A program made the position numbers and the translations under genes. Of a stretch of DNA of 64,000 nucleotides, positions 1 through 64,000 are shown one piece after another. The stretch lies in the NCBI RefSeq assembly GCF_900119915.1, contig NZ_LT635455.1, positions 1,984,001-2,048,000 on the forward strand. Reading direction: 5' to 3'. The notes under the pieces are model-generated. The model was given only the letters and a program-made list of their open reading frames with translations. It made no database searches and was not told the DNA's origin. Each line of letters opens with the position of its first letter. Within the stretch, counting starts at the first letter, position 1. The stretch is from Olsenella timonensis (GTDB taxonomy: Bacteria; Actinomycetota; Coriobacteriia; Coriobacteriales; Atopobiaceae).

Positions 1-58
1 GTCCCCGAAAAGAATAATCGCCCCAGCGGCGACTCGGCTAACGCTGGGGCGACTATTG
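1..58 (-). terminator. Terminator downstream of tRNA-Ile
   Basis: Perfect 10-bp arms CGCCCCAGCG and CGCTGGGGCG (about 27-36 and 43-52) form a stem that extends by several more A/T pairs with one mismatch. Read on the minus strand, the hairpin lies just past the tRNA 3' end and is followed by ATTATTCTTTTC. That is the layout of an intrinsic terminator for the leftward tRNA transcript. Confidence 0.6.
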
Positions 59-66
59 TCAGGAAG

Positions 67-143
67 TGGTGGGCCTGACAAGGTTCGAACTTGTGACCTC
101 CCGGTTATCAGCCGGACGCTCTGACCAACTGAGCTACAGGCCC
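67..143 (-). tRNA. tRNA-Ile (anticodon GAT)
   Basis: On the minus strand the sequence starts GGGCCTG at 143 and ends CAGGCCC-A-CCA at 67, so the acceptor stem pairs fully and the CCA tail is encoded. The D-loop has the usual AGCTCAG...GGTC pattern, the anticodon loop reads CTGATAA (anticodon GAT), and the T-arm contains GTTCGAA. The length is 77 nt including CCA. A hairpin terminator follows. The gene stands alone in the window, with no adjacent rRNA visible. Confidence 0.95.
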
Positions 144-282
144 AACGCAAGGAGATATATTACACAGCACCCGGGCGTCGGTCAACGCCTTTTTTGCAAT
201 TTTCCGACAAGTCGTTGCCGGAGGTTGCCAAACACGGCGTGATGGGTAGGATATCCGAGCAAGGCGCGTCGAGAGGAGCTTC

Positions 283-819
283 GTGTCGCTGAGAGTCGTC
301 GACATAGAGAGTGTCATCGTGGGCGAGGGCCCGATCGCCTCGCTCGTCGTGCTGCGCACGCGCGACGAGGCGGGGGAGCCGGCCTCCCGGCAGCTGCCCA
401 TCCGCATCGGCTCGTTCGAGGCGACCGCCATCACGATGGGGGTCCACGGCCGTCCCGGCGGCCGCCCCATGACGCACGACCTGCTCGGGTCCGTGATCGC
501 GGGACTGGGGGCGAGGTGCGCTGAGGTGCGCATCACGGCGGTCCAGGGAACCACGTTCTTTGCCCAGGTCGTGCTCGAGCGGCAGGACGGCGAGCGCGTC
601 TTCCTGGACGCCCGGCCCTCCGACGCGCTCGCGGTCGCGGTGCGCGAGGGGGTCACGATCTACGCCGACGACTCGGTGCTCGACGCAGCCGCGCTGCCAG
701 ACTTCCGCGGCGTCGAGCGCGACGAGGAGGCCCACGAGCTCGAGGAGTTCCACGCCTTCGTGGAGGGCCTCTCCCCGGAGGACTTCAACGTGACCCACGG
801 CGAGAAGGACGGCGAGTAG
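283..819 (+). CDS. Bifunctional nuclease family protein (DUF151/BFN)
   Basis: This 178-residue protein has the single compact DUF151 domain of the bifunctional nuclease family. Recognisable blocks are the LPIRIG strand (about 39-44), the H-D-L-L segment (about 65-68) and the FLDARPSDALAVAVR helix region (about 107-121). The acidic C-terminal tail (about 140-178) is typical of actinobacterial members. Some plant homologues have RNase and DNase activity; the bacterial role is not established. The start is GTG, chosen because GAGAGGAG lies about 5 nt upstream. The gene is monocistronic and converges on gyrA across a shared hairpin terminator. Confidence 0.85.
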   Translation: MSLRVVDIESVIVGEGPIASLVVLRTRDEAGEPASRQLPIRIGSFEATAITMGVHGRPGGRPMTHDLLGSVIAGLGARCAEVRITAVQGTTFFAQVVLERQDGERVFLDARPSDALAVAVREGVTIYADDSVLDAAALPDFRGVERDEEAHELEEFHAFVEGLSPEDFNVTHGEKDGE

Positions 820-870
820 AGCCGCGTCGCCACGCGGCGCGGGGCCGAGAAGGTACAGCAGCGAGAAAGA

Positions 871-903
871 GGGCGCCCGGCATTTTGCAGCCGGGCGCCC
901 TTG
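871..903. terminator. Bidirectional terminator between the BFN gene and gyrA
   Basis: GGGCGCCCGGC and GCCGGGCGCCC (871-881 and 890-900) are perfect 11-bp arms around an 8-nt loop. The hairpin sits between two convergent genes and probably stops transcription from both sides, although the T-tracts are short. Confidence 0.7.
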
Positions 904-908
904 CGTTG

Positions 909-3653
<2,745 letters not shown>

Positions 3654-3682
3654 GTGTGGCCTTTCTCTTCGGGTGGGTCAAT

Positions 3683-3713
3683 CGGTCAAAAGGGGACAGT
3701 CCCCTTTTGACCG
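3683..3713. repeat. 31-bp near-perfect palindrome between gyrB and gyrA
   Basis: Arms CGGTCAAAAGGGGA and TCCCCTTTTGACCG (3683-3696 and 3700-3713) are perfect reverse complements around the 3-nt loop CAG. The element touches the gyrB stop codon and precedes gyrA. It looks like a REP-type intergenic palindrome; it could attenuate gyrA transcription or stabilise gyrB mRNA. No second copy was seen in this window. Confidence 0.75.
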
Positions 3714-5753
3714 TTAGGCGTCGAGGAAGCGGGCGTCGTGCGCGTGCTTCTCTATGTAGCTGCGGCGGTACTCGACCTGGTTGCCCATGAGCTCGCGGAC
3801 GGCGCGGTCGGCCATGGCGGCGTCCTCGATGGTCACCCGCTGCAGGATGCGCGTCTTGGGGTCCATCGTGGTGCTCGCCAGCTGCTTGGGGTCCATCTCG
3901 CCCAGGCCCTTGTAGCGCTGGACCGAGTAGCCCTTGCGACGGCGGCCCGACCCCTTGATGGCGGCCTGGGACTTCGCGTCGGCCTCGTCCTCCTCGTTGG
4001 GGTTGAGACCGAGCTCCCGGATCGAGCGGTTCAGGATCTCGTCCTCGGGGGTCTTGCCGTCGGGGTAGACGTAGTGGATCTTGTTGCGCACCTTGATGCC
4101 GAAGATCGGCGGCGTGGCGATGTAGACGTAGCCGGCGTCGATGAGCGGGCGCATGTACTTGTAGAAGAAGGTCATCAGCAGGATGCGGATGTGCGCGCCG
4201 TCGACGTCGGCGTCGGTCATGATGATGATCTTGTGGTAGCGGGCCTTGGAGAGGTCGAAGTCGCCGCCGTCGCCCGACCCGGTGGTCACGCCGGTGCCGA
4301 TCGCGGTGATGAGCGCCTGGATCGTGTCGGACGAGAAGGCGCGATGGTCGCCGACGCGCTCCACGTTGAGGATCTTGCCGCGCAGCGGCAGGATGGCCTG
4401 GATGTCGCGGCGCCGGCCGTCCTTGGCCGAGCCGCCGGCGGAGTCGCCCTCCACGATGAAGAGCTCGGTCATCTCGGGGTCGCGCACCGAGCAGTCGGCG
4501 AGCTTGCCGGGCAGGGCAGCGGACTCCAGCAGGCTCTTGCGGCGCGTGGCCTGGCGCGCCTTCTGCGCGGCGAGGCGGCCCTTGGCGGCCTGGGACGCCT
4601 TCTTCAGGATCTCCTTGGCCTGGTTGGGGTGCTCCTCCAGGTACTCCGCGAGGCCCTGCGACACGATGCGGTTGGTGAGCGTGCGCATGTACGAGCTGCC
4701 GAGCTTGGCCTTGGTCTGACCCTCGAACTGCGGGTCGGGGAGCTTGACCGAGATGACCGCCGTCAGGCCCTCGCGGATGTCCCCGCCCTCGAGGTTGGGG
4801 TCCTTCTCCTTGATGATGTTCTGGCGGCGCCCGTAGTCGTTGACCACCTTGGTGAGGGCCGTGCGGAAGCCCTCGAGGTGCATGCCGCCCTCCTCGGTGT
4901 AGATGTCGTTGGCGAAGGAGAGCGTGCGCTCCGAGTAGCCGGTGTTCCACTGCAGGGCCACCTCGACCTCGCCCATCTGGGTCTCGGGGGCGTCCGCGGC
5001 GGAGCGGCCCTCGATGTAGATCGGGCGGGAGAGCCCGGGCAGGATGTCCTTCTCGGCGTTGAGGAACTTCACGAAGTCGATGATGCCGCCGGCGTAGCAG
5101 AACTCCTCGGTGCGCGGGACCAGCTCGCGCTCGTCGACCAGCACGATCTTGAGGTTCTTGTTGAGGAACGCCGTCTCCTGGAGGTGGTCGTGAAGCGTGT
5201 CGAAGTCGTAGGTCGTGGTCTCGAAGATCTCCTCGTCGGGCCAGAAGGTGATCGAGGTGCCCGTTGCCTTGGAGGTGCCGACCTCCTTCATCTTCTGCAC
5301 GGTCTTGCCGCGCTCGAAGACCATCTCGTAAACCTTGCCGTCGCGGCGCACGCGGGCGACGAGCCTCTTGGACAGCGCGTTCACGACGGACACGCCCACG
5401 CCGTGGAGGCCGCCGGACACCTTGTAGGCGTTGTTGTCAAACTTGCCTCCCGCGTGGAGGATGGTAAGGACAACCTCGAGCGTGGGGATCCGCTTGACGG
5501 GGTGGCGCTCCACGGGGATGCCGCGGCCGTTGTCGTCGACGGTGATGGAGTTGTCCGGGTGGACGGTCACCTTGATCTTGGTGCAGAACCCGGCCATCGC
5601 CTCGTCGACGGAGTTGTCCACGATCTCCCACACCAGGTGGTGCAGGCCCGCCGCCGACGTCGTGCCGATGTACATGCCCGGGCGCTTGCGAACCGCCTCG
5701 AGGCCCTCAAGGATCTTGATCTCACCGGCACCGTACTCGTTCTTCTTTTCCAC
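3714..5753 (-). CDS. gyrB: DNA gyrase subunit B
   Basis: GyrB is the ATPase subunit of gyrase. Visible are the GHKL ATP site (E-I-V-D-N-S-V-D-E-A near the N-terminus, DNGRGIPV, and GGLHGVGVSVVNALS), the transducer, and the Toprim domain with EGDSAGGSAK and the DADVDGAHI metal motif. The C-terminal MDPKQL...RRSYIEKHA segment is also typical. The second of two close GTG codons (5753, 679 aa) is preferred because GGAGG sits 8 nt upstream; the first (5759) is too close to it. The frame stays open further upstream to 5810. Arg at the E. coli Lys447 position (PLRGKILNVE) is common in Actinobacteria and is not taken as a resistance change. Confidence 0.97.
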   Translation of the reverse strand: MEKKNEYGAGEIKILEGLEAVRKRPGMYIGTTSAAGLHHLVWEIVDNSVDEAMAGFCTKIKVTVHPDNSITVDDNGRGIPVERHPVKRIPTLEVVLTILHAGGKFDNNAYKVSGGLHGVGVSVVNALSKRLVARVRRDGKVYEMVFERGKTVQKMKEVGTSKATGTSITFWPDEEIFETTTYDFDTLHDHLQETAFLNKNLKIVLVDERELVPRTEEFCYAGGIIDFVKFLNAEKDILPGLSRPIYIEGRSAADAPETQMGEVEVALQWNTGYSERTLSFANDIYTEEGGMHLEGFRTALTKVVNDYGRRQNIIKEKDPNLEGGDIREGLTAVISVKLPDPQFEGQTKAKLGSSYMRTLTNRIVSQGLAEYLEEHPNQAKEILKKASQAAKGRLAAQKARQATRRKSLLESAALPGKLADCSVRDPEMTELFIVEGDSAGGSAKDGRRRDIQAILPLRGKILNVERVGDHRAFSSDTIQALITAIGTGVTTGSGDGGDFDLSKARYHKIIIMTDADVDGAHIRILLMTFFYKYMRPLIDAGYVYIATPPIFGIKVRNKIHYVYPDGKTPEDEILNRSIRELGLNPNEEDEADAKSQAAIKGSGRRRKGYSVQRYKGLGEMDPKQLASTTMDPKTRILQRVTIEDAAMADRAVRELMGNQVEYRRSYIEKHAHDARFLDA

Positions 5754-5872
5754 GCTCACATCCTCCCCTGCAAGGGTGTATTTTCGTTCGGCCGGAGCCA
5801 AAACTAGCATAGACCGAACGATAATAGCGCTTGTGAGGCTGTGAGAGGCTCTCTGAGGGCGGCTTCAACAAA

Positions 5873-6403
5873 TTAGCTATGTTGTTCGCTCTGCGCGCGA
5901 TACGACGCGCTCATCGCCCGAGAGACGCTGTCCCTTAGGGACTCGGGGAGCTGGGAGCAGAGGGCGGACACCTCCCGGCGCTCGGCCTCGCTGAGCTCGC
6001 GGGGCGCGGGACGCGGGGCCTGCCCCGTGCGCGGGCGCGGGGGTGCCGCCTTCTGCTGTCTGGACCTGCGGAAGGAGATGCGCGAGAAGCGCAGCCCAGC
6101 CGTCTCGAGGCGGGCGAGGTACACCTCGCGGTTGGCCGAGAAGTCCGTGAGGTACGCGGCGGAGTCGACGTAGACCGTGAGCTCAGGGTCACTGGCGCCG
6201 CGGCGGGGCGCGACGACGTAGACGCCTGTCGTGTGGGCGCGCTCGACGTCGCCGTTGACCTCGCTCCAGGCGATCCACGCCGCGTTGGCCGCCGCGCGCT
6301 CGGGAGAGCTCCCCAGCCTCCTGACCTCGTCCCCGACGAGGCCCGAGAGGCTCCTGCCCCCCTCCTCGCGGCGGCGCACCTCCCCCGTCAGCTCGTCAGC
6401 CAC
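5873..6403 (-). CDS. dciA: DciA-like DUF721 protein
   Basis: This 176-residue protein has the DUF721 fold: helices followed by the strand run LTVYVDSAAYLTDFSANREVYL and a basic stretch (RFSRISFRRSRQQK). Proteins of this family (DciA) help load the replicative helicase DnaB in bacteria that lack DnaC. Its place between recF and gyrB is the usual actinobacterial one and supports a replication role. The start is GTG at 6403 (TTG at 6406 is possible). It overlaps the recF stop by several bases, so the two are probably translationally coupled. Confidence 0.8.
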   Translation of the reverse strand: MADELTGEVRRREEGGRSLSGLVGDEVRRLGSSPERAAANAAWIAWSEVNGDVERAHTTGVYVVAPRRGASDPELTVYVDSAAYLTDFSANREVYLARLETAGLRFSRISFRRSRQQKAAPPRPRTGQAPRPAPRELSEAERREVSALCSQLPESLRDSVSRAMSASYRAQSEQHS

Positions 6404-7484
6404 CAAAGTCCACCACCTTTGCCGCGTCCAAGAGCGCGGGCGAGAAGTACCCGAGGTTCGTCGTGGTCACGACCGTCTGTATCCCCTCGTCCACGAAGCG
6501 GACCACCGCCTCGCGGCGGCTCTCGTCAAGCTCGCTCATCACGTCGTCGAGCAGGAGGACGGGGCGGCCGCCGAGGATCTCCCCGGCGAGCTCGACCTCG
6601 GCCATCTTGAGCGCCAGCACGACGGAGCGCTGCTGTCCCTGGGAGGCGAAGGCGCGGGCGTCGCGGCCGCCGACGACAAACGAGACGTCGTCTCGGTGCG
6701 GGCCCGCACAGGTCTGCTGGCGTCGCAGGTCCTCCGCGCGGCCGCGCTCGAGGCGATCGAGGAACACGTCCCGCAGCTCGTCCCTCCCCATCTCGCAGAG
6801 CCCGTCGCCGAGGGTGCAGACATAGGAGCACGACAGCTCCTCGCCGCCCGAGATGACCCCGTATGCCTCCGCGACCTTCTCGGCGAGACGACCGAACAGC
6901 CTGAGGCGCGCGGCGAGCAGCGTCGCCCCGCCGAGCGCCACCGACGCGTCCCAGGCGTCCAGCAGCGCGGGGTCGGGGCGGTCCTCGCGCAGCAGGCGGT
7001 TTCGCTGGTCAACGGAGCGCTGATACTCGGCCAGGACGTGCGCGTAGCCGCGGCTCACCTGCCTCCCGAGCAGGTCGAGCTCCTCGCGCCGCTGGCTCGC
7101 CCCCCGCTTGACCAGCGCGAGGTCGTCGGGCGAGAAGAGCACGGAGGGCAGCGCCTCGGGCATGTCGGCCGCGCGCACGCGCTTGCCGTTGCGGGAGAAC
7201 CGCCGGACGCCGGCCGCGGCGTCGAGGCGATGGTCGACCACGCGACCGTCCCCGACGAGCCGCGCGTCGATGCGCGCCGACGAGGCCCCCTCGCGCACGA
7301 GCTGCAGCGGGGTCGGCCTGCGAAACGACGCCCCCGACGTCAGGAGCTGCACCGCCTCGACCGTGTTGGTCTTCCCGACCGCGTTGGGACCCACGAGCAC
7401 GGTCACGGCGGGAGACAGCGTCAGGTCGAGCCGCTCGAAGTTGCGGAAGTCGCGCAGCGTCACGTCTGTGACGAGAAGCCCCAT
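6396..7484 (-). CDS. recF: DNA replication/repair protein RecF
   Basis: RecF is an SMC-like ATPase that loads RecA at gaps through RecOR. The N-terminus has the strand-loop LRDFRNFERLDL and Walker A GPNAVGKTN. The C-terminal signature has SQGQQRSVVLALKMAE followed by the Walker B LLLDDVMSELDESRR. At about 362 aa it has normal family length. ATG at 7484 is chosen; a GTG three codons earlier abuts the dnaN stop and cannot be excluded. It lies in the dnaA-dnaN-recF-dciA-gyrBA series. Confidence 0.95.
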   Translation of the reverse strand: MGLLVTDVTLRDFRNFERLDLTLSPAVTVLVGPNAVGKTNTVEAVQLLTSGASFRRPTPLQLVREGASSARIDARLVGDGRVVDHRLDAAAGVRRFSRNGKRVRAADMPEALPSVLFSPDDLALVKRGASQRREELDLLGRQVSRGYAHVLAEYQRSVDQRNRLLREDRPDPALLDAWDASVALGGATLLAARLRLFGRLAEKVAEAYGVISGGEELSCSYVCTLGDGLCEMGRDELRDVFLDRLERGRAEDLRRQQTCAGPHRDDVSFVVGGRDARAFASQGQQRSVVLALKMAEVELAGEILGGRPVLLLDDVMSELDESRREAVVRFVDEGIQTVVTTTNLGYFSPALLDAAKVVDFGG

Positions 7485-7493
7485 CCGGCGCAC

Positions 7494-8594
7494 CTAGAGG
7501 CGGATCGGCATGAGCAGGTAGAGGTAGTTGACCTTGCCGTTGCTCTTGAAGATGCCCGGCTGCGTCGACCCCTGGAGCTCCAGGCGCACCTCACCCGCGT
7601 CGGCGACGGCGTTCACGCAGTCGAAGACGTAGTGGTAGTTGAGGCCGATCGCGAGGCTCTGCCCCTCGACCTCGCAGGGGAGCGTCTCGGAGGACTCGCC
7701 CTGCTCGGGGGAGCGCGCCGAGAGGCGCACCAGCCCGCCGTCGGCGTCCACGTCAAAGCGGATGGAGGCGTTCTGCTGGGCGATGACCGAGACGCGCTTG
7801 AGGGCCGCGGAGAACTCCGCCACGTCCAAGGTCACCGCGGTCGAGCAGGTGGACGAGATGAGCTGTCGCCAGGAGGGGAAGTTCCCCTCGAGCAGGCGCG
7901 TCACGAACGTCGTGGTCCCGAACGAGAAGACCGCCTGGTTGTCGGCCGTCCCGATCGAGATGGTGTCGGTCACGGAGGGCATGGCGAGCACGTCATGGAA
8001 CACCTGGCCGCCGATGACCGAGCAGAACGGCTCGTCGGGCGCGGCGTCGACGGAGGAGTCGCACACGGCGAGGCGGATCGTGTCGGTCGCCACCATGCGG
8101 ATCGTGTTGTCCTCGACGGTGAGCTGGATGCCCTGCAGGTACTGACGCGTGGTCTCCTTCGACGTGACGCGGTAGACCTTGTCCACCATGCGGGTGAGCA
8201 GCTCGCTCGGCAGCTCGATCGTGCGCTCGGGCCTGATCTCGGGGAAGGCGGGCCAGTCGGCGGCGCGCAGCGTGTTGAGCCTGAAGGTGGACTTCGCACA
8301 GGAGATCGTCACCAGGTGGTCCTCGTCCTCGAAGGAGACCGCCGCGTCGGGCAGGGTCTTCACGATGTTGGTGAGCACCTTGCCCGACACCACCGTCTCG
8401 CCGTCCTCCTCGACGTTTGCCGGAACGAGGTGGCGGATCGAGATGGAGAGGTTGTTGGTCTGGAGCTCGAGGGTTCCGTCGGCGGCGCGGAGGTAGATGC
8501 CCGAGAGGATCGGGAGGGTCGAGTTCCCGCCCATGCCCTTGGCCACGACCGAGATGGCCTTCATGAGCGACGACTGGCTGACGGTGAACTTCAT
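7494..8594 (-). CDS. dnaN: DNA polymerase III beta subunit (sliding clamp)
   Basis: This 366-residue protein has the three-fold repeated clamp domain. The N-terminal MKFTVSQSSLMKAISVV, the central LLEGNFPSWRQLI block and the C-terminal YLLMPIRL ending are all diagnostic. It dimerises as a ring around DNA and tethers polymerase III. A 238-bp gap separates it from dnaA; recF follows almost without a gap. Confidence 0.97.
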   Translation of the reverse strand: MKFTVSQSSLMKAISVVAKGMGGNSTLPILSGIYLRAADGTLELQTNNLSISIRHLVPANVEEDGETVVSGKVLTNIVKTLPDAAVSFEDEDHLVTISCAKSTFRLNTLRAADWPAFPEIRPERTIELPSELLTRMVDKVYRVTSKETTRQYLQGIQLTVEDNTIRMVATDTIRLAVCDSSVDAAPDEPFCSVIGGQVFHDVLAMPSVTDTISIGTADNQAVFSFGTTTFVTRLLEGNFPSWRQLISSTCSTAVTLDVAEFSAALKRVSVIAQQNASIRFDVDADGGLVRLSARSPEQGESSETLPCEVEGQSLAIGLNYHYVFDCVNAVADAGEVRLELQGSTQPGIFKSNGKVNYLYLLMPIRL

Positions 8595-8832
8595 GGCTGC
8601 CCCTTCTTCTATATCTAATAAAGAGAACTAAAGAACAGTAGTAGTAATAGGGTCTGTAGAAAAGAAGACAACTCAGAGGACGACCAGCTCAGGACTCCCT
8701 TCCCTCTCCCTCCGGTGACGACGCCCGCTCGACACGAATCTACAGCGCCCGTCGGGCGGCAGGGGCCGTCGACAGACCGCCCCGGCTTTTCCACACCTTT
8801 CGACAACCTTCCCACACACTTGTCCACCAGCC
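8595..8832. other. dnaA-dnaN intergenic gap with DnaA-box-like 9-mers
   Basis: This 238-bp gap holds no gene. It contains TGTAGAAAA at 8655-8663 (reverse complement TTTTCTACA) and TTTTCCACA at 8787-8795, both fitting TTWTCNACA. Poorer CCACA-containing sites follow at about 8808-8828. The dnaN promoter must also lie here. It may be part of a split origin together with the gap upstream of rpmH. Confidence 0.5.
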
Positions 8833-10407
8833 TCACGCATTGCCGGTTATCGACTCGCGAAGCTGCATCAGCCGGTCGTAGAAGGTCTTGTCCTCGCGCT
8901 TGGCCTCGTCGACCACGCTGATGCTGTGCATGACGGTCGCGTGGCTGCGCCCGCCGAAGTGCTTGCCGATGTCCGCGAGCGTGCGGTCGCACAGCTCGCG
9001 AGAGAGCCAGATGGCAACGTGCCGGGCCTCCATGAGGCCCTTGTGGCGCTTGTTGCCCACGAGGCTGGAGTGGTCGATGTCATAGAACTTCTCGACCGCG
9101 CGCTGCACGTCCTCTATCGAGACCGCGCGGCCGGCGCTCGGCCAGCACTCGCGCGCGACGGACTCTATCTCGTCGCGCGTGAGCTCCTCGCCCCGCCGCT
9201 CCGCCGCCGTGGCGGCGAAGAGGCAGCGCTGGCAGAAGCCCTCGATGACGCGGATGTTGGTGCCGGCCCGCTCGGCCATGTAGCTCACGGCCTCCGGCGG
9301 GACCGTGCCGGTGAGTCCCGCCACGTTCTCGCGCAGCGCGTCCTCGCGCATGCGCCCGCAGAAGGTCTCGATGAGGCGCAGCTTGAGCTCGTAGCTCGGC
9401 ACCTGGATCGGTGTGGTGAACCCAGACGAGAGGCGGCTCGTGATGCGCTCGTCGAACCCGTCCTTGCCCATGCCGAGCTGTGCCGGCGTGCGGTCGGCGG
9501 CGAGCACGATCTGCTTGCCGTTGGCGATGAGCTCGTTGAACGTGTCGAAGAAGAAGCCCACGGTGCCCGCCTTGCCGGCCATCTTCTGGATGTCGTCGAT
9601 GATGAGGACGTCGATGTCGGCGTAGTTCTGGCGCAGGACGGAGGCCGCGGAGCGCTCGGAGTGGCGCATGGCCTCGGTGTAGTCGGTTATGAACGACGAG
9701 GAGTCGCGGTAGACGCACAGGCGCGACGGGTCGTTCCTCGCCACGTAGTTCTGGATGGCGCGCAGCAGGTGCGTCTTGCCGAGGCCGCTCTTGCCATAGA
9801 TGAACAGCGGGTTGTAGGTGCTGTTCATGCCGTTTGCCACCTGGAGCGCCGCCTGGTAGGCGATGTCGTTCTCCTCGCCCCGCACGAAGCGCTCGAAGGT
9901 GAGCTTCGAGGTGGCCTGCGAGATGTCCTCGACGAGCGGGTTGTTCCTCCGCCTTCTCGCCGCGGCCTCGCGCATCTCCTCGTCGCTCGGCTCAGCCCAG
10001 GTGTCCTCGGCCATCCTCCGCGCCGTCGGACCGTCCCAGGAGGGCCTGCCGTCGCCGGTCTCCGCCGTCCAGCTGTCCACCTCCGCACGCGACATGCTCG
10101 AGGGGGTGTGCGCCGTCGCGGCCGCAGACGAGGAGGGGGCAAAGCCGACCTCGAGCCGCATGGGCTCGAAGGCCGCCCGGGAGAGGCACTCCTCTATGAC
10201 GGGGGCGTTCTTGGAGACGGTCTTGAGAACGAGCCTCATGGGGGTCTCGAGGCGCAGCGTCGCGTTGCCCATGCTGACGGGGGTGCAGTTCCTCAGCATG
10301 GCGAGCGTCGCCTCGGGGAGGTCGTGCGAGGCCAGAAGGTCGAGCGTGTCCTGCCAGAGCGCCTCGGCGTCCGACTCGAGGGGAAGGTCCATGATCGTGC
10401 TTCTCAT
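8833..10407 (-). CDS. dnaA: Chromosomal replication initiator DnaA
   Basis: DnaA (524 aa) is the initiator. Domain I lies at about 1-90, followed by a variable linker to about 165. The AAA+ domain has Walker A GKSGLGKT (about 201-208) and Walker B VLIIDDIQ. Domain IV contains the helix-turn-helix signature around FGGRSHATVMHS. E. coli has GRDHTTVLHA there, so the base-contacting Asp-His-Thr is Ser-His-Ala here. This fits a diverged DnaA box. The first ATG is used; ATG at 10392 is an alternative. Two DnaA-box-like 9-mers lie in the 60 bp upstream and suggest autoregulation. Confidence 0.97.
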   Translation of the reverse strand: MRSTIMDLPLESDAEALWQDTLDLLASHDLPEATLAMLRNCTPVSMGNATLRLETPMRLVLKTVSKNAPVIEECLSRAAFEPMRLEVGFAPSSSAAATAHTPSSMSRAEVDSWTAETGDGRPSWDGPTARRMAEDTWAEPSDEEMREAAARRRRNNPLVEDISQATSKLTFERFVRGEENDIAYQAALQVANGMNSTYNPLFIYGKSGLGKTHLLRAIQNYVARNDPSRLCVYRDSSSFITDYTEAMRHSERSAASVLRQNYADIDVLIIDDIQKMAGKAGTVGFFFDTFNELIANGKQIVLAADRTPAQLGMGKDGFDERITSRLSSGFTTPIQVPSYELKLRLIETFCGRMREDALRENVAGLTGTVPPEAVSYMAERAGTNIRVIEGFCQRCLFAATAAERRGEELTRDEIESVARECWPSAGRAVSIEDVQRAVEKFYDIDHSSLVGNKRHKGLMEARHVAIWLSRELCDRTLADIGKHFGGRSHATVMHSISVVDEAKREDKTFYDRLMQLRESITGNA

Positions 10408-10467
10408 TCTCGAATGTTGAAAACGGAAGCTACAGTATAGCGATTGTTGATAACTTCTCGCCGAGAC
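10408..10467. promoter_or_regulatory. DnaA-box-like sites upstream of dnaA
   Basis: TGTTGAAAA (10415-10423, reverse complement TTTTCAACA) and TGTTGATAA (10445-10453, reverse complement TTATCAACA) lie directly upstream of dnaA. The second differs from the E. coli consensus TTATCCACA at one base. They are likely DnaA binding sites that control dnaA expression. Confidence 0.5.
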
Positions 10468-11409
10468 TTAGACGAACGAGCGGCCGATGCCGGTCAGGCG
10501 ATACTTCTGCCCGTCCTTCATGACGAGCCCCTGGGCCGCGAGCGCCGCGAGCGTGCGCGACCAGGTGGCGGCGGACGACCCGTAGGCCCGCACGAGGTCG
10601 GTGGGACCGCAGCTCTCGTGGGCGGCGAGGTGGCCCAGGGCCTGGGCGGCGCGATCGTCGAGGCTGACCTGGGGCACGGCCGCCGGCTGCGGGGGCGCGG
10701 GGACCGGCGGCACCTGGTAGGCGGGGTATGCGGGAACCGTCGCCGCGGCGGGCCAGGGGTAGGGCTGGCCCCATGTGACCTGCTGGCCCCAGGGGGTCTG
10801 CTGGGGCAGCGGGGCCTGGCCGACCTGTGGGGTCGGCCCCGGGGTGCCCACGTCCTCCGCGCCCGAGATGGCGCGCGCCTCCTCGCGCGGGCGGGTGGAT
10901 ATGGTGACGACGGTGCCTCCCGAGATGTTGTCCTCGACCTCCAGGCTCCCGCCCTTGTCGGCCATGTACTGCTGCACGTAGGGCAGGCCGCTCCCCACCC
11001 CGCGGATGTAGCGCTTCATCTCCTCGGTCGCCGACGACGTGCCGTACTCGAGCGCGAGCGACTTCTCCCGTATGCCCGGTCCCTGGTCGGAGAAGCGGAT
11101 GGTGTTGCCCTGGTCGAGAATCGTGATCGTGGGTGCCTGGAAGTAGGCGTGGATGAAGTTCTCCACTATCTCTCGTATGACCATGAACGGGACGCTGCCC
11201 CCCTGCTCCCGCACGAGCCGGCTCACCGTCGCCGTGATCTCCTCAAGGTAGGCGCGCACCTCCTGGGGCTCAACCTCGACGACGCGCGGCGCCGCGGAGG
11301 CGTCGTCGTAGACGGCTATGCGCGCGGGATGCTTGACCTCGAGCGGCTCGGCGTCGTCCCCGGGGGCGGCCGCGCCGTTCTCGACGAACGGGTAGAAGTC
11401 CCTCGCCAC
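10468..11409 (-). CDS. GHKL-type ATP-binding protein with C-terminal winged helix
   Basis: The protein has about 313 residues from GTG at 11409, which has AGGGGAG just upstream; ATG at 11427 is an alternative. The central part is a GHKL/HATPase_c domain with N-box IREIVENFIHAYF, G1 box DQGPGI and G2 box GVGSGLPYVQQYM, resembling SpoIIAB/RsbW anti-sigma kinases more than sensor histidine kinases. A Pro/Gln-rich linker with repeated WGQ follows. The last 65 residues look like a winged helix (LGHLAAHESCGPTDLVRAYG onward). It lies between dnaA and the likely oriC. The function is unknown; it could be an anti-sigma-type switch or a DNA-bound ATPase acting near the origin. Confidence 0.7.
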   Translation of the reverse strand: MARDFYPFVENGAAAPGDDAEPLEVKHPARIAVYDDASAAPRVVEVEPQEVRAYLEEITATVSRLVREQGGSVPFMVIREIVENFIHAYFQAPTITILDQGNTIRFSDQGPGIREKSLALEYGTSSATEEMKRYIRGVGSGLPYVQQYMADKGGSLEVEDNISGGTVVTISTRPREEARAISGAEDVGTPGPTPQVGQAPLPQQTPWGQQVTWGQPYPWPAAATVPAYPAYQVPPVPAPPQPAAVPQVSLDDRAAQALGHLAAHESCGPTDLVRAYGSSAATWSRTLAALAAQGLVMKDGQKYRLTGIGRSFV

Positions 11410-11779
11410 CGTCTCCCCTTTCAACATCCGTTCGTCACTTGTTGAAAACATTTCAGACGGAATTCTATCTGAAAGAAACTTTTCAACACTCGAAGAACAC
11501 TTGTAGAAAACTGCTTCATTAGGAGAAACAGCATGTGAAGAGAATACCATTCCACTTGTATGTTTCTCGTGTTTTGGAAAGACGAATCCATATGGATTCA
11601 GGTGGAGGCCCGCGCGCACGGGCGCCCGACAGGGGTCTCGCCGCGCCGACGACGCCCCTCACCTGCGAGGGAATCATGTAGATTGTTTGAGGTCGAAATT
11701 GACATCACGCTCTTCTGGCCCTTACAATCTCTGGGCTTATTGCCCTTTTGACGTTCGAACCCAATTGGGAGGAATAGAC
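11410..11779. other. Candidate oriC and rpmH promoter region
   Basis: This gap of about 370 bp, rich in A/T for this genome, contains TGTTGAAAA (11440-11448), TTTTCAACA (11480-11488), TGTAGAAAA (11502-11510) and a near match CTTTCAACA (11418-11426). All fit or nearly fit TTWTCNACA, the pattern also seen around dnaA. No gene is convincing here. The rpmH-dnaA interval is the commonest oriC position in Gram-positive bacteria, so this is the preferred origin candidate. Confidence 0.5.
11699..11728 (+). promoter_or_regulatory. rpmH promoter
   Basis: TTGACA (11699-11704) and TACAAT (11723-11728) are separated by 18 bp, a near-consensus sigma-70-type promoter. It lies about 50 bp upstream of the rpmH start codon and reads rightward. 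Confidence 0.7.
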
Positions 11780-11914
11780 ATGAAGCGTACCTACCAGCCC
11801 AACAAGCGCAAGCGCGCCACCACGCACGGCTTCCGTGCCCGCATGGCCACCAAGGGCGGCCGCGCCGTCCTCGCCCGTCGTCGCGCGAAGGGCCGCAAGC
11901 GCCTGACCGTGTAG
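11780..11914 (+). CDS. rpmH: 50S ribosomal protein L34
   Basis: L34 has 44 residues ([12 protein letters not shown] at the start, ...[16 protein letters not shown] at the end), the normal size for this very basic large-subunit protein. The start is preceded by GGGAGGAA. rnpA begins 9 bp after its stop, the universal rpmH-rnpA pairing. Confidence 0.98.
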
Positions 11915-11923
11915 CGACGTGCG

Positions 11924-12244
11924 ATGAGGACCATCAAGTCAAGGGCTGACTTCGAGAGGGTCTTCTCGCGCGGGAGGAGGTTCAACGACTCCCTCCTGCG
12001 CGTGCGCGTGCTCCGCACGGGGGAGGGAACGCCCGGAAGGGTCGCGTTCGTCGCCGCCAAGCGCCTGGGCAACGCCGTGTTTCGCAACAGGTGCAAGCGC
12101 GTCCTGCGCGAGAGCGCGCGCATCTGCGCGCTGCCCGCGGCGGGCTACGACGTGATTCTCTTCTCGACGCGCGCCACGCACGACAGCTCACCCGAGACGG
12201 TCGCCTCCTCCCTGAGGAGGATTCTCGAGAAGAGCGGCGTCTGA
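11924..12244 (+). CDS. rnpA: Ribonuclease P protein component
   Basis: This 106-residue basic protein assists the RNase P RNA in tRNA 5' maturation. The family signature is [17 protein letters not shown] (about 49-65). The N-terminal [14 protein letters not shown] block is also typical. Its stop overlaps the yidD start (TGATG), which suggests translational coupling. Confidence 0.96.
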
Positions 12245-12480
12245 TGGACCTCGACGCACGGGGCGGGCTTCCCTCGAGAGGGGTGCGCGCCCTTATTCGT
12301 CTCTATCAGAGGCATGTGTCACCCGCACTTCCCGCACGCTGCATCTACGTGCCCACCTGTTCGCAGTACGCCTACGACGCGGTGGAGAAGTACGGTCTGT
12401 TACGAGGGGGCTGGCTCGCCCTGCGGAGGATCTGCAGGTGTCACCCCCTTCACGCCGGAGGATATGATCCCGTTCCCTAG
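12244..12480 (+). CDS. yidD: Membrane protein insertion efficiency factor YidD
   Basis: YidD has 78 residues and the family core [19 protein letters not shown], then [13 protein letters not shown] and [17 protein letters not shown] with conserved cysteines. It acts with YidC in inserting membrane proteins. The ATG overlaps the rnpA stop by one base, and yidC starts 23 bp downstream. Confidence 0.95.
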
Positions 12481-12503
12481 GGAATCGGGCCTATGGAGGG
12501 ACC

Positions 12504-13262
12504 ATGTGGGAATGGTTTATTAACTTCCTGACCGCGGTGCTCGCGGGCATCGAGGGGCTTGTCGGCGACTGGGGCCTGGCGGTGATCATCCTCACCGTGA
12601 TCGTGCGCCTCATCCTCACCCCGCTCATGGCCCACTCGACCCGCTCGACGGCGCGCATGCAGGTCATGCAGCCCAAGCTGCAGGAGATTCAGGAGCGCTA
12701 CGCCGATGATCCCACGCGCCAGGCGGAGGAGCTGCGCAAGGTCTACGCCGAGATGAAGTTCAACCCGCTCGGCGGCTGTCTGCCGATCTTCCTGCAGATG
12801 CCGATCTTCTTCGGCCTCTTCTCCGTCGTGCGCGCCGTCCCCGCGGACGCCTCCTTCTACGGCATCCTCCCGTCGATCGCCACGTCCTGCTCCACCATGG
12901 TCGCGGAGAGCGGCTGGCTCGCCGCGGCGCCCTACATCGTCTTTGACATCCTCTTCGGCGTGCTGACCTTCATCCCCATGGTGCTCAACACCTCGATGCA
13001 GGACTCCTCGCAGCGTACGCAGACGATGACTATGGGCGGTGTCATGGCCGTCATGATGCTCATGTTCGGCTGGGGCGTTCCCGCTGCCGTGCTGCTGTAC
13101 TACGTGACCTCGTCGCTCTGGCAGGTCGTCCAGCAGCGCCTCATCACGCAGCGCGTCATCGAGAAGGCCAAGGCGGAGGCCGAGGCCGAGGCGGCGAACC
13201 GTCCGGTCGAGGTTGACGTCGTGCGTCGGGAAAAGAAGCCCCGCCCGCACAAGAAGAACTAA
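12504..13262 (+). CDS. yidC: Membrane protein insertase YidC/Oxa1
   Basis: This 252-residue Oxa1-family insertase is of the short Gram-positive type. The first membrane segment contains the conserved functional arginine (Arg35 in IVRLILTPL). The cytoplasmic hairpin MQPKLQEIQERY follows, then the NPLGGCLPIFLQMPIFFGLF segment and further membrane spans. The C-terminal tail is basic. No lipobox is evident at the N-terminus, unlike SpoIIIJ. It works with YidD and KhpB encoded alongside. Confidence 0.95.
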   Translation: MWEWFINFLTAVLAGIEGLVGDWGLAVIILTVIVRLILTPLMAHSTRSTARMQVMQPKLQEIQERYADDPTRQAEELRKVYAEMKFNPLGGCLPIFLQMPIFFGLFSVVRAVPADASFYGILPSIATSCSTMVAESGWLAAAPYIVFDILFGVLTFIPMVLNTSMQDSSQRTQTMTMGGVMAVMMLMFGWGVPAAVLLYYVTSSLWQVVQQRLITQRVIEKAKAEAEAEAANRPVEVDVVRREKKPRPHKKN

Positions 13263-13325
13263 CGACAAAGGCCTTTAAGCTTTTGTTATCTACGTAAATT
13301 AGTTTGATTATTATCGGAGGACGAC

Positions 13326-13886
13326 ATGTCTGGGGAAGAGCTGGAGAACACGACGGACCTCGTCGAGGACGAGTTCTCTTCCATTCGTGAACACTTTGAG
13401 GCTGGTGAGGAGCTTACCGACGAGGAGATGGACAAGATCGCCGACCTCGCCGTGAGCTACCTTCGGAGCATCCTTGCGCTCTTCGGCGAGACCGAGTCCT
13501 CCATCGACGAGTACGACGGCGAGAACGGCGAGCTCATTCTTGACGTGAACGGCGGCGACCTCGCGGTTCTTATCGGTCGTCACGGTAGGACACTTGACGC
13601 CCTTCAGATGGTGCTCACCTCTCTGATGAGCAGTCGGATCAAGTTCTACTATCCGATCGTCGTCGACATCGAGGGGTATAAGTCGCGTCGTCGCAAGAAG
13701 ATTGAAGACATCGCCCGCAGCGCCGCCGCCCGTGCCAAGGATCGTGGGGGCAAGGTCACCCTCTCTCCTATGAATGCCTACGAGCGTCGTATCGTTCACC
13801 TCACGCTTCGTGAGGACGAGGGCGTGGTCACGCACTCCGAGGGCGAGGATCCCGAGCGTCGCGTGGTTGTCACTGCGGTTCGATAA
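13326..13886 (+). CDS. khpB: KhpB/Jag RNA-binding protein
   Basis: This 186-residue protein has an acidic N-terminus, a KH domain with the GRHGRTLDALQ loop (about 79-89) and a C-terminal R3H domain (MNAYERRIVHLTLRED onward). It lacks a clear long Jag-N domain. The family binds RNA and is linked to cell-envelope growth; it sits next to yidC in most Gram-positive genomes. It is followed directly by a strong terminator that closes the rpmH operon. Confidence 0.93.
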   Translation: MSGEELENTTDLVEDEFSSIREHFEAGEELTDEEMDKIADLAVSYLRSILALFGETESSIDEYDGENGELILDVNGGDLAVLIGRHGRTLDALQMVLTSLMSSRIKFYYPIVVDIEGYKSRRRKKIEDIARSAAARAKDRGGKVTLSPMNAYERRIVHLTLREDEGVVTHSEGEDPERRVVVTAVR

Positions 13887-13908
13887 CACGAGCGTCATAT
13901 GGTATTAC

Positions 13909-13940
13909 AGGGAGAGCATGTTGAGTGCTCTCCCTTTTTT
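13909..13940 (+). terminator. Terminator after khpB
   Basis: AGGGAGAGCA and TGCTCTCCCT (13909-13918 and 13926-13935) form a 10-bp stem with a 7-nt loop, followed by a run of T. It is a textbook intrinsic terminator. Confidence 0.9.
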
Positions 13941-13989
13941 CTGTGACAATTTCTTTTGATGCGTGGGTTTTTGTCAGGAGGATTTGACT

Positions 13990-14715
13990 ATGGATCAGGC
14001 TCTCGTTCGGCAGTTGGCTAGCGAGCTCTCTGGCTATGGTATCGATGTTCGTGAGGAGCAGGCCATCCTCCTTGTACGCTACCTTGACCTTGTCATCGAG
14101 AAGAACAAGGTGGTCAATCTTACGAGAATTACCCAGCCATCGGAGGCAGTGACGCTGCATCTTGTTGACTCGATCCTTCCTCTTGCCTCTGACTGTCTCC
14201 ATCTTGACGAGGAGGCGTCACTGCTTGATATGGGAACCGGTGCCGGATTTCCAGGTGTTCCGATTGCTGTGCTGACGGGAGCAAGGTCCACGCTGGTTGA
14301 TTCCGTACGCAAGAAGACGGATGCGGTCTCAGAGTTTGTTCACGAGCTTGGGATTGAGAACGTCATCGCTCGCCATGCTCGTCTCGAAGACCTTGCCCGA
14401 GAGATGCCAGCCTCGCAGGATGTCGTTTTCGCTCGCGCTCTTGCTCGTACGAACATTCTTATGGAATATGCGACCCCCTTCCTCAGGAAGAATGGTCTGC
14501 TGGTCGTTGAGAAGGCACGACCCGACGACGATGAGCTTCGTGAGGCTCAGCGTGCTGCAAGGATTTGTGGACTCAAGCTTGTTTCACGTGAAACATACGA
14601 ACTTCCTCATCAACTCGGCCACAGAGAGATTCTGTTCTATCAGAAGGTCCGTGCTGCAAGCATCAAGCTGCCACGGCGTATCGGTCTGGCTAGGTCCCAA
14701 CCGTTAGGGCTATAG
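13990..14715 (+). CDS. rsmG: 16S rRNA (guanine527-N7)-methyltransferase
   Basis: RsmG (241 aa) methylates G527 of 16S rRNA using SAM. The Rossmann SAM motif is LLDMGTGAGFPGVPIAVL (about 78-95), preceded by the NLTRI...HLVDS segment. ATG at 13990 is used because AGGAGG lies 8 nt upstream. A parS site lies inside the 3' third of the gene. GC content here is visibly lower than in gyrA or dnaA. Confidence 0.95.
   Translation: MDQALVRQLASELSGYGIDVREEQAILLVRYLDLVIEKNKVVNLTRITQPSEAVTLHLVDSILPLASDCLHLDEEASLLDMGTGAGFPGVPIAVLTGARSTLVDSVRKKTDAVSEFVHELGIENVIARHARLEDLAREMPASQDVVFARALARTNILMEYATPFLRKNGLLVVEKARPDDDELREAQRAARICGLKLVSRETYELPHQLGHREILFYQKVRAASIKLPRRIGLARSQPLGL
14580..14595. promoter_or_regulatory. 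parS site 1 (inside rsmG)
   Basis: TGTTTCACGTGAAACA is the exact 16-bp parS palindrome bound by ParB. This copy lies within the rsmG reading frame. Confidence 0.97.
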
Positions 14716-14722
14716 CAGCAAA

Positions 14723-14738
14723 CGTTTCACGTGAAACA
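14723..14738. promoter_or_regulatory. parS site 2
   Basis: CGTTTCACGTGAAACA matches parS at 15 of 16 bases. It lies just after the rsmG stop, in the promoter gap of parA. Confidence 0.95.
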
Positions 14739-14768
14739 ACGGACAAGAAAATAGATGAGAATATCAGG

Positions 14769-14784
14769 TGTTTCACGTGAAACA
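14769..14784. promoter_or_regulatory. parS site 3
   Basis: TGTTTCACGTGAAACA is an exact parS palindrome about 50 bp upstream of the parA start. ParB bound here could repress the parAB operon as well as nucleate the segregation complex. Confidence 0.97.
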
Positions 14785-14833
14785 TCTCGTATCATGCTGA
14801 GTATGGCGTGCATGTCAGTCAAACGGAGGATAA

Positions 14834-15634
14834 ATGGGCTACAAAGACGTAAAGCGCGGACTTCCTCAGCGAGATAGCCGTGTCATAGCGGTTATCAACC
14901 AAAAAGGAGGAGTTGGGAAGTCAACAACGGTCATCAACCTCTCTGCATGTCTCGGGGAGAACAAGAAGAAGGTGCTGGTTGTTGACTTCGACCCACAGGG
15001 CAACTCAACAAGTGGCTATGGAATCGAGAAGGAAGAGCTCGAGCACGACATCTATGACGTGATTCTCCATGACTATCCGATAGAGGAAGCGATCATGGAG
15101 ACGTGCGAGAGCAACGTGTTCATTGTTCCGGCAACGATTCAACTTGCGACAGCAGAAATCGAGCTCGTGACTGCAATGGCACGCGAGTCGGTTCTCAAGG
15201 ATGCCATCTCAAAGGTGAAGGACGAGTTCGACTACGTGCTCATCGACTGTCCCCCTTCGCTCGGACTCCTGACGATCAATGCACTGATTGCGTCAAACTC
15301 TCTGCTGATTCCGATTCAGTGTGAGTATTACGCCCTTGAGGGCGTTGCAAAGCTTCTTGAGTCCATGCAAATGGTGAAGCGACGCATGAACCCGGATCTT
15401 GAGATCTTTGGCGTGCTCATGACCATGTTCGACAGCCGAACTACCCTCTCCAAGCAGGTAGTCGACGAGGTGCGTGAGTACTTTGGCAAGAAGATGTTCA
15501 ACACGATTATCCCAAGAAACGTCAAGGTGTCAGAGGCACCAAGCCATGGGATGCCCGTCGTTCAGTATGCACGTGTGAGCAAGGGCTCCCTTGCCTATAT
15601 GAAACTTGCGAAAGAGGTGGTCGCACGTGGCTAA
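14834..15634 (+). CDS. parA: Chromosome-partitioning ATPase ParA
   Basis: ParA (266 aa) is a deviant Walker ATPase that drives origin segregation. It has KGGVGKST at about 24-31, DFDPQGNSTSG, and the DCPPSLGLLTINAL block. The start is preceded by GGAGGATAA. parB overlaps its 3' end, and three parS sites lie upstream, so this is a complete chromosomal ParABS locus. It is distinct from the second ParA encoded at the left end of the ICE. Confidence 0.96.
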   Translation: MGYKDVKRGLPQRDSRVIAVINQKGGVGKSTTVINLSACLGENKKKVLVVDFDPQGNSTSGYGIEKEELEHDIYDVILHDYPIEEAIMETCESNVFIVPATIQLATAEIELVTAMARESVLKDAISKVKDEFDYVLIDCPPSLGLLTINALIASNSLLIPIQCEYYALEGVAKLLESMQMVKRRMNPDLEIFGVLMTMFDSRTTLSKQVVDEVREYFGKKMFNTIIPRNVKVSEAPSHGMPVVQYARVSKGSLAYMKLAKEVVARG

Positions 15635-16496
15635 GAAGAGCGGATTAGGAAAGGGTCTTGGTCTTCTTGTCGGTGAGGCAGATGCTGAGACTGCGGGCAT
15701 GCGGCCAGATTCAACGCTTTCGATCAAAGAGATACAACCGAACAAGGGCCAGCCGAGAAAGCGCTTCAAGGCGGAGGAGCTTGCGGAGCTGACGGATTCG
15801 ATCAAACAGAACGGCATCCTCCAACCGCTCCTTGTTCGGCGAAGTGGTGACCACTATGAGATCGTCGCCGGCGAGCGCCGCTACCAGGCGGCACGCGCTG
15901 CGGGGCTGACCGAGGTCCCTGTCGTCATTCGAGAGATCTCTGACGACGATGTGTTCAAGCTTGCGCTGATTGAGAACCTCCAACGATCAGACCTCACACC
16001 CCTTGAGGAGGCTCGTGGATATCGACAGCTGATCAAGGACAAGGGACTCACCCAGGAGGAGCTCGCGAAGATTCTGTCCAAGTCCCGCTCGGCGATCACG
16101 AACACCATACGTCTTCTCGACCTTCCCAAGGAGGTTCAGGAGCTCGTTGACGAGGGTAACCTGTCTGCCGGGCACGCCCGGGCGATCCTTGCCGTCCCAA
16201 GCGAGGATGGCCGCATCAGGCTTGCAAGAAAGGTCGTTGACGAGCGTTTGTCGGTTCGTCAGACAGAAAGTCTCGCACCACTGTTTTCTGTCACCGAGAA
16301 CACCGAGCGCGCAGTGAGGGTACCGACGCCACAGTCCTTCAAGCGCGCGGCCAGACAGATGAGGGTCGCCCTGGACACCAATGTGAAGGTGAAGAGCGTC
16401 CGTGGCAAGAACAAGATTGAGATTGAGTTCTCGGACGAGGAGCAGCTTGCACATATCGTCGACTTGCTTGCCGGACCGGGGACGTGGACAGAGTGA
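15627..16496 (+). CDS. parB: Chromosome-partitioning protein ParB (CTPase)
   Basis: ParB (289 aa) binds parS and spreads on DNA as a CTP-dependent clamp. The N-terminal KKSGLGKGLGLLVG, the CTP-binding motifs ENLQRSDLTPLEEA and GERRYQAARAAGL, and the helix-turn-helix LSKSRSAITNTIRLLDL are visible. GTG at 15627, inside the end of parA, is the preferred start because the family begins at this motif. Confidence 0.95.
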   Translation: MAKKSGLGKGLGLLVGEADAETAGMRPDSTLSIKEIQPNKGQPRKRFKAEELAELTDSIKQNGILQPLLVRRSGDHYEIVAGERRYQAARAAGLTEVPVVIREISDDDVFKLALIENLQRSDLTPLEEARGYRQLIKDKGLTQEELAKILSKSRSAITNTIRLLDLPKEVQELVDEGNLSAGHARAILAVPSEDGRIRLARKVVDERLSVRQTESLAPLFSVTENTERAVRVPTPQSFKRAARQMRVALDTNVKVKSVRGKNKIEIEFSDEEQLAHIVDLLAGPGTWTE

Positions 16497-16732
16497 TGAG
16501 AAGACTACGCGGAGTGGCTGTTCTCGCTGCATCGGTTGTCGTCCTAGGGGTGGCAGCCTATCGGATCTTGCTGACGGACGAGGCTCGTGCAGCGATACGC
16601 AGCAGTGCGGCACAGATGAGAGATACCGTTGAGACACTCAACGACAAGCTCGGAGAGAAGCAGAACATCGACATAGAGAGCCTCCCCAACCGCCAGCGAA
16701 CCGAGGAGATGTGGGAGGCGCTCGGATATTAG
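16496..16732 (+). CDS. Small membrane-anchored protein of unknown function
   Basis: This 78-residue protein begins MRRLRGVAVLAASVVVLG, with one N-terminal hydrophobic segment (about 6-24). A short Ala-rich amphipathic region and an acidic tail ending EEMWEALGY follow. It overlaps the parB stop (TGATG), so it is probably translated with parB. It has YtxH-like composition, but no family is assigned. A start four codons upstream (16484) is possible. Confidence 0.6.
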   Translation: MRRLRGVAVLAASVVVLGVAAYRILLTDEARAAIRSSAAQMRDTVETLNDKLGEKQNIDIESLPNRQRTEEMWEALGY

Positions 16733-16746
16733 CGAACGTATGTTCG
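16733..16746. promoter_or_regulatory. LexA/SOS-box-like palindrome
   Basis: CGAACGTATGTTCG fits the Gram-positive SOS box pattern CGAACRNRYGTTYG. It lies between two convergent genes (the parB-linked small gene and rlmN), where a promoter operator is not expected, so it may be incidental. Confidence 0.35.
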
Positions 16747-16756
16747 TATCGAAGGA

Positions 16757-17830
16757 CTAGGAGGAGCGGACGCGCCCCACGCGCTGCTTGAGCTGGCCGC
16801 AGGCGGCGTCGATGTCGGCGCCGCGCGACGCGCGTACCGTGGCCTCGATGCCAACGCGGGCGAGAGCGCGGACAAAGTCGCCCGCGCGCGCCTCGGTGGA
16901 GGGGTGGAACTTGGATCCCTCGACCTCGTTCAGCTGGATGAGGTTGACATGAGCGAGTGTGCCCTCGCAGAAGTCGCAGAGGGCCTGTAGCTCGCTGTCG
17001 GTGTCGTTGACCCCGCCAATGAGCGCATACTCGTAGGTGGGGCGACGACCGGTCTTGGACACATAGGTCCCCATCGCGTCGTAGAGGTTGACGAGCGAGT
17101 ACTTGCGCACGCCCGGCATGAGCGCGTTTCTCGTCTTCTGGACGGCCGAGTGGAGCGACACCGCGAGCGTGAACTGCTCGGGCTCGTTGGCGAAGCGCAT
17201 GATCTGCGGGATGACGCCACAGGTAGAGACCGTGAGATGGCGTGCGCCGATGCCGGCGCCCTCGGGGGAGTTCAGGCGACGCAGCGCGGCGAGCGTGGCG
17301 TCATAGTTCATGAAAGGCTCGCCCTGACCCATGAGCACGACGCTCGTGACGCGCTCGCCGAAGTCGTCGCGCACGTGCATGACCTGCTCGTAGATCTCGG
17401 CATCAGTGAGGGAGCGCGCGAGGCCGGAGCGACCCGTGGCGCAGAACGCGCAGCCCATCGCACATCCAGCCTGTGTCGACGCGCAGACGGCAAGACGCCC
17501 GCGAGAGGGCATGCCCACGCACTCCACGGTGACCCCGTCGGCGAGGCGAAGCAGGTACTTGCGGCTTCCGTCGGCCGAGGCCTGCCGCGCGACCTCCTCG
17601 GCCGCCCCCATCACGAGGCGCTCGGAGAGCATCTCGCGCAGAGCCTTGGGGAGATTGGTCATCTCGTCGAAGGAGCGGGCGTTCTTGGACCACACCCACT
17701 CCTCGATCTGCTTTGCCCGAAAGGCGGGCTGGCCCAACCCGGCGAGCATCTCGCGAAGCTCCCCGCCCGTGAGGGTGTGGACGTCGCGTCGCTCGCTCTT
17801 CTCGGCCCCGGTGCCGTTGCTCTCGGTCAT
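16757..17830 (-). CDS. rlmN: 23S rRNA (adenine2503-C2)/tRNA adenine37 methyltransferase RlmN
   Basis: RlmN (357 aa) is a radical-SAM methyltransferase. The CxxxCxxC iron-sulfur motif is Cys123/127/130 in CAMGCAFCATG. The SAM block GQGEPFMNYD and the C-terminal cysteine region (ASRGADIDAACGQLK) with the second catalytic cysteine are present. It is not Cfr-like. It is transcribed leftward and convergent with parB. Confidence 0.95.
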   Translation of the reverse strand: MTESNGTGAEKSERRDVHTLTGGELREMLAGLGQPAFRAKQIEEWVWSKNARSFDEMTNLPKALREMLSERLVMGAAEEVARQASADGSRKYLLRLADGVTVECVGMPSRGRLAVCASTQAGCAMGCAFCATGRSGLARSLTDAEIYEQVMHVRDDFGERVTSVVLMGQGEPFMNYDATLAALRRLNSPEGAGIGARHLTVSTCGVIPQIMRFANEPEQFTLAVSLHSAVQKTRNALMPGVRKYSLVNLYDAMGTYVSKTGRRPTYEYALIGGVNDTDSELQALCDFCEGTLAHVNLIQLNEVEGSKFHPSTEARAGDFVRALARVGIEATVRASRGADIDAACGQLKQRVGRVRSS

Positions 17831-17932
17831 CGTTGTGCCCCCGCCCTATGTCGCGTGCTTGGAGTATCCTCTTTCTGCAAGAGTCGTCAGGTAGCGAGTC
17901 TAACGCAAGAGCGACGTACCAAAGGGGCACCG

Positions 17933-18901
17933 ATGGACAGAGAGCAGCTGCTGGAGAAGCGCATCGCGGTGATCGGGGGAGGCTGGTCGGACGAGCGAGA
18001 GATCTCGCTCTCGTCGGCGAGGGAGTGCCACCGTGCGCTCCTGGACGCCGGGTTCAAGACGGTTGACCTGCTCGACCTCTCCGCCCGCGACCTCGTGGGC
18101 CGTCTCATGGGCGGAGGCTACGACGTGGCGTTCGTGGCGCTGCACGGGCGCTTCGGCGAGGACGGAAGCATCCAGGGACTTCTCGACATCCTGCACATCC
18201 CCTACACCTTCTCGGGCGTGGCGGCGTCCGCGGCGGCGGCCGAGAAGCAGATCGCCAAGGCGGTGTTCAAGGAGGCCGGCATCCCCGTCCCCGACGGCGT
18301 GGACCTGCCCGCCGGCGTGGAGCTGTCTGAGCGGGGTCTGGACTCGCTGATAGAGCGGCTGGGGCTCCCCCTGTTCGTGAAGCCGGCGGCCAACGGGTCG
18401 AGCTTCGGCGTCACGCGCGTGACCGAGCGCGGCGAGCTGGCCGAGGCGATTCGACTCGCGGGGAGCGAGGGCGGCCGCGTGCTCGTTGAGAGCTGCGTCG
18501 AGGGGGTCGAGATCACCGTGCCGGTGCTGGGCAACGCCGACGCCCACGCGCTGCCCGTGGTCGAGATCGTGACCGGGGCCGAGTTCTACGACCTGAAGGT
18601 CAAGTACGAGCCCTCCTCTCTGCACCACGTCATTCCGGCGCGCCTGGAACCGGGCGTCTACGCGCGCGCCCAGGAGCTTGCGGTCCGCGCCCACCACGCC
18701 CTTGGCTGCCGCGGATGCTCGCGCAGCGACTTCATCGTGCGCGCGGACGGGACCCCCGTGATCCTGGAGACCAACACGATTCCCGGCATGACGGCGTCGA
18801 GCCTCCTTCCCGACTCCGCCCGCCACGGAGGAATCGAGTTCCCCGAGCTGTGCGCCCGCTTTGTGGAGTACGCGCTCGAGGACGACGAGAAGAGCAGCTA
18901 G
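17933..18901 (+). CDS. ddl: D-alanine--D-alanine ligase (chromosomal)
   Basis: Ddl (322 aa) is an ATP-grasp ligase making D-Ala-D-Ala for peptidoglycan. The N-terminal GGGWSDEREISLSSA, the ATP-grasp VKPAANGSSFGV and the metal motif ETNTIPGMTASSL are intact. In the omega loop the residue three before the conserved Pro-Ala is His (SSLHHVIPA), where E. coli DdlB has Tyr216. That position varies among ligases, and the change alone does not prove altered specificity. ATG at 17933 is chosen because the family starts there. It is separate from the VanG-type ligase on the ICE. Confidence 0.9.
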   Translation: MDREQLLEKRIAVIGGGWSDEREISLSSARECHRALLDAGFKTVDLLDLSARDLVGRLMGGGYDVAFVALHGRFGEDGSIQGLLDILHIPYTFSGVAASAAAAEKQIAKAVFKEAGIPVPDGVDLPAGVELSERGLDSLIERLGLPLFVKPAANGSSFGVTRVTERGELAEAIRLAGSEGGRVLVESCVEGVEITVPVLGNADAHALPVVEIVTGAEFYDLKVKYEPSSLHHVIPARLEPGVYARAQELAVRAHHALGCRGCSRSDFIVRADGTPVILETNTIPGMTASSLLPDSARHGGIEFPELCARFVEYALEDDEKSS

Positions 18902-18904
18902 CGC

Positions 18905-21850
18905 ATGGCAGAGAGCAACGGCGCGACGATCGAGGCGATGCTGCCGCCCACGGCGCCGACGGAGGTCCGCGAGCGCTACCTGAGCCTCGCCCGCCGCGCG
19001 GCGGCGGCCGACTTCGGGCCGCTCGAGGAGGACGTGGTGGTCATCGACACCGAGACCACCGGGCTCTCGTTCAAGGACTGCGACCTCATAGAGATCTCCG
19101 CCGCGCGTCTCAGCGGGCGCGAGGTCGTCGAGCGCTTCGAGACCTTCGTGGACCCGGGCACGCCGATTCCTCCCGAGATAGAGCGCCTGACCGGCATCCG
19201 CAGCATCGACGTCGCCGGCGCCCCCGACGCCCGGACCGCCGTGGTGGCCCTCGCGGACTTTGTCGCCGGCAGCCCCGTCCTGGCGCACAACGCCACGTTC
19301 GACCGGACCTTCATCGAGGCGGTTCCCGGCGGGGCCGACGTGAGCGACACCTGGATCGACACGCTCTCGCTCTCGAGGATCGCGCTGCCGCTGCTCTCCA
19401 CCCACCGTCTCGCCGACATGGCCGAGGCCTTCGGGTGCGCCGCGGTCACGCATCGGTCGTCTGACGACGTGGACGCGCTCTGCGGCATGTGGCCGATTCT
19501 GCTGCGCGCCCTCGCGGACCTGCCGCGGGGGCTCCTCGCGCGCCTGGCGTCGATGCACCCCGAGGTCGACTGGCCGTTCCGCCCGGTGTTCTCGTATCTT
19601 GCCGGCCCGGGGTCCGCCGAGCTCGACGCACGGCCCTTCTCGCTGCGCGAGGTCCGCGGCGCGCTGGTCGCCACGCTCGGGGGCGACCAGCGCGCGGACG
19701 CGGCGTCCCTGGAGCACAGGTGGGCGCCGAGCGCGGGGGAGGTCGAGCGGGAGTTCGCCCCGGGCGGGGCAGTCTCGCGCATGTACGACCGCATGGAGAC
19801 CCGGCCCGAGCAGGTGGCGATGGCGCGCGAGGTGGCGGAGGCGCTGGCCACGGGCACGCACCGGGCCATCGAGGCGGGGACGGGTGTGGGCAAGTCCGTT
19901 GCCTACCTGCTGCCCGAGGCCCTCTACGCGCTGCGAAACCACGTGAGCGTCGGGGTGGCAACCAAGACCAACGCCCTGACCGACCAGCTCGTCTCGCACG
20001 AGCTGCCGGCGCTCTCGGAGGCGCTCGGCGGGGGGCTCACCTACACCAGCCTGAAGGGATACGAGCACTATCCCTGCCTGCGCCGCCTGGACCGCGCCGC
20101 GGAGGACCCCCTGCCGCTCTCGGAGGTCCCGCATGACGGGCGCTCCGACAACGCCGTCTCCTGCGACATGCTCACGGCGATCGCGGTGACCTACGCCTTT
20201 GCGTGCCAGGCCCCCGAGGGGGACCTCGACGCGCTGGGCATCCGATGGCGCTACGTGCCCCGCGGCATGCTCACGGTCTCGTCGGGCGAGTGCCTGCGCG
20301 GACGCTGCCCGTACTTCTCGGGAACGTGCCTTCTGCACGGCGCCCGCCGCCGCGCGGGGTGCTCGGACGTGGTGGTGACCAACCACTCGCTGCTCCTGTG
20401 CGACGTCGAGGCCGAGGGGAGGATTCTCCCCCCGATACGCGACTGGGTGGTCGACGAGGCGCACGGCTTTGAGTCGGAGGCTCGCAGGCAGTGGGCCGTC
20501 GAGGTCTCCGGCGCCGACGCGCGCGCCGTGCTCGAGCGCCTCGGCGGCACGCAGACCGGCGCGCTGCACGCCGCGATGGTCGAGGCGATGGGGCTTGAGG
20601 GCTCCACGCCCATGGTGGGCCTGCTCGCGAAGGCCGCGGCCTCCGCGTCTCGCTCCGCCGCGGCCCTGGGGGACCTGTTTGCGGCGGTGCACGGGCTCGC
20701 GGCGCTGGCCCGAGGCGACGGCGGCTACGACACGGTGACGCTGTGGCTGGACGCGACGGCACGCGCAAGCGAGGAATGGGCGGCGGTGCGCGACGCCGCC
20801 GCCGGCGCCGAGGACGCCCTGGACGAGACCGTGCGCACCCTCGCGGACGCCTCCGCGGCAATGGAGGCGCAGGCGCCGCAGCAGGCGACCGACCTCGCGG
20901 ACTACGCCCGCGAGCTGCGCGACCTTCTCGCCGGCATACGACTCGTCTGCGAGGGATCGGACGAGAGCTACGTCTACTCGGCGCAGCTCGCACGGAGCCG
21001 CCGCCGCATGGCGGGCGAGCGGCTGGTGGCCGAGAAGCTCGACGTGGGCGCCGACCTCGCGAGCCGCTGGCTGCCCGAAATGGAGAGCGTCGTCTTCACC
21101 TCGGCCACCATCGCGGTGGGTGACGACTTTGCGCACTTCGACCGCGGCGTGGGGCTGTCCGCGCTGCCGGACGGCGCGCATCGTGACGTGCGGCTGGACT
21201 CCAGCTTTGACTTTGACGCCCACATGTCCGTGGTGGTGACCGGGGACCTGCCGGCGCCGAGCGAGCGAGGCTACCTCGAGGCGCTCACGGAGCTGCTCCT
21301 CGACGTGCACACGGCCATGGGTGGGTCGGTCCTGACGCTGTTCACCAACAGGCGCGACATGGAGCGCGTCTATGACGCGCTGCGGCCGCGCCTCGCCGCG
21401 GCCGGGCTCGACCTCGCATGCCAGGAGCGGGGCAGCTCGCCGCGACGGCTGCGCCAGCGCTTCATGGCCGAGAAGAGCCTCTCGCTGCTGGCGCTGCGCT
21501 CGTTCTGGGAGGGGTTCGACGCGGCCGGGGACACGCTGCGCTGCGTGGTCATCCCCAAGCTGCCCTTTGCGAGCCCGACCGACCCGCTCGTCCGCGAGCG
21601 CGAGGCGCGCGAGGAGCGCGCCTGGTGGCGCTACTCGCTGCCGGAGGCCGTGCTGTCGGTGAAGCAGGCCGCCGGGCGCCTCATCCGCAGCGCGACGGAC
21701 ACTGGCGTGCTCGTGCTGGCCGACTCCCGCGTGGCGAGCAAGCGCTACGGGAGCCTGTTCGTGAAGTCGCTGCCGTCAAGCAACGTCTCCCGGCTCGAGG
21801 CGGCCAACGTCGGGCGTTACCTCAGGATCTGGCGCGCGAGCCACGAGTGA
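18905..21850 (+). CDS. DinG-type helicase with N-terminal DEDD exonuclease
   Basis: The protein (981 aa) fuses a DnaQ-like exonuclease (VIDTETTG with Asp48 and Glu50; HNATFDRTFIE) to an XPD/DinG-type superfamily 2 helicase. Walker A is EAGTGVGKS (about 322-330), and four cysteines of an iron-sulfur cluster follow in GECLRGRCPYFSGTCLLHG. The DEAH box is VVDEAH, and the C-terminal motif VI is KQAAGRLIRS. Such fusions are common in Firmicutes and Actinobacteria and are thought to act in DNA repair. The gene starts 3 bp after ddl, so they are probably co-transcribed. Confidence 0.92.
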   Translation: MAESNGATIEAMLPPTAPTEVRERYLSLARRAAAADFGPLEEDVVVIDTETTGLSFKDCDLIEISAARLSGREVVERFETFVDPGTPIPPEIERLTGIRSIDVAGAPDARTAVVALADFVAGSPVLAHNATFDRTFIEAVPGGADVSDTWIDTLSLSRIALPLLSTHRLADMAEAFGCAAVTHRSSDDVDALCGMWPILLRALADLPRGLLARLASMHPEVDWPFRPVFSYLAGPGSAELDARPFSLREVRGALVATLGGDQRADAASLEHRWAPSAGEVEREFAPGGAVSRMYDRMETRPEQVAMAREVAEALATGTHRAIEAGTGVGKSVAYLLPEALYALRNHVSVGVATKTNALTDQLVSHELPALSEALGGGLTYTSLKGYEHYPCLRRLDRAAEDPLPLSEVPHDGRSDNAVSCDMLTAIAVTYAFACQAPEGDLDALGIRWRYVPRGMLTVSSGECLRGRCPYFSGTCLLHGARRRAGCSDVVVTNHSLLLCDVEAEGRILPPIRDWVVDEAHGFESEARRQWAVEVSGADARAVLERLGGTQTGALHAAMVEAMGLEGSTPMVGLLAKAAASASRSAAALGDLFAAVHGLAALARGDGGYDTVTLWLDATARASEEWAAVRDAAAGAEDALDETVRTLADASAAMEAQAPQQATDLADYARELRDLLAGIRLVCEGSDESYVYSAQLARSRRRMAGERLVAEKLDVGADLASRWLPEMESVVFTSATIAVGDDFAHFDRGVGLSALPDGAHRDVRLDSSFDFDAHMSVVVTGDLPAPSERGYLEALTELLLDVHTAMGGSVLTLFTNRRDMERVYDALRPRLAAAGLDLACQERGSSPRRLRQRFMAEKSLSLLALRSFWEGFDAAGDTLRCVVIPKLPFASPTDPLVREREAREERAWWRYSLPEAVLSVKQAAGRLIRSATDTGVLVLADSRVASKRYGSLFVKSLPSSNVSRLEAANVGRYLRIWRASHE

Positions 21851-22823
21851 GGGCGCCGTCCTCCGGAGCGCCCTCGTTCGTCTCCTCGTCGCAGGGGCGG
21901 GAGAGCTGCTCGCGGGCATACGCCTTGGCCCGCCCCATGACCTCGGCGTCGTCGCATCGCACCGTCCCACCGCAGGCGGCGACCATGCGCGGTAGCCACG
22001 AGCCCCCGTAGTAGGGGGTCTCCGCCTCCACGGGAACCGTCCCCGGCTCCGTGGTCACGCGCAGGTCGTGCCAGGCGAGGAGGTCGAGATAGCGCTCGTC
22101 CCCAAACGTCAGGCGAACCATGTGCGCGCTCCCCTCGGCGCGCGGGGGCCGGTCGTGCGGCAGGCTCGCGCCGATCCTCGTGTCGGCCATGCGGTCGACG
22201 CGGAAGGTGCGCTCGCCGCCGCGGTCGAGGTCGTAGGCGTCCAGAAGCCAGGCGCCGTCGTCGCCCCTGAGCCCGAGGGGCGCCACCCGGCGACGCGCGG
22301 CCTCGGCGTCGTCGGGCTTGCGGTAGTCGAAGGAGAGCTCGCGGCGCCCCGCCAGCGCCCTGCCGCACGCCGCGAGCGTTGCGGCAAGCCCGCCGGTCCC
22401 GCTCTCGCCGGCCATGAGGAGGCGGACCAGGCGCTCGTCGACCGGGGGCGTCGAGAGCGATCCCTCGAGCGCGCCGCGCAGGGGGTCGTCCCCCGGCACC
22501 CCGAGCCGCTCGAGCGCGGCCGCGAGGGCGAGCGACTCGTCGCGGGTGAGCCTGAGGCGCCGACCGTGGGCGCCGACCGCCCCCACGAGCGTGAGGCACT
22601 CGCCGTCCTCGGCGAGCGGCAGCCCCGCTCCCTCCACGAGCGTCGACGAGAGGACCAGGCCGACGAGCTTCTCGGCACGCTCGTGGCTCACGCCCAGGCG
22701 CTCCGCCACGGCGTCGACGCTGAGGGAGTCCCCCTCCTCGCTGAGGCTCGCCGCAAGGGCGACGAGCTCGCGCGCCTCGTCGAGCGAGCCCGGCCTGCCC
22801 GCTCGCCCTGCCCTAGGACTCAT
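21822..22823 (-). CDS. WYL-domain transcriptional regulator (PafC-like)
   Basis: This 333-residue regulator has an N-terminal winged helix (LVALAASLSEEGDSLSVDAVAERLGVSHERAEKL, split by a turn), a middle helical part and a C-terminal WYL domain (LLDAYDLDRGGERTFRVDRM). Its start overlaps the stop of the upstream WYL gene by 11 bp. Tandem WYL genes in Actinobacteria are typically PafB/PafC, which activate the mitomycin-type DNA damage response. No proteasome genes are visible here, so the PafBC assignment is tentative. Its 3' end overlaps the end of the convergent helicase gene. Confidence 0.75.
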   Translation of the reverse strand: MSPRAGRAGRPGSLDEARELVALAASLSEEGDSLSVDAVAERLGVSHERAEKLVGLVLSSTLVEGAGLPLAEDGECLTLVGAVGAHGRRLRLTRDESLALAAALERLGVPGDDPLRGALEGSLSTPPVDERLVRLLMAGESGTGGLAATLAACGRALAGRRELSFDYRKPDDAEAARRRVAPLGLRGDDGAWLLDAYDLDRGGERTFRVDRMADTRIGASLPHDRPPRAEGSAHMVRLTFGDERYLDLLAWHDLRVTTEPGTVPVEAETPYYGGSWLPRMVAACGGTVRCDDAEVMGRAKAYAREQLSRPCDEETNEGAPEDGALTRGSRARS

Positions 22824-23778
22824 CGCCGACCGCCCCCTCGAGCGTTGACCGCCAGGCCCGGGCGAGCGACGCCGGCCCGAGGGGCCGCACGCCCATCGCG
22901 ACGGCCCAGCTCGCCGCCGCCGACTCGTCGCTGACGTCGACCTCCCAGGTCAGCCGCCCGTCTGCGCGCGCAAAGACCCCCTGCGCGCCGGCCGCCCGCC
23001 GGACGTCTGCCTCGCGCTCGTCGGGCACTACGAGCCGCGCCGTGTAGGTGGTCGGCCCCATCTGGAACGGGAGGCGCCGCCAGTCGCCCACCGAGAAGTC
23101 GTCGGGGACCGAGAAGCGCATGCCGTCGACCGGCCTCGCGTCCTCGAACCGGTCGACGCGGTAGGTCCTGACGGCGCCGGTCGGCTCGCCCTTGTTGTCG
23201 AGCCGCTCGGCGACGAGGTACAGGGACCCCCTGAGCGAGAAGAACCCGTAGGGGGCGAGGGTGCGCTCCGACCGGCGGCCCCGGGCGTCGACGTAGGCTG
23301 CGTGGACGGCGACCCCGCGCGCCAGGCACCCGCGCAGCGTCCCGAGCTCGCGGGAGGCTCCTTCACCGGGCGCCCTGACCACCGCGAGGGTCTCGGAGAA
23401 GGCGCGGGAGAGCTTGGCGAGCGCGAGCCGCAGCTCGTCCGCGAGCGGGAACGACGGATCGTCCACGAGGGGCCGGCACGCCAGCTCGAGGGCGGCGGCG
23501 TCCGTCGGGGCGAGCTCGGCGCCCCGCGCGAACGAGGCCTCCTCGTCGGCTGCCCACAGCGACTCGCCGACGTCCCGTCGTCGCTCGACGACCGTGACCC
23601 CGCAGCTGGCGAGCAGCTCGCGATCGCGCGAGAACGCCCTCCTGAAGCTGTCGGCGGAGAGCCCCGGGTAGTGTGCTCGGGCGATCTCCGACGAGGGGAT
23701 GGGCCTCGTCGCACTCATGAAGTCGAGCGCGAGGGAGCAGATTCTTCTCGCCCTCTCGTCGTCGCGCGTGAGCCTCAC
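22813..23778 (-). CDS. WYL-domain transcriptional regulator (PafB-like)
   Basis: The gene encodes about 321 residues from GTG at 23778, which follows AGGGGGGG; the frame stays open further upstream, but that stretch is the antisense of the M28-like gene. An N-terminal helix-turn-helix (IPSSEIARAHYPGLSADSFRR) and a C-terminal WYL domain (LYLVAERLDNKGEPTG...VRTYRVDRFED) are visible. It forms a two-gene leftward operon with the second WYL gene and is divergent from the M28-like gene. Confidence 0.75.
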   Translation of the reverse strand: MRLTRDDERARRICSLALDFMSATRPIPSSEIARAHYPGLSADSFRRAFSRDRELLASCGVTVVERRRDVGESLWAADEEASFARGAELAPTDAAALELACRPLVDDPSFPLADELRLALAKLSRAFSETLAVVRAPGEGASRELGTLRGCLARGVAVHAAYVDARGRRSERTLAPYGFFSLRGSLYLVAERLDNKGEPTGAVRTYRVDRFEDARPVDGMRFSVPDDFSVGDWRRLPFQMGPTTYTARLVVPDEREADVRRAAGAQGVFARADGRLTWEVDVSDESAAASWAVAMGVRPLGPASLARAWRSTLEGAVGDES

Positions 23779-23925
23779 GGTCCCCCCCCTCCCGTCCGCT
23801 TGTCCCGATGGTTGAGCAGCCGCTTGAGTCTTTCCTGCGTAGTGCGGTAACAAGACGTATACTCTTTGAATTGTATGCACGGCTCGTGACGAACGCGCGC
23901 GACACTTGCGAAAAGGATGCTTCAC

Positions 23926-26094
23926 ATGGCCATGACACATGACTACCTCGAGTTCCTCGACGAGAGAATCGGCATCTCCCCGACCAACAGCGAGGAGGAG
24001 CTCCAGGCTGCGGAGGTCATCTCCGATCTCATGGGCCAGCACAACGTCGAGGCGAGCATCGAGGAGTTCGACGAGCCCCTGGTGTCCGGCCTCGTTCCGG
24101 CTGTCCTCGCCTTTGCGTGCCTTCTCGGCATGGTGTTGGTCGGAGTGGGCGTTCTGCCGCTCACGCTGATCGGCTTCGTGCTCGCCGTCGCCCCGGCGGC
24201 CCTGTCCGTCGCCCGCCTCTTCGGCCGTGCCCCGCGCCTCACGCTGGGGCCGCGTGCCCAGAGCCAGAACGTCGTGGCGGTCCACCGTGCGACGGGTCCC
24301 CTCGTCACCAAGGGGAGCCGAACCATCGTCGTCGCCGCCCACTACGACTCCCCGCGCGAGAACTTCCTCTACTCCACGCCGCTCGCCCCCTATCTCTCGC
24401 TCGCCGGCCGGCTCAGCGTGCCGTGCTCGTTCGGCGTCGCGGCATGCGCCCTCATCCAACTGATGGGCTTCCTGCCCGCCCCCTTCCGCCTGGTCGTGTG
24501 GATAGTCGGCATCATTGCCGCCGTCCCCGCCGTGATTCCCGCCGTCGGCGCCGTCGCCGAGCGCACGGCGCCCTGCACCGACGGCGCCAACGACAACAAG
24601 GCCGCCGTCGCTGCGATGCTCGGCGTGCTCGAGAACGTCCGCCCGAGCGGCGCCAAGCCCAAGGCCCGGCCGGTGCCCGTCACCGCCGAGCAGCAGGAGG
24701 CCGAGGGGGACGATCGCCCCGAGGCGGCCGCCGAGGCGCCAGAGCAGTTCGTCGAGACGTACGAGACGGAGCCTGTCATCGGGGTGCGCCATGGCGAGCA
24801 GGTTCTGAGGGAGCTCGCGATCCTGCCCGAGTCCTGTGAGATCGAGTACGTGGCGCCCGCCCGCACGGTCGTGCGTCGCCCGTCCCCGGCGGCCACCTCC
24901 GAGCTGGGGCCCACGGGGGTCGTCATCCGCGCCGACGAGGCCTCGTCCGAGCCTTCCGAGGAGGAGGCTGCGGTCACGCGTGCCGACGAGCCGCTTCCCC
25001 GCGCCGACGAGGACGTCCCCTCCGAGGGCCAGGAAGACCCCGACCGCGAGGAGCTCCTGTCCACGGGGCGCTTCGAGATCGTGATGGACGACGGCAGCCA
25101 GGGCGTCGGCCCCAAGGACACCTCGGGCCTCTCCGCCATGGACGAGGACCTCGACGCCGATGCGACCCGCCCCTCCGCGCCGCTCGAGCGTCCGGACGCC
25201 CCGAGCGACCCCGAGTGGGGCAAGACCAGCTTCCGGCCGCAGCTCTCGAGCGTCGCCCGCCGCGCCTCGCTCTTCGACCTCCCCGACCCCTCTGCGGGCG
25301 AGGTCGACCCGTTCGCCACCGACCCCAACGCCACGCGCGTTCAGGCCCCGACCCCGGCAGCCCCCGCCCCCGACGACGTCGTCGTGGCGGAGCCCCTGGA
25401 GACGATCGGCTCCTCGGGGGAGGAGCCCGAGGGCGCCGAGCGCCCGCGCGGGGGCAGGCGCCAGGGCGGCCTCAGGTCCCTGCTTGGCAAGTTCCGCGGC
25501 AAGGCGGGCGACGGCGATGACGGCGACGGGTCCGACCGCGGCTGGCGCGGCGGCGCCGCCACGCGCGGGGGCCTGCGCCTCGTGGACGAAGACGAGCAGC
25601 CGAGTGACGAGGAGCTTCGCGACGCCGTTCTCTCCCTCTCCGACGACGAGCTGCTCGCACATGACATCTGGTTCGTCGCCCTGGGTGGTTCCTCGCTCGA
25701 CCACGCCGGAATGCGCGCCTTTCTCGCTCGCCACCGCTCCGAGATACGGGGCTGCTTCGTGGTCAACCTGGACTGCGTGGGCGCCGGCCATCTCGTCGCC
25801 CTCAAGAACGAGGGGCTGGAGGAGACGCGCCGCGCCGACCGCAGGGTCATCCGTCTCCTCTCCGGGGCGGCGGCAGACCTGCACGTCGAGCTCGGTCAGG
25901 AGACGCACGACTGGGCGGACACCGACGCTACCCCCGCCATGCGCTCGTCGCTTCGCGCCGTCACCATCATGGGTCTCGACGGCAACGGCCTGCCCGCGCT
26001 CTCCCGCACGTCCGAGGACGTGATCGAGAACGTGAACGGAGACCAGGCGGCCAAGGTCGCCGAGGTCGTCACCGAGATGATTCGTCGCTCGTAG
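23926..26094 (+). CDS. M28-family peptidase-like membrane protein, active site degenerate
   Basis: The protein has about 722 residues from ATG at 23926, 8 nt after AAAAGGA. Two hydrophobic regions (about 55-92 and 164-210) are membrane segments. The M28 zinc-peptidase scaffold is recognisable: His139 in AAHYDSP, Asp223 in DGANDNKAAV and Asp in VNLDCVGAG. The catalytic/ligand Glu-Glu pair of the family is replaced by Ser-Ser (ALGGSSLDHAG, about 589). The final His position reads DTDATPA instead of DH-x-P. A disordered acidic/Pro-rich insertion of roughly 350 residues splits the domain. It may be a non-catalytic scaffold or regulator. It is monocistronic and divergent from the WYL pair. Confidence 0.75.
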   Translation: MAMTHDYLEFLDERIGISPTNSEEELQAAEVISDLMGQHNVEASIEEFDEPLVSGLVPAVLAFACLLGMVLVGVGVLPLTLIGFVLAVAPAALSVARLFGRAPRLTLGPRAQSQNVVAVHRATGPLVTKGSRTIVVAAHYDSPRENFLYSTPLAPYLSLAGRLSVPCSFGVAACALIQLMGFLPAPFRLVVWIVGIIAAVPAVIPAVGAVAERTAPCTDGANDNKAAVAAMLGVLENVRPSGAKPKARPVPVTAEQQEAEGDDRPEAAAEAPEQFVETYETEPVIGVRHGEQVLRELAILPESCEIEYVAPARTVVRRPSPAATSELGPTGVVIRADEASSEPSEEEAAVTRADEPLPRADEDVPSEGQEDPDREELLSTGRFEIVMDDGSQGVGPKDTSGLSAMDEDLDADATRPSAPLERPDAPSDPEWGKTSFRPQLSSVARRASLFDLPDPSAGEVDPFATDPNATRVQAPTPAAPAPDDVVVAEPLETIGSSGEEPEGAERPRGGRRQGGLRSLLGKFRGKAGDGDDGDGSDRGWRGGAATRGGLRLVDEDEQPSDEELRDAVLSLSDDELLAHDIWFVALGGSSLDHAGMRAFLARHRSEIRGCFVVNLDCVGAGHLVALKNEGLEETRRADRRVIRLLSGAAADLHVELGQETHDWADTDATPAMRSSLRAVTIMGLDGNGLPALSRTSEDVIENVNGDQAAKVAEVVTEMIRRS

Positions 26095-26585
26095 TCGTTA
26101 TTCGGTTGTCTACACGGCGATGCGGGTCCTGCCGGCGTGCCCTATCGCCGGCGGGCTCCCGCCGCCCGGGACATCACCCCCTCTCGGGCACGAGCGCGGT
26201 CCGCGGCCTCTCCCTGTGCCGCCCTCGCGCGACCGCGCGTCTTCTCGAGTCCGTCCTGCAGCCAGTCCGTCCGACACAGAGCCTCCCATCCTCGCGTTGA
26301 GGGGTCTCACGCTACTCAGGCGCGCTTTCCCGAATTACCCGCTGGCGTGCAGATGACATCCAGGCCCCGGACACCTGGCCTTCGGGCCGATGCGGCGACG
26401 TCGCCGCGCCCCATGTCGACGCCCCTGGCCGCGCTGACCGACGCCTCCCGCCGCGGCCCTCTCCCTCGCAGCCCGTCACAGAGTCTCCATCGGGCCTCTC
26501 GCGCCGCTCGTGTGGATTCCGCGCACCTTGCCAGGCCCCGACGGGGCAGGGTATACTCTCATGTGCGCCGAGAGGCGCCACAGTC
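26095..26585. other. Gene-free region upstream of the ICE junction
   Basis: This stretch of about 490 bp is G/C-rich and has no convincing gene. Near its start, CCTGCCGGCG and CGCCGGCGGG form a GC-rich imperfect hairpin that may end the M28-like transcript. Two partly similar segments (around 26273-26285 and 26475-26490, both containing CACAGAG-CTCC) hint at an old duplication. Its last 60 bp hold the tRNA-Gly promoter. Confidence 0.5.
26528..26557 (+). promoter_or_regulatory. Promoter of the interrupted tRNA-Gly gene
   Basis: TTGCCA (26528-26533) and TATACT (26552-26557) with an 18-bp spacer lie about 28 bp upstream of the tRNA 5' end. The promoter now reads into the left end of the ICE. 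Confidence 0.7.
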
Positions 26586-26622
26586 GCGGGCATCGCCAAG
26601 TGGTAAGGCATCAGCTTCCCAA
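26586..26622 (+). pseudogene. 5' half of tRNA-Gly (CCC), left attachment site of the ICE
   Basis: The sequence GCGGGCATCGCCAAG onward gives a standard tRNA-Gly acceptor 5' strand, D-arm (GCC...GGC) and anticodon 5' strand TCAGC with loop TTCCCAA (anticodon CCC). After the loop the expected complementary strand GCTGA is missing; the sequence continues TCGAGCGAGC instead. No T-arm or acceptor 3' strand follows. The gene is therefore cut at the anticodon loop, as expected for attL of an element that integrates there. The 3' half should lie at the right junction beyond this window. Confidence 0.8.
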
Positions 26623-27015
26623 TCGAGCGAGCAAGAGAACGCGAACGCAACCAAAGCAATCCATAATCAAATAAGACCAGTTAGAACGCCCTGTTTTCGC
26701 AACGGGCGTTTTTTCGTGGGCTCTCGCGCAACCGGAACAACGCGCGTTTTTTCCGAATCGGTTCCGAGCGCAAGGCACCATCCCCATACGCTGGCGCCTG
26801 CAAACAGGGGGCTCGCAAAGCCGACACCGAGGCGCGCCCCACGTTCGCCAAACCGCCGCCGCGCGCCTCCGCCACAGACACGGAAGCGTGGCCGCGCCGA
26901 AGCCCTGTGCGGCGTCTGCTCGCTTATGTGCGCATCGCGGAGGAAGACCGGCGCTCTCGTCCGGATGTTCCTCCCGTACCTGAATCCCAAAACAATCGGA
27001 AGGAGCGTGGGAGCC
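26623..27015. other. ICE left-end region with terminator-like hairpin
   Basis: No gene is supported in these roughly 390 bp. AACGCCC at about 26687 pairs with GGGCGTT at about 26704, followed by TTTT, giving an intrinsic terminator. It may protect parA and the ICE from the orphan tRNA promoter. The rest is G/C-rich and presumably includes the parA promoter and integrase arm sites, which I cannot identify. Confidence 0.5.
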
Positions 27016-27840
27016 ATGTGCCCATGCAAGGTCCTGGCGATAGCGAACCAGAAGGGAGGGACGGGCAAGACCACGACGGCGGCGAGCCTGGGCGTCGCCC
27101 TCGCGATGCGCGGCAAGCGCGTCCTGCTCGTCGACGCCGATCCGCAGGGGGACCTCACCACCTCGCTCGGATGGAACCCGGACGAGCTCGAGGTGACGCT
27201 CGCCACCCATCTCGAGCACGCCGTCCTCGACGAGTCCTTTCCCCACCGCGCGGGCATCCTGAGCCATGCGGAGGGCGTGGACCTGATGCCCGCCAACATC
27301 GAGCTCTCGGGGACCGAGGTGGCGCTCGTGAACGCCATGAGCCGCGAGCACGCCATGCGCTCGTGGCTCGACCGCGCGAAGCGCGGCTACGACTTCGCGA
27401 TCATCGACTGCCCGCCGTCGCTCGGGATGATGACCATCAACGCGCTCACGGCGGCGGACGGGGTGATCGTCCCGGTACAGGCCCAGTACCTCCCGGCGAA
27501 GGGGATGACCCAGCTCATCAAGACCGTGAACCGCGTGCGGAGGCACATCAACCCCGGGCTGCGCATCGAAGGCGTCGTGCTCACGCTCGTAGACGCGCGT
27601 ACGAACCTCGCGCGCCAGGTGGAGAGGAGCATCCGCGGCTCGTACGGGGAGGCCCTGCGCGTGTACGAGGCCACAATCCCCGTCGCCGTCAAGGCGGCGG
27701 AGAGCAGCGCCTACGGGAAGAGCGTGTTCGCCTACGACGCCTCGGGAAAGGTCGCGCGGGCCTATGCCCGCCTCGCGAGGGAGGTGAGCGGGGTTGGCCC
27801 GAAGTCGAGAGATCCCCATCAGCCTCCCGTCGGTCGATGA
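27016..27840 (+). CDS. ICE ParA-family partition ATPase
   Basis: This ParA/Soj-type ATPase has about 274 residues. It has KGGTGKTT near residue 13, DADPQGDLTTSLGW, and DCPPSLGMMTINAL. The start ATG is chosen because the family motif begins a few residues later and AGGAG lies about 10 nt upstream. It is much closer to plasmid/ICE ParA proteins than to the chromosomal ParA of this window. It overlaps the ICE parB by about 47 bp. It likely stabilises the excised or replicating circular form. Confidence 0.9.
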   Translation: MCPCKVLAIANQKGGTGKTTTAASLGVALAMRGKRVLLVDADPQGDLTTSLGWNPDELEVTLATHLEHAVLDESFPHRAGILSHAEGVDLMPANIELSGTEVALVNAMSREHAMRSWLDRAKRGYDFAIIDCPPSLGMMTINALTAADGVIVPVQAQYLPAKGMTQLIKTVNRVRRHINPGLRIEGVVLTLVDARTNLARQVERSIRGSYGEALRVYEATIPVAVKAAESSAYGKSVFAYDASGKVARAYARLAREVSGVGPKSRDPHQPPVGR

Positions 27841-28735
27841 CCTGTTCACCACGCAGGAGGAGCGTGACGAGGCGGCGCGCGAGAAGGTCTCCGAGCTCCC
27901 CCTCGGCGCCATAGACCCGTTCCCCGACCACCCGTTCCGGGTGCGCGACGACGAGGAGATGGCCGACCTGGCCTCCAGCGTCGCCGAGCAAGGTGTGCTC
28001 ACGCCCGTCGTGGTGCGCCCGAAGGGGGACGGCCGCTACGAGCTCGTGAGCGGCCACCGCCGCAAGCGCGCGGCGGAGCTCGCGGGGCTCTCGGAGATCC
28101 CCGCCATAGTTAGGGACATGGGCGAGGACGAGGCGGTCGTCGCCATGGTGGACGCGAACATGCAGCGGGAGCGGGTGCTCCCGAGCGAGAAGGCGTTCGC
28201 CTACCGCATGAAGCTCGAGGCCATGAGGCGCCAGGGGAGGCGGACGGACCTCACCTCATCCCCGTCGGGGATGAAGTCGCCCGGAAGGCAGACGCTCGAG
28301 ATCATCGGGTCGGCCGCGGGAGACAGCAGGAACACCGTCCACCGCTACATCCGCCTCACGGAGCTCCTGCCCGAGCTGCTCGACCTCGTGGACGAGGGTC
28401 GCATGGGGATGCGCCCAGCCGTCGAGCTGAGCTACCTGCCGAAGAGGGAGCAGATGGCGCTCTGGTACGCGATCGAGGCGCAGGCGTGCACCCCGTCCCA
28501 CGCGCAGGCCATCAAGATGCGCTCCTTCTCCAGGGAGGGGCGGCTGTCGGAGGACGTGATCCTCTCGATCATGTGCGAGGAGAAGCCGAACCAGGCTGAG
28601 CAGTTCAGGATGCCCAGGGCGAAGCTCGGCCGGTTCTTCAAGCCGGGCACGAGCCGGGAAGCCATGGAGGAGCGGATCGTCCGCGCGCTCGAGCTCCTCG
28701 AGAGGCAGGAGCGGCGTCGCGGATGCGAACGGTGA
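27794..28735 (+). CDS. ICE ParB/Spo0J-like partition protein
   Basis: This ParB-family protein has 313 residues and starts at TTG inside parA. The ParB/sulfiredoxin fold carries PFPDHPFRVRDDEEM, SGHRRKRAAELAGL and DANMQRERVLPSEKAFAYRMK. The helix-turn-helix region is AGDSRNTVHRYIRLTELLPELLDLV. The last 30 residues are basic. It belongs to the ParB type common beside primase or helicase genes on Tn1549-like elements. No parS-like palindrome could be assigned to it. Confidence 0.88.
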   Translation: MARSREIPISLPSVDDLFTTQEERDEAAREKVSELPLGAIDPFPDHPFRVRDDEEMADLASSVAEQGVLTPVVVRPKGDGRYELVSGHRRKRAAELAGLSEIPAIVRDMGEDEAVVAMVDANMQRERVLPSEKAFAYRMKLEAMRRQGRRTDLTSSPSGMKSPGRQTLEIIGSAAGDSRNTVHRYIRLTELLPELLDLVDEGRMGMRPAVELSYLPKREQMALWYAIEAQACTPSHAQAIKMRSFSREGRLSEDVILSIMCEEKPNQAEQFRMPRAKLGRFFKPGTSREAMEERIVRALELLERQERRRGCER

Positions 28736-29081
28736 GATCGCATCGTTGCCCACTGTCTGCGGCTGCGCGCAGCCCTCCATTTCGGGTTTCCCCCTCCCCG
28801 CACCCCACCCCCTTCCCGCGAAGGGGACCAGCCGAAAGAGGGGGACTTTTTCTTTTCGGCTGGTAATCACAGTAGAGGAAACGTTGCAGGGGCGGCCTCC
28901 GGTCGCCCCTTCCCATGCCGGCAGGTCGGAGGAAGCGAATGAAGAAGCCGAGGGGGCGTCGCGTCACGATGCGGCTGCTCCCCTTCACGTTCAGGTCGAA
29001 GCGGATTGCGGGTCGACGTGGAGAGACCGCACGCCGCCCTTCGAAAAGGAAGGCCCGCGTCTGCGGGAGATAGGAGGAAGC
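28736..29081. other. Intergenic region with inverted repeat upstream of the LPQTG gene
   Basis: There is no convincing gene in these 346 bp. ACCAGCCGAAA and TTTCGGCTGGT (28827-28837 and 28854-28864) form a perfect 11-bp stem around a 16-nt loop; it may end the parAB transcript or act as an operator. Upstream is a C-rich stretch. TAGGAGGAAG just before 29082 is the ribosome-binding site of the surface-protein gene. Confidence 0.55.
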
Positions 29082-31871
29082 ATGGAAAAGGGAAGCACGG
29101 CTCCGCCCTCCATCGGAATACGAGAGATTGCAGTCGCAGTGCTGGTTTTGGCGCTGGCATTGGGCTCGGCACTCGCCTCGCCGCTCCGGGCGCAGGCGGC
29201 GGAGCAGGCGCGCGCGGTCTCCCAGGTCAGCTGGGAGGAGGCGAAGCCCAAGATCGAGTCGTACCTCGGCACGCCCTACGTGTGGGGCGGCAAGGACGAC
29301 TCGGGGTGGGACTGCTCGGGGTTCGTCGGCTGGGTGATGGTGCACGTCTACGGGACCGAGTGGCCCGGCGGATCGCCCGGCTACTGCGGCGTCTCGGCGA
29401 TCAAGGCGTACGTCGAGGATTCTTGGGTCTTCCACGGCGACTCCGCCGAGGGCTACAACGCGGCGTTCGACGCCGGCACGGTCCGCCCCGGGGACATCAT
29501 CGTGTTCTACAACGCCTCGGGCTCGACCGTGCACTCGGCGATCGCGGGCGAGGGCCAGACGATCTACCACGCGTGGTCGGAGTTCTACGGCACCTGCCAG
29601 AAGCGCTTCGACGAGGTGTGGGGCGTGAACGGCGGCCACGGCAAGGTCTACGCGAGCTTCGACGTGTACCGCGGCCTCGAGGACGCGGGGCGCATCCGGC
29701 TCCAGAAGACCTCCGCGCAGCCCGCCGCCACGGAGGGCAACCCGAACTACAGCCTCGCCGGGGCGGAGTACGCGGTGTACGACGACGCCGGCGCGCAGGT
29801 GGCCACGCTCGTCACCGACGGGTCCGGCGCGGCGGGCCCCACGGCGGACCTTCCCAGCGGCGCCTACACGGTGAGGGAGACCAAGGCGCCGGAGGGCTTC
29901 TCGCTCGACCCGGGCACCTACACGGTCGAGCTCGGCAGCGGCACGTGGGACGAGAGCCGCGAGGTCCTCGTGACCCCCGACCCCGAGGCGCCGCTCGCCG
30001 CGGCGTCGGTGGGGGTGCGGAAGCACGACTCGGAGACCGGGGAGGGCTCGCCCCAGGGCGGCGCCTCGCTCGCCGGCGCGGAGCTCCTCGTCGAGCACTA
30101 CGCCGTCGATCCCGCGTCCGTGGACGGCCCCGAGGACCTCGAGGGGCTGGAGCCCGACATGAGCGCCGTGGCGGTCACAGGCGAGGACGGCCGCGCGGAG
30201 GTCTCCTCCATGACGGCGGCCGACGGGACCGAGGTGCCGGGCGTGCCGCTCGGCGTCCTGCTCGTGACGGAGCGGAAGGCCCCGGAGGGCTACCTCGCCT
30301 CGGGCGAGCGGTTCCTGCTCAAGGTGTCGTCCGAGGACAACGCGTCGGCTGAGGTCTCCAACGAGGCCGACTTCGCCGAGGACGTCGCGCGCGGAGGGGT
30401 GCGGATCGAGAAGAACGACCTCGAGACCGGCGAGAACGCGCCCCAGGGCGGGGCCTCGGTGGACGGGGCGGTCTTCGAGGTAGTGAACGACTCCGCCAGC
30501 CCCGTCACGGTCGGCGGCGAGGAGGTCGCGCCCGGCGAGGTCGCGCTCACGCTCGAGACCGAGGGAGGGGCCGCGGAGTCCGAGCCCGACGCCCTGCCCT
30601 ACGGCGACTACCTCGTCCGCGAGGTCGAGGCGCCCGAGGGCTACCTCGGCACCGACGCCGAGGTCCCGTTCTCGATCGCCGAGGACGGCGAGGTCGTCGA
30701 GCTCACCGGGGAGCGCGCGGTGGCCAACCAGGTCAGGCGCGGCGACCTCGAGCTCGTGAAGGTCTCCGACGGCGACCTCTCCCGCATGGCGGGCGTGCCG
30801 TTCCGCATCACCAGCGCGACCACCGGCGAGTCCCACGTCGTCGTGACCGACGGCAACGGGTGCGCCAGCACGGCGGCCTCGTGGAACCCGCACACCGCGT
30901 CGACCAACGCCAACGACCAGGCGTCCGACGGCTCCTGGGACGCCTCCGCCGGAGTGTGGTTCGGGTCCTCCGGGCCCGACGACTCCAAGGGGGCGCTGCC
31001 CTACGACACCTACGAGCTTACCGAGCTCCCCTGCTCGGCGAACGAGGGCAAGGAGCTCCTCGGTCCCATCGAGGTGAGGGTCTACCGCGACGCCGTGACC
31101 GTGGACCTGGGCACGCTCACGAACGACGACCTGCCCCGCACCGTGGTCTCGAAGAAGTCCGTCACCGGGGAGGACGAGCTGCCCGGAGCGACCCTGCGCG
31201 TCTACGACGTTGACGGCGAGCTCGTGGAGGAGTGGGTCTCCGGCGAGGAGCCCCACGAGCTCACGCTGCTCCCGGGCACCTACACGCTCCACGAGGAGGC
31301 GGCGCCGGAGGGCTACCTCGTCGCCTCCGACGTGGCGTTCGAGGTCGCCGAGGGCGTCCCGGTGACCCAGGTCGAGATGGTCGACGAGCCCACCAGGGTG
31401 GAGGCCGGGAAGGTCGACGCGGCCACGGGCGAGCCGCTCGCGGGCGCGACCATGCAGGTCGTGGACGCCGAGGGGGAGGTCGTCGAGGAGTGGGTCTCCG
31501 ACGGCGAACCCCACCTCATCGAGGCGCTCGCCCCGGGCGACTACGTGCTCCGCGAGGCCGAGGCGCCCGAGGGCTACGCGCTCGCCGAGGACGTCCCCTT
31601 CACCGTGGAGGAGACGGCCGACGCGCAGGCCGTGACCATGGAGGACGAGGCCCTGCCGGGGACCGCCCCGGGGACGACGCCCGGCGGCCTGCCCCAGACG
31701 GGCGACTGGTCCTGGGCCGTCCCCGCGGCGTGCGCCGCCGGGGCCGCCGCCTGCGTCGGCGGCGCCGTCGCGCTCGGCTCCCGCCGCCGCGCCAAGGCGG
31801 CCCCGGCCGCTCCCGGATTCCGGCTCGGCGCCAAGGCCAGCGCGAAGGGAGGCAAGCGATGGAGACCGTGA
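29082..31871 (+). CDS. LPQTG-anchored surface protein: NlpC/P60 domain plus SpaA-type repeats
   Basis: This 929-residue protein starts after TAGGAGGAAG. It has a signal peptide (IAVAVLVLALALGSALASP...AQA). An NlpC/P60-type hydrolase follows, with Cys in GWDCSGFVGW, His in TVHSAIAG and a third His in IYHAW. About five prealbumin-like/SpaA domains come next, recognised by Lys starts (VRKHDSETGE, IEKNDLETGE, AGKVDAATGE) and the isopeptide Glu motif repeated as E-x-x-APEGY. The C-terminus is LPQTG, a hydrophobic span and a basic tail, so it should be sortase-anchored. It is carried on an ICE and may act in mating contact, wall remodelling or host adhesion. Confidence 0.88.
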   Translation: MEKGSTAPPSIGIREIAVAVLVLALALGSALASPLRAQAAEQARAVSQVSWEEAKPKIESYLGTPYVWGGKDDSGWDCSGFVGWVMVHVYGTEWPGGSPGYCGVSAIKAYVEDSWVFHGDSAEGYNAAFDAGTVRPGDIIVFYNASGSTVHSAIAGEGQTIYHAWSEFYGTCQKRFDEVWGVNGGHGKVYASFDVYRGLEDAGRIRLQKTSAQPAATEGNPNYSLAGAEYAVYDDAGAQVATLVTDGSGAAGPTADLPSGAYTVRETKAPEGFSLDPGTYTVELGSGTWDESREVLVTPDPEAPLAAASVGVRKHDSETGEGSPQGGASLAGAELLVEHYAVDPASVDGPEDLEGLEPDMSAVAVTGEDGRAEVSSMTAADGTEVPGVPLGVLLVTERKAPEGYLASGERFLLKVSSEDNASAEVSNEADFAEDVARGGVRIEKNDLETGENAPQGGASVDGAVFEVVNDSASPVTVGGEEVAPGEVALTLETEGGAAESEPDALPYGDYLVREVEAPEGYLGTDAEVPFSIAEDGEVVELTGERAVANQVRRGDLELVKVSDGDLSRMAGVPFRITSATTGESHVVVTDGNGCASTAASWNPHTASTNANDQASDGSWDASAGVWFGSSGPDDSKGALPYDTYELTELPCSANEGKELLGPIEVRVYRDAVTVDLGTLTNDDLPRTVVSKKSVTGEDELPGATLRVYDVDGELVEEWVSGEEPHELTLLPGTYTLHEEAAPEGYLVASDVAFEVAEGVPVTQVEMVDEPTRVEAGKVDAATGEPLAGATMQVVDAEGEVVEEWVSDGEPHLIEALAPGDYVLREAEAPEGYALAEDVPFTVEETADAQAVTMEDEALPGTAPGTTPGGLPQTGDWSWAVPAACAAGAAACVGGAVALGSRRRAKAAPAAPGFRLGAKASAKGGKRWRP

Positions 31872-31981
31872 TCGCCTGCGCCGTCACCGCGGTCGTCTCC
31901 TCGACGGTCACGCTCGTCGCCTACGCGTGCTGCGTGGCGGCGGGCAACGCGGACCGCGCCGAAGAGAAGGGGCACCGCTAG
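31859..31981 (+). CDS. Tiny membrane protein (40 aa)
   Basis: The reading frame starts METVIACAVTAVVSSTVTLV and ends GNADRAEEKGHR. It has one hydrophobic span (about 4-28) with two cysteines and a charged tail. The ATG overlaps the 3' end of the surface-protein gene (AAGCGATGG), and GGGAGGCAAG lies upstream as a ribosome-binding site. Its TAG stop overlaps the TAG of a convergent tiny gene (CTAG). The function is unknown. Confidence 0.6.
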   Translation: METVIACAVTAVVSSTVTLVAYACCVAAGNADRAEEKGHR

Positions 31982-32097
31982 GCGCCGTACAGGGCGCCGG
32001 CCGAATCGAGGGCGATGTAGAGCCCGACGAGTACGGCAATCGCGAACGCTGCGAAAAGCAGGGCGACAGCCGCCCTCAATAGAGCGAAAAGCCTCAT
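31978..32097 (-). CDS. Tiny membrane protein (39 aa), leftward
   Basis: The frame begins MRLFALLRAAVALLFAAF and ends DSAGALYGA, with one strong membrane helix (about 5-30). The ribosome-binding site GGAGGTGG lies 4 nt before the ATG, which is why this start was chosen over longer ones. It is the only leftward gene in this part of the ICE besides the AlbA-type gene. It is convergent with the 40-aa gene, sharing the CTAG stop overlap. It could be a toxin-like or regulatory micropeptide; the function is unknown. Confidence 0.55.
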   Translation of the reverse strand: MRLFALLRAAVALLFAAFAIAVLVGLYIALDSAGALYGA

Positions 32098-32191
32098 AAG
32101 ACCACCTCCGTCGCGGCAAGCGTAGCCCCTTCGAGCGAGGGGTGCCACACCGCGACGGAGCGCACATACCGGCATGCGCGAGAGGAGGATG

Positions 32192-35100
32192 ATGGCAGCT
32201 TCCAAGAGATTCATCGAGGAGCTCTACGCGGAAACGGCCCTCAGCGTCACGAAGAGCGGCGAGTCCTGGGCGCGCTTCCTCGCCTCCGCGGCGAGGAACT
32301 ATAAGCTCCCCTTCCACGAGCAGATGCTCGTCTTCGCGCAGCGCCCCGACGCGACCGCCGTCCTCGAACTCGAGCGCTGGAACTCGCTCTTCGACCGCTG
32401 GGTGAACCGGGGCGCGCGCGGAATCGCCGTGTTCCCCAGCTCCGGCGGGAGGAGGCTCAAGTACTACTTCGACATCTCCGACACCCATCCGGGGTCGTCG
32501 GCACGCGAGGTCCCCGTCTGGTCGGCGGGGGACATCGACGGAGAGGCTGCGATCCGCGCCCTTTCCGAGGAGTACGGGCTTTCCCCCGACGGCGACCTCA
32601 TGAGCGCGATCTCCGAAGCCTGCAACGCCTCGGCCGGCACCGACCTGGCGCCGTACGAAGTGGAGGCGGGCTCGCTGGCAGCGGCCCTCCGGTCATGCGC
32701 CCGCGCGTCAGCCGCATATGCCGTGGCCTCGAGGGTCGTCGCGAACCCGGGCGAGATGCCGCCCGAGCCGGTCGGAAGCATCGTCCGGCTCTTCGACTCC
32801 GTCGAGAAGGTGAACCTGCTCGGCGCTGCCACCTCGGCGGTGGCTCGCGGACCGCTCTCCACGCTGTCCCGCGCGGCCCTCGCGACAAAGGGGAATCGCA
32901 CCCTGGAGGCCGAGGCCGCGCGAGGAGAGAATCGGGACGAACCGAAGAGAAAGGAGGAACCGGACCATGGAAATGAGCTACGAAAGGGAGGGAACCGTGA
33001 GCCTGCCGGTCCTCGAGACGCTGTCAGATCCGTCGCCGACAGGGGCGTTCGCGCTGATGAGGCTGGAATTCCTCATGAGGAGCAAGCCGGTCCTCTACGA
33101 GAACCTGCTCACATCGGGACGCCTGTCGAGCCACCTCTCAGAGGCCCAGCGCCTAGCAGAGGAGCTGGTGGAGAGGACGGCCCCGAAGATAGCGGAGGCG
33201 GAGGGGGCATCCGACCGTCTCCGCTCGACGGATCCGATGACATGGGCGGGCCTGATGGCGGCGGCGAGAGCGTCGGCGGTGGAGATGGCGAGAAGGGACC
33301 TCATCGAAGTCTAGGCGAGGTCCGCGAACTCGGAGGGGCCGGGGGCGATTCCCCGGCCCCTCCGCATTACCGGACGACCATCGAAGTCGGCGCGCGCGTC
33401 CGCGTGGGCGCCGCGGACTACGAGGTCGATGCCATCGAGGGCGGCTCGGTCCTGCTCTACGACCCGACGGCCCCGCTCTTCCCGAAGCGCATGGGGATGG
33501 GAGAGCTCGCCGAGGTCGCCGAACCCGCCCGCAGCGAAGCGGCGGAGGGACAATCCCGGCGCACGGTTCCGCGTAAGAGCGCGGGACGACCCCAGGCGAG
33601 CCCGGAAGGGCAGCAGGAGCTCGACTTCCTCGCCCCCACCGGCGAGAAAGCGGCGAAGGTCCCTCCCGACGAAACGCTTCCCGACACCCCGGCGGGCCGG
33701 CTGAGGGCGAACATCGCCGCGCTCGAGGCGATGGGCCGCGCGGGCGATGACGGGAGGCTCTCGCTCGAGGAGCGGGCGGCCCTCTCCCGCTACACGGGAT
33801 GGGGAGGCCTCGGGCAGGTGTTCGACGAGGGGTCGCCGCGGTGGGAGGCCGAGCGGGCCCGGCTCCGGGAACTGCTCGGCGAAGACGGCTTCTCCGCGGC
33901 GCGGGCGTCGGTCCTCAACGCGTACTACACCCCGCCTGAGATAGCGAAGGCGGTCTGCTCCGCGCTGCGGTCGATGGGCGTCGGCGAGGGGAACGTGCTC
34001 GAGCCCTCATGCGGCACGGGCGCGTTCATCGGAGCCGTCGAGGGGGAGATCCCCGCGGCGCGCGTCACGGGAGTGGAGCTCGACCCGACCACCGCCCGCA
34101 TAGCCGCCCTCCTGCACCCGGGGAGCACCGTCCTGGCTCAGGGGCTCGAAGACGCGGCCCTCGCGGACGGCTCCTTCGATGCCGTCGTCGGGAACGTGCC
34201 ATTCGGCGACTACCAGGTCGCCGACACGAGGTACCGGGGCCGGGGCTTCCTGGTCCACGACTACTTCTTCGCCCGCGCCGTCGACCTCGTGAGGCCCGGC
34301 GGGGCGATCGCCCTCATCACATCCAAGGGGACGCTCGACAAGGCGAATCCCTCGGTGAGGCGCTATCTGGCCGAGCGCGCCGATCTGGTCGGCGCGGCAA
34401 GGCTCCCCAACACGGCGTTCTCCGGGTCGGGGGCATCGGTCACGGCTGACGTCATCATCCTGCGCAAGAAGGAGGGGCCATCAGTCGAGGAGCCCGAGTG
34501 GATCCACCTCGGCACGACGGAGGACGGCATACCGCTCAACCAATACTTCGCCGACAGGCCGGAGATGGTACTCGGCAGGATGACGACCCGCCGCGGCGCG
34601 CACGGAGGCGAGACGACCTGCGAGCCGGATGGCGACGAAAACGTAGCCGCCCTGCTCGCCCGGGCCCTCTTCCGCCTCGACGCGCGCTTCGAGGCGGCCC
34701 CTCGGCGCGAAGAGCCGGACGGGGACGGATCGATCCCGGCGGACCCGGCGGTGCGGAACTACTCCTTCGCGGTGCGCCGCGGCCGCGCCTGGTACCGGAT
34801 CGGCGCCCAGATGTACCCGCAGGAGCTCGGCCGGACCGCGCTCGCGCGCGTCGAGGGGATGGCGAAGGTCCGCGACGCGCTCCGAGCCCTCATCGACGCC
34901 GAGCGCCTCGGGGCGCCCGACGAGGAGGTGTCGGAGCTACAGTCGGCGCTGAACGCGGTCTACGACGCCTACACCGCCGCGCACGGGCTCATCAGCTCGC
35001 GCGCGAACTCCGCCGCGTTCGGGCAGGACTCGTCCTATCCGCTGCTGTGCGCCCTCGAGGTCCTCGACGACGACGGGAACCTGGTGCGCAAGGCGGACAT

Positions 35101-38100
35101 GTTCAGCAAGCGCACGATACGGCCCCACGAGAGGCCCACCAGCGCCGAGGGGCCCGAAGAGGCACTCGCCCTCTCGCTCTCCGAGCGCGGGCGCGTGGAC
35201 CTGCCCTACATGGCCACCCTCACCGGGACCGCGCCGGCGGACCTCGCGGATGCGTTGCGGGGCGAGATATTCCGCGTGCCGGGGACCGACGAGTGGCAGG
35301 CGGCGGACGAGTACCTCTCGGGGAACGTCCGGGAGAAGCTCGCGGCCGCCGAAGAGGCCGCCGCCTCGGACCGCTCCCTTGAGGCGAACGTCGAGGCGCT
35401 GCGCGCGGCCGTCCCGCCCGACATCCCGCCGGCGGACATCGGAATCCGCCTCGGAGCGACGTGGGTCCCTCCCGACGACGTGAGGGCCTTCATCTTCGAC
35501 CTCCTCGAGACGCCCTTCTACCACCGCCGCGCGATAACCGTCCAGTACTGCCAGGCGACCGCGCAGTGGGCGGTGTCCGGGAAGGGGACGGACCGGTACA
35601 ACGTGCGCGCGACCACGACCTACGGAACCAAGCGCATGAGCGCGTACCACATCATCGAGGAGACGCTCAACCTGCGCGACGCGCGCGTGGTCGACTACGT
35701 GCAGGAGCCGGAAGGAAAGAAGCGCGCCGTCCTCAACCGCGAGGAGACCGCGGTCGCCATGGCCAAGCAGGACGCGATCAAGGAGGCGTTCAGGGAGTGG
35801 GCCTTCTCGGAGCCCGCGCGGAGGGACAGGCTGGCGAAGCGCTACAACGAGCTCTTCAACGCTGTCCGCCCGCGAGCGTTCGACGGCTCGCGCCTCGAGT
35901 TCCCCGGCATGAACCCCGAGATACGGCTCCGCCGCCACCAGAAGGACGCGGTGGCGCGGATCGTCTACGGGGGCAACACGCTGCTCGCGCACGAGGTGGG
36001 GGCCGGCAAGACCTTCGAGATGGCAGCGGCCTCCCAGGAGCTCAGGCGCATCGGCCTCTGCACGAAGTCCCTCATCGTGGTGCCCAACCACCTGACGGAG
36101 CAGTGGGCAAGCGAGTACCTTACCCTCTACCCGGCGGCGAGCATCCTCGTCGCCACGAAGCGGGACTTCGAGAAGAGGAACCGCCGGCGCTTCTGCGCTC
36201 GCATAGCGACGGGCGACTACGACGCGGTGATCATAGGTCACACCCAGCTCGAGAAGATCCCGCTCACCCCCGAGCGGCAGCGGGCCTTCCTGGAGGAGCA
36301 GGTCGCAGACATGGCGGAGGGGATCGCCGCGGCGAGGGCCATGGCCGGCCAGCGCTTCACCGTGCGCCAGATGGAGTCAGCGAAGAAGAAGCTCGAGGCG
36401 AAGCTGAGGAAGCTGGAGGGCGCCGAGAGGAAGGACGACACCGTCTACTTCGAGGAGCTCGGGGTCGACCGGCTCTTCGTCGACGAGGCGCACTACTACA
36501 AGAACCTGTTCTTCTCGACGAAGATGCGCAACGTCGGGGGCGTCGCCCAGGCGGAGGCGCAGAAGTCGTCGGACCTGTTCGCGAAGTGCCGCTACCTCGA
36601 CGAGCTCACGGGCGGGAAGGGCGTGGTGTTCGCCACGGGGACGCCCGTCTCCAACTCCATGGTCGAGCTCTACACCATGCAGCGCTACCTCCAGTACGGG
36701 GAGCTCAGGCGAATGGGCATATCGCACTTCGACTGCTGGGCGTCGACCTTCGGGGAGACGGTGACGGCCCTCGAGCTCGCGCCCGAGGGTACCGGGTACC
36801 GGCAGAAGACGCGCTTCTCCAAGTTCTACAACCTCCCAGAGCTCATGGCGCTGTTCGGGCAGGTGGCGGACATCCGCACCGCCGACACGCTGGGGCTGCC
36901 CGTCCCGAAGGTCAGCTACCGGAACGTGCGCGTCGAGCCGAGCGCGATCCAGCGCGAGCTCGTGGCGGGCCTCTCCGAGCGGGCGGACCGGGTGCGGAAC
37001 GGGTCGGTCGACCCATCGGTGGACAACATGCTCAAGATAACCAACGACGGGCGGAAGCTCGCCCTCGACCAGAGGCTCGTGGACGGGTCCCTGCCGGAGA
37101 ACCCGCGGGGGAAGGTCGCCGTCTGCGCGGACAACGTCCTGCGCATCTGGGAGGAGACCGCCGACAGGCGCCTCGCCCAGCTCGTGTTCTGCGACCTCTC
37201 GACCCCCAAGGGTGACGGCTCGTTCAACGTGTACGACGACCTCAAGCGCCGCCTCGTCTCCCAGGGGATCCCGCCGGAGGAGGTCGCCTTCATACACGAC
37301 GCGCCGACCGAGGCCCAGAAGGCGCAGCTGTTCTCGCGCGTCAGGTCGGGCCAGGTCCGCGTGCTCATGGGCTCGACCCAGAAGATGGGCGCGGGCACGA
37401 ACGTGCAGAGGCTCCTCGTCGCGCTGCACGACCTCGACTGCCCGTGGCGGCCCGCCGATCTCCAGCAGAGGCTCGGGCGCATCGCGCGCCAGGGCAACCT
37501 CAACGACGAGGTCGAGGTGTACCGCTACGTCACGGAGGGGACCTTCGACGCCTACCTGTTCCAGCTGGTGGAGAGCAAGCAGCGGTTCATCGGGCAGGTC
37601 ATGACGTCGAAGTCGCCGGTCAGGGCGGCGTCGGATGTTGACGAGACGGCGCTCTCGTACGCCGAGCTCAAGGCGCTCGCGACCGGGAACCCGCTCATCA
37701 AGGAGCGCATGGACCTCGACGTTGAGGTGTCGCGGCTCAAGCTCCTCAAGGCCGAGCACCTCTCCCAGCGCTACGAGCTCGAGGACCGCCTGCGCGGGGA
37801 GCTCCCCCGCCGCGAGGAGGCCCTCGCCAGGCGCGTCGAGGCGCGGGAACACGACTCGGGGACCGTCGCGGCGCCGCCCGACGCATTCGAGATGGAGGTG
37901 ATGGGGACGACGTACACCAGCCGGGCGGAAGCGGGCGCGGCCATCGCCGCGGCGCTCGAGGGGCGGGAGGCCGAGGCGCACGTCGTCGCTGGGTCCTTCC
38001 GGGGCCTCGCGATCGAGGTCTCCTACGATGCGGTCGAGCGGACTCGCAAGGCGGCGCTCGTCGGCCGCGACCGTTACGAGGTAGCGCTCGGCGACGACCC

Positions 38101-38383
38101 TGCGGGCAACGCGACGCGCATCGAGAACGCCGCCAAGCAGATACCGCAGCGAGCCGAGGAGGCGCGCGCCGCGCTCGAGGAGGCCCGCGGGCAGATCTCG
38201 GCGGCGCGGGAGGAGTCCGCGCGGCCCTTCCCGCGGGAAGACGAGCTTCGAAGGAAGACGGCGCGCCTGGCGGAGCTGGACGCGGAGCTCGACCTCGACA
38301 GGCCGGATAACGTCGTGCCGCCCGATTCGGGGCGGGAGGAACCAGCTGAAAGAAAGAGAGAGCTCGCCGCAGAGGCGAGGTGA
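32192..38383 (+). CDS. Giant ICE protein: ArdC-like N-terminus, adenine methyltransferase, SNF2-type helicase
   Basis: The protein has about 2063 residues; ATG at 32192 follows AGAGGAGG. The N-terminus (1-150) is ArdC-like (FHEQMLVFAQRPDAT; YYFDISDTHP). A disordered Gly/Asp/Arg/Pro linker follows, of which residues about 259-374 are encoded antiphase to tnpV. An N6-adenine methyltransferase-like domain has LEPSCGTGAFIG and the NPPF-like NVPF (about 667). The helicase has Walker A HEVGAGKT (about 1268), VDEAHYYKN (about 1430) and motif VI QRLGRIARQGN. Homologues of this size are hallmark proteins of Tn1549-like ICEs, probably protecting or remodelling incoming DNA. The C-terminal 250 residues are charged and helical. 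Confidence 0.9.
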   Translation: MAASKRFIEELYAETALSVTKSGESWARFLASAARNYKLPFHEQMLVFAQRPDATAVLELERWNSLFDRWVNRGARGIAVFPSSGGRRLKYYFDISDTHPGSSAREVPVWSAGDIDGEAAIRALSEEYGLSPDGDLMSAISEACNASAGTDLAPYEVEAGSLAAALRSCARASAAYAVASRVVANPGEMPPEPVGSIVRLFDSVEKVNLLGAATSAVARGPLSTLSRAALATKGNRTLEAEAARGENRDEPKRKEEPDHGNELRKGGNREPAGPRDAVRSVADRGVRADEAGIPHEEQAGPLREPAHIGTPVEPPLRGPAPSRGAGGEDGPEDSGGGGGIRPSPLDGSDDMGGPDGGGESVGGGDGEKGPHRSLGEVRELGGAGGDSPAPPHYRTTIEVGARVRVGAADYEVDAIEGGSVLLYDPTAPLFPKRMGMGELAEVAEPARSEAAEGQSRRTVPRKSAGRPQASPEGQQELDFLAPTGEKAAKVPPDETLPDTPAGRLRANIAALEAMGRAGDDGRLSLEERAALSRYTGWGGLGQVFDEGSPRWEAERARLRELLGEDGFSAARASVLNAYYTPPEIAKAVCSALRSMGVGEGNVLEPSCGTGAFIGAVEGEIPAARVTGVELDPTTARIAALLHPGSTVLAQGLEDAALADGSFDAVVGNVPFGDYQVADTRYRGRGFLVHDYFFARAVDLVRPGGAIALITSKGTLDKANPSVRRYLAERADLVGAARLPNTAFSGSGASVTADVIILRKKEGPSVEEPEWIHLGTTEDGIPLNQYFADRPEMVLGRMTTRRGAHGGETTCEPDGDENVAALLARALFRLDARFEAAPRREEPDGDGSIPADPAVRNYSFAVRRGRAWYRIGAQMYPQELGRTALARVEGMAKVRDALRALIDAERLGAPDEEVSELQSALNAVYDAYTAAHGLISSRANSAAFGQDSSYPLLCALEVLDDDGNLVRKADMFSKRTIRPHERPTSAEGPEEALALSLSERGRVDLPYMATLTGTAPADLADALRGEIFRVPGTDEWQAADEYLSGNVREKLAAAEEAAASDRSLEANVEALRAAVPPDIPPADIGIRLGATWVPPDDVRAFIFDLLETPFYHRRAITVQYCQATAQWAVSGKGTDRYNVRATTTYGTKRMSAYHIIEETLNLRDARVVDYVQEPEGKKRAVLNREETAVAMAKQDAIKEAFREWAFSEPARRDRLAKRYNELFNAVRPRAFDGSRLEFPGMNPEIRLRRHQKDAVARIVYGGNTLLAHEVGAGKTFEMAAASQELRRIGLCTKSLIVVPNHLTEQWASEYLTLYPAASILVATKRDFEKRNRRRFCARIATGDYDAVIIGHTQLEKIPLTPERQRAFLEEQVADMAEGIAAARAMAGQRFTVRQMESAKKKLEAKLRKLEGAERKDDTVYFEELGVDRLFVDEAHYYKNLFFSTKMRNVGGVAQAEAQKSSDLFAKCRYLDELTGGKGVVFATGTPVSNSMVELYTMQRYLQYGELRRMGISHFDCWASTFGETVTALELAPEGTGYRQKTRFSKFYNLPELMALFGQVADIRTADTLGLPVPKVSYRNVRVEPSAIQRELVAGLSERADRVRNGSVDPSVDNMLKITNDGRKLALDQRLVDGSLPENPRGKVAVCADNVLRIWEETADRRLAQLVFCDLSTPKGDGSFNVYDDLKRRLVSQGIPPEEVAFIHDAPTEAQKAQLFSRVRSGQVRVLMGSTQKMGAGTNVQRLLVALHDLDCPWRPADLQQRLGRIARQGNLNDEVEVYRYVTEGTFDAYLFQLVESKQRFIGQVMTSKSPVRAASDVDETALSYAELKALATGNPLIKERMDLDVEVSRLKLLKAEHLSQRYELEDRLRGELPRREEALARRVEAREHDSGTVAAPPDAFEMEVMGTTYTSRAEAGAAIAAALEGREAEAHVVAGSFRGLAIEVSYDAVERTRKAALVGRDRYEVALGDDPAGNATRIENAAKQIPQRAEEARAALEEARGQISAAREESARPFPREDELRRKTARLAELDAELDLDRPDNVVPPDSGREEPAERKRELAAEAR
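32967..33314 (+). CDS. tnpV: TnpV-like protein encoded inside the helicase gene in another frame
   Basis: The frame encodes 115 residues beginning MEMSYEREGTVSLPVLE. It resembles the TnpV family of clostridial elements: the Y-x-x-x-G-x-x-x-LP start, then LTSGRLSSHLSEAQRLAEELVER, an acidic middle and a final D-L-I-E. The ATG has a strong ribosome-binding site, AGGAGG, 9 nt upstream, although it lies within another gene. Codon third positions are G/C-rich, as in real genes here. The surrounding helicase frame stays open through the whole segment and encodes low-complexity sequence, so this is a dual-coding region. The molecular role of TnpV is not known to me. Confidence 0.8.
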   Translation: MEMSYEREGTVSLPVLETLSDPSPTGAFALMRLEFLMRSKPVLYENLLTSGRLSSHLSEAQRLAEELVERTAPKIAEAEGASDRLRSTDPMTWAGLMAAARASAVEMARRDLIEV

Positions 38384-38404
38384 CCGGAACATGGAAAGGA
38401 GGCG

Positions 38405-39073
38405 GTGCCCTTGAAGGTGCTGGAGCTGTTCAGCGGGACGGGGTCGATCGGGAGGGCGTTCGAGGAGAGGGGCCACGAGGTGTTCTCGGTGGAGTGGGAC
38501 GAGGCGTTGCCGGCGAGCCTGCACGCCGACATCGAGCACCTCACGGCGGACGAGGTGCGGAGGCTGTTCGGGACGCCGGACGTCATCTGGGCGTCGCCGG
38601 ACTGCACGACGTTCTCCATGGCGGGAATCTCCCACCATCGCAGGAAGAACGCGAACACCGGGAACCTCGACGCCGTGAGCCCGTACGCGCTCAAGTGCGA
38701 CCGGGTGGACCTGGCAATGCTCAGGCTCATCCGTGACCTGAGGCCGGCGCTCTTCTTCATCGAGAATCCGCGAGCCGGCATGAGGAAGCAGGACATGATG
38801 GCGGTCATACCGCGGCACACGGTGACGTACTGCCAGTACGGGGCGCGCGTCATGAAGCCCACGGACATCTTCACGAACGCCGCCGACCCGCGGTTCCGGC
38901 CGCCGTGCCGGAACGGATCGCCGTGCCACGAGCGGGCGCCGAGGGGATCGAAGACGGGGACGCAGGGGCTCGCAAACGCGCGGGAGCGCGGGCGCATCCC
39001 CGCGCGGCTGTGCCGCCACATCGTGTCGGTGTGCGAGCGTGAGGTCCCGGCGAGAAGGGCGGCAGGGCTATGA
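38405..39073 (+). CDS. DNA cytosine methyltransferase-like protein (short)
   Basis: This 222-residue protein has the C5-methyltransferase SAM motif LELFSGTGSIGRAFE and a catalytic loop SPDCTTFSMAG with the Cys nucleophile. The usual Pro-Pro-Cys or Pro-Cys-Gln is Pro-Asp-Cys here. A later F-I-E-N-P-R motif is also present. It is short, as in phage/ICE-type enzymes, and lacks a clear target-recognition domain. The start is GTG after AAGGAGG. The next methyltransferase overlaps its stop (ATGA). It probably modifies ICE DNA against host restriction. Confidence 0.82.
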   Translation: MPLKVLELFSGTGSIGRAFEERGHEVFSVEWDEALPASLHADIEHLTADEVRRLFGTPDVIWASPDCTTFSMAGISHHRRKNANTGNLDAVSPYALKCDRVDLAMLRLIRDLRPALFFIENPRAGMRKQDMMAVIPRHTVTYCQYGARVMKPTDIFTNAADPRFRPPCRNGSPCHERAPRGSKTGTQGLANARERGRIPARLCRHIVSVCEREVPARRAAGL

Positions 39074-40467
39074 GGTACGCGAGCCTGTTCTCGGGCATCG
39101 AGGCGGCCACCGCCGCGTGGAGGCCGATGGGCTGGGAGTGCGTCGCGCTCAGCGAGGTCGACCCGTTCTGCCGCTCGGTCCTCGCCGCGCGCGTCCCCGA
39201 GGCGCCGAACCTTGGGGACATCAGGGAGACAGACTGGAGGTGCTTCTATGGGAAGTGCGACGTCGTCATCGGGGGGAGCCCGTGCCAGAGCTTCTCGGTC
39301 GCGGGGAGAAGGGAGGGCCTCGCCGGCGAGTCGGGGCTCATGCTCGAGTACATTCGAGCTGTATCGGAAATCCGTCCTCGCTGCTTCGTCTGGGAGAACG
39401 TGCCGGGAGCGCTCTCGAGCGAGTGCGGGGCGGCTTTCGGGCTCCTGCTCGGGGAGATGGATGCGCTCGGGTACGGCGTGGCGTGGCGAATACTGGACTC
39501 GCAGTTTTTCGGCGTACCCCAGAGACGCGAGCGTCTGTTCCTTGTCGGCGTGCTTGGAGACCCGGAGCGTGCCTGCGAAATACTACTTGAGCCCGAGGGC
39601 CTGCCTTGGGATACTCCGTCGAGCAAGGAGAAGAGGGCGGCCCTTGCCTCCCGCCCTAGAGGCGGCGCTCGAGCGGCAGGCTTCAAGTTCAACGCCTCCG
39701 CCGCCGCAGGGGGCATAGGGTACGCCGAGGAGCGGTCGCCGACCGTCACCGCCGGACGCTGCCCCGCCGTGTGCTACGGGATCGTCGGGAACATCATAGG
39801 CCGCGCCGACCGCAACGGCGGCAACGGGGCCGGATTCTGCGACCCGGACGAGGCGGGCATGTACACGCTCACCGCCGCCGACCGGCACGCGGTCGCGTGC
39901 GTGACGCAGTACGGCGAGGAGGTGGCGGGGACCCTCACGGCCCGGGGCGACTCCTCGCCGTGCGCGGACCGGGACCCGAGCGTCCTGCTCGCCCCGGGGT
40001 CGCCGGAGGCGGTCGGCCCGCTGTGCGCCCGCGACGCGAGGGGGGTCGGGTCCCAGTTCGTCCGTGAGGGGAAGGTCGTCTGCCTCTCCTCGACCCACGC
40101 GAACGCGCACGTCGGGGACGACCTCTGCGGGTGCCTCTCCGCGCACGCCGGGAAGGACGCCCCGGTCGCATTCTGCCAGAACGGGCGCGACGAGCTGCGG
40201 CTCGTCGGAGGGGACGGCGCCAGCGCCGGCGCGCTCGCGGCGCGGCCCGGCGTGAAACAGGCGAGCCACGTGATGGAGGGCACGGCGGTGCGCCGGCTCA
40301 CGCCCCTCGAGTGCGAGCGGCTCCAAGGCTTCCCCGACGGGTGGACCGACGTCGAGTACCGGGGGAAGCCCGCGCCGGACACCCAGCGCTACAAGGCACT
40401 CGGGAACTCGATGACGGTCCCGGTCATCGCTTGGATAGGCCGGCGCATCGAGAGAGCGCTAGCCTAG
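39070..40467 (+). CDS. DNA (cytosine-5)-methyltransferase (Dcm family)
   Basis: This 465-residue protein has motif I LFSGIEAATAAWR, motif IV GGSPCQSFSVAG with the catalytic Cys, motif VI FVWENVPGAL, motif VIII QRRERLFLVG and C-terminal motifs IX-X (RLTPLECERLQGFP; YKALGNSMTVPV). A variable target-recognition region of about 170 residues lies between VIII and IX. No restriction endonuclease is next to it, so it is an orphan methyltransferase. It overlaps the preceding methyltransferase by 4 bp. Confidence 0.93.
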   Translation: MRYASLFSGIEAATAAWRPMGWECVALSEVDPFCRSVLAARVPEAPNLGDIRETDWRCFYGKCDVVIGGSPCQSFSVAGRREGLAGESGLMLEYIRAVSEIRPRCFVWENVPGALSSECGAAFGLLLGEMDALGYGVAWRILDSQFFGVPQRRERLFLVGVLGDPERACEILLEPEGLPWDTPSSKEKRAALASRPRGGARAAGFKFNASAAAGGIGYAEERSPTVTAGRCPAVCYGIVGNIIGRADRNGGNGAGFCDPDEAGMYTLTAADRHAVACVTQYGEEVAGTLTARGDSSPCADRDPSVLLAPGSPEAVGPLCARDARGVGSQFVREGKVVCLSSTHANAHVGDDLCGCLSAHAGKDAPVAFCQNGRDELRLVGGDGASAGALAARPGVKQASHVMEGTAVRRLTPLECERLQGFPDGWTDVEYRGKPAPDTQRYKALGNSMTVPVIAWIGRRIERALA

Positions 40468-40478
40468 CTTGGCAGAGA

Positions 40479-40528
40479 TCTTTACAGCTCTTTACAGCTC
40501 TTTACAGCTCTTTACAGCTCTTTACAGC
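40479..40528. repeat. Five tandem copies of TCTTTACAGC
   Basis: A 10-bp unit is repeated five times without error. The run covers the 3' end and stop codon of the leftward AlbA-type gene. Short inverted flanks, TGGCAGA and TCTGCCA, lie outside it. Changes in copy number could arise by slippage. Confidence 0.95.
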
Positions 40529-41978
40529 TGTCTGCCAGCTCATAGTACTGGAACGGGTCAGTCCTGTTTCTACCCCTCCAGACGAGGATGCCTTCGTCCG
40601 CGAGCTTTCTGAGGGTCTTCGAGGCGGTCTGCCGCGAGACGCCGCGGGCGCCTGACAGGTCGGAGCTGGCAACCCTCCCCGATTCGGCGGCAATTCTGAC
40701 CGCCGCCCTCTCGTTGTCGGTGAGCCGCGAGAGGATCTCGGGGGAGATGGGAGCGGGCTTCCCGTGGGAAAGGGAGTCGTCGTCGGAGGCTGCGCCAGGA
40801 CGCTCCGCCTCGGGGATCTCCAGCCGCAAACGGAAGATGTTCACGCGGAACATGCTGCCGATCTCCCGGAACTCGGGCTCGGGCAGCCCCGCTGCGGCGC
40901 AGGCGTCGCGGATGCGCCTGAGCCCGGTCCCCCAGCTCTCGAACATGTCCATCTGCATGAACGCCTCGGCAATCTTGGGGTTGCGCAGCGCGGTCGCCCC
41001 GTCGAGGGCCTGCTCGATGGTGATGCCGCCGAAGAGCGGACCCGGGGAGGTCACCTCGAGACGGTCGTCGTAGAGGGCCACCTGCACGCAGGAGTTCGCT
41101 TGGAGGTCGCGGTGCACGACGGCGTTCACGATGGCCTCGCGGATGGCCTCGGGCGGGAGCTCATAGTAGTCCTCGCGGTAGAGCCCCTCGATGCGGGCTC
41201 CGAGCCTGATGTTGCGCAGCACGAAGTCCTCTGCCGCGTCCACCTGCTCGTAGAGCGGGCCCGCGTACTCGCGGCGGTCGAGGAATACCGTGCGGGTGGT
41301 CCCCTTGAACTGGCCGCACTGGATGCGGGCGAAGCGGTAGGGGTTGCTCGTGAGCAGGAGCAGCGCACGCGTGGGCACACGCTCCCCGTCGACCCGCTTG
41401 ACGAGGCCCCAGTTCTCGAGGTTCCTCAGCGTCACCTCGCCGCCGCGGTCGGCGTCCCTGCGGCGGCGGTTCATCTCGTCGCAGAGCCCCTGCGCCGCCT
41501 CCTCGTCGAATGCGGCGTCGAGGCAGGGCTGCTCGTCGTAGCTCTGGGAGGTCCCGCGGAGGGCGAGCTCCCTGAGCGCCGTCTCGCCCGCCGGCCGAGT
41601 CGTCGCCCCCACGCGGACGTAGGTGCCCTGCTCGAGGTCCCTCCCCCTCAGGTGGTAGGGCGTCGCGGTGCCGGGCTGGACCTCTATCACCACGACATCC
41701 CTGCCGTCGAGCTCTTCCACGCGGATGCGCGGCGTCACCTGGGGCTCGCAGAGGTCGTCGATGGCGTTGGCCGCGGCATCGGCGGTGCGCCGCGCGTCGT
41801 CCACGCCGGCAACGTCGCCCCCGTCGCTGACGCCCACGACGAGCTTGCCGCCCGCCGAGTTGGAGAAGGCGACGACCGTCTTCACCCAGCGCTCCGCCCG
41901 CGAGGGCAGGGCCTCCTTGAGCTCGAGGGTCTTGGACTCCCCGGCGCGTATCTCCCTGAGCAACTCGTTCTCTGCCAT
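40512..41978 (-). CDS. AlbA/Schlafen-type ATP-binding regulator with C-terminal winged helix
   Basis: The protein has about 488 residues from ATG at 41978 (GAGGG upstream). An N-terminal AlbA_2/Schlafen domain (ESKTLELKEALPSRAERWVKTV, split after residue 20; FSNSAGGKLVVGV) precedes a GHKL-like C-terminal ATPase part typical of 'RecG-like' regulators (EAIVNAVVHRDLQ; SPGPLFGGIT; FESWGTGLRRI). A winged helix at the end (ARGVSRQTASKTLRKLADEG) suggests DNA binding. It is oriented against its ICE neighbours and may be a transcription regulator or a defence-related insertion. The stop codon lies in a 10-bp tandem repeat. Confidence 0.8.
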   Translation of the reverse strand: MAENELLREIRAGESKTLELKEALPSRAERWVKTVVAFSNSAGGKLVVGVSDGGDVAGVDDARRTADAAANAIDDLCEPQVTPRIRVEELDGRDVVVIEVQPGTATPYHLRGRDLEQGTYVRVGATTRPAGETALRELALRGTSQSYDEQPCLDAAFDEEAAQGLCDEMNRRRRDADRGGEVTLRNLENWGLVKRVDGERVPTRALLLLTSNPYRFARIQCGQFKGTTRTVFLDRREYAGPLYEQVDAAEDFVLRNIRLGARIEGLYREDYYELPPEAIREAIVNAVVHRDLQANSCVQVALYDDRLEVTSPGPLFGGITIEQALDGATALRNPKIAEAFMQMDMFESWGTGLRRIRDACAAAGLPEPEFREIGSMFRVNIFRLRLEIPEAERPGAASDDDSLSHGKPAPISPEILSRLTDNERAAVRIAAESGRVASSDLSGARGVSRQTASKTLRKLADEGILVWRGRNRTDPFQYYELADSCKEL

Positions 41979-42082
41979 GGCGACCCTCTTCAACACTCGG
42001 AAAACAAGCCAATTCTACCAGCCGGCGCGGAGGCTCCAACGGGCCTCTCGCGCCGAAACGGACAATGGACAAGGAGGGGCAC

Positions 42083-43057
42083 ATGCCCTACATCGATCCC
42101 GAAATCGTGGCGCAGGCAAAGCGCATCGACCTGCTCACCTACCTCCAGGAGCGCGAACCGGAGGAGCTCGTCCGCGTGTCGGCGTCAACCTGGTGCACGC
42201 GCGAGCACGACAGCCTCAAGATCTCGAACGGCAAGTGGTACTGGTGGAGCAGGGGCTTCGGCGGGAGGTCGGCCCTCGATTACCTCATCAAGGTGCGGGG
42301 TCTGAGCTTCCTCGACGCGGTGCGCGACATCGCGGGCAACGCCGCCGAGGCGCCAGCCGCCCGGCCCCTCCCGTCCCGCGACCCGGCAGGCCCTGTCCAG
42401 CGGCCTATGCGCAGGCCCTTCGAGCTGCCGCCCGCGGACGCCACGCCCGAGGCGGTCGCCTACCTCGCGCGCCGCGGCATCGCCCGGGAGGTCCTGGACG
42501 AGTGCGTCTCCCGCGGAATCGTCTACGGCACGCGCCGCGGCAGGTACGCCAACGCGGTGTTCGTCGGGACCGGACCGGACGGACGCCCGCGCTATGCGGC
42601 GCTGCGCGGGTGCTCCGGGAGCTTCAAGGGAGAGGCTCCCGGCTCCGACAAGCGCTATTCGTTCCACCTGGACCAGGATAGGGGCGGCGAGCTCCACGTG
42701 TTCGAAGCGGCGATCGACGCGCTCTCCTACGCCACGCTCGCCGCCATGCGCGGGGAGGACTGGAGGTCGCTCAACCTCCTCTCGCTGGGAGGTGTGCCGC
42801 CGGCGTCCGTCGGAGTTCGGAAGGGGTGCGTGCCGCCCGCCCTCGAGCGGTACCTGGCGGACCGGCCGCGCGTCAGGGCGCTCAGACTCCACCTGGACAA
42901 CGACGCGCCCGGCCTCAACGCCGCCGCGCTCGTCTCCACAGTGCTCTGCGAGCGGTACCGCGTCGCCATCGAGCCGCCTCGATCCGGGAAGGACGTGAAC
43001 GAGGAGCTCATGTCTGCGCTCGGCAGGGACCGTGCGACGGCCGGGAGGGCCCGTTGA
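42083..43057 (+). CDS. Toprim/DUF3991 primase-like protein
   Basis: The protein has about 324 residues; ATG at 42083 follows AAGGAGG. The N-terminal zinc-ribbon-like/DUF3991 region has IDLLTYLQ, HDSLKISNGKWYWWSRGFGG and ALDYLIKVRGLSFLDAV. The C-terminal half is a Toprim fold (HVFEAAIDALSYATL; LHLDNDAPGLNAA; GKDVNEEL). Such proteins are encoded beside relaxase genes in Tn1549-like ICEs and probably prime the complementary strand after transfer. The mobC start overlaps its stop. Confidence 0.85.
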   Translation: MPYIDPEIVAQAKRIDLLTYLQEREPEELVRVSASTWCTREHDSLKISNGKWYWWSRGFGGRSALDYLIKVRGLSFLDAVRDIAGNAAEAPAARPLPSRDPAGPVQRPMRRPFELPPADATPEAVAYLARRGIAREVLDECVSRGIVYGTRRGRYANAVFVGTGPDGRPRYAALRGCSGSFKGEAPGSDKRYSFHLDQDRGGELHVFEAAIDALSYATLAAMRGEDWRSLNLLSLGGVPPASVGVRKGCVPPALERYLADRPRVRALRLHLDNDAPGLNAAALVSTVLCERYRVAIEPPRSGKDVNEELMSALGRDRATAGRAR

Positions 43058-43515
43058 GCCCCCTTCTCGGCGGGTCCGCCGCGGGGGCGGAGCCCTGCGG
43101 CCCGCCGTACCAGCAAGCAACGCCGGATGCTGGCATCCGGAAGGAATCAGGGGAGTCCCCCTGTCCCCCGAAGACGAGGCGGCGGCGCGGGCCCGAGCGC
43201 GCCAGGAAGGTGACGGTGCGGATGAGCGAGGGGGAGCTCGCCGCGCTCCGCGCACACGTGGCGCGCACGGGGTGGTCCCTGGAGGCGTACGTGCGGTCGG
43301 TCCTCGCGGGGTCGGTGCCGCCCGAGCGCCCGCCCGAGGCATACCGGGAGATGGCGCGGGAGCTGCGCTCGATAGGGACGAACCTCAACCAGATAGCCCG
43401 CAAGGCCCACGCCATCGGGGCGGTGGACGCCGGGCGCTACGACGCGGAAGCGCGCCGACTCGAGCGAGCCCTCGTCGAGATCGTCGCCGCCGTGAAGTCC
43501 CCGGGGAGGCAGTGA
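43054..43515 (+). CDS. MobC-like relaxosome accessory protein
   Basis: The frame runs from TTG at 43054 (GGGAGG upstream) and encodes up to 153 residues, but only the part from about 43195 (RKVTVRMSEGELAALRAHV) looks like the MobC ribbon-helix-helix/helical family. The C-terminal L-R-x-I-G-T-N-L-N-Q-I-A-R segment is the MobC hallmark. The true start may be internal, leaving the first 140 bp as a non-coding oriT candidate. It overlaps the relaxase by 1 bp (TGATG). Confidence 0.8.
   Translation: MSPLLGGSAAGAEPCGPPYQQATPDAGIRKESGESPCPPKTRRRRGPERARKVTVRMSEGELAALRAHVARTGWSLEAYVRSVLAGSVPPERPPEAYREMARELRSIGTNLNQIARKAHAIGAVDAGRYDAEARRLERALVEIVAAVKSPGRQ
43058..43180. other. Candidate origin of transfer (oriT) region
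   Basis: Several inverted repeats cluster directly upstream of the conserved mobC part: GCGGGGGCGGAGCCCTGC (imperfect), CCGGATGC-TG-GCATCCGG (about 43122-43140) and CAGGGGAGTCCCCCTG (about 43149-43164). The first codons of the mobC frame here have low similarity to MobC proteins. Position next to mobC and relaxase is usual for oriT of MOBP elements. The nic site cannot be assigned from sequence alone. Confidence 0.4.
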
Positions 43516-44738
43516 TGGCGACGACCTCCCTATGGAAGGTCGAGGGGAGCGTCGGCAGGGTCGTCCGATACGCGGGGAACCCGGACAAGACGGAGGGCCC
43601 CGCCCGCGCGATAGCCTACGCAGCTGACCCGTCGAAGACCGAGCGGATGCTCTACGTGACCGGCGTGAACTGTCTTCCGGGGACCGCCGCCGAGGAGATG
43701 AACGCGACGAAGAGGCAGTTCGGCAAGACCGGAGGCATCGTCGCCTTCCACGGGTACCAGTCCTTCGTCCCGGGCGAGGCCGACCCCCAGACCGCACACG
43801 AGATCGGCGTCTCCCTCGCCCGCGAGCTCTGGGGGGACCGCTTCGAGGTGCTGGTCGCCACGCACCTGGACAGGGGGCACCTGCACAACCACTTCGTGAT
43901 CAACTCCGTCTCCTTCGCCGACGGCGGGAGGTTCCACCGCGACAACCGCTGCTACCGGGAGATGCGGGAGGCGTCAGACCGCCTCTGCCGCGAGCGCGGG
44001 CTGTCCGTCGTCGAGTCCCCGGTGCCGGGGCGGTCCAGGCACTACGCGGAGTGGGCGGCGGAGCGGGCCGGGAGGCCGACATGGAGGGGCCTCATCAAGG
44101 GGGACGTCGACGAAGCCATCGCCCGCGCGACGTCCCTGAGGCAGTTCTACCGGAACCTCGGCGCGATCGGCTACGAGGTGAAGGTCGGCAAGGACATATC
44201 GGTGAGGCCCCCGGGCAAGGAGCGGTTCGTGCGGCTCGCGCGCAACTTCGGTCCCGGTTACACGCAGGAGGAGATAGCCCAGAGGATCGTCGCGGCGCGC
44301 CGGCCCGGCCCGCCCGTCAGGCGCCCGCGTCCCGCCCCTCCGCCGCGCCCGCCCAAGGCACCCAGGGGGAGCGTGGTCGCGCTCTACCGGAGGTACCGAT
44401 ACCTCCTCGGCGGGTACCGGCCGGACGGTGGCGACGCCGCGCGCATGCACTTCCTGCTCAGAGAGGACCTGCGGCACCTCGACCGAATCGACGAGGAGAT
44501 CTCGCTCATCGAGCGCGAGGGGCTGGGGACCCTGGCCGACGTAGCCGCGTGCCGCGAGCGCATCCGGTCACAGCGCCTGACGGGCGACGCCGCCCGGGCG
44601 GCGCGGAGGGACCTGCGCGCGCTCGACCGCATAGAGAGGCGCACGGAGGAGATCGCCTCAAAGCTGGGGAGGCTGGACGCGGTCGACGCGGAACGAGAGA
44701 GAGGAGAGGGACGTGGAAGCGACAGACCAGGCCGCTGA
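43515..44738 (+). CDS. MOBP-type relaxase
   Basis: This 407-residue relaxase has the catalytic three-histidine motif HLDRGHLHNHFVINSV (His117, His122, His124, His126) and the likely nicking tyrosine Tyr19 in VVRYAGNPDKT. It cuts and covalently binds the transferred strand at oriT. The C-terminal half is basic and then helical. Sequence style matches relaxases of Tn1549-like ICEs. It overlaps mobC (TGATG) and the pcfB-like gene, so the three are translationally linked. Confidence 0.93.
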   Translation: MATTSLWKVEGSVGRVVRYAGNPDKTEGPARAIAYAADPSKTERMLYVTGVNCLPGTAAEEMNATKRQFGKTGGIVAFHGYQSFVPGEADPQTAHEIGVSLARELWGDRFEVLVATHLDRGHLHNHFVINSVSFADGGRFHRDNRCYREMREASDRLCRERGLSVVESPVPGRSRHYAEWAAERAGRPTWRGLIKGDVDEAIARATSLRQFYRNLGAIGYEVKVGKDISVRPPGKERFVRLARNFGPGYTQEEIAQRIVAARRPGPPVRRPRPAPPPRPPKAPRGSVVALYRRYRYLLGGYRPDGGDAARMHFLLREDLRHLDRIDEEISLIEREGLGTLADVAACRERIRSQRLTGDAARAARRDLRALDRIERRTEEIASKLGRLDAVDAERERGEGRGSDRPGR

Positions 44739-45384
44739 GCAGGTGGTGAGGATCACTCTCGCCGGCGGCGAGACGGCCGTCAGGCTGACGGGGGCCGCGG
44801 CGGCCAACGTCGCCGCGGCGCTCGCGGCCGCCGCGGCGAGCGGCGGACGGACGAAGGGCCGCGCGCGCCTCCAGACGATGCTCAGGACGGGCCGCGAGCT
44901 CAGAGTGTTCCAGCTCCCCCGCGAGCAGCTCGGGGGCTTCGCCCGCGAGGCCCGCCGGTACGGGGTGCTCTACGCGGTCGTGCGCGGGGAGGGCGACGGG
45001 CCCGCCGACCTCATCGTCAAGGCCGAGGACGCGAGCAAGATCAACCGCATCGCGGAGCGCCTGTCGCTCGGAACCGTCGAGCCGGAGGCCCCCGCCCCCG
45101 ATGGGGCGCCGCCGCGCGGCGAGCCGGGCCCGTCCCGCGAGGCGTCCGACGTCGTCGGCGACCTGCTCGGGAAGCGCGGGGAGGCCGGAAAGGACCCTTT
45201 AGCGCGGGAGGGCCCGGGGAATCGGTCAGGGCCTTCATCAGGGAGCGGGCGGCGGTCAGGGCGGGGTTCCGCTGAGGTGCCGCGCCGCTCCGTGAGGGCC
45301 GAGATGCGCGCGATCGAGCGAGAGCGGTCCGCCTCCGGGAATGCCCCGCCGCGGGCAAGGGCGAGGGGGAACCGGCAACGTTAG
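44713..45384 (+). CDS. PcfB-like (DUF3801) conjugation protein
   Basis: This 223-residue protein has a conserved first half (VVRITLAGGETAVRLTGAAA; MLRTGRELRVFQLPREQL; YAVVRGEGDGPADLIVKAED), characteristic of DUF3801/PcfB. The second half is basic and disordered. PcfB of pCF10 is a relaxosome/coupling-protein partner; a similar linker role is inferred here. The start is GTG, within the relaxase 3' end. Confidence 0.78.
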   Translation: MEATDQAAEQVVRITLAGGETAVRLTGAAAANVAAALAAAAASGGRTKGRARLQTMLRTGRELRVFQLPREQLGGFAREARRYGVLYAVVRGEGDGPADLIVKAEDASKINRIAERLSLGTVEPEAPAPDGAPPRGEPGPSREASDVVGDLLGKRGEAGKDPLAREGPGNRSGPSSGSGRRSGRGSAEVPRRSVRAEMRAIERERSASGNAPPRARARGNRQR

Positions 45385-45392
45385 GAGGAAGC

Positions 45393-46265
45393 ATGGACAT
45401 GGAATCAATCTACGGCGCGATGGGCAGGCGCGACGCGGCCGAGCGGGACGGGCGGAGTGGGGGCTTCGACAAGGAGGAGTGGGCGGCGAGGAAGAGAGCC
45501 GAGCGGGAGGCCGCGTTCGCCCTCGCGGACGACACCGCCCTGCTCGTGAACGGCGACGGCGCGGCACGCGCCGCCCTCGCGCGCGTCATGGGCAGGCTCC
45601 CCGGGCATTCCGCGACGAACGCCCTGCTCGTGCTCGCCCAGAACCCAGACGCGACGCGGCTGGGGGACGCCGGCTACTGGCGAAGGGCGGGGGCCCGCAT
45701 CAAGCAAGGCGAGCGCGCGATCTCGGTCATCGAGCCGACGAAGGAGTTCGTACGCCAGGACGGAACCATCGGCGTGCTCTACGACGCGCGCAAGGTGTTC
45801 GACGTCTCGCAGACCACGGCGCGCCCGCGGCTCCCGCGGGAGTTCGCGGCGGAGGAGGTCCTCACCGCCCTCGTCGCCCGCTCCCCCGCGCCCGTGTCCC
45901 CCTCGGACGCCCCGGTCCCCGGGGGAGCGAGGTACGACCCCGCGGCGGGAGAGATCATGGTCGAGCGCGGGCTCGGCGCGGACGAGCTGTTCTCCTGCCT
46001 CGCGCGTGAGGCCTGCCGGGCGTCGATGGGCCTGCGCGGGGAGCCCGCCGCCGGCGGAGAGGCGGAGCTCGCTGCGGCCGCGCTCGGGGAGAGGTTCGGG
46101 ACCGGCGGCGGGGACGCCCTGCCGAGCCTCGCGCCCGAGGGCTCGGACGCGCGCACGGTTAGGGAGGCCCTGTCAAGGGCCCGCTCCGCCGCCGTCGAGC
46201 TGGGAGGGGCCATGGCGCGCTCGCTCGAGCCGCCGTCCCGCCAGAACCGGGGCGGTGAGCGGTGA
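45393..46265 (+). CDS. ArdC-like (DUF1738) protein
   Basis: This 290-residue protein is preceded by AGGAGGAAGC. The N-terminal part resembles the ssDNA-binding ArdC N-domain: SATNALLVLAQNPDATRL, RAGARIKQGERAISVIEP and YDARKVFDVSQT. The C-terminal half is Ala/Gly-rich and less conserved; a metalloprotease HExxH is not seen. ArdC proteins protect incoming single-stranded DNA from restriction. It overlaps the virD4 start by 4 bp. Confidence 0.75.
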   Translation: MDMESIYGAMGRRDAAERDGRSGGFDKEEWAARKRAEREAAFALADDTALLVNGDGAARAALARVMGRLPGHSATNALLVLAQNPDATRLGDAGYWRRAGARIKQGERAISVIEPTKEFVRQDGTIGVLYDARKVFDVSQTTARPRLPREFAAEEVLTALVARSPAPVSPSDAPVPGGARYDPAAGEIMVERGLGADELFSCLAREACRASMGLRGEPAAGGEAELAAAALGERFGTGGGDALPSLAPEGSDARTVREALSRARSAAVELGGAMARSLEPPSRQNRGGER

Positions 46266-48070
46266 GGAGGGCCGAGCCGCACGAGGTCGCCATAGCCGCG
46301 GCCGCCGTCGCGGCGGCGGCGTGGGCCGGAGCGCTGCTCGCCCCCGCGCTCGATGGGGACCGGGCCGGGCTCGCCGCCCGGCTCGCCGCCGCCCTCTCCG
46401 ACCCGCTCGCGATCCGGCCATCGGCCTCGGCCGCGCGAGGGGCCCTCGCGTGCGCGGGCGCGGCGGCCCTCGCGTGCGCGTGCTACCTGACCTCGCGCAG
46501 GAACTGGCGCCGGCGCGAGGAGCACGGCAGCGCGGAATGGGGCGCGCCGCGCGCGGCGTGCCGGCGCTACCGCGGCGGCGAGCCCTTCTCCGACCGCCTC
46601 CTCACCGAGCGGTTCCGAATGTCGCTCGACGGACGCCGGCACCGGCGTAACCTCAACACGCTCGTGTGCGGAGGGTCGGGGTCCGGCAAGACGCGCGGGT
46701 ACTCGCTCCCGAACGCCATGCAGGCGGCCTCCTCCATGGTCGTGCTCGACCCCAAGGGCGAGATCCTGCGCGAGGTCGGCGGGCTGCTGGAGGCGGAGGG
46801 CTTCGAGGTGCGCGTGCTCGACCTCGTGCGCCCGGAGCTGTCGCACTGCTACAACCCGTTCGCGTACGTGCGGGGCGACGCCGACGCCCAGCGCCTCACC
46901 ACGAACCTGTTCAAGGCGACGACGCCGAAGGGGGCGCAGAGCCAGGATCCGTTCTGGGACACCGCGGCCGGCATGCTCCACCTCGCTCTCATGCTCTACC
47001 TCGTTCACGAGGCGCCGCCCGAGGAGCGCAACTACGCGACCCTCATGGAGATGCTGCGCGCCGGCGAGGTGCGCGAGGACGACGACGAGTTCTCGTCGGT
47101 GCTCGACGAGCTCTTCGACCGGCTCGAGATGACGGACCCCGGGCACATCGCGCTCAAGTACTACCGCTCCTACCGCTCGGGTGCGGCGAAGACGCTGAAG
47201 TCCATCCAGGTGACGCTCGCCTCGCGGCTCGAGAAGTTCAACCTCGACGCGATAGCCTCGCTCACCGCGACGGACGAGATGGACCTCGCGTCGCTCGGCA
47301 CGCGCCGGGTCGCGCTCTTCGCGGTCATCCCCGACAACGACACGAGCTTCAACTTCCTCGTGTCGATGCTCTACACGCAGCTCTTCCAGCAGCTCTTCTC
47401 GCTCGCGGACAACCGGTGCGGCGGTTCCCTGCCGGTCCACGTCCACTTCCTGATGGACGAGTTCGCCAACGTGAGCCTGCCGGACGACTTCGAGAAGATC
47501 CTCTCCACGATGCGGGGCCGCAACGTATCGGCCTCGATCATCGTGCAGAACCTGGCGCAGCTCAAGGCGCTCTTCGAGAAGCAGTGGGAGTCCGTGGTGG
47601 GCAACTGCGACGAGTTCCTGTACCTGGGCGGCAACGAGCAGTCCACGCACAAGTACGTGAGCGAGCTCCTGGGCAAGGAGACCATCGACAGCAACACCTA
47701 CGCGCGCTCGACTGGCCGCGGCGGCAGCTACTCGACCAACTGGCAGATCTCGGGCCGCGAGCTCATGACGCCGGACGAGGTCCGCATGCTCCCCGACGAC
47801 CGGGCGCTTCTGTTCGTGCGCGGAGAGCGGCCGATGCTCGACGGCAAGCTCGACTTCCCCCGCCATCCCCGCCACGCCATGACCGCGGACGGGGGCGCGG
47901 CACCCTACGAGCACGGCGTGGACCGGCTCTCCGTCGCCGCGATCGAGGTCGCGCCGGCGGGGGCCGCGGCGCAAGGCGCCCCCCGGGCCGCGGGGGGCTA
48001 CGAGATCGTATCCGAGGAGGAGCTCGAGGCTGAGCTCGGGCTCCGCGAAGAGGAGGGAAACCAGACATGA
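46262..48070 (+). CDS. VirD4/TraG-type coupling ATPase
   Basis: This 602-residue protein has two N-terminal membrane segments (about 8-28 and 57-77). Walker A is GGSGSGKT (about 137-144), followed by VVLDPKGEILREV. Walker B is VHFLMDEFANV. The MRGRNVSASIIVQNLAQLKALF and ALLFVRGERPMLDGKL blocks are typical of VirD4. It links the relaxosome to the secretion channel. The start is GTG; the Maff2 gene overlaps its end by 4 bp. Confidence 0.94.
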   Translation: MRRAEPHEVAIAAAAVAAAAWAGALLAPALDGDRAGLAARLAAALSDPLAIRPSASAARGALACAGAAALACACYLTSRRNWRRREEHGSAEWGAPRAACRRYRGGEPFSDRLLTERFRMSLDGRRHRRNLNTLVCGGSGSGKTRGYSLPNAMQAASSMVVLDPKGEILREVGGLLEAEGFEVRVLDLVRPELSHCYNPFAYVRGDADAQRLTTNLFKATTPKGAQSQDPFWDTAAGMLHLALMLYLVHEAPPEERNYATLMEMLRAGEVREDDDEFSSVLDELFDRLEMTDPGHIALKYYRSYRSGAAKTLKSIQVTLASRLEKFNLDAIASLTATDEMDLASLGTRRVALFAVIPDNDTSFNFLVSMLYTQLFQQLFSLADNRCGGSLPVHVHFLMDEFANVSLPDDFEKILSTMRGRNVSASIIVQNLAQLKALFEKQWESVVGNCDEFLYLGGNEQSTHKYVSELLGKETIDSNTYARSTGRGGSYSTNWQISGRELMTPDEVRMLPDDRALLFVRGERPMLDGKLDFPRHPRHAMTADGGAAPYEHGVDRLSVAAIEVAPAGAAAQGAPRAAGGYEIVSEEELEAELGLREEEGNQT

Positions 48071-48381
48071 GGAAGATGGAGAGGGGCGGCCTCCGCCGCG
48101 GGGCCGCCGCGGCGGCGTGGTGCGCGGCGGCGCTGGCGCTCGCCGCCCCGGCAGCCGCGTACGCGGAGACGGACCCAATCTCCGCGGTCAACAACCTGTC
48201 GGAGTTCGTGTTCAGCCTGATCCGCGCGATCGGAATCATCCTGCTCGGTTTCGGCATCGTGCAGGTCGGCATCTCGCTCAAGGGGCACGACCCCTCGCAG
48301 CGCGCGAACGGGTTCCTGACGCTCGCGGGAGGCCTGGTCATCACGTTCGCGCGGGAGATTCTGAACATCATCACGGGGTAG
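48067..48381 (+). CDS. Maff2/VirB2-like membrane subunit
   Basis: This 104-residue protein has a signal-like N-terminus (AAAAAWCAAALALAAPAAAYA) and two hydrophobic helices (about 44-66 and 78-100). It matches the small Maff2 proteins of Tn1549-like elements (GIVQVGISLKGHDPSQRANG). By size and position between virD4 and virB6 it is the VirB2-like pilin or channel subunit. Confidence 0.82.
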   Translation: MRKMERGGLRRGAAAAAWCAAALALAAPAAAYAETDPISAVNNLSEFVFSLIRAIGIILLGFGIVQVGISLKGHDPSQRANGFLTLAGGLVITFAREILNIITG

Positions 48382-48385
48382 CGCG

Positions 48386-48410
48386 CAGGGGGCGGCGCAG
48401 CCGCCCCCTG
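48386..48410 (+). terminator. Strong hairpin between Maff2 and VirB6 genes
   Basis: CAGGGGGCGG and CCGCCCCCTG (48386-48395, 48401-48410) are perfect 10-bp arms around CGCAG. No T-run follows, so it probably acts as an mRNA stabiliser or partial attenuator inside the transfer operon rather than a full stop. Confidence 0.6.
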
Positions 48411-48432
48411 GACCGCGGGAAGGAGGCCGGCT

Positions 48433-49272
48433 GTGGAGTCGGACAACTGGATCGTCCAGAACCTCTCGGGCGCGCTGGACACCTGGAACGAGAAGATGGG
48501 CGAGATCGTCGGCCTGCTCACGACGTCCCCCGAGGAGTTCAGGGGAGGCGGGATATGGGACGCGGTGCTCGGCATCCACGGCGCCGTCCAGGCCGTCGGG
48601 CTCGCGCTGCTCGTCCTGTTCTTCCTCACGGGCGTCGTGAGGACGTGCGGGACCCTCGCTGAGGCGAGGCGCCCGGAGCGCGCCGTCGCCCTCTTCGTGC
48701 GCTTCGTCCTCGCCAAGGCGGCGGTCACGCACGGGCTCGAGCTCATGTCGGCGTTCCTCGGCGTGGCGCAGGGGCTCGCCTCGACCATCCTCGGGGCGGT
48801 GGGGTTCGACGCCGCGGCCGAGACGGCGCTGCCCGCCGAGATGGTGGAGTCCATCGAGGGGGTGGACTTCCTGAGCTCCATCCCGCTCTGGGCCGTCACG
48901 CTGCTCGGAGGGGTCCTCATCACCGTCCTCTCGTTCGTCATGATCCTCTCGGTCTACGGGAGGTTCTTCAAGCTGTACATGTACACCGCCCTCGCCCCGG
49001 TGCCGCTCTCGACGTTCGCGGGGGAGCCGACCCAGTTGGTCGGGAAGGCGTTCCTGAGGAGCTACGCGGCCGTGTGCCTGGAGGGCGCGATCGTCGCGCT
49101 CGCCTGCGTGCTGTTCTCGCTCTTCGCCTCGTCGCCGCCCGCCGCGGACGCATCGCTGCCGGTGGTCACCCAGGTCTGGGGGTACGTCGGCGAGCTGGCG
49201 TTCAACATGCTCGTGCTCGTGGGGATGGTCAGGATGGCCGACCGCGTGGTGCGCGAGATGATGGGCCTCTAG
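48433..49272 (+). CDS. VirB6/TrbL-like polytopic membrane protein
   Basis: This 279-residue protein has about six hydrophobic segments (for example around 56-75, 95-120, 152-180, 210-233 and 244-262). The start is GTG after GGAAGGAGG. It lies between the VirB2-like and VirB3-like genes, as VirB6 homologues do. It forms the inner-membrane channel of the type IV secretion system. Confidence 0.82.
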   Translation: MESDNWIVQNLSGALDTWNEKMGEIVGLLTTSPEEFRGGGIWDAVLGIHGAVQAVGLALLVLFFLTGVVRTCGTLAEARRPERAVALFVRFVLAKAAVTHGLELMSAFLGVAQGLASTILGAVGFDAAAETALPAEMVESIEGVDFLSSIPLWAVTLLGGVLITVLSFVMILSVYGRFFKLYMYTALAPVPLSTFAGEPTQLVGKAFLRSYAAVCLEGAIVALACVLFSLFASSPPAADASLPVVTQVWGYVGELAFNMLVLVGMVRMADRVVREMMGL

Positions 49273-49300
49273 CCGGGGCCGGAACAGAAGGGAAGGAAGT

Positions 49301-49636
49301 ATGGAAGTCAAGGTGAACCGCGAGATACGCGACTACACGGAGGGCGTGTTCTTCGGGCTGTCGCTCAGGCAGTGCGCCTTCGCGGCGCTCGCGTGCGCCG
49401 CGGCGGTGTGCGTCTTCCTGGCGCTCGACCCGGTGCTCGGCCTCGAGCCCACGTCGTGGGCTTGCATCGCGGCGGCCGCGCCGCTCGTCGGCATCGGGTT
49501 CGTGAAGTGGCACGGCATGAGCGCCGAGCAGGCTGCGCTCGCGTGGCTGCGCTCGGAGGTGCTGTGCCCCCGCGCGCTCCTGCCCGAGCACCGCAACCTC
49601 TACGCCCGCCTGCTGGGGAAGGAGGGAGGCCGATGA
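49301..49636 (+). CDS. PrgI/VirB3-like protein
   Basis: This 111-residue protein has the PrgI family start (V-K-V-N-R-E-I-R-D-Y-T-E-G-V-F-F-G-L-S) and two hydrophobic helices (about 24-43 and 47-64). It is the VirB3-like inner-membrane component that pairs with VirB4. AAGGAAG precedes the ATG, and the gene overlaps virB4 by 4 bp (ATGA). Confidence 0.9.
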   Translation: MEVKVNREIRDYTEGVFFGLSLRQCAFAALACAAAVCVFLALDPVLGLEPTSWACIAAAAPLVGIGFVKWHGMSAEQAALAWLRSEVLCPRALLPEHRNLYARLLGKEGGR

Positions 49637-51948
49637 TAAGGACGCTCGCCCGCGCGCGGCGCGAGGAGCGCGAGGGGGTCCGCGTGCCCAAGTCGGCCGA
49701 GGACGCGGTGCCGGTCAGGCGGGTGTGGCGCGACGGGGTGTTCCTCGTCGGCCGAGACCGCTACTCGCGCACCTGGCGCGTTGCCGACGTGAACTACGCC
49801 GCGACCTCGAAGGAGGACAAGGAGGCCCTGTTCCTCGCGTACTCGGACCTGCTCAACTCGTTCGACGCCGAGGCGGTGACCAAGGTAACCGTCGTGGTGC
49901 GCAGGCTCGACCCCAGGGACTTCGAGCGGCGCGTACTCATCCCCTACCGGGGCGACGCGCTCGACCGGTACCGCCGGGAGTACAACGACATGCTCATGGA
50001 CAAGGCCACCGGAGCCAACTCGATGGTGCGCGAGCTCTACGTCACCGTCTCCGTGACCAGGAGGTCCGTCGCGGACGCGCGGGCGTACTTCGACCGGGTC
50101 CGCACGGAGATGGCGGCCCACCTCGCCCGGCTGGGGTCCCGGCTCGAGGAGCTCGGGCTCTCCGAGCGCCTGGCCGTGCTCGCCGACTTCTACCGCGGCG
50201 GGCGCGCCGCGGGCGCCCACTTCGACCCGGCGGCGAGCGCGCGAAGGGGCCACTCGCCGCTCGACGCGGTGGTCCCCGACAGCCTGGAGCCGTCCGCCGA
50301 CCACATCGGCATCGGCGGGCGCGTGGCGCGGGCCCTCTACCTCAGGGAGTACGCGTCGTACCTGAAGGACTCCTTCCTCTCCGAGCTCGTGGACATGCGG
50401 CGCCCGCTCGTGCTCTCCATCGACGTCATCCCGGTGCCCACGGACGAGGCGGTGCGGGAGGTGGAGGGGCGCCTCCTCGGCGTGGAGACGAACATCACCA
50501 ACTGGACCCGCCGCCAGAACCGCAACCTCAACTACAACGTCGCGGTGCCCTACGACATGGAGCAGCAGCGCAAGGAGAGCCGCGAGTTCCTCGACGACCT
50601 CGTGTCGCGCGACCAGCGCATGATGCTCGCATCGGTCACGCTCGTCCACACGGCAGACACCCCGGAGCAGCTCGACGCGGACACCGACGCCATCATGTCG
50701 GTAGCGCGCAAGCACCTCTGCCAGATGGGGGTCCTGCGCTTCCAGCAGCTCGACGGGCTGACGACGGCGCTTCCGGCGGGCGTGCGGCGGGCGGGGCCGC
50801 TGCGCACCCTCACGACGGAGAGCCTGGCCGTCCTCATGCCGTTCCGCGCCCAGGAGATCATGGACCCGGGCGGCGTGTACTTCGGCGAGAACGCGCTGTC
50901 ACGCAACCTCATCCTCTGCGACAAGGCCAAGCTCCTGAACCCGAACGCCTTCGTGCTGGGCGTCCCGGGGTCCGGCAAGAGCTTCTCCACCAAGGAGCTG
51001 ATCGCGCTCATCGCCCTCTCCACCGAGGACGACATCGTGATCTGCGACCCCGAGCGGGAGTACGCCTCCCTCGTCACGGCGCTCGGCGGCGAGGTCATCC
51101 GCATCGCGGCGGGGAGCCCGCACCACATCAACGCGCTCGACATGGTGGAGGGCTACGGAGAGGGCGAGAACCCCGTCATCGACAAGAGCGAGTTCGTCAT
51201 GTCGCTCTTCGAGCAGCTCGACCGCGGCGGGCTGGGGCCGCAGGAGAAGTCGATCGTGGACCGGTGCACGTCGCTCGTGTACGAGGACTACCGCGCCGGC
51301 GCCGAGCCTCCCACGCTCGTCACGCTCCGCGACAAGCTGCTCGCGCAGCCGGAGCCCGAGGCGCGCAGGCTGGCCCTCTCGCTCGAGCTCTTCACCTCCG
51401 GCACGCTCGACGCGTTCGCCCACCCGACGAACGTGGACACGCAGAACCGCATGGTCGTCTACGACATCATGGACCTGGGGCGCCAGCTCAAGACGATGGG
51501 CCTGCTCGTCATCACCGACGCCATGCTCAACCGCGTGACCGAGAACTGGCGCGCGGGCAGGCGCACCCACATCTTCATCGACGAGTTTCACGTCGTGTTC
51601 GAGAACGAGTACTCCGGCGCGTTCTTCAACAGCGCATGGCGGCGCTTCCGCAAGCGCAACGCCTTCCCGACGGCCATCACGCAAAACGTCGAGTACCTGC
51701 TCGACTCAGTGCTGGCATCGACGATGCTCTCGAACTCCGAGTTCATCGTCATGCTCAACCAGGCGGCGGCGGACCGCCAGAAGCTCGCCGAGCTGCTCAA
51801 CATCAGTCGCGAGCAGATGGGCTACATCACGAACGCCGAGGCGGGCTGCGGCCTTTTGCGCTACGGCAGCGCCCTCGTGCCGTTCGTGAACCGGTTCCCG
51901 AGGGACACCGAGCTCTACCGGCTCATGACCACGAAGCCGGGCGAGTGA
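49633..51948 (+). CDS. VirB4-type conjugation ATPase
   Basis: This 771-residue protein has the VirB4 N-terminal domain (FLVGRDRYSRTWRVADV onward). Walker A is GVPGSGKSFS (about 445), and VICDPEREYASL follows. Walker B is IFIDEFHVVF (about 645), and the TAITQNVEYLL segment follows. It powers pilus/channel assembly and substrate transfer. This is the most diagnostic secretion gene of the element, and the protein appears complete. Confidence 0.95.
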   Translation: MIRTLARARREEREGVRVPKSAEDAVPVRRVWRDGVFLVGRDRYSRTWRVADVNYAATSKEDKEALFLAYSDLLNSFDAEAVTKVTVVVRRLDPRDFERRVLIPYRGDALDRYRREYNDMLMDKATGANSMVRELYVTVSVTRRSVADARAYFDRVRTEMAAHLARLGSRLEELGLSERLAVLADFYRGGRAAGAHFDPAASARRGHSPLDAVVPDSLEPSADHIGIGGRVARALYLREYASYLKDSFLSELVDMRRPLVLSIDVIPVPTDEAVREVEGRLLGVETNITNWTRRQNRNLNYNVAVPYDMEQQRKESREFLDDLVSRDQRMMLASVTLVHTADTPEQLDADTDAIMSVARKHLCQMGVLRFQQLDGLTTALPAGVRRAGPLRTLTTESLAVLMPFRAQEIMDPGGVYFGENALSRNLILCDKAKLLNPNAFVLGVPGSGKSFSTKELIALIALSTEDDIVICDPEREYASLVTALGGEVIRIAAGSPHHINALDMVEGYGEGENPVIDKSEFVMSLFEQLDRGGLGPQEKSIVDRCTSLVYEDYRAGAEPPTLVTLRDKLLAQPEPEARRLALSLELFTSGTLDAFAHPTNVDTQNRMVVYDIMDLGRQLKTMGLLVITDAMLNRVTENWRAGRRTHIFIDEFHVVFENEYSGAFFNSAWRRFRKRNAFPTAITQNVEYLLDSVLASTMLSNSEFIVMLNQAAADRQKLAELLNISREQMGYITNAEAGCGLLRYGSALVPFVNRFPRDTELYRLMTTKPGE

Positions 51949-52096
51949 GCCCCCGCGCCGCCCGCGGCGGCGCGCACATAGGGAGGCACAGGCGGGGCGT
52001 GCGGGCTGCTGGTCTACGTCCCAGCCTATTCGCCTAACCGACTAGCTGGGAAACGCCTCCCCCACAGTCCGAGACGACCACCAAGGGGGCGGTTTC

Positions 52097-53752
52097 ATGG
52101 ACAGCAGGATAAAGACGAGGGAGAGCCGGCCACGCCCTAGGACCCTGGGACGGACGGTCGCGGGCCGCGCGACGAAAGCCGCCCTCCGCCAGCCCGACCG
52201 CATTCGGCCGCGGCCGGACCGGCCGGACGACGACACGGGGGGAGCCGACCCTCGCCGCGCCGCCGAAGGGGAGGCCCTCGCCGTCGGGAAACGCGCCGCC
52301 GCGCTCGCGGGTCGTTCGGTCCGGGGGACCGTCCGCAGGCTGGGGAGGAAAGAGGCCAAGGAGGTCGCCGAGGCACGTGAGGAGCGCTCGCATGCCCGCA
52401 GCGCCGGAAGGCGGGTTCCACGGACCCCGCCAGAGGCGAATCGCGGTGCCGAGGCCCTCGGCGCCCGCAGCGACGACGTCCGGGAAGCTTTGCCCCCGCC
52501 CGGCATGTCCCGTCCCACGAGGGGGCGGCGCCGCGGCAGCGTCCCCGTTTCCCAAAATGGAAGGGAGGCGGCGAAGGGGGCGGCCTCCGCCACAGAGCGC
52601 GCAAGGGCCCTCGCCGCCGGCAGGGCGAGGCGCTCCGCCTCCAGGCGGGCTGCCCGAGCCGCACGCCGGGCGTCGGTCCGCTACGCGCGGATGGCCGCGG
52701 CCTCGGCGCGCGCGGCGGTGGCGGCGCTATCGTCCCTCGGCGCGCTCGCACTCGGACTCGTGGTGATTGTCGCGCTTGCGGGACTCATCGCCTCGTCGCC
52801 GTTCGGCATCTTCTTCTCCGGCGGCGACATGGGAGATGGAAACCCCACGCTGCGGGAGGCGATCTCCGGCCTGAACGAGGAGCACCAGGCCCGCATAGAC
52901 CAGATCGCCGCAGAGAACCCGCACGACGAGCTGAGCCTCGCGGGATCAAGGGTCCCCTGGCGCGAGGTGCTCGCGGTGTGGTCGGTGAGAACCGCAGCGG
53001 ACCCGGACGACCCCGCCGACGTCCTCACGCTCGACGAACGCCGCCTCGCCTCCCTCGAGGAGGTCTTCTGGGGCATGAACTCCATCGCCTACGAGGTGCA
53101 GGAGCGGCAGGTCGAGGAGATCGTCGAGGTCGAGCGGGAGGACGGCACCGTCGCGGAGGGAACAGAGACCGTCACCAGGCGCGTGCTCGTGGTCACGCTC
53201 TCCGCGAGGTCCCCGGACGAGGCGGCGTCGTCCTACGGCTTCACGGCGGAGCAGACGGACATGCTCGCGCAGTTGCTCGATGAGCGCTACGCCGCGATGT
53301 GGCAGTCGGTCCTCTACGGGGTAACCGGCGGCAGCGGCGACATCGTCGAGGTGGCCGCCTCGCAGATCGACAACGTCGGCGGGCAGCCCTACTGGTCATG
53401 GTACGGGTTCTCCGGGCGCGTCGAGTGGTGCGCGTGCTTCGTGAGTTGGTGTGCCAACGAATGCGGCTACATCGAGGCCGGGGTGATCCCGAAGTTCGCC
53501 GCCTGCTCGGCGGGGGTCCAGTGGTTCAAGTCCGCGGGGCTATGGCGTGACCGTGGGTACGAGCCGCAGCCGGGCGACATCGTGTTCTTCGACTGGGGAG
53601 GGGACGGCGGCGCCGACCACGTGGGCATCGTGGAGTCCTGCGACGGCTCGACCGTCCACACCATCGAGGGCAACACGAGCGACTCCTGTGCGAGGAGGAA
53701 CTATCGCGTCGGTAGCGCGTCGATACTCGGGTACGGGACGCCACTGTACTAG
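52097..53752 (+). CDS. CHAP-domain peptidoglycan hydrolase of the conjugation system
   Basis: The protein has 551 residues. The first 190 are very basic and disordered, followed by one membrane span (about 213-240). An extracellular region follows, including coiled EVQERQVEEIVEVER. The C-terminal CHAP domain has Cys in RVEWCACFVSWCANECGY and His in ADHVGIVESCDG. It is the VirB1-like wall hydrolase that opens peptidoglycan for the mating channel. It closes the transfer operon, and a strong terminator follows. Confidence 0.87.
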   Translation: MDSRIKTRESRPRPRTLGRTVAGRATKAALRQPDRIRPRPDRPDDDTGGADPRRAAEGEALAVGKRAAALAGRSVRGTVRRLGRKEAKEVAEAREERSHARSAGRRVPRTPPEANRGAEALGARSDDVREALPPPGMSRPTRGRRRGSVPVSQNGREAAKGAASATERARALAAGRARRSASRRAARAARRASVRYARMAAASARAAVAALSSLGALALGLVVIVALAGLIASSPFGIFFSGGDMGDGNPTLREAISGLNEEHQARIDQIAAENPHDELSLAGSRVPWREVLAVWSVRTAADPDDPADVLTLDERRLASLEEVFWGMNSIAYEVQERQVEEIVEVEREDGTVAEGTETVTRRVLVVTLSARSPDEAASSYGFTAEQTDMLAQLLDERYAAMWQSVLYGVTGGSGDIVEVAASQIDNVGGQPYWSWYGFSGRVEWCACFVSWCANECGYIEAGVIPKFAACSAGVQWFKSAGLWRDRGYEPQPGDIVFFDWGGDGGADHVGIVESCDGSTVHTIEGNTSDSCARRNYRVGSASILGYGTPLY

Positions 53753-53779
53753 GCGATTCGCGTTAAGAGCGCGACTTTG

Positions 53780-53808
53780 CGGGCGCCGTTTTTCGGCGCC
53801 CGTTTTTT
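53780..53808 (+). terminator. Terminator of the transfer operon
   Basis: CGGGCGCCG and CGGCGCCCG (53780-53788, 53794-53802) form a 9-bp GC stem with loop TTTTT, followed by six Ts. It separates the conjugation module from the cargo genes. Confidence 0.93.
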
Positions 53809-53816
53809 GTGCGGTG

Positions 53817-54068
53817 ATGGGCTCCTACATTGAGGATCGAGCACTGGGGCCCGAGGCGGTGCTGATGCGCCGGTGCGACAGCGACGCACTGCTCAAGGCC
53901 CTGATGCTGCCGCCCCTCATTCAACTCCGCAGGCTGCTCGTGCACGCCGTCGCCCAGATTCCCGTCAAGGAAATAGCCGCGCGCGAAAGGTGCTCCGAGC
54001 GGGCAATCAAATACAGCCTTGCGAGAGCCAAAACGCGGATGAGGATATTGCTTGCTGACGGTGATTGA
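53817..54068 (+). CDS. Short sigma-70 region-4-like protein (truncated paralogue)
   Basis: The protein has about 83 residues. Its C-terminal half (QLRRLLVHAVAQIPVKEIAA, then CSERAIKYSLARAKTRM) is a sigma region 4 helix-turn-helix, closely similar to the protein at 59030-59479. Only about 35 unrelated residues precede it, so the N-terminal domain of its paralogue is absent. It may be a functional small regulator or a decayed copy; no good ribosome-binding site is seen. It sits right after the transfer terminator. Confidence 0.6.
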   Translation: MGSYIEDRALGPEAVLMRRCDSDALLKALMLPPLIQLRRLLVHAVAQIPVKEIAARERCSERAIKYSLARAKTRMRILLADGD

Positions 54069-54071
54069 ACG

Positions 54072-55085
54072 CTATTCCCCGCGTTGACCGCCGTCGGCCG
54101 CTGTCTTGCCGACATCAAGAAATCGAGAGCAGACGCTCTGCTTAAACAGTTGTGGACTCATCCCACAGGCTCTTGAGAACGCTGCCGTGAAGCTCGTCGG
54201 GGATCGGTACCCGACCTCTCGCGCGACCTCGGCGACGCCCGCCCCGGACGCGAGGAGTGCCCTCGCCTCCCGCATCCGCCGCGCGGTCAGGAAGGCCGCC
54301 CAGGAGCTCCCGGTCGCCTGCCTGAACAGCCGCTTGAACCTGGTGAGGCACATCCCGGCGACCGCAGCGGCCTCCTCCTGGCTCGCACCCTCGCGCCACC
54401 GGGAGTTCGCGAGCTCCACGGCGGCGAGAATCCCGACCCGCGCCCGGCGGTCTTTGGGCAGGGTCGACGCCGCGGTGCCGACGAGGGCGCCGAGCAGCAT
54501 CCTCGCGGCCCCGTCGTAGACGAGCCCAGCCCCCGGGGCGGCGGGGTCCGCGCGGGCTATCTCGTCGAGCGCCGAGAGGACCCCGGGCGCCCACCCGACC
54601 CCGTGCCGCGTCTCCGCGAGGAGCGACGAGAGCCCGCTTATGGAGTCCTGACCGAGCTCCGCGAACGCATCCCGCAGCGCCCCCTCGAAGTACTCGACCT
54701 CCGTGTAGGCGAAGCGCGACCCCGCGGCGACGGGCGTCGTCACCCAGCCCTCGCGCGTCTCTATGTAGGCGATCGCCGCCGGGCCCGGCGGCGCGGCCCG
54801 CCCCTCCGCGCCCGGCCGCCGGCCCCGCACGGTAAGGTACCGCCGCGTGTCGATGGCGAAGAGCGTGTCCCTGAGGACGGTGAAGTCGCAGATGACCACC
54901 GTGAAGCCCTCGCCCGCCCACGCGCGGTACCAGCCGTCGGCCCGGTCCCCGTCTCCGACGAAGAGCGTCCCCGCCCCGCCGTCGTCCCTCGCGGGCAGGA
55001 GCCCCATGCGCTCGAGCTCCGCCGCCTGGAAGAGTTCGGCCTCTCCGTTCGGTCGCCTGTCTCTCCCGATGGTCGTTTCAGCCAT
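54072..55085 (-). CDS. AraC-family transcriptional regulator
   Basis: This 337-residue protein has two C-terminal AraC helix-turn-helix motifs: EEAAAVAGMCLTRFKRLFRQ and VAEVAREVGYRSPTSFTAAF followed by GMSPQLFK. The N-terminal 200 residues form an unassigned effector domain. It is divergent from a pair of ABC half-transporters, as YbtA-type regulators are from YbtPQ, and likely controls them. An imperfect palindrome, AAGT-N8-ACTT, lies in the shared promoter gap (55126-55141). Confidence 0.88.
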   Translation of the reverse strand: MAETTIGRDRRPNGEAELFQAAELERMGLLPARDDGGAGTLFVGDGDRADGWYRAWAGEGFTVVICDFTVLRDTLFAIDTRRYLTVRGRRPGAEGRAAPPGPAAIAYIETREGWVTTPVAAGSRFAYTEVEYFEGALRDAFAELGQDSISGLSSLLAETRHGVGWAPGVLSALDEIARADPAAPGAGLVYDGAARMLLGALVGTAASTLPKDRRARVGILAAVELANSRWREGASQEEAAAVAGMCLTRFKRLFRQATGSSWAAFLTARRMREARALLASGAGVAEVAREVGYRSPTSFTAAFSRACGMSPQLFKQSVCSRFLDVGKTAADGGQRGE

Positions 55086-55125
55086 GTCTGGCTCCCCGTC
55101 GTCTCTCCGTGTGCAGAATCAGTGT

Positions 55126-55141
55126 AAGTCTAGTCTAACTT
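55126..55141. promoter_or_regulatory. Imperfect palindrome in the AraC/ABC promoter gap
   Basis: AAGTCTAGTCTAACTT has matching outer AAGT/ACTT arms and repeats of GTCTA. It is a candidate operator for the AraC regulator. Resemblance to an iron (DtxR-type) box is weak. Confidence 0.35.
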
Positions 55142-55191
55142 GCGACGACCGCGCGGGGCTATCCGCATGGTCGCGGCAGAAAGGGGGCCTT

Positions 55192-57045
55192 ATGGCCAAG
55201 CAGAAGGAGGGCGCGGGCGGGCAGTCCTGGGCCGCCCGCGTTATCGGCTTCACCGGCGGCGGGAGGTGGCTCATCTACCTCTCGATGGCGCTCTCGGCGC
55301 TGTCGTCGGCCTGCTCGTTCGTGCCGTTCGTCGCCGTCTACCTCGTGGTGGCGGACGTCATCGCGGTCTACCCGGACTTCGCGGCTCTCGACGCGGCGCG
55401 CATGGCTGGGTTCGGCTGGTTGGCGATTGTGGGCGTGGCGGGAAACATCGGCCTCTACCTTGCGGCGCTGCTCTGCGCGCACTCGGCAGCGTTCGACGCC
55501 GAGTACAACCTGAAGCTCCAGATCGCGGAGCACCTGGCGCGCATGCCGCTCGGCAGGCTCGAGGCGCTCGGTACCGGGCGAGTCTCCAAGGTCATGGACG
55601 AGAGCGTCGGCGCCATCGAGGGGTTCCTCGCCCACTCGCTGCCGGACATGGCCGCGGCGTTTGCGGCGCCGGCGGCCATCGTCGTGTTTCTCTTCGTCTT
55701 CGACTGGCGCTTCGGACTCGCGGCGGTCGCGTGCGTGGTCGCGGCGTTCGGCGTCGAGGCCGCCGGCTTCTCCAACAAGGCGATCACGGACAAGATGCAG
55801 CGCCACCTGGTCAACCAGGAGCTCATGACGAACGCCACTGTGGAGTACGTGCGCGGCATGCCCGTGGTCAAGGCGTTCGGCCAGACGGCGGAATCGTTCG
55901 GCCGCCTGTCCGAGGCGGTGCGCGCCTACACGGACCTCGCCCTCGACGTCGCCCTCTTCTGGCAGAGCCTCATGCCGGCGTTCACGGCGATCATCAACAA
56001 CGCGTACCTCTTCGTCCTGCCGGTGGGCATCCTGCTCGGAGCGGGCCTCACGGGCGCCGATTTCCGGGCCTTCGCGCTCGACTTCATCTTCTACCTGCTG
56101 TTCGTCCCGTTCATAGCGGGGGCGCTCAACAAGATGATGTACATATCCGAGGACAGCATGATCATCTCCTCGCAGCTCGCGCGCATCGACGAGGTCCTGG
56201 GCGTCCCGGCACTGCCCGCTCCGGCGCCGGGCCGGGCGCGCTTGCCGGAGCGCTTCGACGTCGAGCTCGACGGGGTCTCCTTCTCATACGGCCCGGACGG
56301 CGAGGGGGACGCGGCGCCGCTCGCCCTCGACGGCGTGAGCCTCGCCGTCCCCGAGGGCAGTACCTGCGCCATCGTCGGGCCGTCCGGCGCCGGCAAGTCC
56401 ACCGTGGCTAGCCTCGTGGCCCGCTTCTGGGACGTCTCGTCCGGCGCGGTGCGCATCGGGGGCGTCGACGTGCGCGACATGGAGCCTGACGCCCTCATGG
56501 GCTGCGTGAGCCTCGTCTTCCAGGACGTGCACCTCTTCCGGACGAGCATGCTCGAGAACATCCGCATGGCGCGCCCAACAGCCACGCGCGAGGAGGTCGT
56601 CGAGGCGGCCCGCGCCGCACAGGCCGACGTATTCATCCGAGCGCTGCCGCAGGGCTACGACACCGTCTACGGCGGAGAGGGCGTGCACCTCTCCGGCGGC
56701 GAGGCGCAGCGCGTCTCCATCGCCCGCGCCATCCTCGCCGACCGCCCCGTCGTGGTGCTCGACGAGGCCACGGCCTTCTCGGACCCGGAGAACGAGCACC
56801 TCATCCAGAAGGCGTTCGAGCGACTCATGGCCGGCAAGACCGTGATCATGATCGCGCACCGGCTCTCCACCGTGGTCGGCGCGGACCAGATCGCGGTCGT
56901 GGACGGCGGGCGCGTGGTGGAGCGCGGCCGGCATGCGGAGCTCCTCGCCCGCGGCGGCGCCTACGCGCGCATGTGGGAGCGCTACACGCAGGCCCTCTCG
57001 TGGGGCATCGCCTCGGACGCGTCGAGCGGAAAGGAGATGGTCTAG
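55192..57045 (+). CDS. ABC half-transporter 1 (fused membrane and ATPase domains)
   Basis: This 617-residue protein starts after AAGGGGG. A type IV exporter-fold membrane domain of about six helices (to about 300) precedes the ATPase: Walker A GPSGAGKST, Q-loop VFQDVHLF, signature LSGGEAQRVSIARA, Walker B VVVLDEATAFSD and switch His in IAHRLS. The architecture resembles IrtA/IrtB and YbtP/YbtQ siderophore importers, as well as many multidrug exporters. The second half-transporter begins immediately after its stop, so they probably form a heterodimer. Confidence 0.88.
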   Translation: MAKQKEGAGGQSWAARVIGFTGGGRWLIYLSMALSALSSACSFVPFVAVYLVVADVIAVYPDFAALDAARMAGFGWLAIVGVAGNIGLYLAALLCAHSAAFDAEYNLKLQIAEHLARMPLGRLEALGTGRVSKVMDESVGAIEGFLAHSLPDMAAAFAAPAAIVVFLFVFDWRFGLAAVACVVAAFGVEAAGFSNKAITDKMQRHLVNQELMTNATVEYVRGMPVVKAFGQTAESFGRLSEAVRAYTDLALDVALFWQSLMPAFTAIINNAYLFVLPVGILLGAGLTGADFRAFALDFIFYLLFVPFIAGALNKMMYISEDSMIISSQLARIDEVLGVPALPAPAPGRARLPERFDVELDGVSFSYGPDGEGDAAPLALDGVSLAVPEGSTCAIVGPSGAGKSTVASLVARFWDVSSGAVRIGGVDVRDMEPDALMGCVSLVFQDVHLFRTSMLENIRMARPTATREEVVEAARAAQADVFIRALPQGYDTVYGGEGVHLSGGEAQRVSIARAILADRPVVVLDEATAFSDPENEHLIQKAFERLMAGKTVIMIAHRLSTVVGADQIAVVDGGRVVERGRHAELLARGGAYARMWERYTQALSWGIASDASSGKEMV

Positions 57046-58827
57046 ATGGCCTCCTCGAACAAGATCCCGCGCCTGCAGAGGGCGCTCGCCCTCACCGACC
57101 GGGGCTACCGCAGCCTCAAGGGCGCCATCGCGGCATGCACCCTCACCAACCTCGTGCTCATGGTGCCGTTCGCCATCACGGTCATGGTGTTCGGCGCGGT
57201 GCTCATGCGGCTCACCAGGCAGCCGATGGACTGGCAGATGCTCTGGGGCCTCTTCGCGGCGGGCCTCGTGGGGCTTCTCGCCGTGTTCCTCTGCGCACGC
57301 AACGACTACCGGCGCACCTACGTGACGGCGTACCGCGAGACGGAGGCCACGCGCATGGGCCTCGCCGAGCACCTGCGGCGGCTCCCCATGGCCTTCTTCA
57401 ACCAGCGTGACCTCTCGGAGCTCACCGAGAACCTCATGGGCGACGTCTCCAGCCGCGAGTCGCTCATGTCGAGCACCATCCCGCAGCTCGCGGCGAGCTG
57501 CGCCTCCACGGCGGTGGTGTGCGTGATGCTGGCATTCTTCGAGTGGCGGCTCGCGCTCAGCGTGTTCGTGACGCTGCCGGCGGCGCTCCTCATCGTTCTC
57601 GCCGCACGCGGGCACGAGCGGCGCCTCTTCGAGCGGCAGACCGGCGCGCGCCTCGAGGCGACCGCCCGCCTCATGGACTACGTCGAGGGCATCCGCGACA
57701 TCCGCGCGTGCCGGCAGGTGGGCGCGCAGTCGGCGCCGATGCGCGCGGCGCTCTCAACCCTGCGAGACATCGCAATGAGGGTCGAGCTCGCGGTGGACGT
57801 GTGCGTGTCTGCTGCCACCACGGTGCTCCAGGCAGGCGTCGGGCTCACGGTCTTCGTGGGCACGACCCTGCTCACGGGCGGCGAGGTCGACTTCGTCACG
57901 CTGCTCATGTTCCTGCTCATCGCCTCGCGCGTCTACGGCCCCATCACCTCGATCCTCTCGCAGCTGCCGAACCTCCTCCAGCTCTCGGGGCGTACGGCGC
58001 GCCTCAGGGCCCTCACCGACGAGCCGGCCGCCGCGGGCACGGGTGACGCGTCCGGCCTGGGCACGAAGCCCGTCGAGCTGCGCGACGTCCGCTTCTCGTA
58101 CGGCGCGGGCGGCGGCGAGGTCCTGCGCGGGGTCTCCTTCCGTATGGAGCCGGGCACCGTGACGGCGCTCGTCGGCCCGTCCGGCTCGGGCAAGTCGACC
58201 GTGGCCAAGCTCGTCGCGCGCTTCTTCAGCCCGAGCTCCGGCTCCATCTCGGCGGGCGGGACCGACCTCGCGTCACTCGACGAGGAGTCATGGCTCAAGA
58301 ACGTGTCCGCGGTCTTCCAGGACGTGACGCTCTTCGACGACACGGTCATGGAGAACATCCGCATGGGCCGTGCCGGCGCCACCGACGAGGAGGTGCGCGC
58401 GGCGGCGCGCGCGGCCCACTGCGAGGAGTTCATCGAGCGGATGCCGGAGGGCTGGGCCACGCGGCTCGGCGAGAACGGCGCGCGCCTCTCGGGCGGCGAG
58501 CGACAGCGCATCTCCATCGCCCGCGCGCTCCTAAAGAACGCGCCGATCGTGCTTCTGGACGAGGCCACGAGCTCGCTCGACCCCGAGAACGAGACGCTCG
58601 TGCAGGACGCGGTGAGCCGGCTCTGCGCCGGCAAGACCGTGCTCGTGATCGCGCATCGCCTCCGCACCGTGGCGGGTGCCGACCAGATCGTGGTGCTCGA
58701 CGGCGGCCGCGTGGCGGAGCGGGGCACACACACCGACCTCATGGAGGCCGACGGCCTCTACGCCCGCCTCGTCCGCATCCAGACCGAGAGCCTCGGCTGG
58801 AGCGTCGGCGGCGTGGCCCGCGCATAG
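57046..58827 (+). CDS. ABC half-transporter 2 (fused membrane and ATPase domains)
   Basis: This 593-residue partner has six predicted membrane helices in the first 310 residues. The ATPase has Walker A GPSGSGKST, Q-loop VFQDVTLF, signature LSGGERQRISIARA, Walker B IVLLDEATSSLDP and His in IAHRLRT. Both halves keep the catalytic Glu, so both sites may be active. With the divergent AraC gene it makes a cargo module; the substrate is unknown, and a siderophore-like role is only an analogy. Confidence 0.88.
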   Translation: MASSNKIPRLQRALALTDRGYRSLKGAIAACTLTNLVLMVPFAITVMVFGAVLMRLTRQPMDWQMLWGLFAAGLVGLLAVFLCARNDYRRTYVTAYRETEATRMGLAEHLRRLPMAFFNQRDLSELTENLMGDVSSRESLMSSTIPQLAASCASTAVVCVMLAFFEWRLALSVFVTLPAALLIVLAARGHERRLFERQTGARLEATARLMDYVEGIRDIRACRQVGAQSAPMRAALSTLRDIAMRVELAVDVCVSAATTVLQAGVGLTVFVGTTLLTGGEVDFVTLLMFLLIASRVYGPITSILSQLPNLLQLSGRTARLRALTDEPAAAGTGDASGLGTKPVELRDVRFSYGAGGGEVLRGVSFRMEPGTVTALVGPSGSGKSTVAKLVARFFSPSSGSISAGGTDLASLDEESWLKNVSAVFQDVTLFDDTVMENIRMGRAGATDEEVRAAARAAHCEEFIERMPEGWATRLGENGARLSGGERQRISIARALLKNAPIVLLDEATSSLDPENETLVQDAVSRLCAGKTVLVIAHRLRTVAGADQIVVLDGGRVAERGTHTDLMEADGLYARLVRIQTESLGWSVGGVARA

Positions 58828-58951
58828 CCCCTCCCGCGGTTCGCGGCCGATGAGCTGATGAGAAGGTGGCGTTGCCGTTGCGTTCGCTCGTGTCGGACTT
58901 ACCTGATTAAGACCAATCTGCTCAGAAAGCGGTGTTGGTAGGCTTCCCCTG

Positions 58952-58988
58952 AGCGGCCCCTTTTGTCCGTAAGGCAAGAGGGGCTGCT
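58952..58988 (+). terminator. Hairpin between the ABC operon and the sigma-like gene
   Basis: Arms AGCGGCCCCTTTT and AAGAGGGGCTGCT (58952-58964, 58976-58988) pair over 13 positions with two G-U wobbles in RNA. It may terminate the ABC operon or fold the leader of the next gene. Confidence 0.5.
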
Positions 58989-59029
58989 TTCATGTGTCCC
59001 GCGCCTCTCTTCAAAGAAAGAGGGGCAAG

Positions 59030-59479
59030 ATGGTACACGGCTACGACCCCAATCCCGTTCGGCTTAGCGTACACGGTGCCTCTGTCACCGTAACCTGCCC
59101 TAGCGGGGCGAAGATCTCCGTCGAGGTGACGGAGGAGATTGCCGATGCCCTTGAAAGTATGCAGCGGGAGACTTGGAGAATCGAGCGCCGGGAGGCGCGG
59201 CACACGCTCAGCCTCGACGCGATGGGCACGTTCGTCGCGGTCGCGGGCCCGGAGTCCGACCCGGAATCGGGCCTTCTCGGCAGATGCAGGACTGACGAGC
59301 TCGTCGCTGCCCTGGCCCAGCTCCCGGCCGTGCAGCTTCGCCGACTCCTCATGCATGCGGTCGCGCAGCTCTCAGTGAAGGAGATCGCCCGGCGCGAGGG
59401 GTGCTCCGAGCGTGCCGTCAAGTACAGCCTCGCGAGGGCGAGGCGGAGGATGAGGGAGCTCCTATCTTATCCGGTATAA
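59030..59479 (+). CDS. Sigma-70 region-4-like regulator
   Basis: The protein has about 149 residues from ATG at 59030 (AGAGGGGC upstream). The first 70 residues form a small beta-rich domain (VRLSVHGASVTVTCPSGAKI). The C-terminal half (QLRRLLMHAVAQLSVKEIAR, CSERAVKYSLARARRRMREL) is a sigma region 4-like helix-turn-helix. It lies just upstream of vanR. Similar small sigma-like genes are common on Gram-positive ICEs. Its paralogue at 53817 lacks the N-terminal domain. Confidence 0.72.
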   Translation: MVHGYDPNPVRLSVHGASVTVTCPSGAKISVEVTEEIADALESMQRETWRIERREARHTLSLDAMGTFVAVAGPESDPESGLLGRCRTDELVAALAQLPAVQLRRLLMHAVAQLSVKEIARREGCSERAVKYSLARARRRMRELLSYPV

Positions 59480-59534
59480 CGCTGGAATCTAGCCGCCCAC
59501 TATGCATCGTTCGGTTCGGAGCGGAGAACGCGAA

Positions 59535-59549
59535 TTAAGCAAAGATTAA
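59535..59549 (+). promoter_or_regulatory. Putative VanR box upstream of vanR
   Basis: TTAA occurs at 59535-59538 and 59546-59549 within AATTAAGCAAAGATTAAAA; the two are exactly 11 bp apart, as in OmpR/PhoB-type direct repeats. GATAAG about 20 bp downstream could be the -10 region. It lies about 60 bp upstream of the vanR start. Confidence 0.5.
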
Positions 59550-59609
59550 AACCATGGCACGGTTGCACGGGATAAGCTTGCTTCGAGCGGCTTTCGGAGA
59601 GGTGCGGCA

Positions 59610-60308
59610 TTGGATAGTCAAATTCTCGTCGTTGATGACGAGCGTGAAATCGTAGAGCTCGTCAGTGCCCTACTCGAGGGCGAGGGCTACGCCGTTATCC
59701 CGTGCTATGACGGCGACGAGGCCCTTCGGCAAATCAATCACGCCACATTCGACCTTGCGATCCTCGACGTTATGCTGCCCGGCCACGATGGCTTTGAGCT
59801 CTGCCGTGCCATCCGCAAGAAAACCTCTTGCCCCATCATCATGCTCACCGCCCGCGACACCGAGGTCGACAAGGTGATGGGCCTTTCCCTGGGCGCCGAC
59901 GACTACGTCTCCAAACCGTTTCTGCCCCTGGAGTTTGTCGCCCGAGTCAAAGCGCAGCTAAGGCGCTATCGAAACTACGGTGGTGAGCAGCGAGGCGAGG
60001 CAGAGGGAGACGTGTGGCGCATCAGGGGCCTTGTCGTTGACGGCCGTCGGCACGTGTGCACCGTGAATTATCGCGAGGTACATCTCACCAAGACGGAGTT
60101 TGCGATTCTCTTAGAGCTTTGCCGGGCTCAAGGCTCCGTTGTGAGTTCCGATGACCTGTACTACCGGGTCTTCGGTGAGGAGTATTACGCGAAGGGCAGC
60201 GGGTCTGTCGCCGTGCACATCAGGCATCTGAGAGAGAAGATGGGAGACAGCGGAGATGGCAGGGGATTCATCAAAACCGTGTGGGGATGCGGGTATCGGC
60301 TCGACTAA
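59610..60308 (+). CDS. vanR: VanR-like response regulator
   Basis: This 232-residue OmpR-family regulator has receiver residues Asp9/Asp10, phospho-acceptor Asp53 (LAILDVMLPG) and Lys102 (ADDYVSKPF), then a winged-helix output domain (LTKTEFAILLELC; FIKTVWGCGYRLD). The start is TTG after GGAGAGGTG. It is followed by a sensor kinase and by VanG-type resistance genes, so it is called VanR of that system. It should activate the ligase operon on glycopeptide sensing. Confidence 0.88.
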   Translation: MDSQILVVDDEREIVELVSALLEGEGYAVIPCYDGDEALRQINHATFDLAILDVMLPGHDGFELCRAIRKKTSCPIIMLTARDTEVDKVMGLSLGADDYVSKPFLPLEFVARVKAQLRRYRNYGGEQRGEAEGDVWRIRGLVVDGRRHVCTVNYREVHLTKTEFAILLELCRAQGSVVSSDDLYYRVFGEEYYAKGSGSVAVHIRHLREKMGDSGDGRGFIKTVWGCGYRLD

Positions 60309-61500
60309 CGCTCCGAATCCAGATGCCCCTTCATTCGACCGCCGTGCCATGCCGGAGTGGACACGCAGGATTATCGTCTCCGCTATCGTTGCCGCGGCTG
60401 CGATTCTGCTGGTCCTCTGGGTGCTCGACACCGTCTTCAACGGGGTGCTCGCCAACTGGTTTGAGGATACGTTCGCCCCGACGCTCTGGTACCAAGACTA
60501 CTCGGATGGTCCACGGTACCTCAAGACGGTGCTCAACCTCGACCTGATGAAGATGGTGCTCGTGTCGTTTATCGTGCTGATTTCCTCGTTCTGGGCGCTT
60601 GCCATGGTGCGCACGGGGCGCCGCATCGACGCCGCAGCACGCGAGGAGACCGCACGCGAAGCCACCGTGTACGCAGAGGCCGTCTTCTCGGCCGGAGCCC
60701 CTCTGGGCAGGGAGGTGCCCGCGCACTTCGAGCAGCTCGCATTCGTCCTTGAGCGGGAGAGGGCTGCTCGGGAGCAGGCGGCCCGGGCCGCTCGCGACGA
60801 GGTTGAGCGCAAGAACGATCTGGTGGCCTATCTCGCGCACGACCTCAAGACGCCGCTCACCTCGGTCATCGGGTACGCCGACATGCTCGTCGAGGACCCG
60901 GGCATGCCCAGCGAGCGAAGATCCCGCTACGCCTCGGCGATCAGGTCGAAGGGCCTCAGGCTCGAGGGGCTCATCGACGAGTTCTTCGAGATCGCCCGCT
61001 ACAACCTGCAGCACATCGAGCTCACCATGGGACGCGTCGACCTCGGCCTGCTCGCCGAGCAGCTGCGCGAGGAGATGTATCCGGCTGCCGCTCGGCACGG
61101 CAACGACCTGGCCTTCGACGTTCCGCGGGGAACTTTTGTCGAGGGAGATGCGGATAAGCTCGCCCGTGCCATCGGGAACGTCCTGCGCAACGCCGTGGCC
61201 TACAGCTACGAGGGCACGCCGATACGAATGACCTGCGACGAGGATGCCTCCGAGGTGGTGCTGTCGGCGGAAAACGATGGGCCGACCATCCCGTCGCGCA
61301 AGCTTTCATCCATCTTCGACCGGTTCTACCGAATCGACACGGATCGCTCGTCCGCAAAAGGCGGAGCGGGTCTGGGGCTCGCCATCGCGCGTGAGATCAT
61401 CGAGCGCCATGGCGGGACAATCGGGGCATCGAGCGAAGACGAGAGAACCGTCTTCACGGTCCGTCTTCCCCGCGAGGCGCCGAGCGATTCCGTGCGTTAA
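60256..61500 (+). CDS. vanS: VanS-like sensor histidine kinase
   Basis: This 414-residue kinase has two membrane helices (about 38-62 and 98-119) around a short extracellular loop. The H box is AYLAHDLKTPLTSVIGY (His195); the N box is NVLRNAVAYSY, and the G box reads SSAKGGAGLGLAIAREI. The start overlaps vanR by about 50 bp; a start at 60349 would remove the overlap. The short sensor loop resembles the two-helix VanS of VanA/VanG-type systems. Its stop codon overlaps the TTAA repeat upstream of the ligase. Confidence 0.88.
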   Translation: MAGDSSKPCGDAGIGSTNAPNPDAPSFDRRAMPEWTRRIIVSAIVAAAAILLVLWVLDTVFNGVLANWFEDTFAPTLWYQDYSDGPRYLKTVLNLDLMKMVLVSFIVLISSFWALAMVRTGRRIDAAAREETAREATVYAEAVFSAGAPLGREVPAHFEQLAFVLERERAAREQAARAARDEVERKNDLVAYLAHDLKTPLTSVIGYADMLVEDPGMPSERRSRYASAIRSKGLRLEGLIDEFFEIARYNLQHIELTMGRVDLGLLAEQLREEMYPAAARHGNDLAFDVPRGTFVEGDADKLARAIGNVLRNAVAYSYEGTPIRMTCDEDASEVVLSAENDGPTIPSRKLSSIFDRFYRIDTDRSSAKGGAGLGLAIAREIIERHGGTIGASSEDERTVFTVRLPREAPSDSVR

Positions 61501-61511
61501 CGATTCCTTAA
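61497..61511 (+). promoter_or_regulatory. Putative VanR box upstream of the van ligase operon
   Basis: TTAA at 61497-61500 and 61508-61511 are 11 bp apart, the same arrangement as upstream of vanR. A third TTAA at 61552-61555 is 44 bp (4 x 11) further on. The 116-bp gap between vanS and the ligase is the expected position of the inducible promoter. Confidence 0.5.
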
Positions 61512-61616
61512 ACAAGCGTTTCGACCATCTTCAGCTACCCCGTCTCGGGCGTTAAGGACGTGGTCCCCCTTGCCTCGTAGGCTTGTGTGCAGGCTAGAGG
61601 CGAGGAGGTTCCCATC

Positions 61617-62678
61617 ATGAAGCGCAAACGCGTCGCCGTGCTGTTCGGCGGCAGGTCGAGCGAATACGACGTCTCGCTCGAGACCGCTGCGGCGGTTCTG
61701 GCGCACATAGACCGCACGGCATTCGAGGTCGTTCCGGTGTGGATCGAGCGCGAGAGCGGCGCCTGGAACATCGTGCCCGACGGCGTACCGGCCGAGGAGA
61801 CCGCTCGGTGGCTTGAGGCGGCCCCTCGCACCCGCGCGGTCCTCTCCCCGGACCGCTTCACGCGCGGACTCGTGCTGCTCGCGGGGAGGAGCCCGCTTCG
61901 GGCCGTGCAGCTCGACGCGGCGCTGCCGCTCCTGCACGGCAAGAACGGCGAGGACGGCACGGTGCAGGGCGCCTTCGAGCTCGCCGGCATCCCGGTGGTC
62001 GGCTGCGGGGCGGAGTGCTCGGCCATCTGCATGGACAAGCGGCTCGCGCATCTTGTCGCCGAGGCGGCCGGGGTGCCCGCCCCGCGGTCGCTCCTGGTGC
62101 GCAAGCGGGACTTCGAGCGTACGGGCGCGCCGGACGGAGCCTCTTCGGTCGGGTTCCCCTGCCTCGTGAAGCCGGTGCGGTCCGGGTCGTCGATTGGCAT
62201 CTCGCTTGTCGGAAGCGCGTCCGGGCTCGACGCGGCGCTGAGGCTCGCCTTCGAGCGCGACGACGAGGCGCTCGTCGAGGAGCGCATCGAAGGGTTCGAG
62301 GTGGGCGTCGCGGTCCTCGAGCAGCGGGGCGAGCTCGTGTGCGGCGAGCCGGACGAGATCGAGATCTCCGAGGGATTCTTCGACTTCCATGAGAAGTACT
62401 CGCTCGAGACGTCGAGCATACACGTCCCGGCCCGCATTCCCGCACCGGAGCGGGCCGGGGTCCAGGCGCTCGCCCGGCGCGTGTTCCGCGCCCTCGGCTG
62501 TCGCGGGTTCGCGCGGGTCGATTTCTTCCGCGCTGCGGATGGGCGCCTCCTCTTCAACGAGGTGAACACGGTTCCCGGGTTCACGGCGCACAGCAGGTTC
62601 CCGATGATGATGGCGGCGGCCGGTTGGACGTTCGAGCGCACCGTGAACGAGATCCTCGCCGAGGGGGTGGACCGATGA
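61617..62678 (+). CDS. vanG: VanG-type D-Ala--D-Ser ligase
   Basis: This 353-residue ATP-grasp ligase starts after GAGGAGG. The N-terminal GGRSSEYDVSLETA and the metal motif FNEVNTVPGFTAHSRFP are typical of Van ligases. The omega-loop segment FDFHEKYSLETSSIHVPA (Glu259-Lys260-Tyr261) matches the EKYxLxTxxIxxPA pattern of the D-Ser-type ligases VanG, VanC, VanE and VanL. VanA/B-type ligases differ there. It would make D-Ala-D-Ser precursors with low glycopeptide affinity. vanXY overlaps its stop. The exact VanG/E/L/N subtype cannot be fixed by eye. Confidence 0.88.
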   Translation: MKRKRVAVLFGGRSSEYDVSLETAAAVLAHIDRTAFEVVPVWIERESGAWNIVPDGVPAEETARWLEAAPRTRAVLSPDRFTRGLVLLAGRSPLRAVQLDAALPLLHGKNGEDGTVQGAFELAGIPVVGCGAECSAICMDKRLAHLVAEAAGVPAPRSLLVRKRDFERTGAPDGASSVGFPCLVKPVRSGSSIGISLVGSASGLDAALRLAFERDDEALVEERIEGFEVGVAVLEQRGELVCGEPDEIEISEGFFDFHEKYSLETSSIHVPARIPAPERAGVQALARRVFRALGCRGFARVDFFRAADGRLLFNEVNTVPGFTAHSRFPMMMAAAGWTFERTVNEILAEGVDR

Positions 62679-63403
62679 ACGGGCGGAGCGCATCTGTCGG
62701 GTGCTCCTTGATTTTGGTCAACGCCGCGCACCCGGTGCCGGCGAGCGCACTCCCCGAGCGGTTTGAGCGTGTACGGGGCGTGAGCGGCGACATCCTGCTG
62801 GAGCGCGCCGCCGCCCGCGCGATGCACGGACTGGTCTCGGCCGTCGGCGGTGACGGCTCCGTCCTGGCTGTCAGCGGGTTCAGGAGCCGCGAGGAGCAGG
62901 CGGCCATCTGGGACGAGGCCGTCGCCGAGAGCGGCGTCTCCTTCGCGCGGTCGTACGTCGCGCGGCCGGGGTGCAGCGAGCACGAGACGGGGCTCGCGGT
63001 CGACGTGACGCTCTCGACGGAGCCGTACGACTTCATCCGGCCGAGCTTCCCGGACGAGGGCGTCGGACGCGAGTTCAGGAGGCGCGCCGCCCGGTTCGGC
63101 TTCATCGAGCGCTACCGTGCGGGGGAGGAGCCCGTGACGGGCATCGCCGCCGAGCCCTGGCACTTCCGCTACGTCGGGGCGCACGCGCCGGTTATCGAGC
63201 AGCTCGACCTCCCCCTCGAGACGTACGTGGCGCGTCTCAGGAGGGAGACCTCGGCGGAGCGTCCGCTGCGTGCGCGCGGTCTGCTCATATGGTGGCAGCC
63301 GGAGGGCGAGCCGATTCCGCGGACGTCCTTTCCGCTAATCGGGGCGTCCGTCACCAACGAGGGCGGCGTCGTCTTGGTCGGGCGCGGCGGCCATGGGGCG
63401 TGA
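62675..63403 (+). CDS. vanXY: VanXY-type D,D-dipeptidase/carboxypeptidase
   Basis: This 242-residue zinc peptidase of the VanY/VanXY family has ligands His103 and Asp110 in SEHETGLAVDV and His163 with catalytic Glu160 in AEPWHFRYVG. VanXY removes D-Ala-D-Ala dipeptides and terminal D-Ala from precursors, so only D-Ser-ended precursors remain. No signal peptide is seen, consistent with a cytoplasmic VanXY rather than a VanY. It overlaps the ligase (ATGA) and vanT, so the operon is tightly coupled. Confidence 0.88.
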   Translation: MNGRSASVGCSLILVNAAHPVPASALPERFERVRGVSGDILLERAAARAMHGLVSAVGGDGSVLAVSGFRSREEQAAIWDEAVAESGVSFARSYVARPGCSEHETGLAVDVTLSTEPYDFIRPSFPDEGVGREFRRRAARFGFIERYRAGEEPVTGIAAEPWHFRYVGAHAPVIEQLDLPLETYVARLRRETSAERPLRARGLLIWWQPEGEPIPRTSFPLIGASVTNEGGVVLVGRGGHGA

Positions 63404-64000
63404 CGCGCGGCGCGACGTGTGGGTGGACCGCTTCCGCCCCGTCGCCGCCTCCATGGTCGTCGCCATCCACACGGGCCCGCTCGCGGACGTCTCGCCGATG
63501 CTGAACAAGGCGTTGGTCTACGGCGCCTTCCGCGTCGCCGTGCCGTTCTTCCTCATGGTCGCGGGGCGCTACGTCCTGGCCCCCTTCCTGAAGCACCTCC
63601 CCGGATCGCGAGAGCGGGCGCGCCGCTACGCGCGGCGCGCGGTTGCGACCTACCTCTTAGCTACGGTGGCATATCTTCCCTTGATGGCCTACGCGGGAAA
63701 CCTCCCCGGGAGCGCCCCCTCGTTCCTGCGTTGGCTCCTCATCGACGGCACCGTCTATCACCTATGGTATTTCCCGGCTCTCGTCCTCGGGCTGGCGGTC
63801 TGCTTCGCGCTTTCCCGCCTCGGCTCGAGGGCGGCGTTCGCGGCGGCTGCGGGACTCTACCTCGTGGGGGTCGGCGGCGACAGCTATTTCGGTGCGGTCG
63901 GGGCGACGGGTCCTCTCAAACCTCTATACGGCGCCCTGTTCTCCTGCGTGGGATACGCGCGCAACGGGCTGCTCTACGCCCCGCTGTTCCTGATGCTCGG
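63393..64000 (+). CDS. vanT: VanT membrane serine racemase, N-terminal part (cut by window end)
   Basis: The frame opens at ATG 63393, inside vanXY, and runs off the window after 202 codons. The visible part is an acyltransferase-3-like membrane domain: VDRFRPVAASMVVAIHTGPL, VAVPFFLMVAGRYV and WYFPALVLGLAVCFAL, with several helices. VanT proteins carry this domain before a cytoplasmic alanine/serine racemase that makes D-Ser. The racemase domain should follow beyond 64000 and is not seen, so the call depends partly on operon context. Confidence 0.82.
   Translation, partial: MGRDARRDVWVDRFRPVAASMVVAIHTGPLADVSPMLNKALVYGAFRVAVPFFLMVAGRYVLAPFLKHLPGSRERARRYARRAVATYLLATVAYLPLMAYAGNLPGSAPSFLRWLLIDGTVYHLWYFPALVLGLAVCFALSRLGSRAAFAAAAGLYLVGVGGDSYFGAVGATGPLKPLYGALFSCVGYARNGLLYAPLFLML

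Follow-up and report, generated by a model that had tools for sequence, protein, structure and literature searches.

Whether one stretch of bacterial DNA can be maintained both as a folded protein in one reading frame and as part of another protein in a second frame is the question raised by a locus of Olsenella timonensis. Few long nested bacterial genes have, to our knowledge, been established. The locus lies in the 64,000-nucleotide stretch of contig NZ_LT635455.1 that was analysed here (the window), for which the initial annotation had proposed a TnpV-like frame overprinted inside a giant ICE gene. Standard annotation programs are described as disallowing long nested genes in bacteria (PMC8665328).

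The outer gene (32174..38383; + strand, as for all features given here) encodes a 2069-aa N6-adenine methyltransferase / SNF2-type helicase of the DarB-like polyvalent type, as assigned from its ORF, Pfam and homologues. The N-terminal region of the protein (about aa 1-260; 32174..32953) is homologous in ICE relatives according to tblastn, and Pfam locates an N6_Mtase domain (aa 575-767; 33896..34474), an SNF2-related domain (SNF2-rel_dom, aa 1268-1444; 35975..36505) and a Helicase_C domain (aa 1702-1774; 37277..37495). Near the outer gene, genes for a MobA/VirD2-like relaxase (43032..44735; Pfam Relaxase, E 6e-39) and a VirD4/TraG-type coupling protein (46262..48067; Pfam T4SS-DNA_transf, E 6.2e-66) were found, and by this context the element is conjugative or mobilizable. 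A close relative of the window copy was found neither by a megablast search of plasmids with the outer gene, which gave a single match of 273 bases, nor in 30 other genomes of the genus, three of which gave short weak matches.

Nested in the outer gene is tnpV (32967..33314), starting with ATG at 32967 in the +1 frame relative to the outer gene. An AGGAGG (32952..32957) is located 9 nt 5′ of the ATG as a Shine-Dalgarno-like site. The 115-aa product matches profile positions 2-111 of 111 of Pfam TnpV (PF14198) with an E-value of 4.3e-22 and 78.6 bits (cut-off 27) and thus belongs to the family by a full-profile match above the curated threshold, so that ORF list and Pfam agree with the proposed TnpV-like frame. 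Also, the outer ORF is free of stops across the segment, as had been noted. Its reading there (32969..33310) is a linker rich in Gly (29 of 114 residues), Pro (15), Glu (11), Arg (11) and Asp (10) with zero Cys and zero aromatics, for which the previous description as Gly/Asp/Arg-rich low complexity was about right. As stand-alone evidence, the openness of the window's outer frame had to be rejected: the window has a GC content of 66%, and among synonymous shuffles of the tnpV codons, 50% kept the outer frame open when its own codons were used and 59% when codons followed helicase usage. The significance of the overprint therefore comes from its relatives; the window sequence alone would not have proved it.

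To this end, helicase loci were fetched with a profile of the methylase stretch, and the best 80 of at least 582 were used; since the profile was built from tnpV-bearing loci, this sample leans to near relatives. Two plasmid loci were added through TnpV. The TnpV HMM matched in 71 of these best 80 loci, and across tnpV all 73 loci (71 plus the two plasmid loci) were without a single stop in the outer frame, the third frame containing 7-26 stops. The phase of tnpV relative to the helicase frame was identical in 69/69 phaseable loci; both frames are thus conserved at the same phase. In two loci without an HMM match (L024 and L026), a divergent TnpV-like ORF is nested at the same phase, and the seven others have no N-terminal part, with just 0.3-3.1 kb 5′ of the methylase match. 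All 71 loci of the genome set that have the N-terminal part therefore have the nested ORF. A single-sequence TnpV search of the genome contigs gave no match, and an Arthrobacter plasmid (L344) was set aside, its annotated helicase beginning 39 bases 5′ of the methylase match. In the 48 ICE helicases with at most 50% GC, the tnpV segment was the sole stop-free stretch of the alternative frame and no further overprint was found, the next-lowest stretch of that frame away from tnpV having a stop rate of 0.031.

These counts bear on the possibility that the locus consists of three successive genes, i.e. the N-terminal part, tnpV and the helicase, with an outer frame open by base composition only. 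The window by itself would fit, as an open frame would arise there in about half of the cases, and in three loci (L064, L074 and L089) the outer frame stops shortly past tnpV and the helicase goes on in another frame. However, the 73 open loci have GC contents of 26-57%, including loci of 26-30%, and the average number of outer-frame stops expected per locus is 7.2 under helicase codon usage and 2.6 if each tnpV keeps its own codons. Together with the comparison to stand-alone copies and the outer-frame composition described below, this makes three separate genes highly improbable.

TnpVs standing alone served as natural controls, being the same inner gene with stops in the frame concerned. 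Among 173 distinct TnpVs, the helicase N-terminus was present upstream of 88 of the 96 with an open outer frame and of none of the 77 with stops (8 of these 77 hold less than 900 nt upstream); conversely, 77 of the 85 TnpVs without it have stops in that frame. The later nested counts exclude three TnpVs whose match covers fewer than about 80 profile positions, and also one (L012) rejected as a nested case because it has no helicase frame and is open by chance. Thereby, 93 of 170 near-full TnpVs were found inside another gene. In the records examined, nested tnpV is usually missing from the annotation. Free TnpVs are numerous, and Pfam analysis of one neighbour ORF at each of nine free loci revealed no common partner.

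Selection differs between the two frames. The TnpV frame is under purifying selection with third-position bias, and in 4235 of 4271 pairs it showed a higher identity than the outer frame; outer-frame residues diverge faster than TnpV residues and are weakly conserved. At fourfold sites, TnpV evolves only slightly slower than the N-terminal domain (116/622 vs 322/1296; lower in 12 of 19 pairs). Nevertheless, the outer frame leaves its mark on codon choice. Wobble T amounts to 8% in nested tnpV, 21% in TnpVs with stops and 26% in the helicase, wobble G to 53%, 26% and 24%, respectively. In the 93 nested relatives, the outer-frame Cys fraction was 0.000 vs 0.018 in the synonymous null, and Gly, Asp and Glu exceeded this null in 88, 92 and 91 loci, respectively. 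Selection is thus visible in both frames, on the outer side as missing stops and shifted wobble bases and composition with weak constraint on individual residues. By these sequence comparisons, tnpV dominates selection, and the outer frame resembles a linker whose openness is preserved, in line with the proposal that both frames are maintained; the wobble choices of tnpV keep the outer frame without stops and Cys, poor in aromatics and rich in Gly, Asp and Glu.

The methylase profile of the outer gene also fetched phage-type giant genes, one of which (L237) matches proteins annotated as DarB-like. Within the outer ORF of viral contigs, the TnpV HMM matched (E ≤ 0.01) in 32 of 80, and the best match was in the same phase in 32/32. 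A profile-profile comparison of the viral nested ORF with TnpV gave a probability of 96.2 and an E-value of 2.8e-9. Ten annotated phages have a homologous nested ORF in the same phase, 5′ of the methylase of DarB-like giant proteins, with no outer-frame stop across it in 10/10 loci. The phage nested ORFs have predicted helices similar to those of TnpV; the scores of three among eight tested viral loci exceeded the TnpV cut-off (46.9, 42.2 and 29.8 bits), and those of four tested annotated phages did not (20.7, 18.0, none, none). Two hits of a single-sequence TnpV search of viral contigs (L018 and L019) were false matches in another protein.

The same-phase nesting across conjugative elements, plasmids and phages suggests that the coding of two proteins by one stretch of DNA is very old. 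The assumption of an old, conserved overprint in homologous helicases of Firmicutes ICEs was thereby borne out, except that it is not confined to these: it occurs also in Coriobacteriia, a Synergistales contig, plasmids and DarB-like phage proteins. Gut commensals with such an element include Faecalicatena contorta and Hominifimenecus, and Atu_ph08 is an example among the phages. Loss of the segment in homologues had been named as counting against the overprint; the segment is mostly kept, and the few relatives without overprint include darB of P1, where upstream part and nested gene are both absent, and a viral locus (L225; 27% GC upstream) with N-terminal part and methylase in one ORF and no nested ORF. 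In two further viral loci no nested ORF was recognisable: in L216, N-terminal part and methylase are separated by a stop, and L263 has 624 aa upstream.

The relative L225 bears on a further explanation, in which free tnpV cassettes were inserted repeatedly into helicase linkers and selection fixed the one tolerated phase. We gave this explanation more weight because of that locus, and it also gains from the abundance of free TnpVs, some of which neighbour nested ones in the TnpV tree, and from TnpV-carrying mobilizable elements for which insertion into snf2 is reported (PMC9815147). The 11-bp site described for the latter elements was absent from the seven plasmid loci searched. In the tree, however, the nested and free states change 11 times, compared with 49.6 times in shuffles, and the nested clades are deeply separated. 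Also, phages share the phase, and no locus of the genome set has the N-terminal part without the nested ORF. Repeated insertion is therefore unlikely. It is conceivable instead that TnpV was born by overprinting in the linker of an ancestral methylase-helicase common to phages and conjugative elements, stayed there during their divergence and later escaped several times to stand-alone genes, including the tnpV of Tn4451-type transposons and that of the elements now inserting into the helicase gene from which it arose; with L225 lacking a nested ORF, we lowered our confidence in this scenario and regard it as tentative.

How the two proteins would be made can be read from the translation signals. 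A start codon with a Shine-Dalgarno core just upstream was present in frame in 93/93 nested tnpVs vs 16% of background ATGs, a score that is inflated by taking the best-scoring of several candidate starts. This argues against TnpV being a frameshift product fused to the outer N-terminal part, a very unlikely option that could draw on phage PBC5, where N-terminal part and TnpV-like domain share one frame, and on L237, whose phage ORF corresponds to the C-terminus of the long PHROG 938 family. Internal initiation is the mode that we prefer: based on start codon and Shine-Dalgarno core, both proteins are most likely made from one mRNA, with some ribosomes reading the giant gene through the linker and others initiating inside it at the tnpV Shine-Dalgarno site. 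In the DarB-like methyltransferase/helicase, the linker would connect the N-terminal part with the remainder of the protein, and in our reading the overlap has lasted because this linker tolerates almost any hydrophilic sequence. Altogether, the locus very probably represents an old same-strand overprint, with TnpV in one frame and the linker of a DarB-like methyltransferase/helicase in the other.

For the function of TnpV, the structure gave limited hints. The AlphaFold model of the window protein (mean pLDDT 87.0) has an all-helical core forming a bundle. The best PDB match by sequence was a designed protein (E 0.0093), Foldseek of the model against PDB yielded nothing at E ≤ 0.001, and the best VIA match (Z 6.2, rmsd 3.8, 87 aligned) was an unrelated chain. 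In BFVD the best match was the unnamed Q8W6J4_2 (E 0.24, probability 1.00), which may be the PBC5 protein. The fold of Xis is a winged helix. TnpV may be an excision factor of the element: such a role was postulated for Tn4451 TnpV by homology with lambda Xis (PMC3158075), and a free tnpV copy is annotated 3′ of recombinase genes in phage phiNJ3. Yet the all-helical model without a PDB match at E ≤ 0.001, and the recurrence of the gene in DarB-like phage genes, a setting with no evident need for excision, render this role doubtful. With considerable reservation, we suggest as the most likely function that TnpV is a small accessory protein which is co-produced with the antirestriction methylase-helicase and contributes to the same step, i.e. 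the protection or handling of incoming DNA. DarB-like antirestriction proteins would then have a possible small partner in TnpV.

The TnpV family is named from transposons such as Tn4451, and the window protein is a full-length member. The family is described as a transposon gene, but the window tnpV does not stand alone as in Tn4451, being nested in a 2069-aa ORF like the other TnpVs located inside another gene; a family named for transposons is thus often found within a different gene. With regard to the outer protein, Iyer et al. (2017, PMC5512222) described the DarB-like polyvalent dyad of phages and conjugative elements as an N6-adenine methylase with a C-terminal SF2/SNF2 helicase, and Pfam finds the same order in one protein here. 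LPD36, located N-terminal to the methylase in DarB-like proteins, was not among the domains named by a general Pfam scan of the outer protein. In its accessible text, PMC5512222 mentions neither a nested frame nor TnpV nor the word 'overlapping', and P1 darB itself is without the nested gene. A literature search, mostly without subscription journals, found no report of tnpV nested in a helicase gene; the word 'TnpV' carries another sense in several papers. Overprinted bacterial genes described before, mostly from E. coli O157:H7 (PMC4683798, PMC5810103, PMC9927249), likewise yield two products from a single stretch read in different frames, but one is presented as being of recent origin and several are antisense. 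The tnpV pair, in contrast, is same-strand, includes an inner protein belonging to a Pfam family, and recurs across phages, plasmids and ICEs. The profile-level homology of both proteins, the natural controls and this recurrence make the pair a strong test case for frame sharing. A fully nested folded protein is also known from the tombusvirus p19/p22 genes (PMC11044054); the outer frame of the tnpV pair, by contrast, encodes a low-complexity linker, and its DNA is bacterial mobile DNA; the pair shows how one sequence can serve a folded protein and a flexible linker.

The 115-aa frame at 32967-33314 on the forward strand starts with ATG, carries AGGAGG 9 bases 5′ of it, and its product matches the entire Pfam TnpV profile (E 4.3e-22). 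It is fully enclosed by a 2069-aa ORF (32174-38383, forward strand) with N6-adenine methylase, SNF2-related and helicase C domains (Pfam), which bears out the initial annotation of a TnpV-like gene with its own ribosome binding site inside a giant gene. The frame relation is +1, the first positions of outer codons being the wobble positions of tnpV. The described stop-free, Gly/Asp/Arg-rich low-complexity outer frame was likewise found: its 114 residues over tnpV are also rich in Pro and Glu and contain neither Cys nor aromatic residues. By itself, the open outer frame of this copy proves little; when tnpV was shuffled synonymously with the TnpV protein fixed, half of the draws kept the outer frame open because the DNA is GC-rich. 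Since searches of the plasmid collection (a single 273-base match) and of 30 further genomes from the genus (three matches, short and weak) returned no close relative, dN/dS of the window copy was not computable. 3′ of the outer gene follow a MobA/VirD2-like relaxase, a VirD4-type coupling protein, two cytosine-methylase frames, a Toprim protein and a CHAP protein, a predicted gene content consistent with a conjugative element. The two cytosine-methylase frames lie side by side after the outer gene (38405-40464). Ahead of the element, YidC-like (60KD_IMP), ParA and ParB genes are located at 12504-16493, an arrangement usual close to the chromosome origin.

Helicase loci (L-numbers) were retrieved with a profile of the methylase stretch, and the best 80 of at least 582 were joined with two plasmid loci found via TnpV. 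Because the rows of this profile derive from loci with tnpV, the sample is biased to near relatives; tnpV itself was outside the query. A TnpV HMM matched 71 of these best 80 loci and both plasmid loci. In all 73, with a locus GC content of 26-57%, the outer frame across tnpV had no stop, and the third frame had 7-26; from the codon usage of the helicase, 7.2 outer stops per locus would be expected, and from tnpV's own codons 2.6. The helicase N-terminal part could be placed in 69 loci, and in each of them tnpV was in the same phase and spanned by a single outer-frame ORF, L021, L086, L087 and L090 included. Thus, tnpV occupies the same place and phase in helicase homologues, as the initial annotation had anticipated. 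The methylase belongs to this ORF in 66 of the 69; in L064, L074 and L089 the outer frame stops soon past tnpV and the methylase-helicase goes on in another, overlapping frame. Among the nine loci without HMM match, L024 and L026 each have, in the same phase, a nested ORF preceded by a Shine-Dalgarno site; the L024 ORF reached 26.7 bits (cut-off 27), and that of L026 encodes an identical protein. The other seven, with only 0.3-3.1 kb of sequence upstream of the methylase match, show no N-terminal part; a nested ORF is thus present in all 71 loci of the genome set (best 80 of at least 582 plus two plasmids) in which this part occurs. When alternative frames were scanned for stops in 48 helicases with a GC content of 50% or less, only the tnpV segment proved stop-free (stop rate 0.0000; mean 0.058; next-lowest window away from tnpV 0.031).

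TnpV also occurs as a free gene outside the helicase, with up to 24 TnpV matches per genome, nested copies counted. The comparison covered 173 distinct TnpVs over 210 loci, of which 170 were nearly full length; in these, the outer-type frame was stop-free in 94 and had 1-17 stops in 76. Among all 173, 88 of the 96 open TnpVs follow a helicase N-terminus. No such N-terminus precedes any of the 77 TnpVs with stops; for 8 of these, less than 900 nt of upstream sequence was available. The phase was as expected in 87 of the 88, L175 being disrupted upstream. The eight open TnpVs without helicase N-terminus consist of three contig-end cuts, L012, in which the helicase frame is absent, and L013, L014, L017 and L101, whose N-terminus is short or divergent and whose long outer frame runs downstream. 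Six of the 77 TnpVs with stops (L069:12873-13130, L111, L137, L146, L149 and L158) sit 20-187 nt past the C-terminal part of a helicase, as if a TnpV-carrying element had inserted into the helicase gene; this fits the insertion of such elements into snf2 reported in the accessible text of PMC9815147.

The tnpV frame dominates the evolution of the overlap. In nested copies with <10% divergence, third positions of tnpV hold 59% of the differences and 60% of the differing codons are synonymous; both values are 64% in the TnpVs with stops. Therefore, tnpV is under ordinary purifying selection. TnpV identity (mean 0.40) surpassed that of the outer frame (mean 0.25) in 4235 of 4271 pairs. The composition of the outer frame in 93 nested loci was compared with a null of synonymous sequences conditioned on the absence of stops: Cys was at 0.000 vs 0.018 and above the null in 0/93 loci, aromatic residues were at 0.017 vs 0.064, Gly, Asp and Glu exceeded the null in 88, 92 and 91 loci, respectively, and Arg and Lys each fell below it. 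Fourfold sites of nested tnpVs carry 8.3% T and 52.8% G, compared with 21.2% and 26.3% in TnpVs with stops and 26.4% and 24.4% in the helicase body; for 87 of the 93 loci, tnpV has less T at these sites than the helicase. Across 19 non-overlapping close pairs, tnpV diverged at 116/622 fourfold sites and the N-terminal part of the helicase at 322/1296. Divergence was lower in tnpV in 12 of the 19 pairs, and the outer frame is therefore only weakly constrained at the level of residues. Of the proposal that both frames are maintained, purifying selection on tnpV and an open, composition-constrained outer frame stand, residue by residue to a weak degree only. Judged from these sequences, the linker would have to be open and hydrophilic and not specific in sequence. 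All 93 nested tnpVs are preceded by a Shine-Dalgarno core of 4 nt or more, which measures 6 nt in 65 of them; for background same-frame ATGs, 1.5% have a 6-nt core and 84% none, a comparison favouring tnpV, whose start was the best of several candidates.

Viral contigs were retrieved with the methylase profile, after the TnpV HMM had been built. The HMM matched within the outer ORF (E <= 0.01) in 32 of 80 viral loci, some of them near-copies and some weak matches; the best inside match was in the same phase without outer stop in all 32. From L234 on, outer ORFs are mostly 3,700-5,200 aa long and the TnpV match ends just ahead of the methylase. The Pfam TnpV cut-off was passed by 3 of 8 viral nested ORFs tested, and a profile of 18 viral ORFs, picked by position and frame, matched one of 52 TnpVs (probability 96.2, E 2.8e-9, 52 columns). 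The nested-ORF frame lacks stops throughout a fixed window placed ahead of the methylase in 25 of 55 viral loci, which include ICE-type ones with tnpV elsewhere; the remainder of these genes predicts 4.3. The HMM had no match in 48 viral loci: 17 hold <250 aa upstream, 22 are GC-rich with uninformative usual-phase ORFs, and 9 have <50% GC upstream. In six of these 9, the usual phase contains an ORF of 70 aa or more, in five of them at the usual place; L225, L216 and L263 have none. In L225, N-terminal part and methylase share one ORF; in L216, a stop separates them. These three would represent losses or an ancestral state. Phage-type giant genes of L272, L273, L275, L276 (about 8.5-8.9 kb), L265 and L274 contain, at the usual place and in the usual phase, mutually similar alternative-frame ORFs without TnpV HMM match, and L252 and L282 (7961-8392) have an additional nested ORF, with an AAGGAG site, farther upstream in the same phage-type gene.

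The nested ORF of viral contig L237 matches 19 annotated phage records. Ten phages were examined (PEp14, Pavtok, Stean, LASTA, SopranoGao, Itty13, Atu_ph08, VvAW1, PBC5 and Mwe-JY07); none has a stop in the outer frame, the third frame has 3-7, and all TnpV-like readings start with MNL and contain H-W-(K/Q)-(E/Q)-x-x-P. After removal of two near-copies, all 28 pairs showed higher identity in the TnpV-like frame (0.57) than in the outer one (0.41). In eight of the ten, the annotation gives a single giant gene in the outer frame and leaves out the nested ORF. In PBC5, the giant gene is split and its N-terminal part is in frame with the TnpV-like domain; in Itty13, the annotation is on the opposite strand and looks wrong. 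The Pseudomonas phage Itty13 record (L333) has three annotated opposite-strand genes over a 4075-codon open frame enclosing the nested ORF. Usual-phase TnpV-like ORFs are also nested in four annotated plasmids, of Streptococcus suis (54.2 bits), Ruminococcus albus (31.7), Listeria monocytogenes (29.0) and Anaerococcus prevotii (25.0; cut-off 27), whose feature tables list the helicase alone at this site. Plasmid tables are incomplete, and those of L021 and L213 list TnpV without the helicase. Judged by eye, similar nested ORFs occur in the divergent Coriobacteriia helicases L324 (19.3 bits), L328 (no TnpV match), L325 and L327. Another divergent Coriobacteriia helicase, L326, has a usual-phase nested ORF of unrelated-looking sequence (5730-6299, reversed-locus coordinates).

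AlphaFold2 models the TnpV core as helical, with pLDDT mostly >90 (helices 27-39, 41-49, 53-78, 83-88 and 90-113), and predicts for the L237 ORF, using its own alignment, helices 10-22, 24-32, 36-58 and 62-74 (mean pLDDT 89.8); the spacing of the first three agrees between the two proteins, and their lengths nearly agree. Comparison with solved structures gave no good match, and the fold therefore gives no function. On the unrooted TnpV tree (151 sequences, 114 columns, many forks unresolved), nested and free states change 11 times vs 49.6 in shuffles, and starred branches force 3 changes. Of the 67 free rows, 49 fall into one group of 50; several others adjoin nested ones. As to direction, we lean towards birth or early capture of TnpV inside the helicase and later escape, which this tree would allow.

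From the sequence features, both frames would be translated, TnpV by internal initiation, and the outer-frame linker would be flexible. An excision role of TnpV was postulated from homology with lambda Xis in the accessible text of PMC3158075; we regard an excision factor as unlikely. Tentatively, the most likely role may be that of a small co-made partner in protection from restriction, because TnpV is encoded inside DarB-like genes of phages and ICEs and DarB protects DNA. The DarB protein of P1, as described in the accessible text of PMC5512222, shields phage DNA from type I restriction. P1 darB has no nested ORF, and the methylase is at the protein's N-terminus. In the literature searched, with most subscription journals outside it, no report of tnpV nested in a helicase gene was found; the TnpV and methylase-helicase families are both already known, and overprinting is a known phenomenon.
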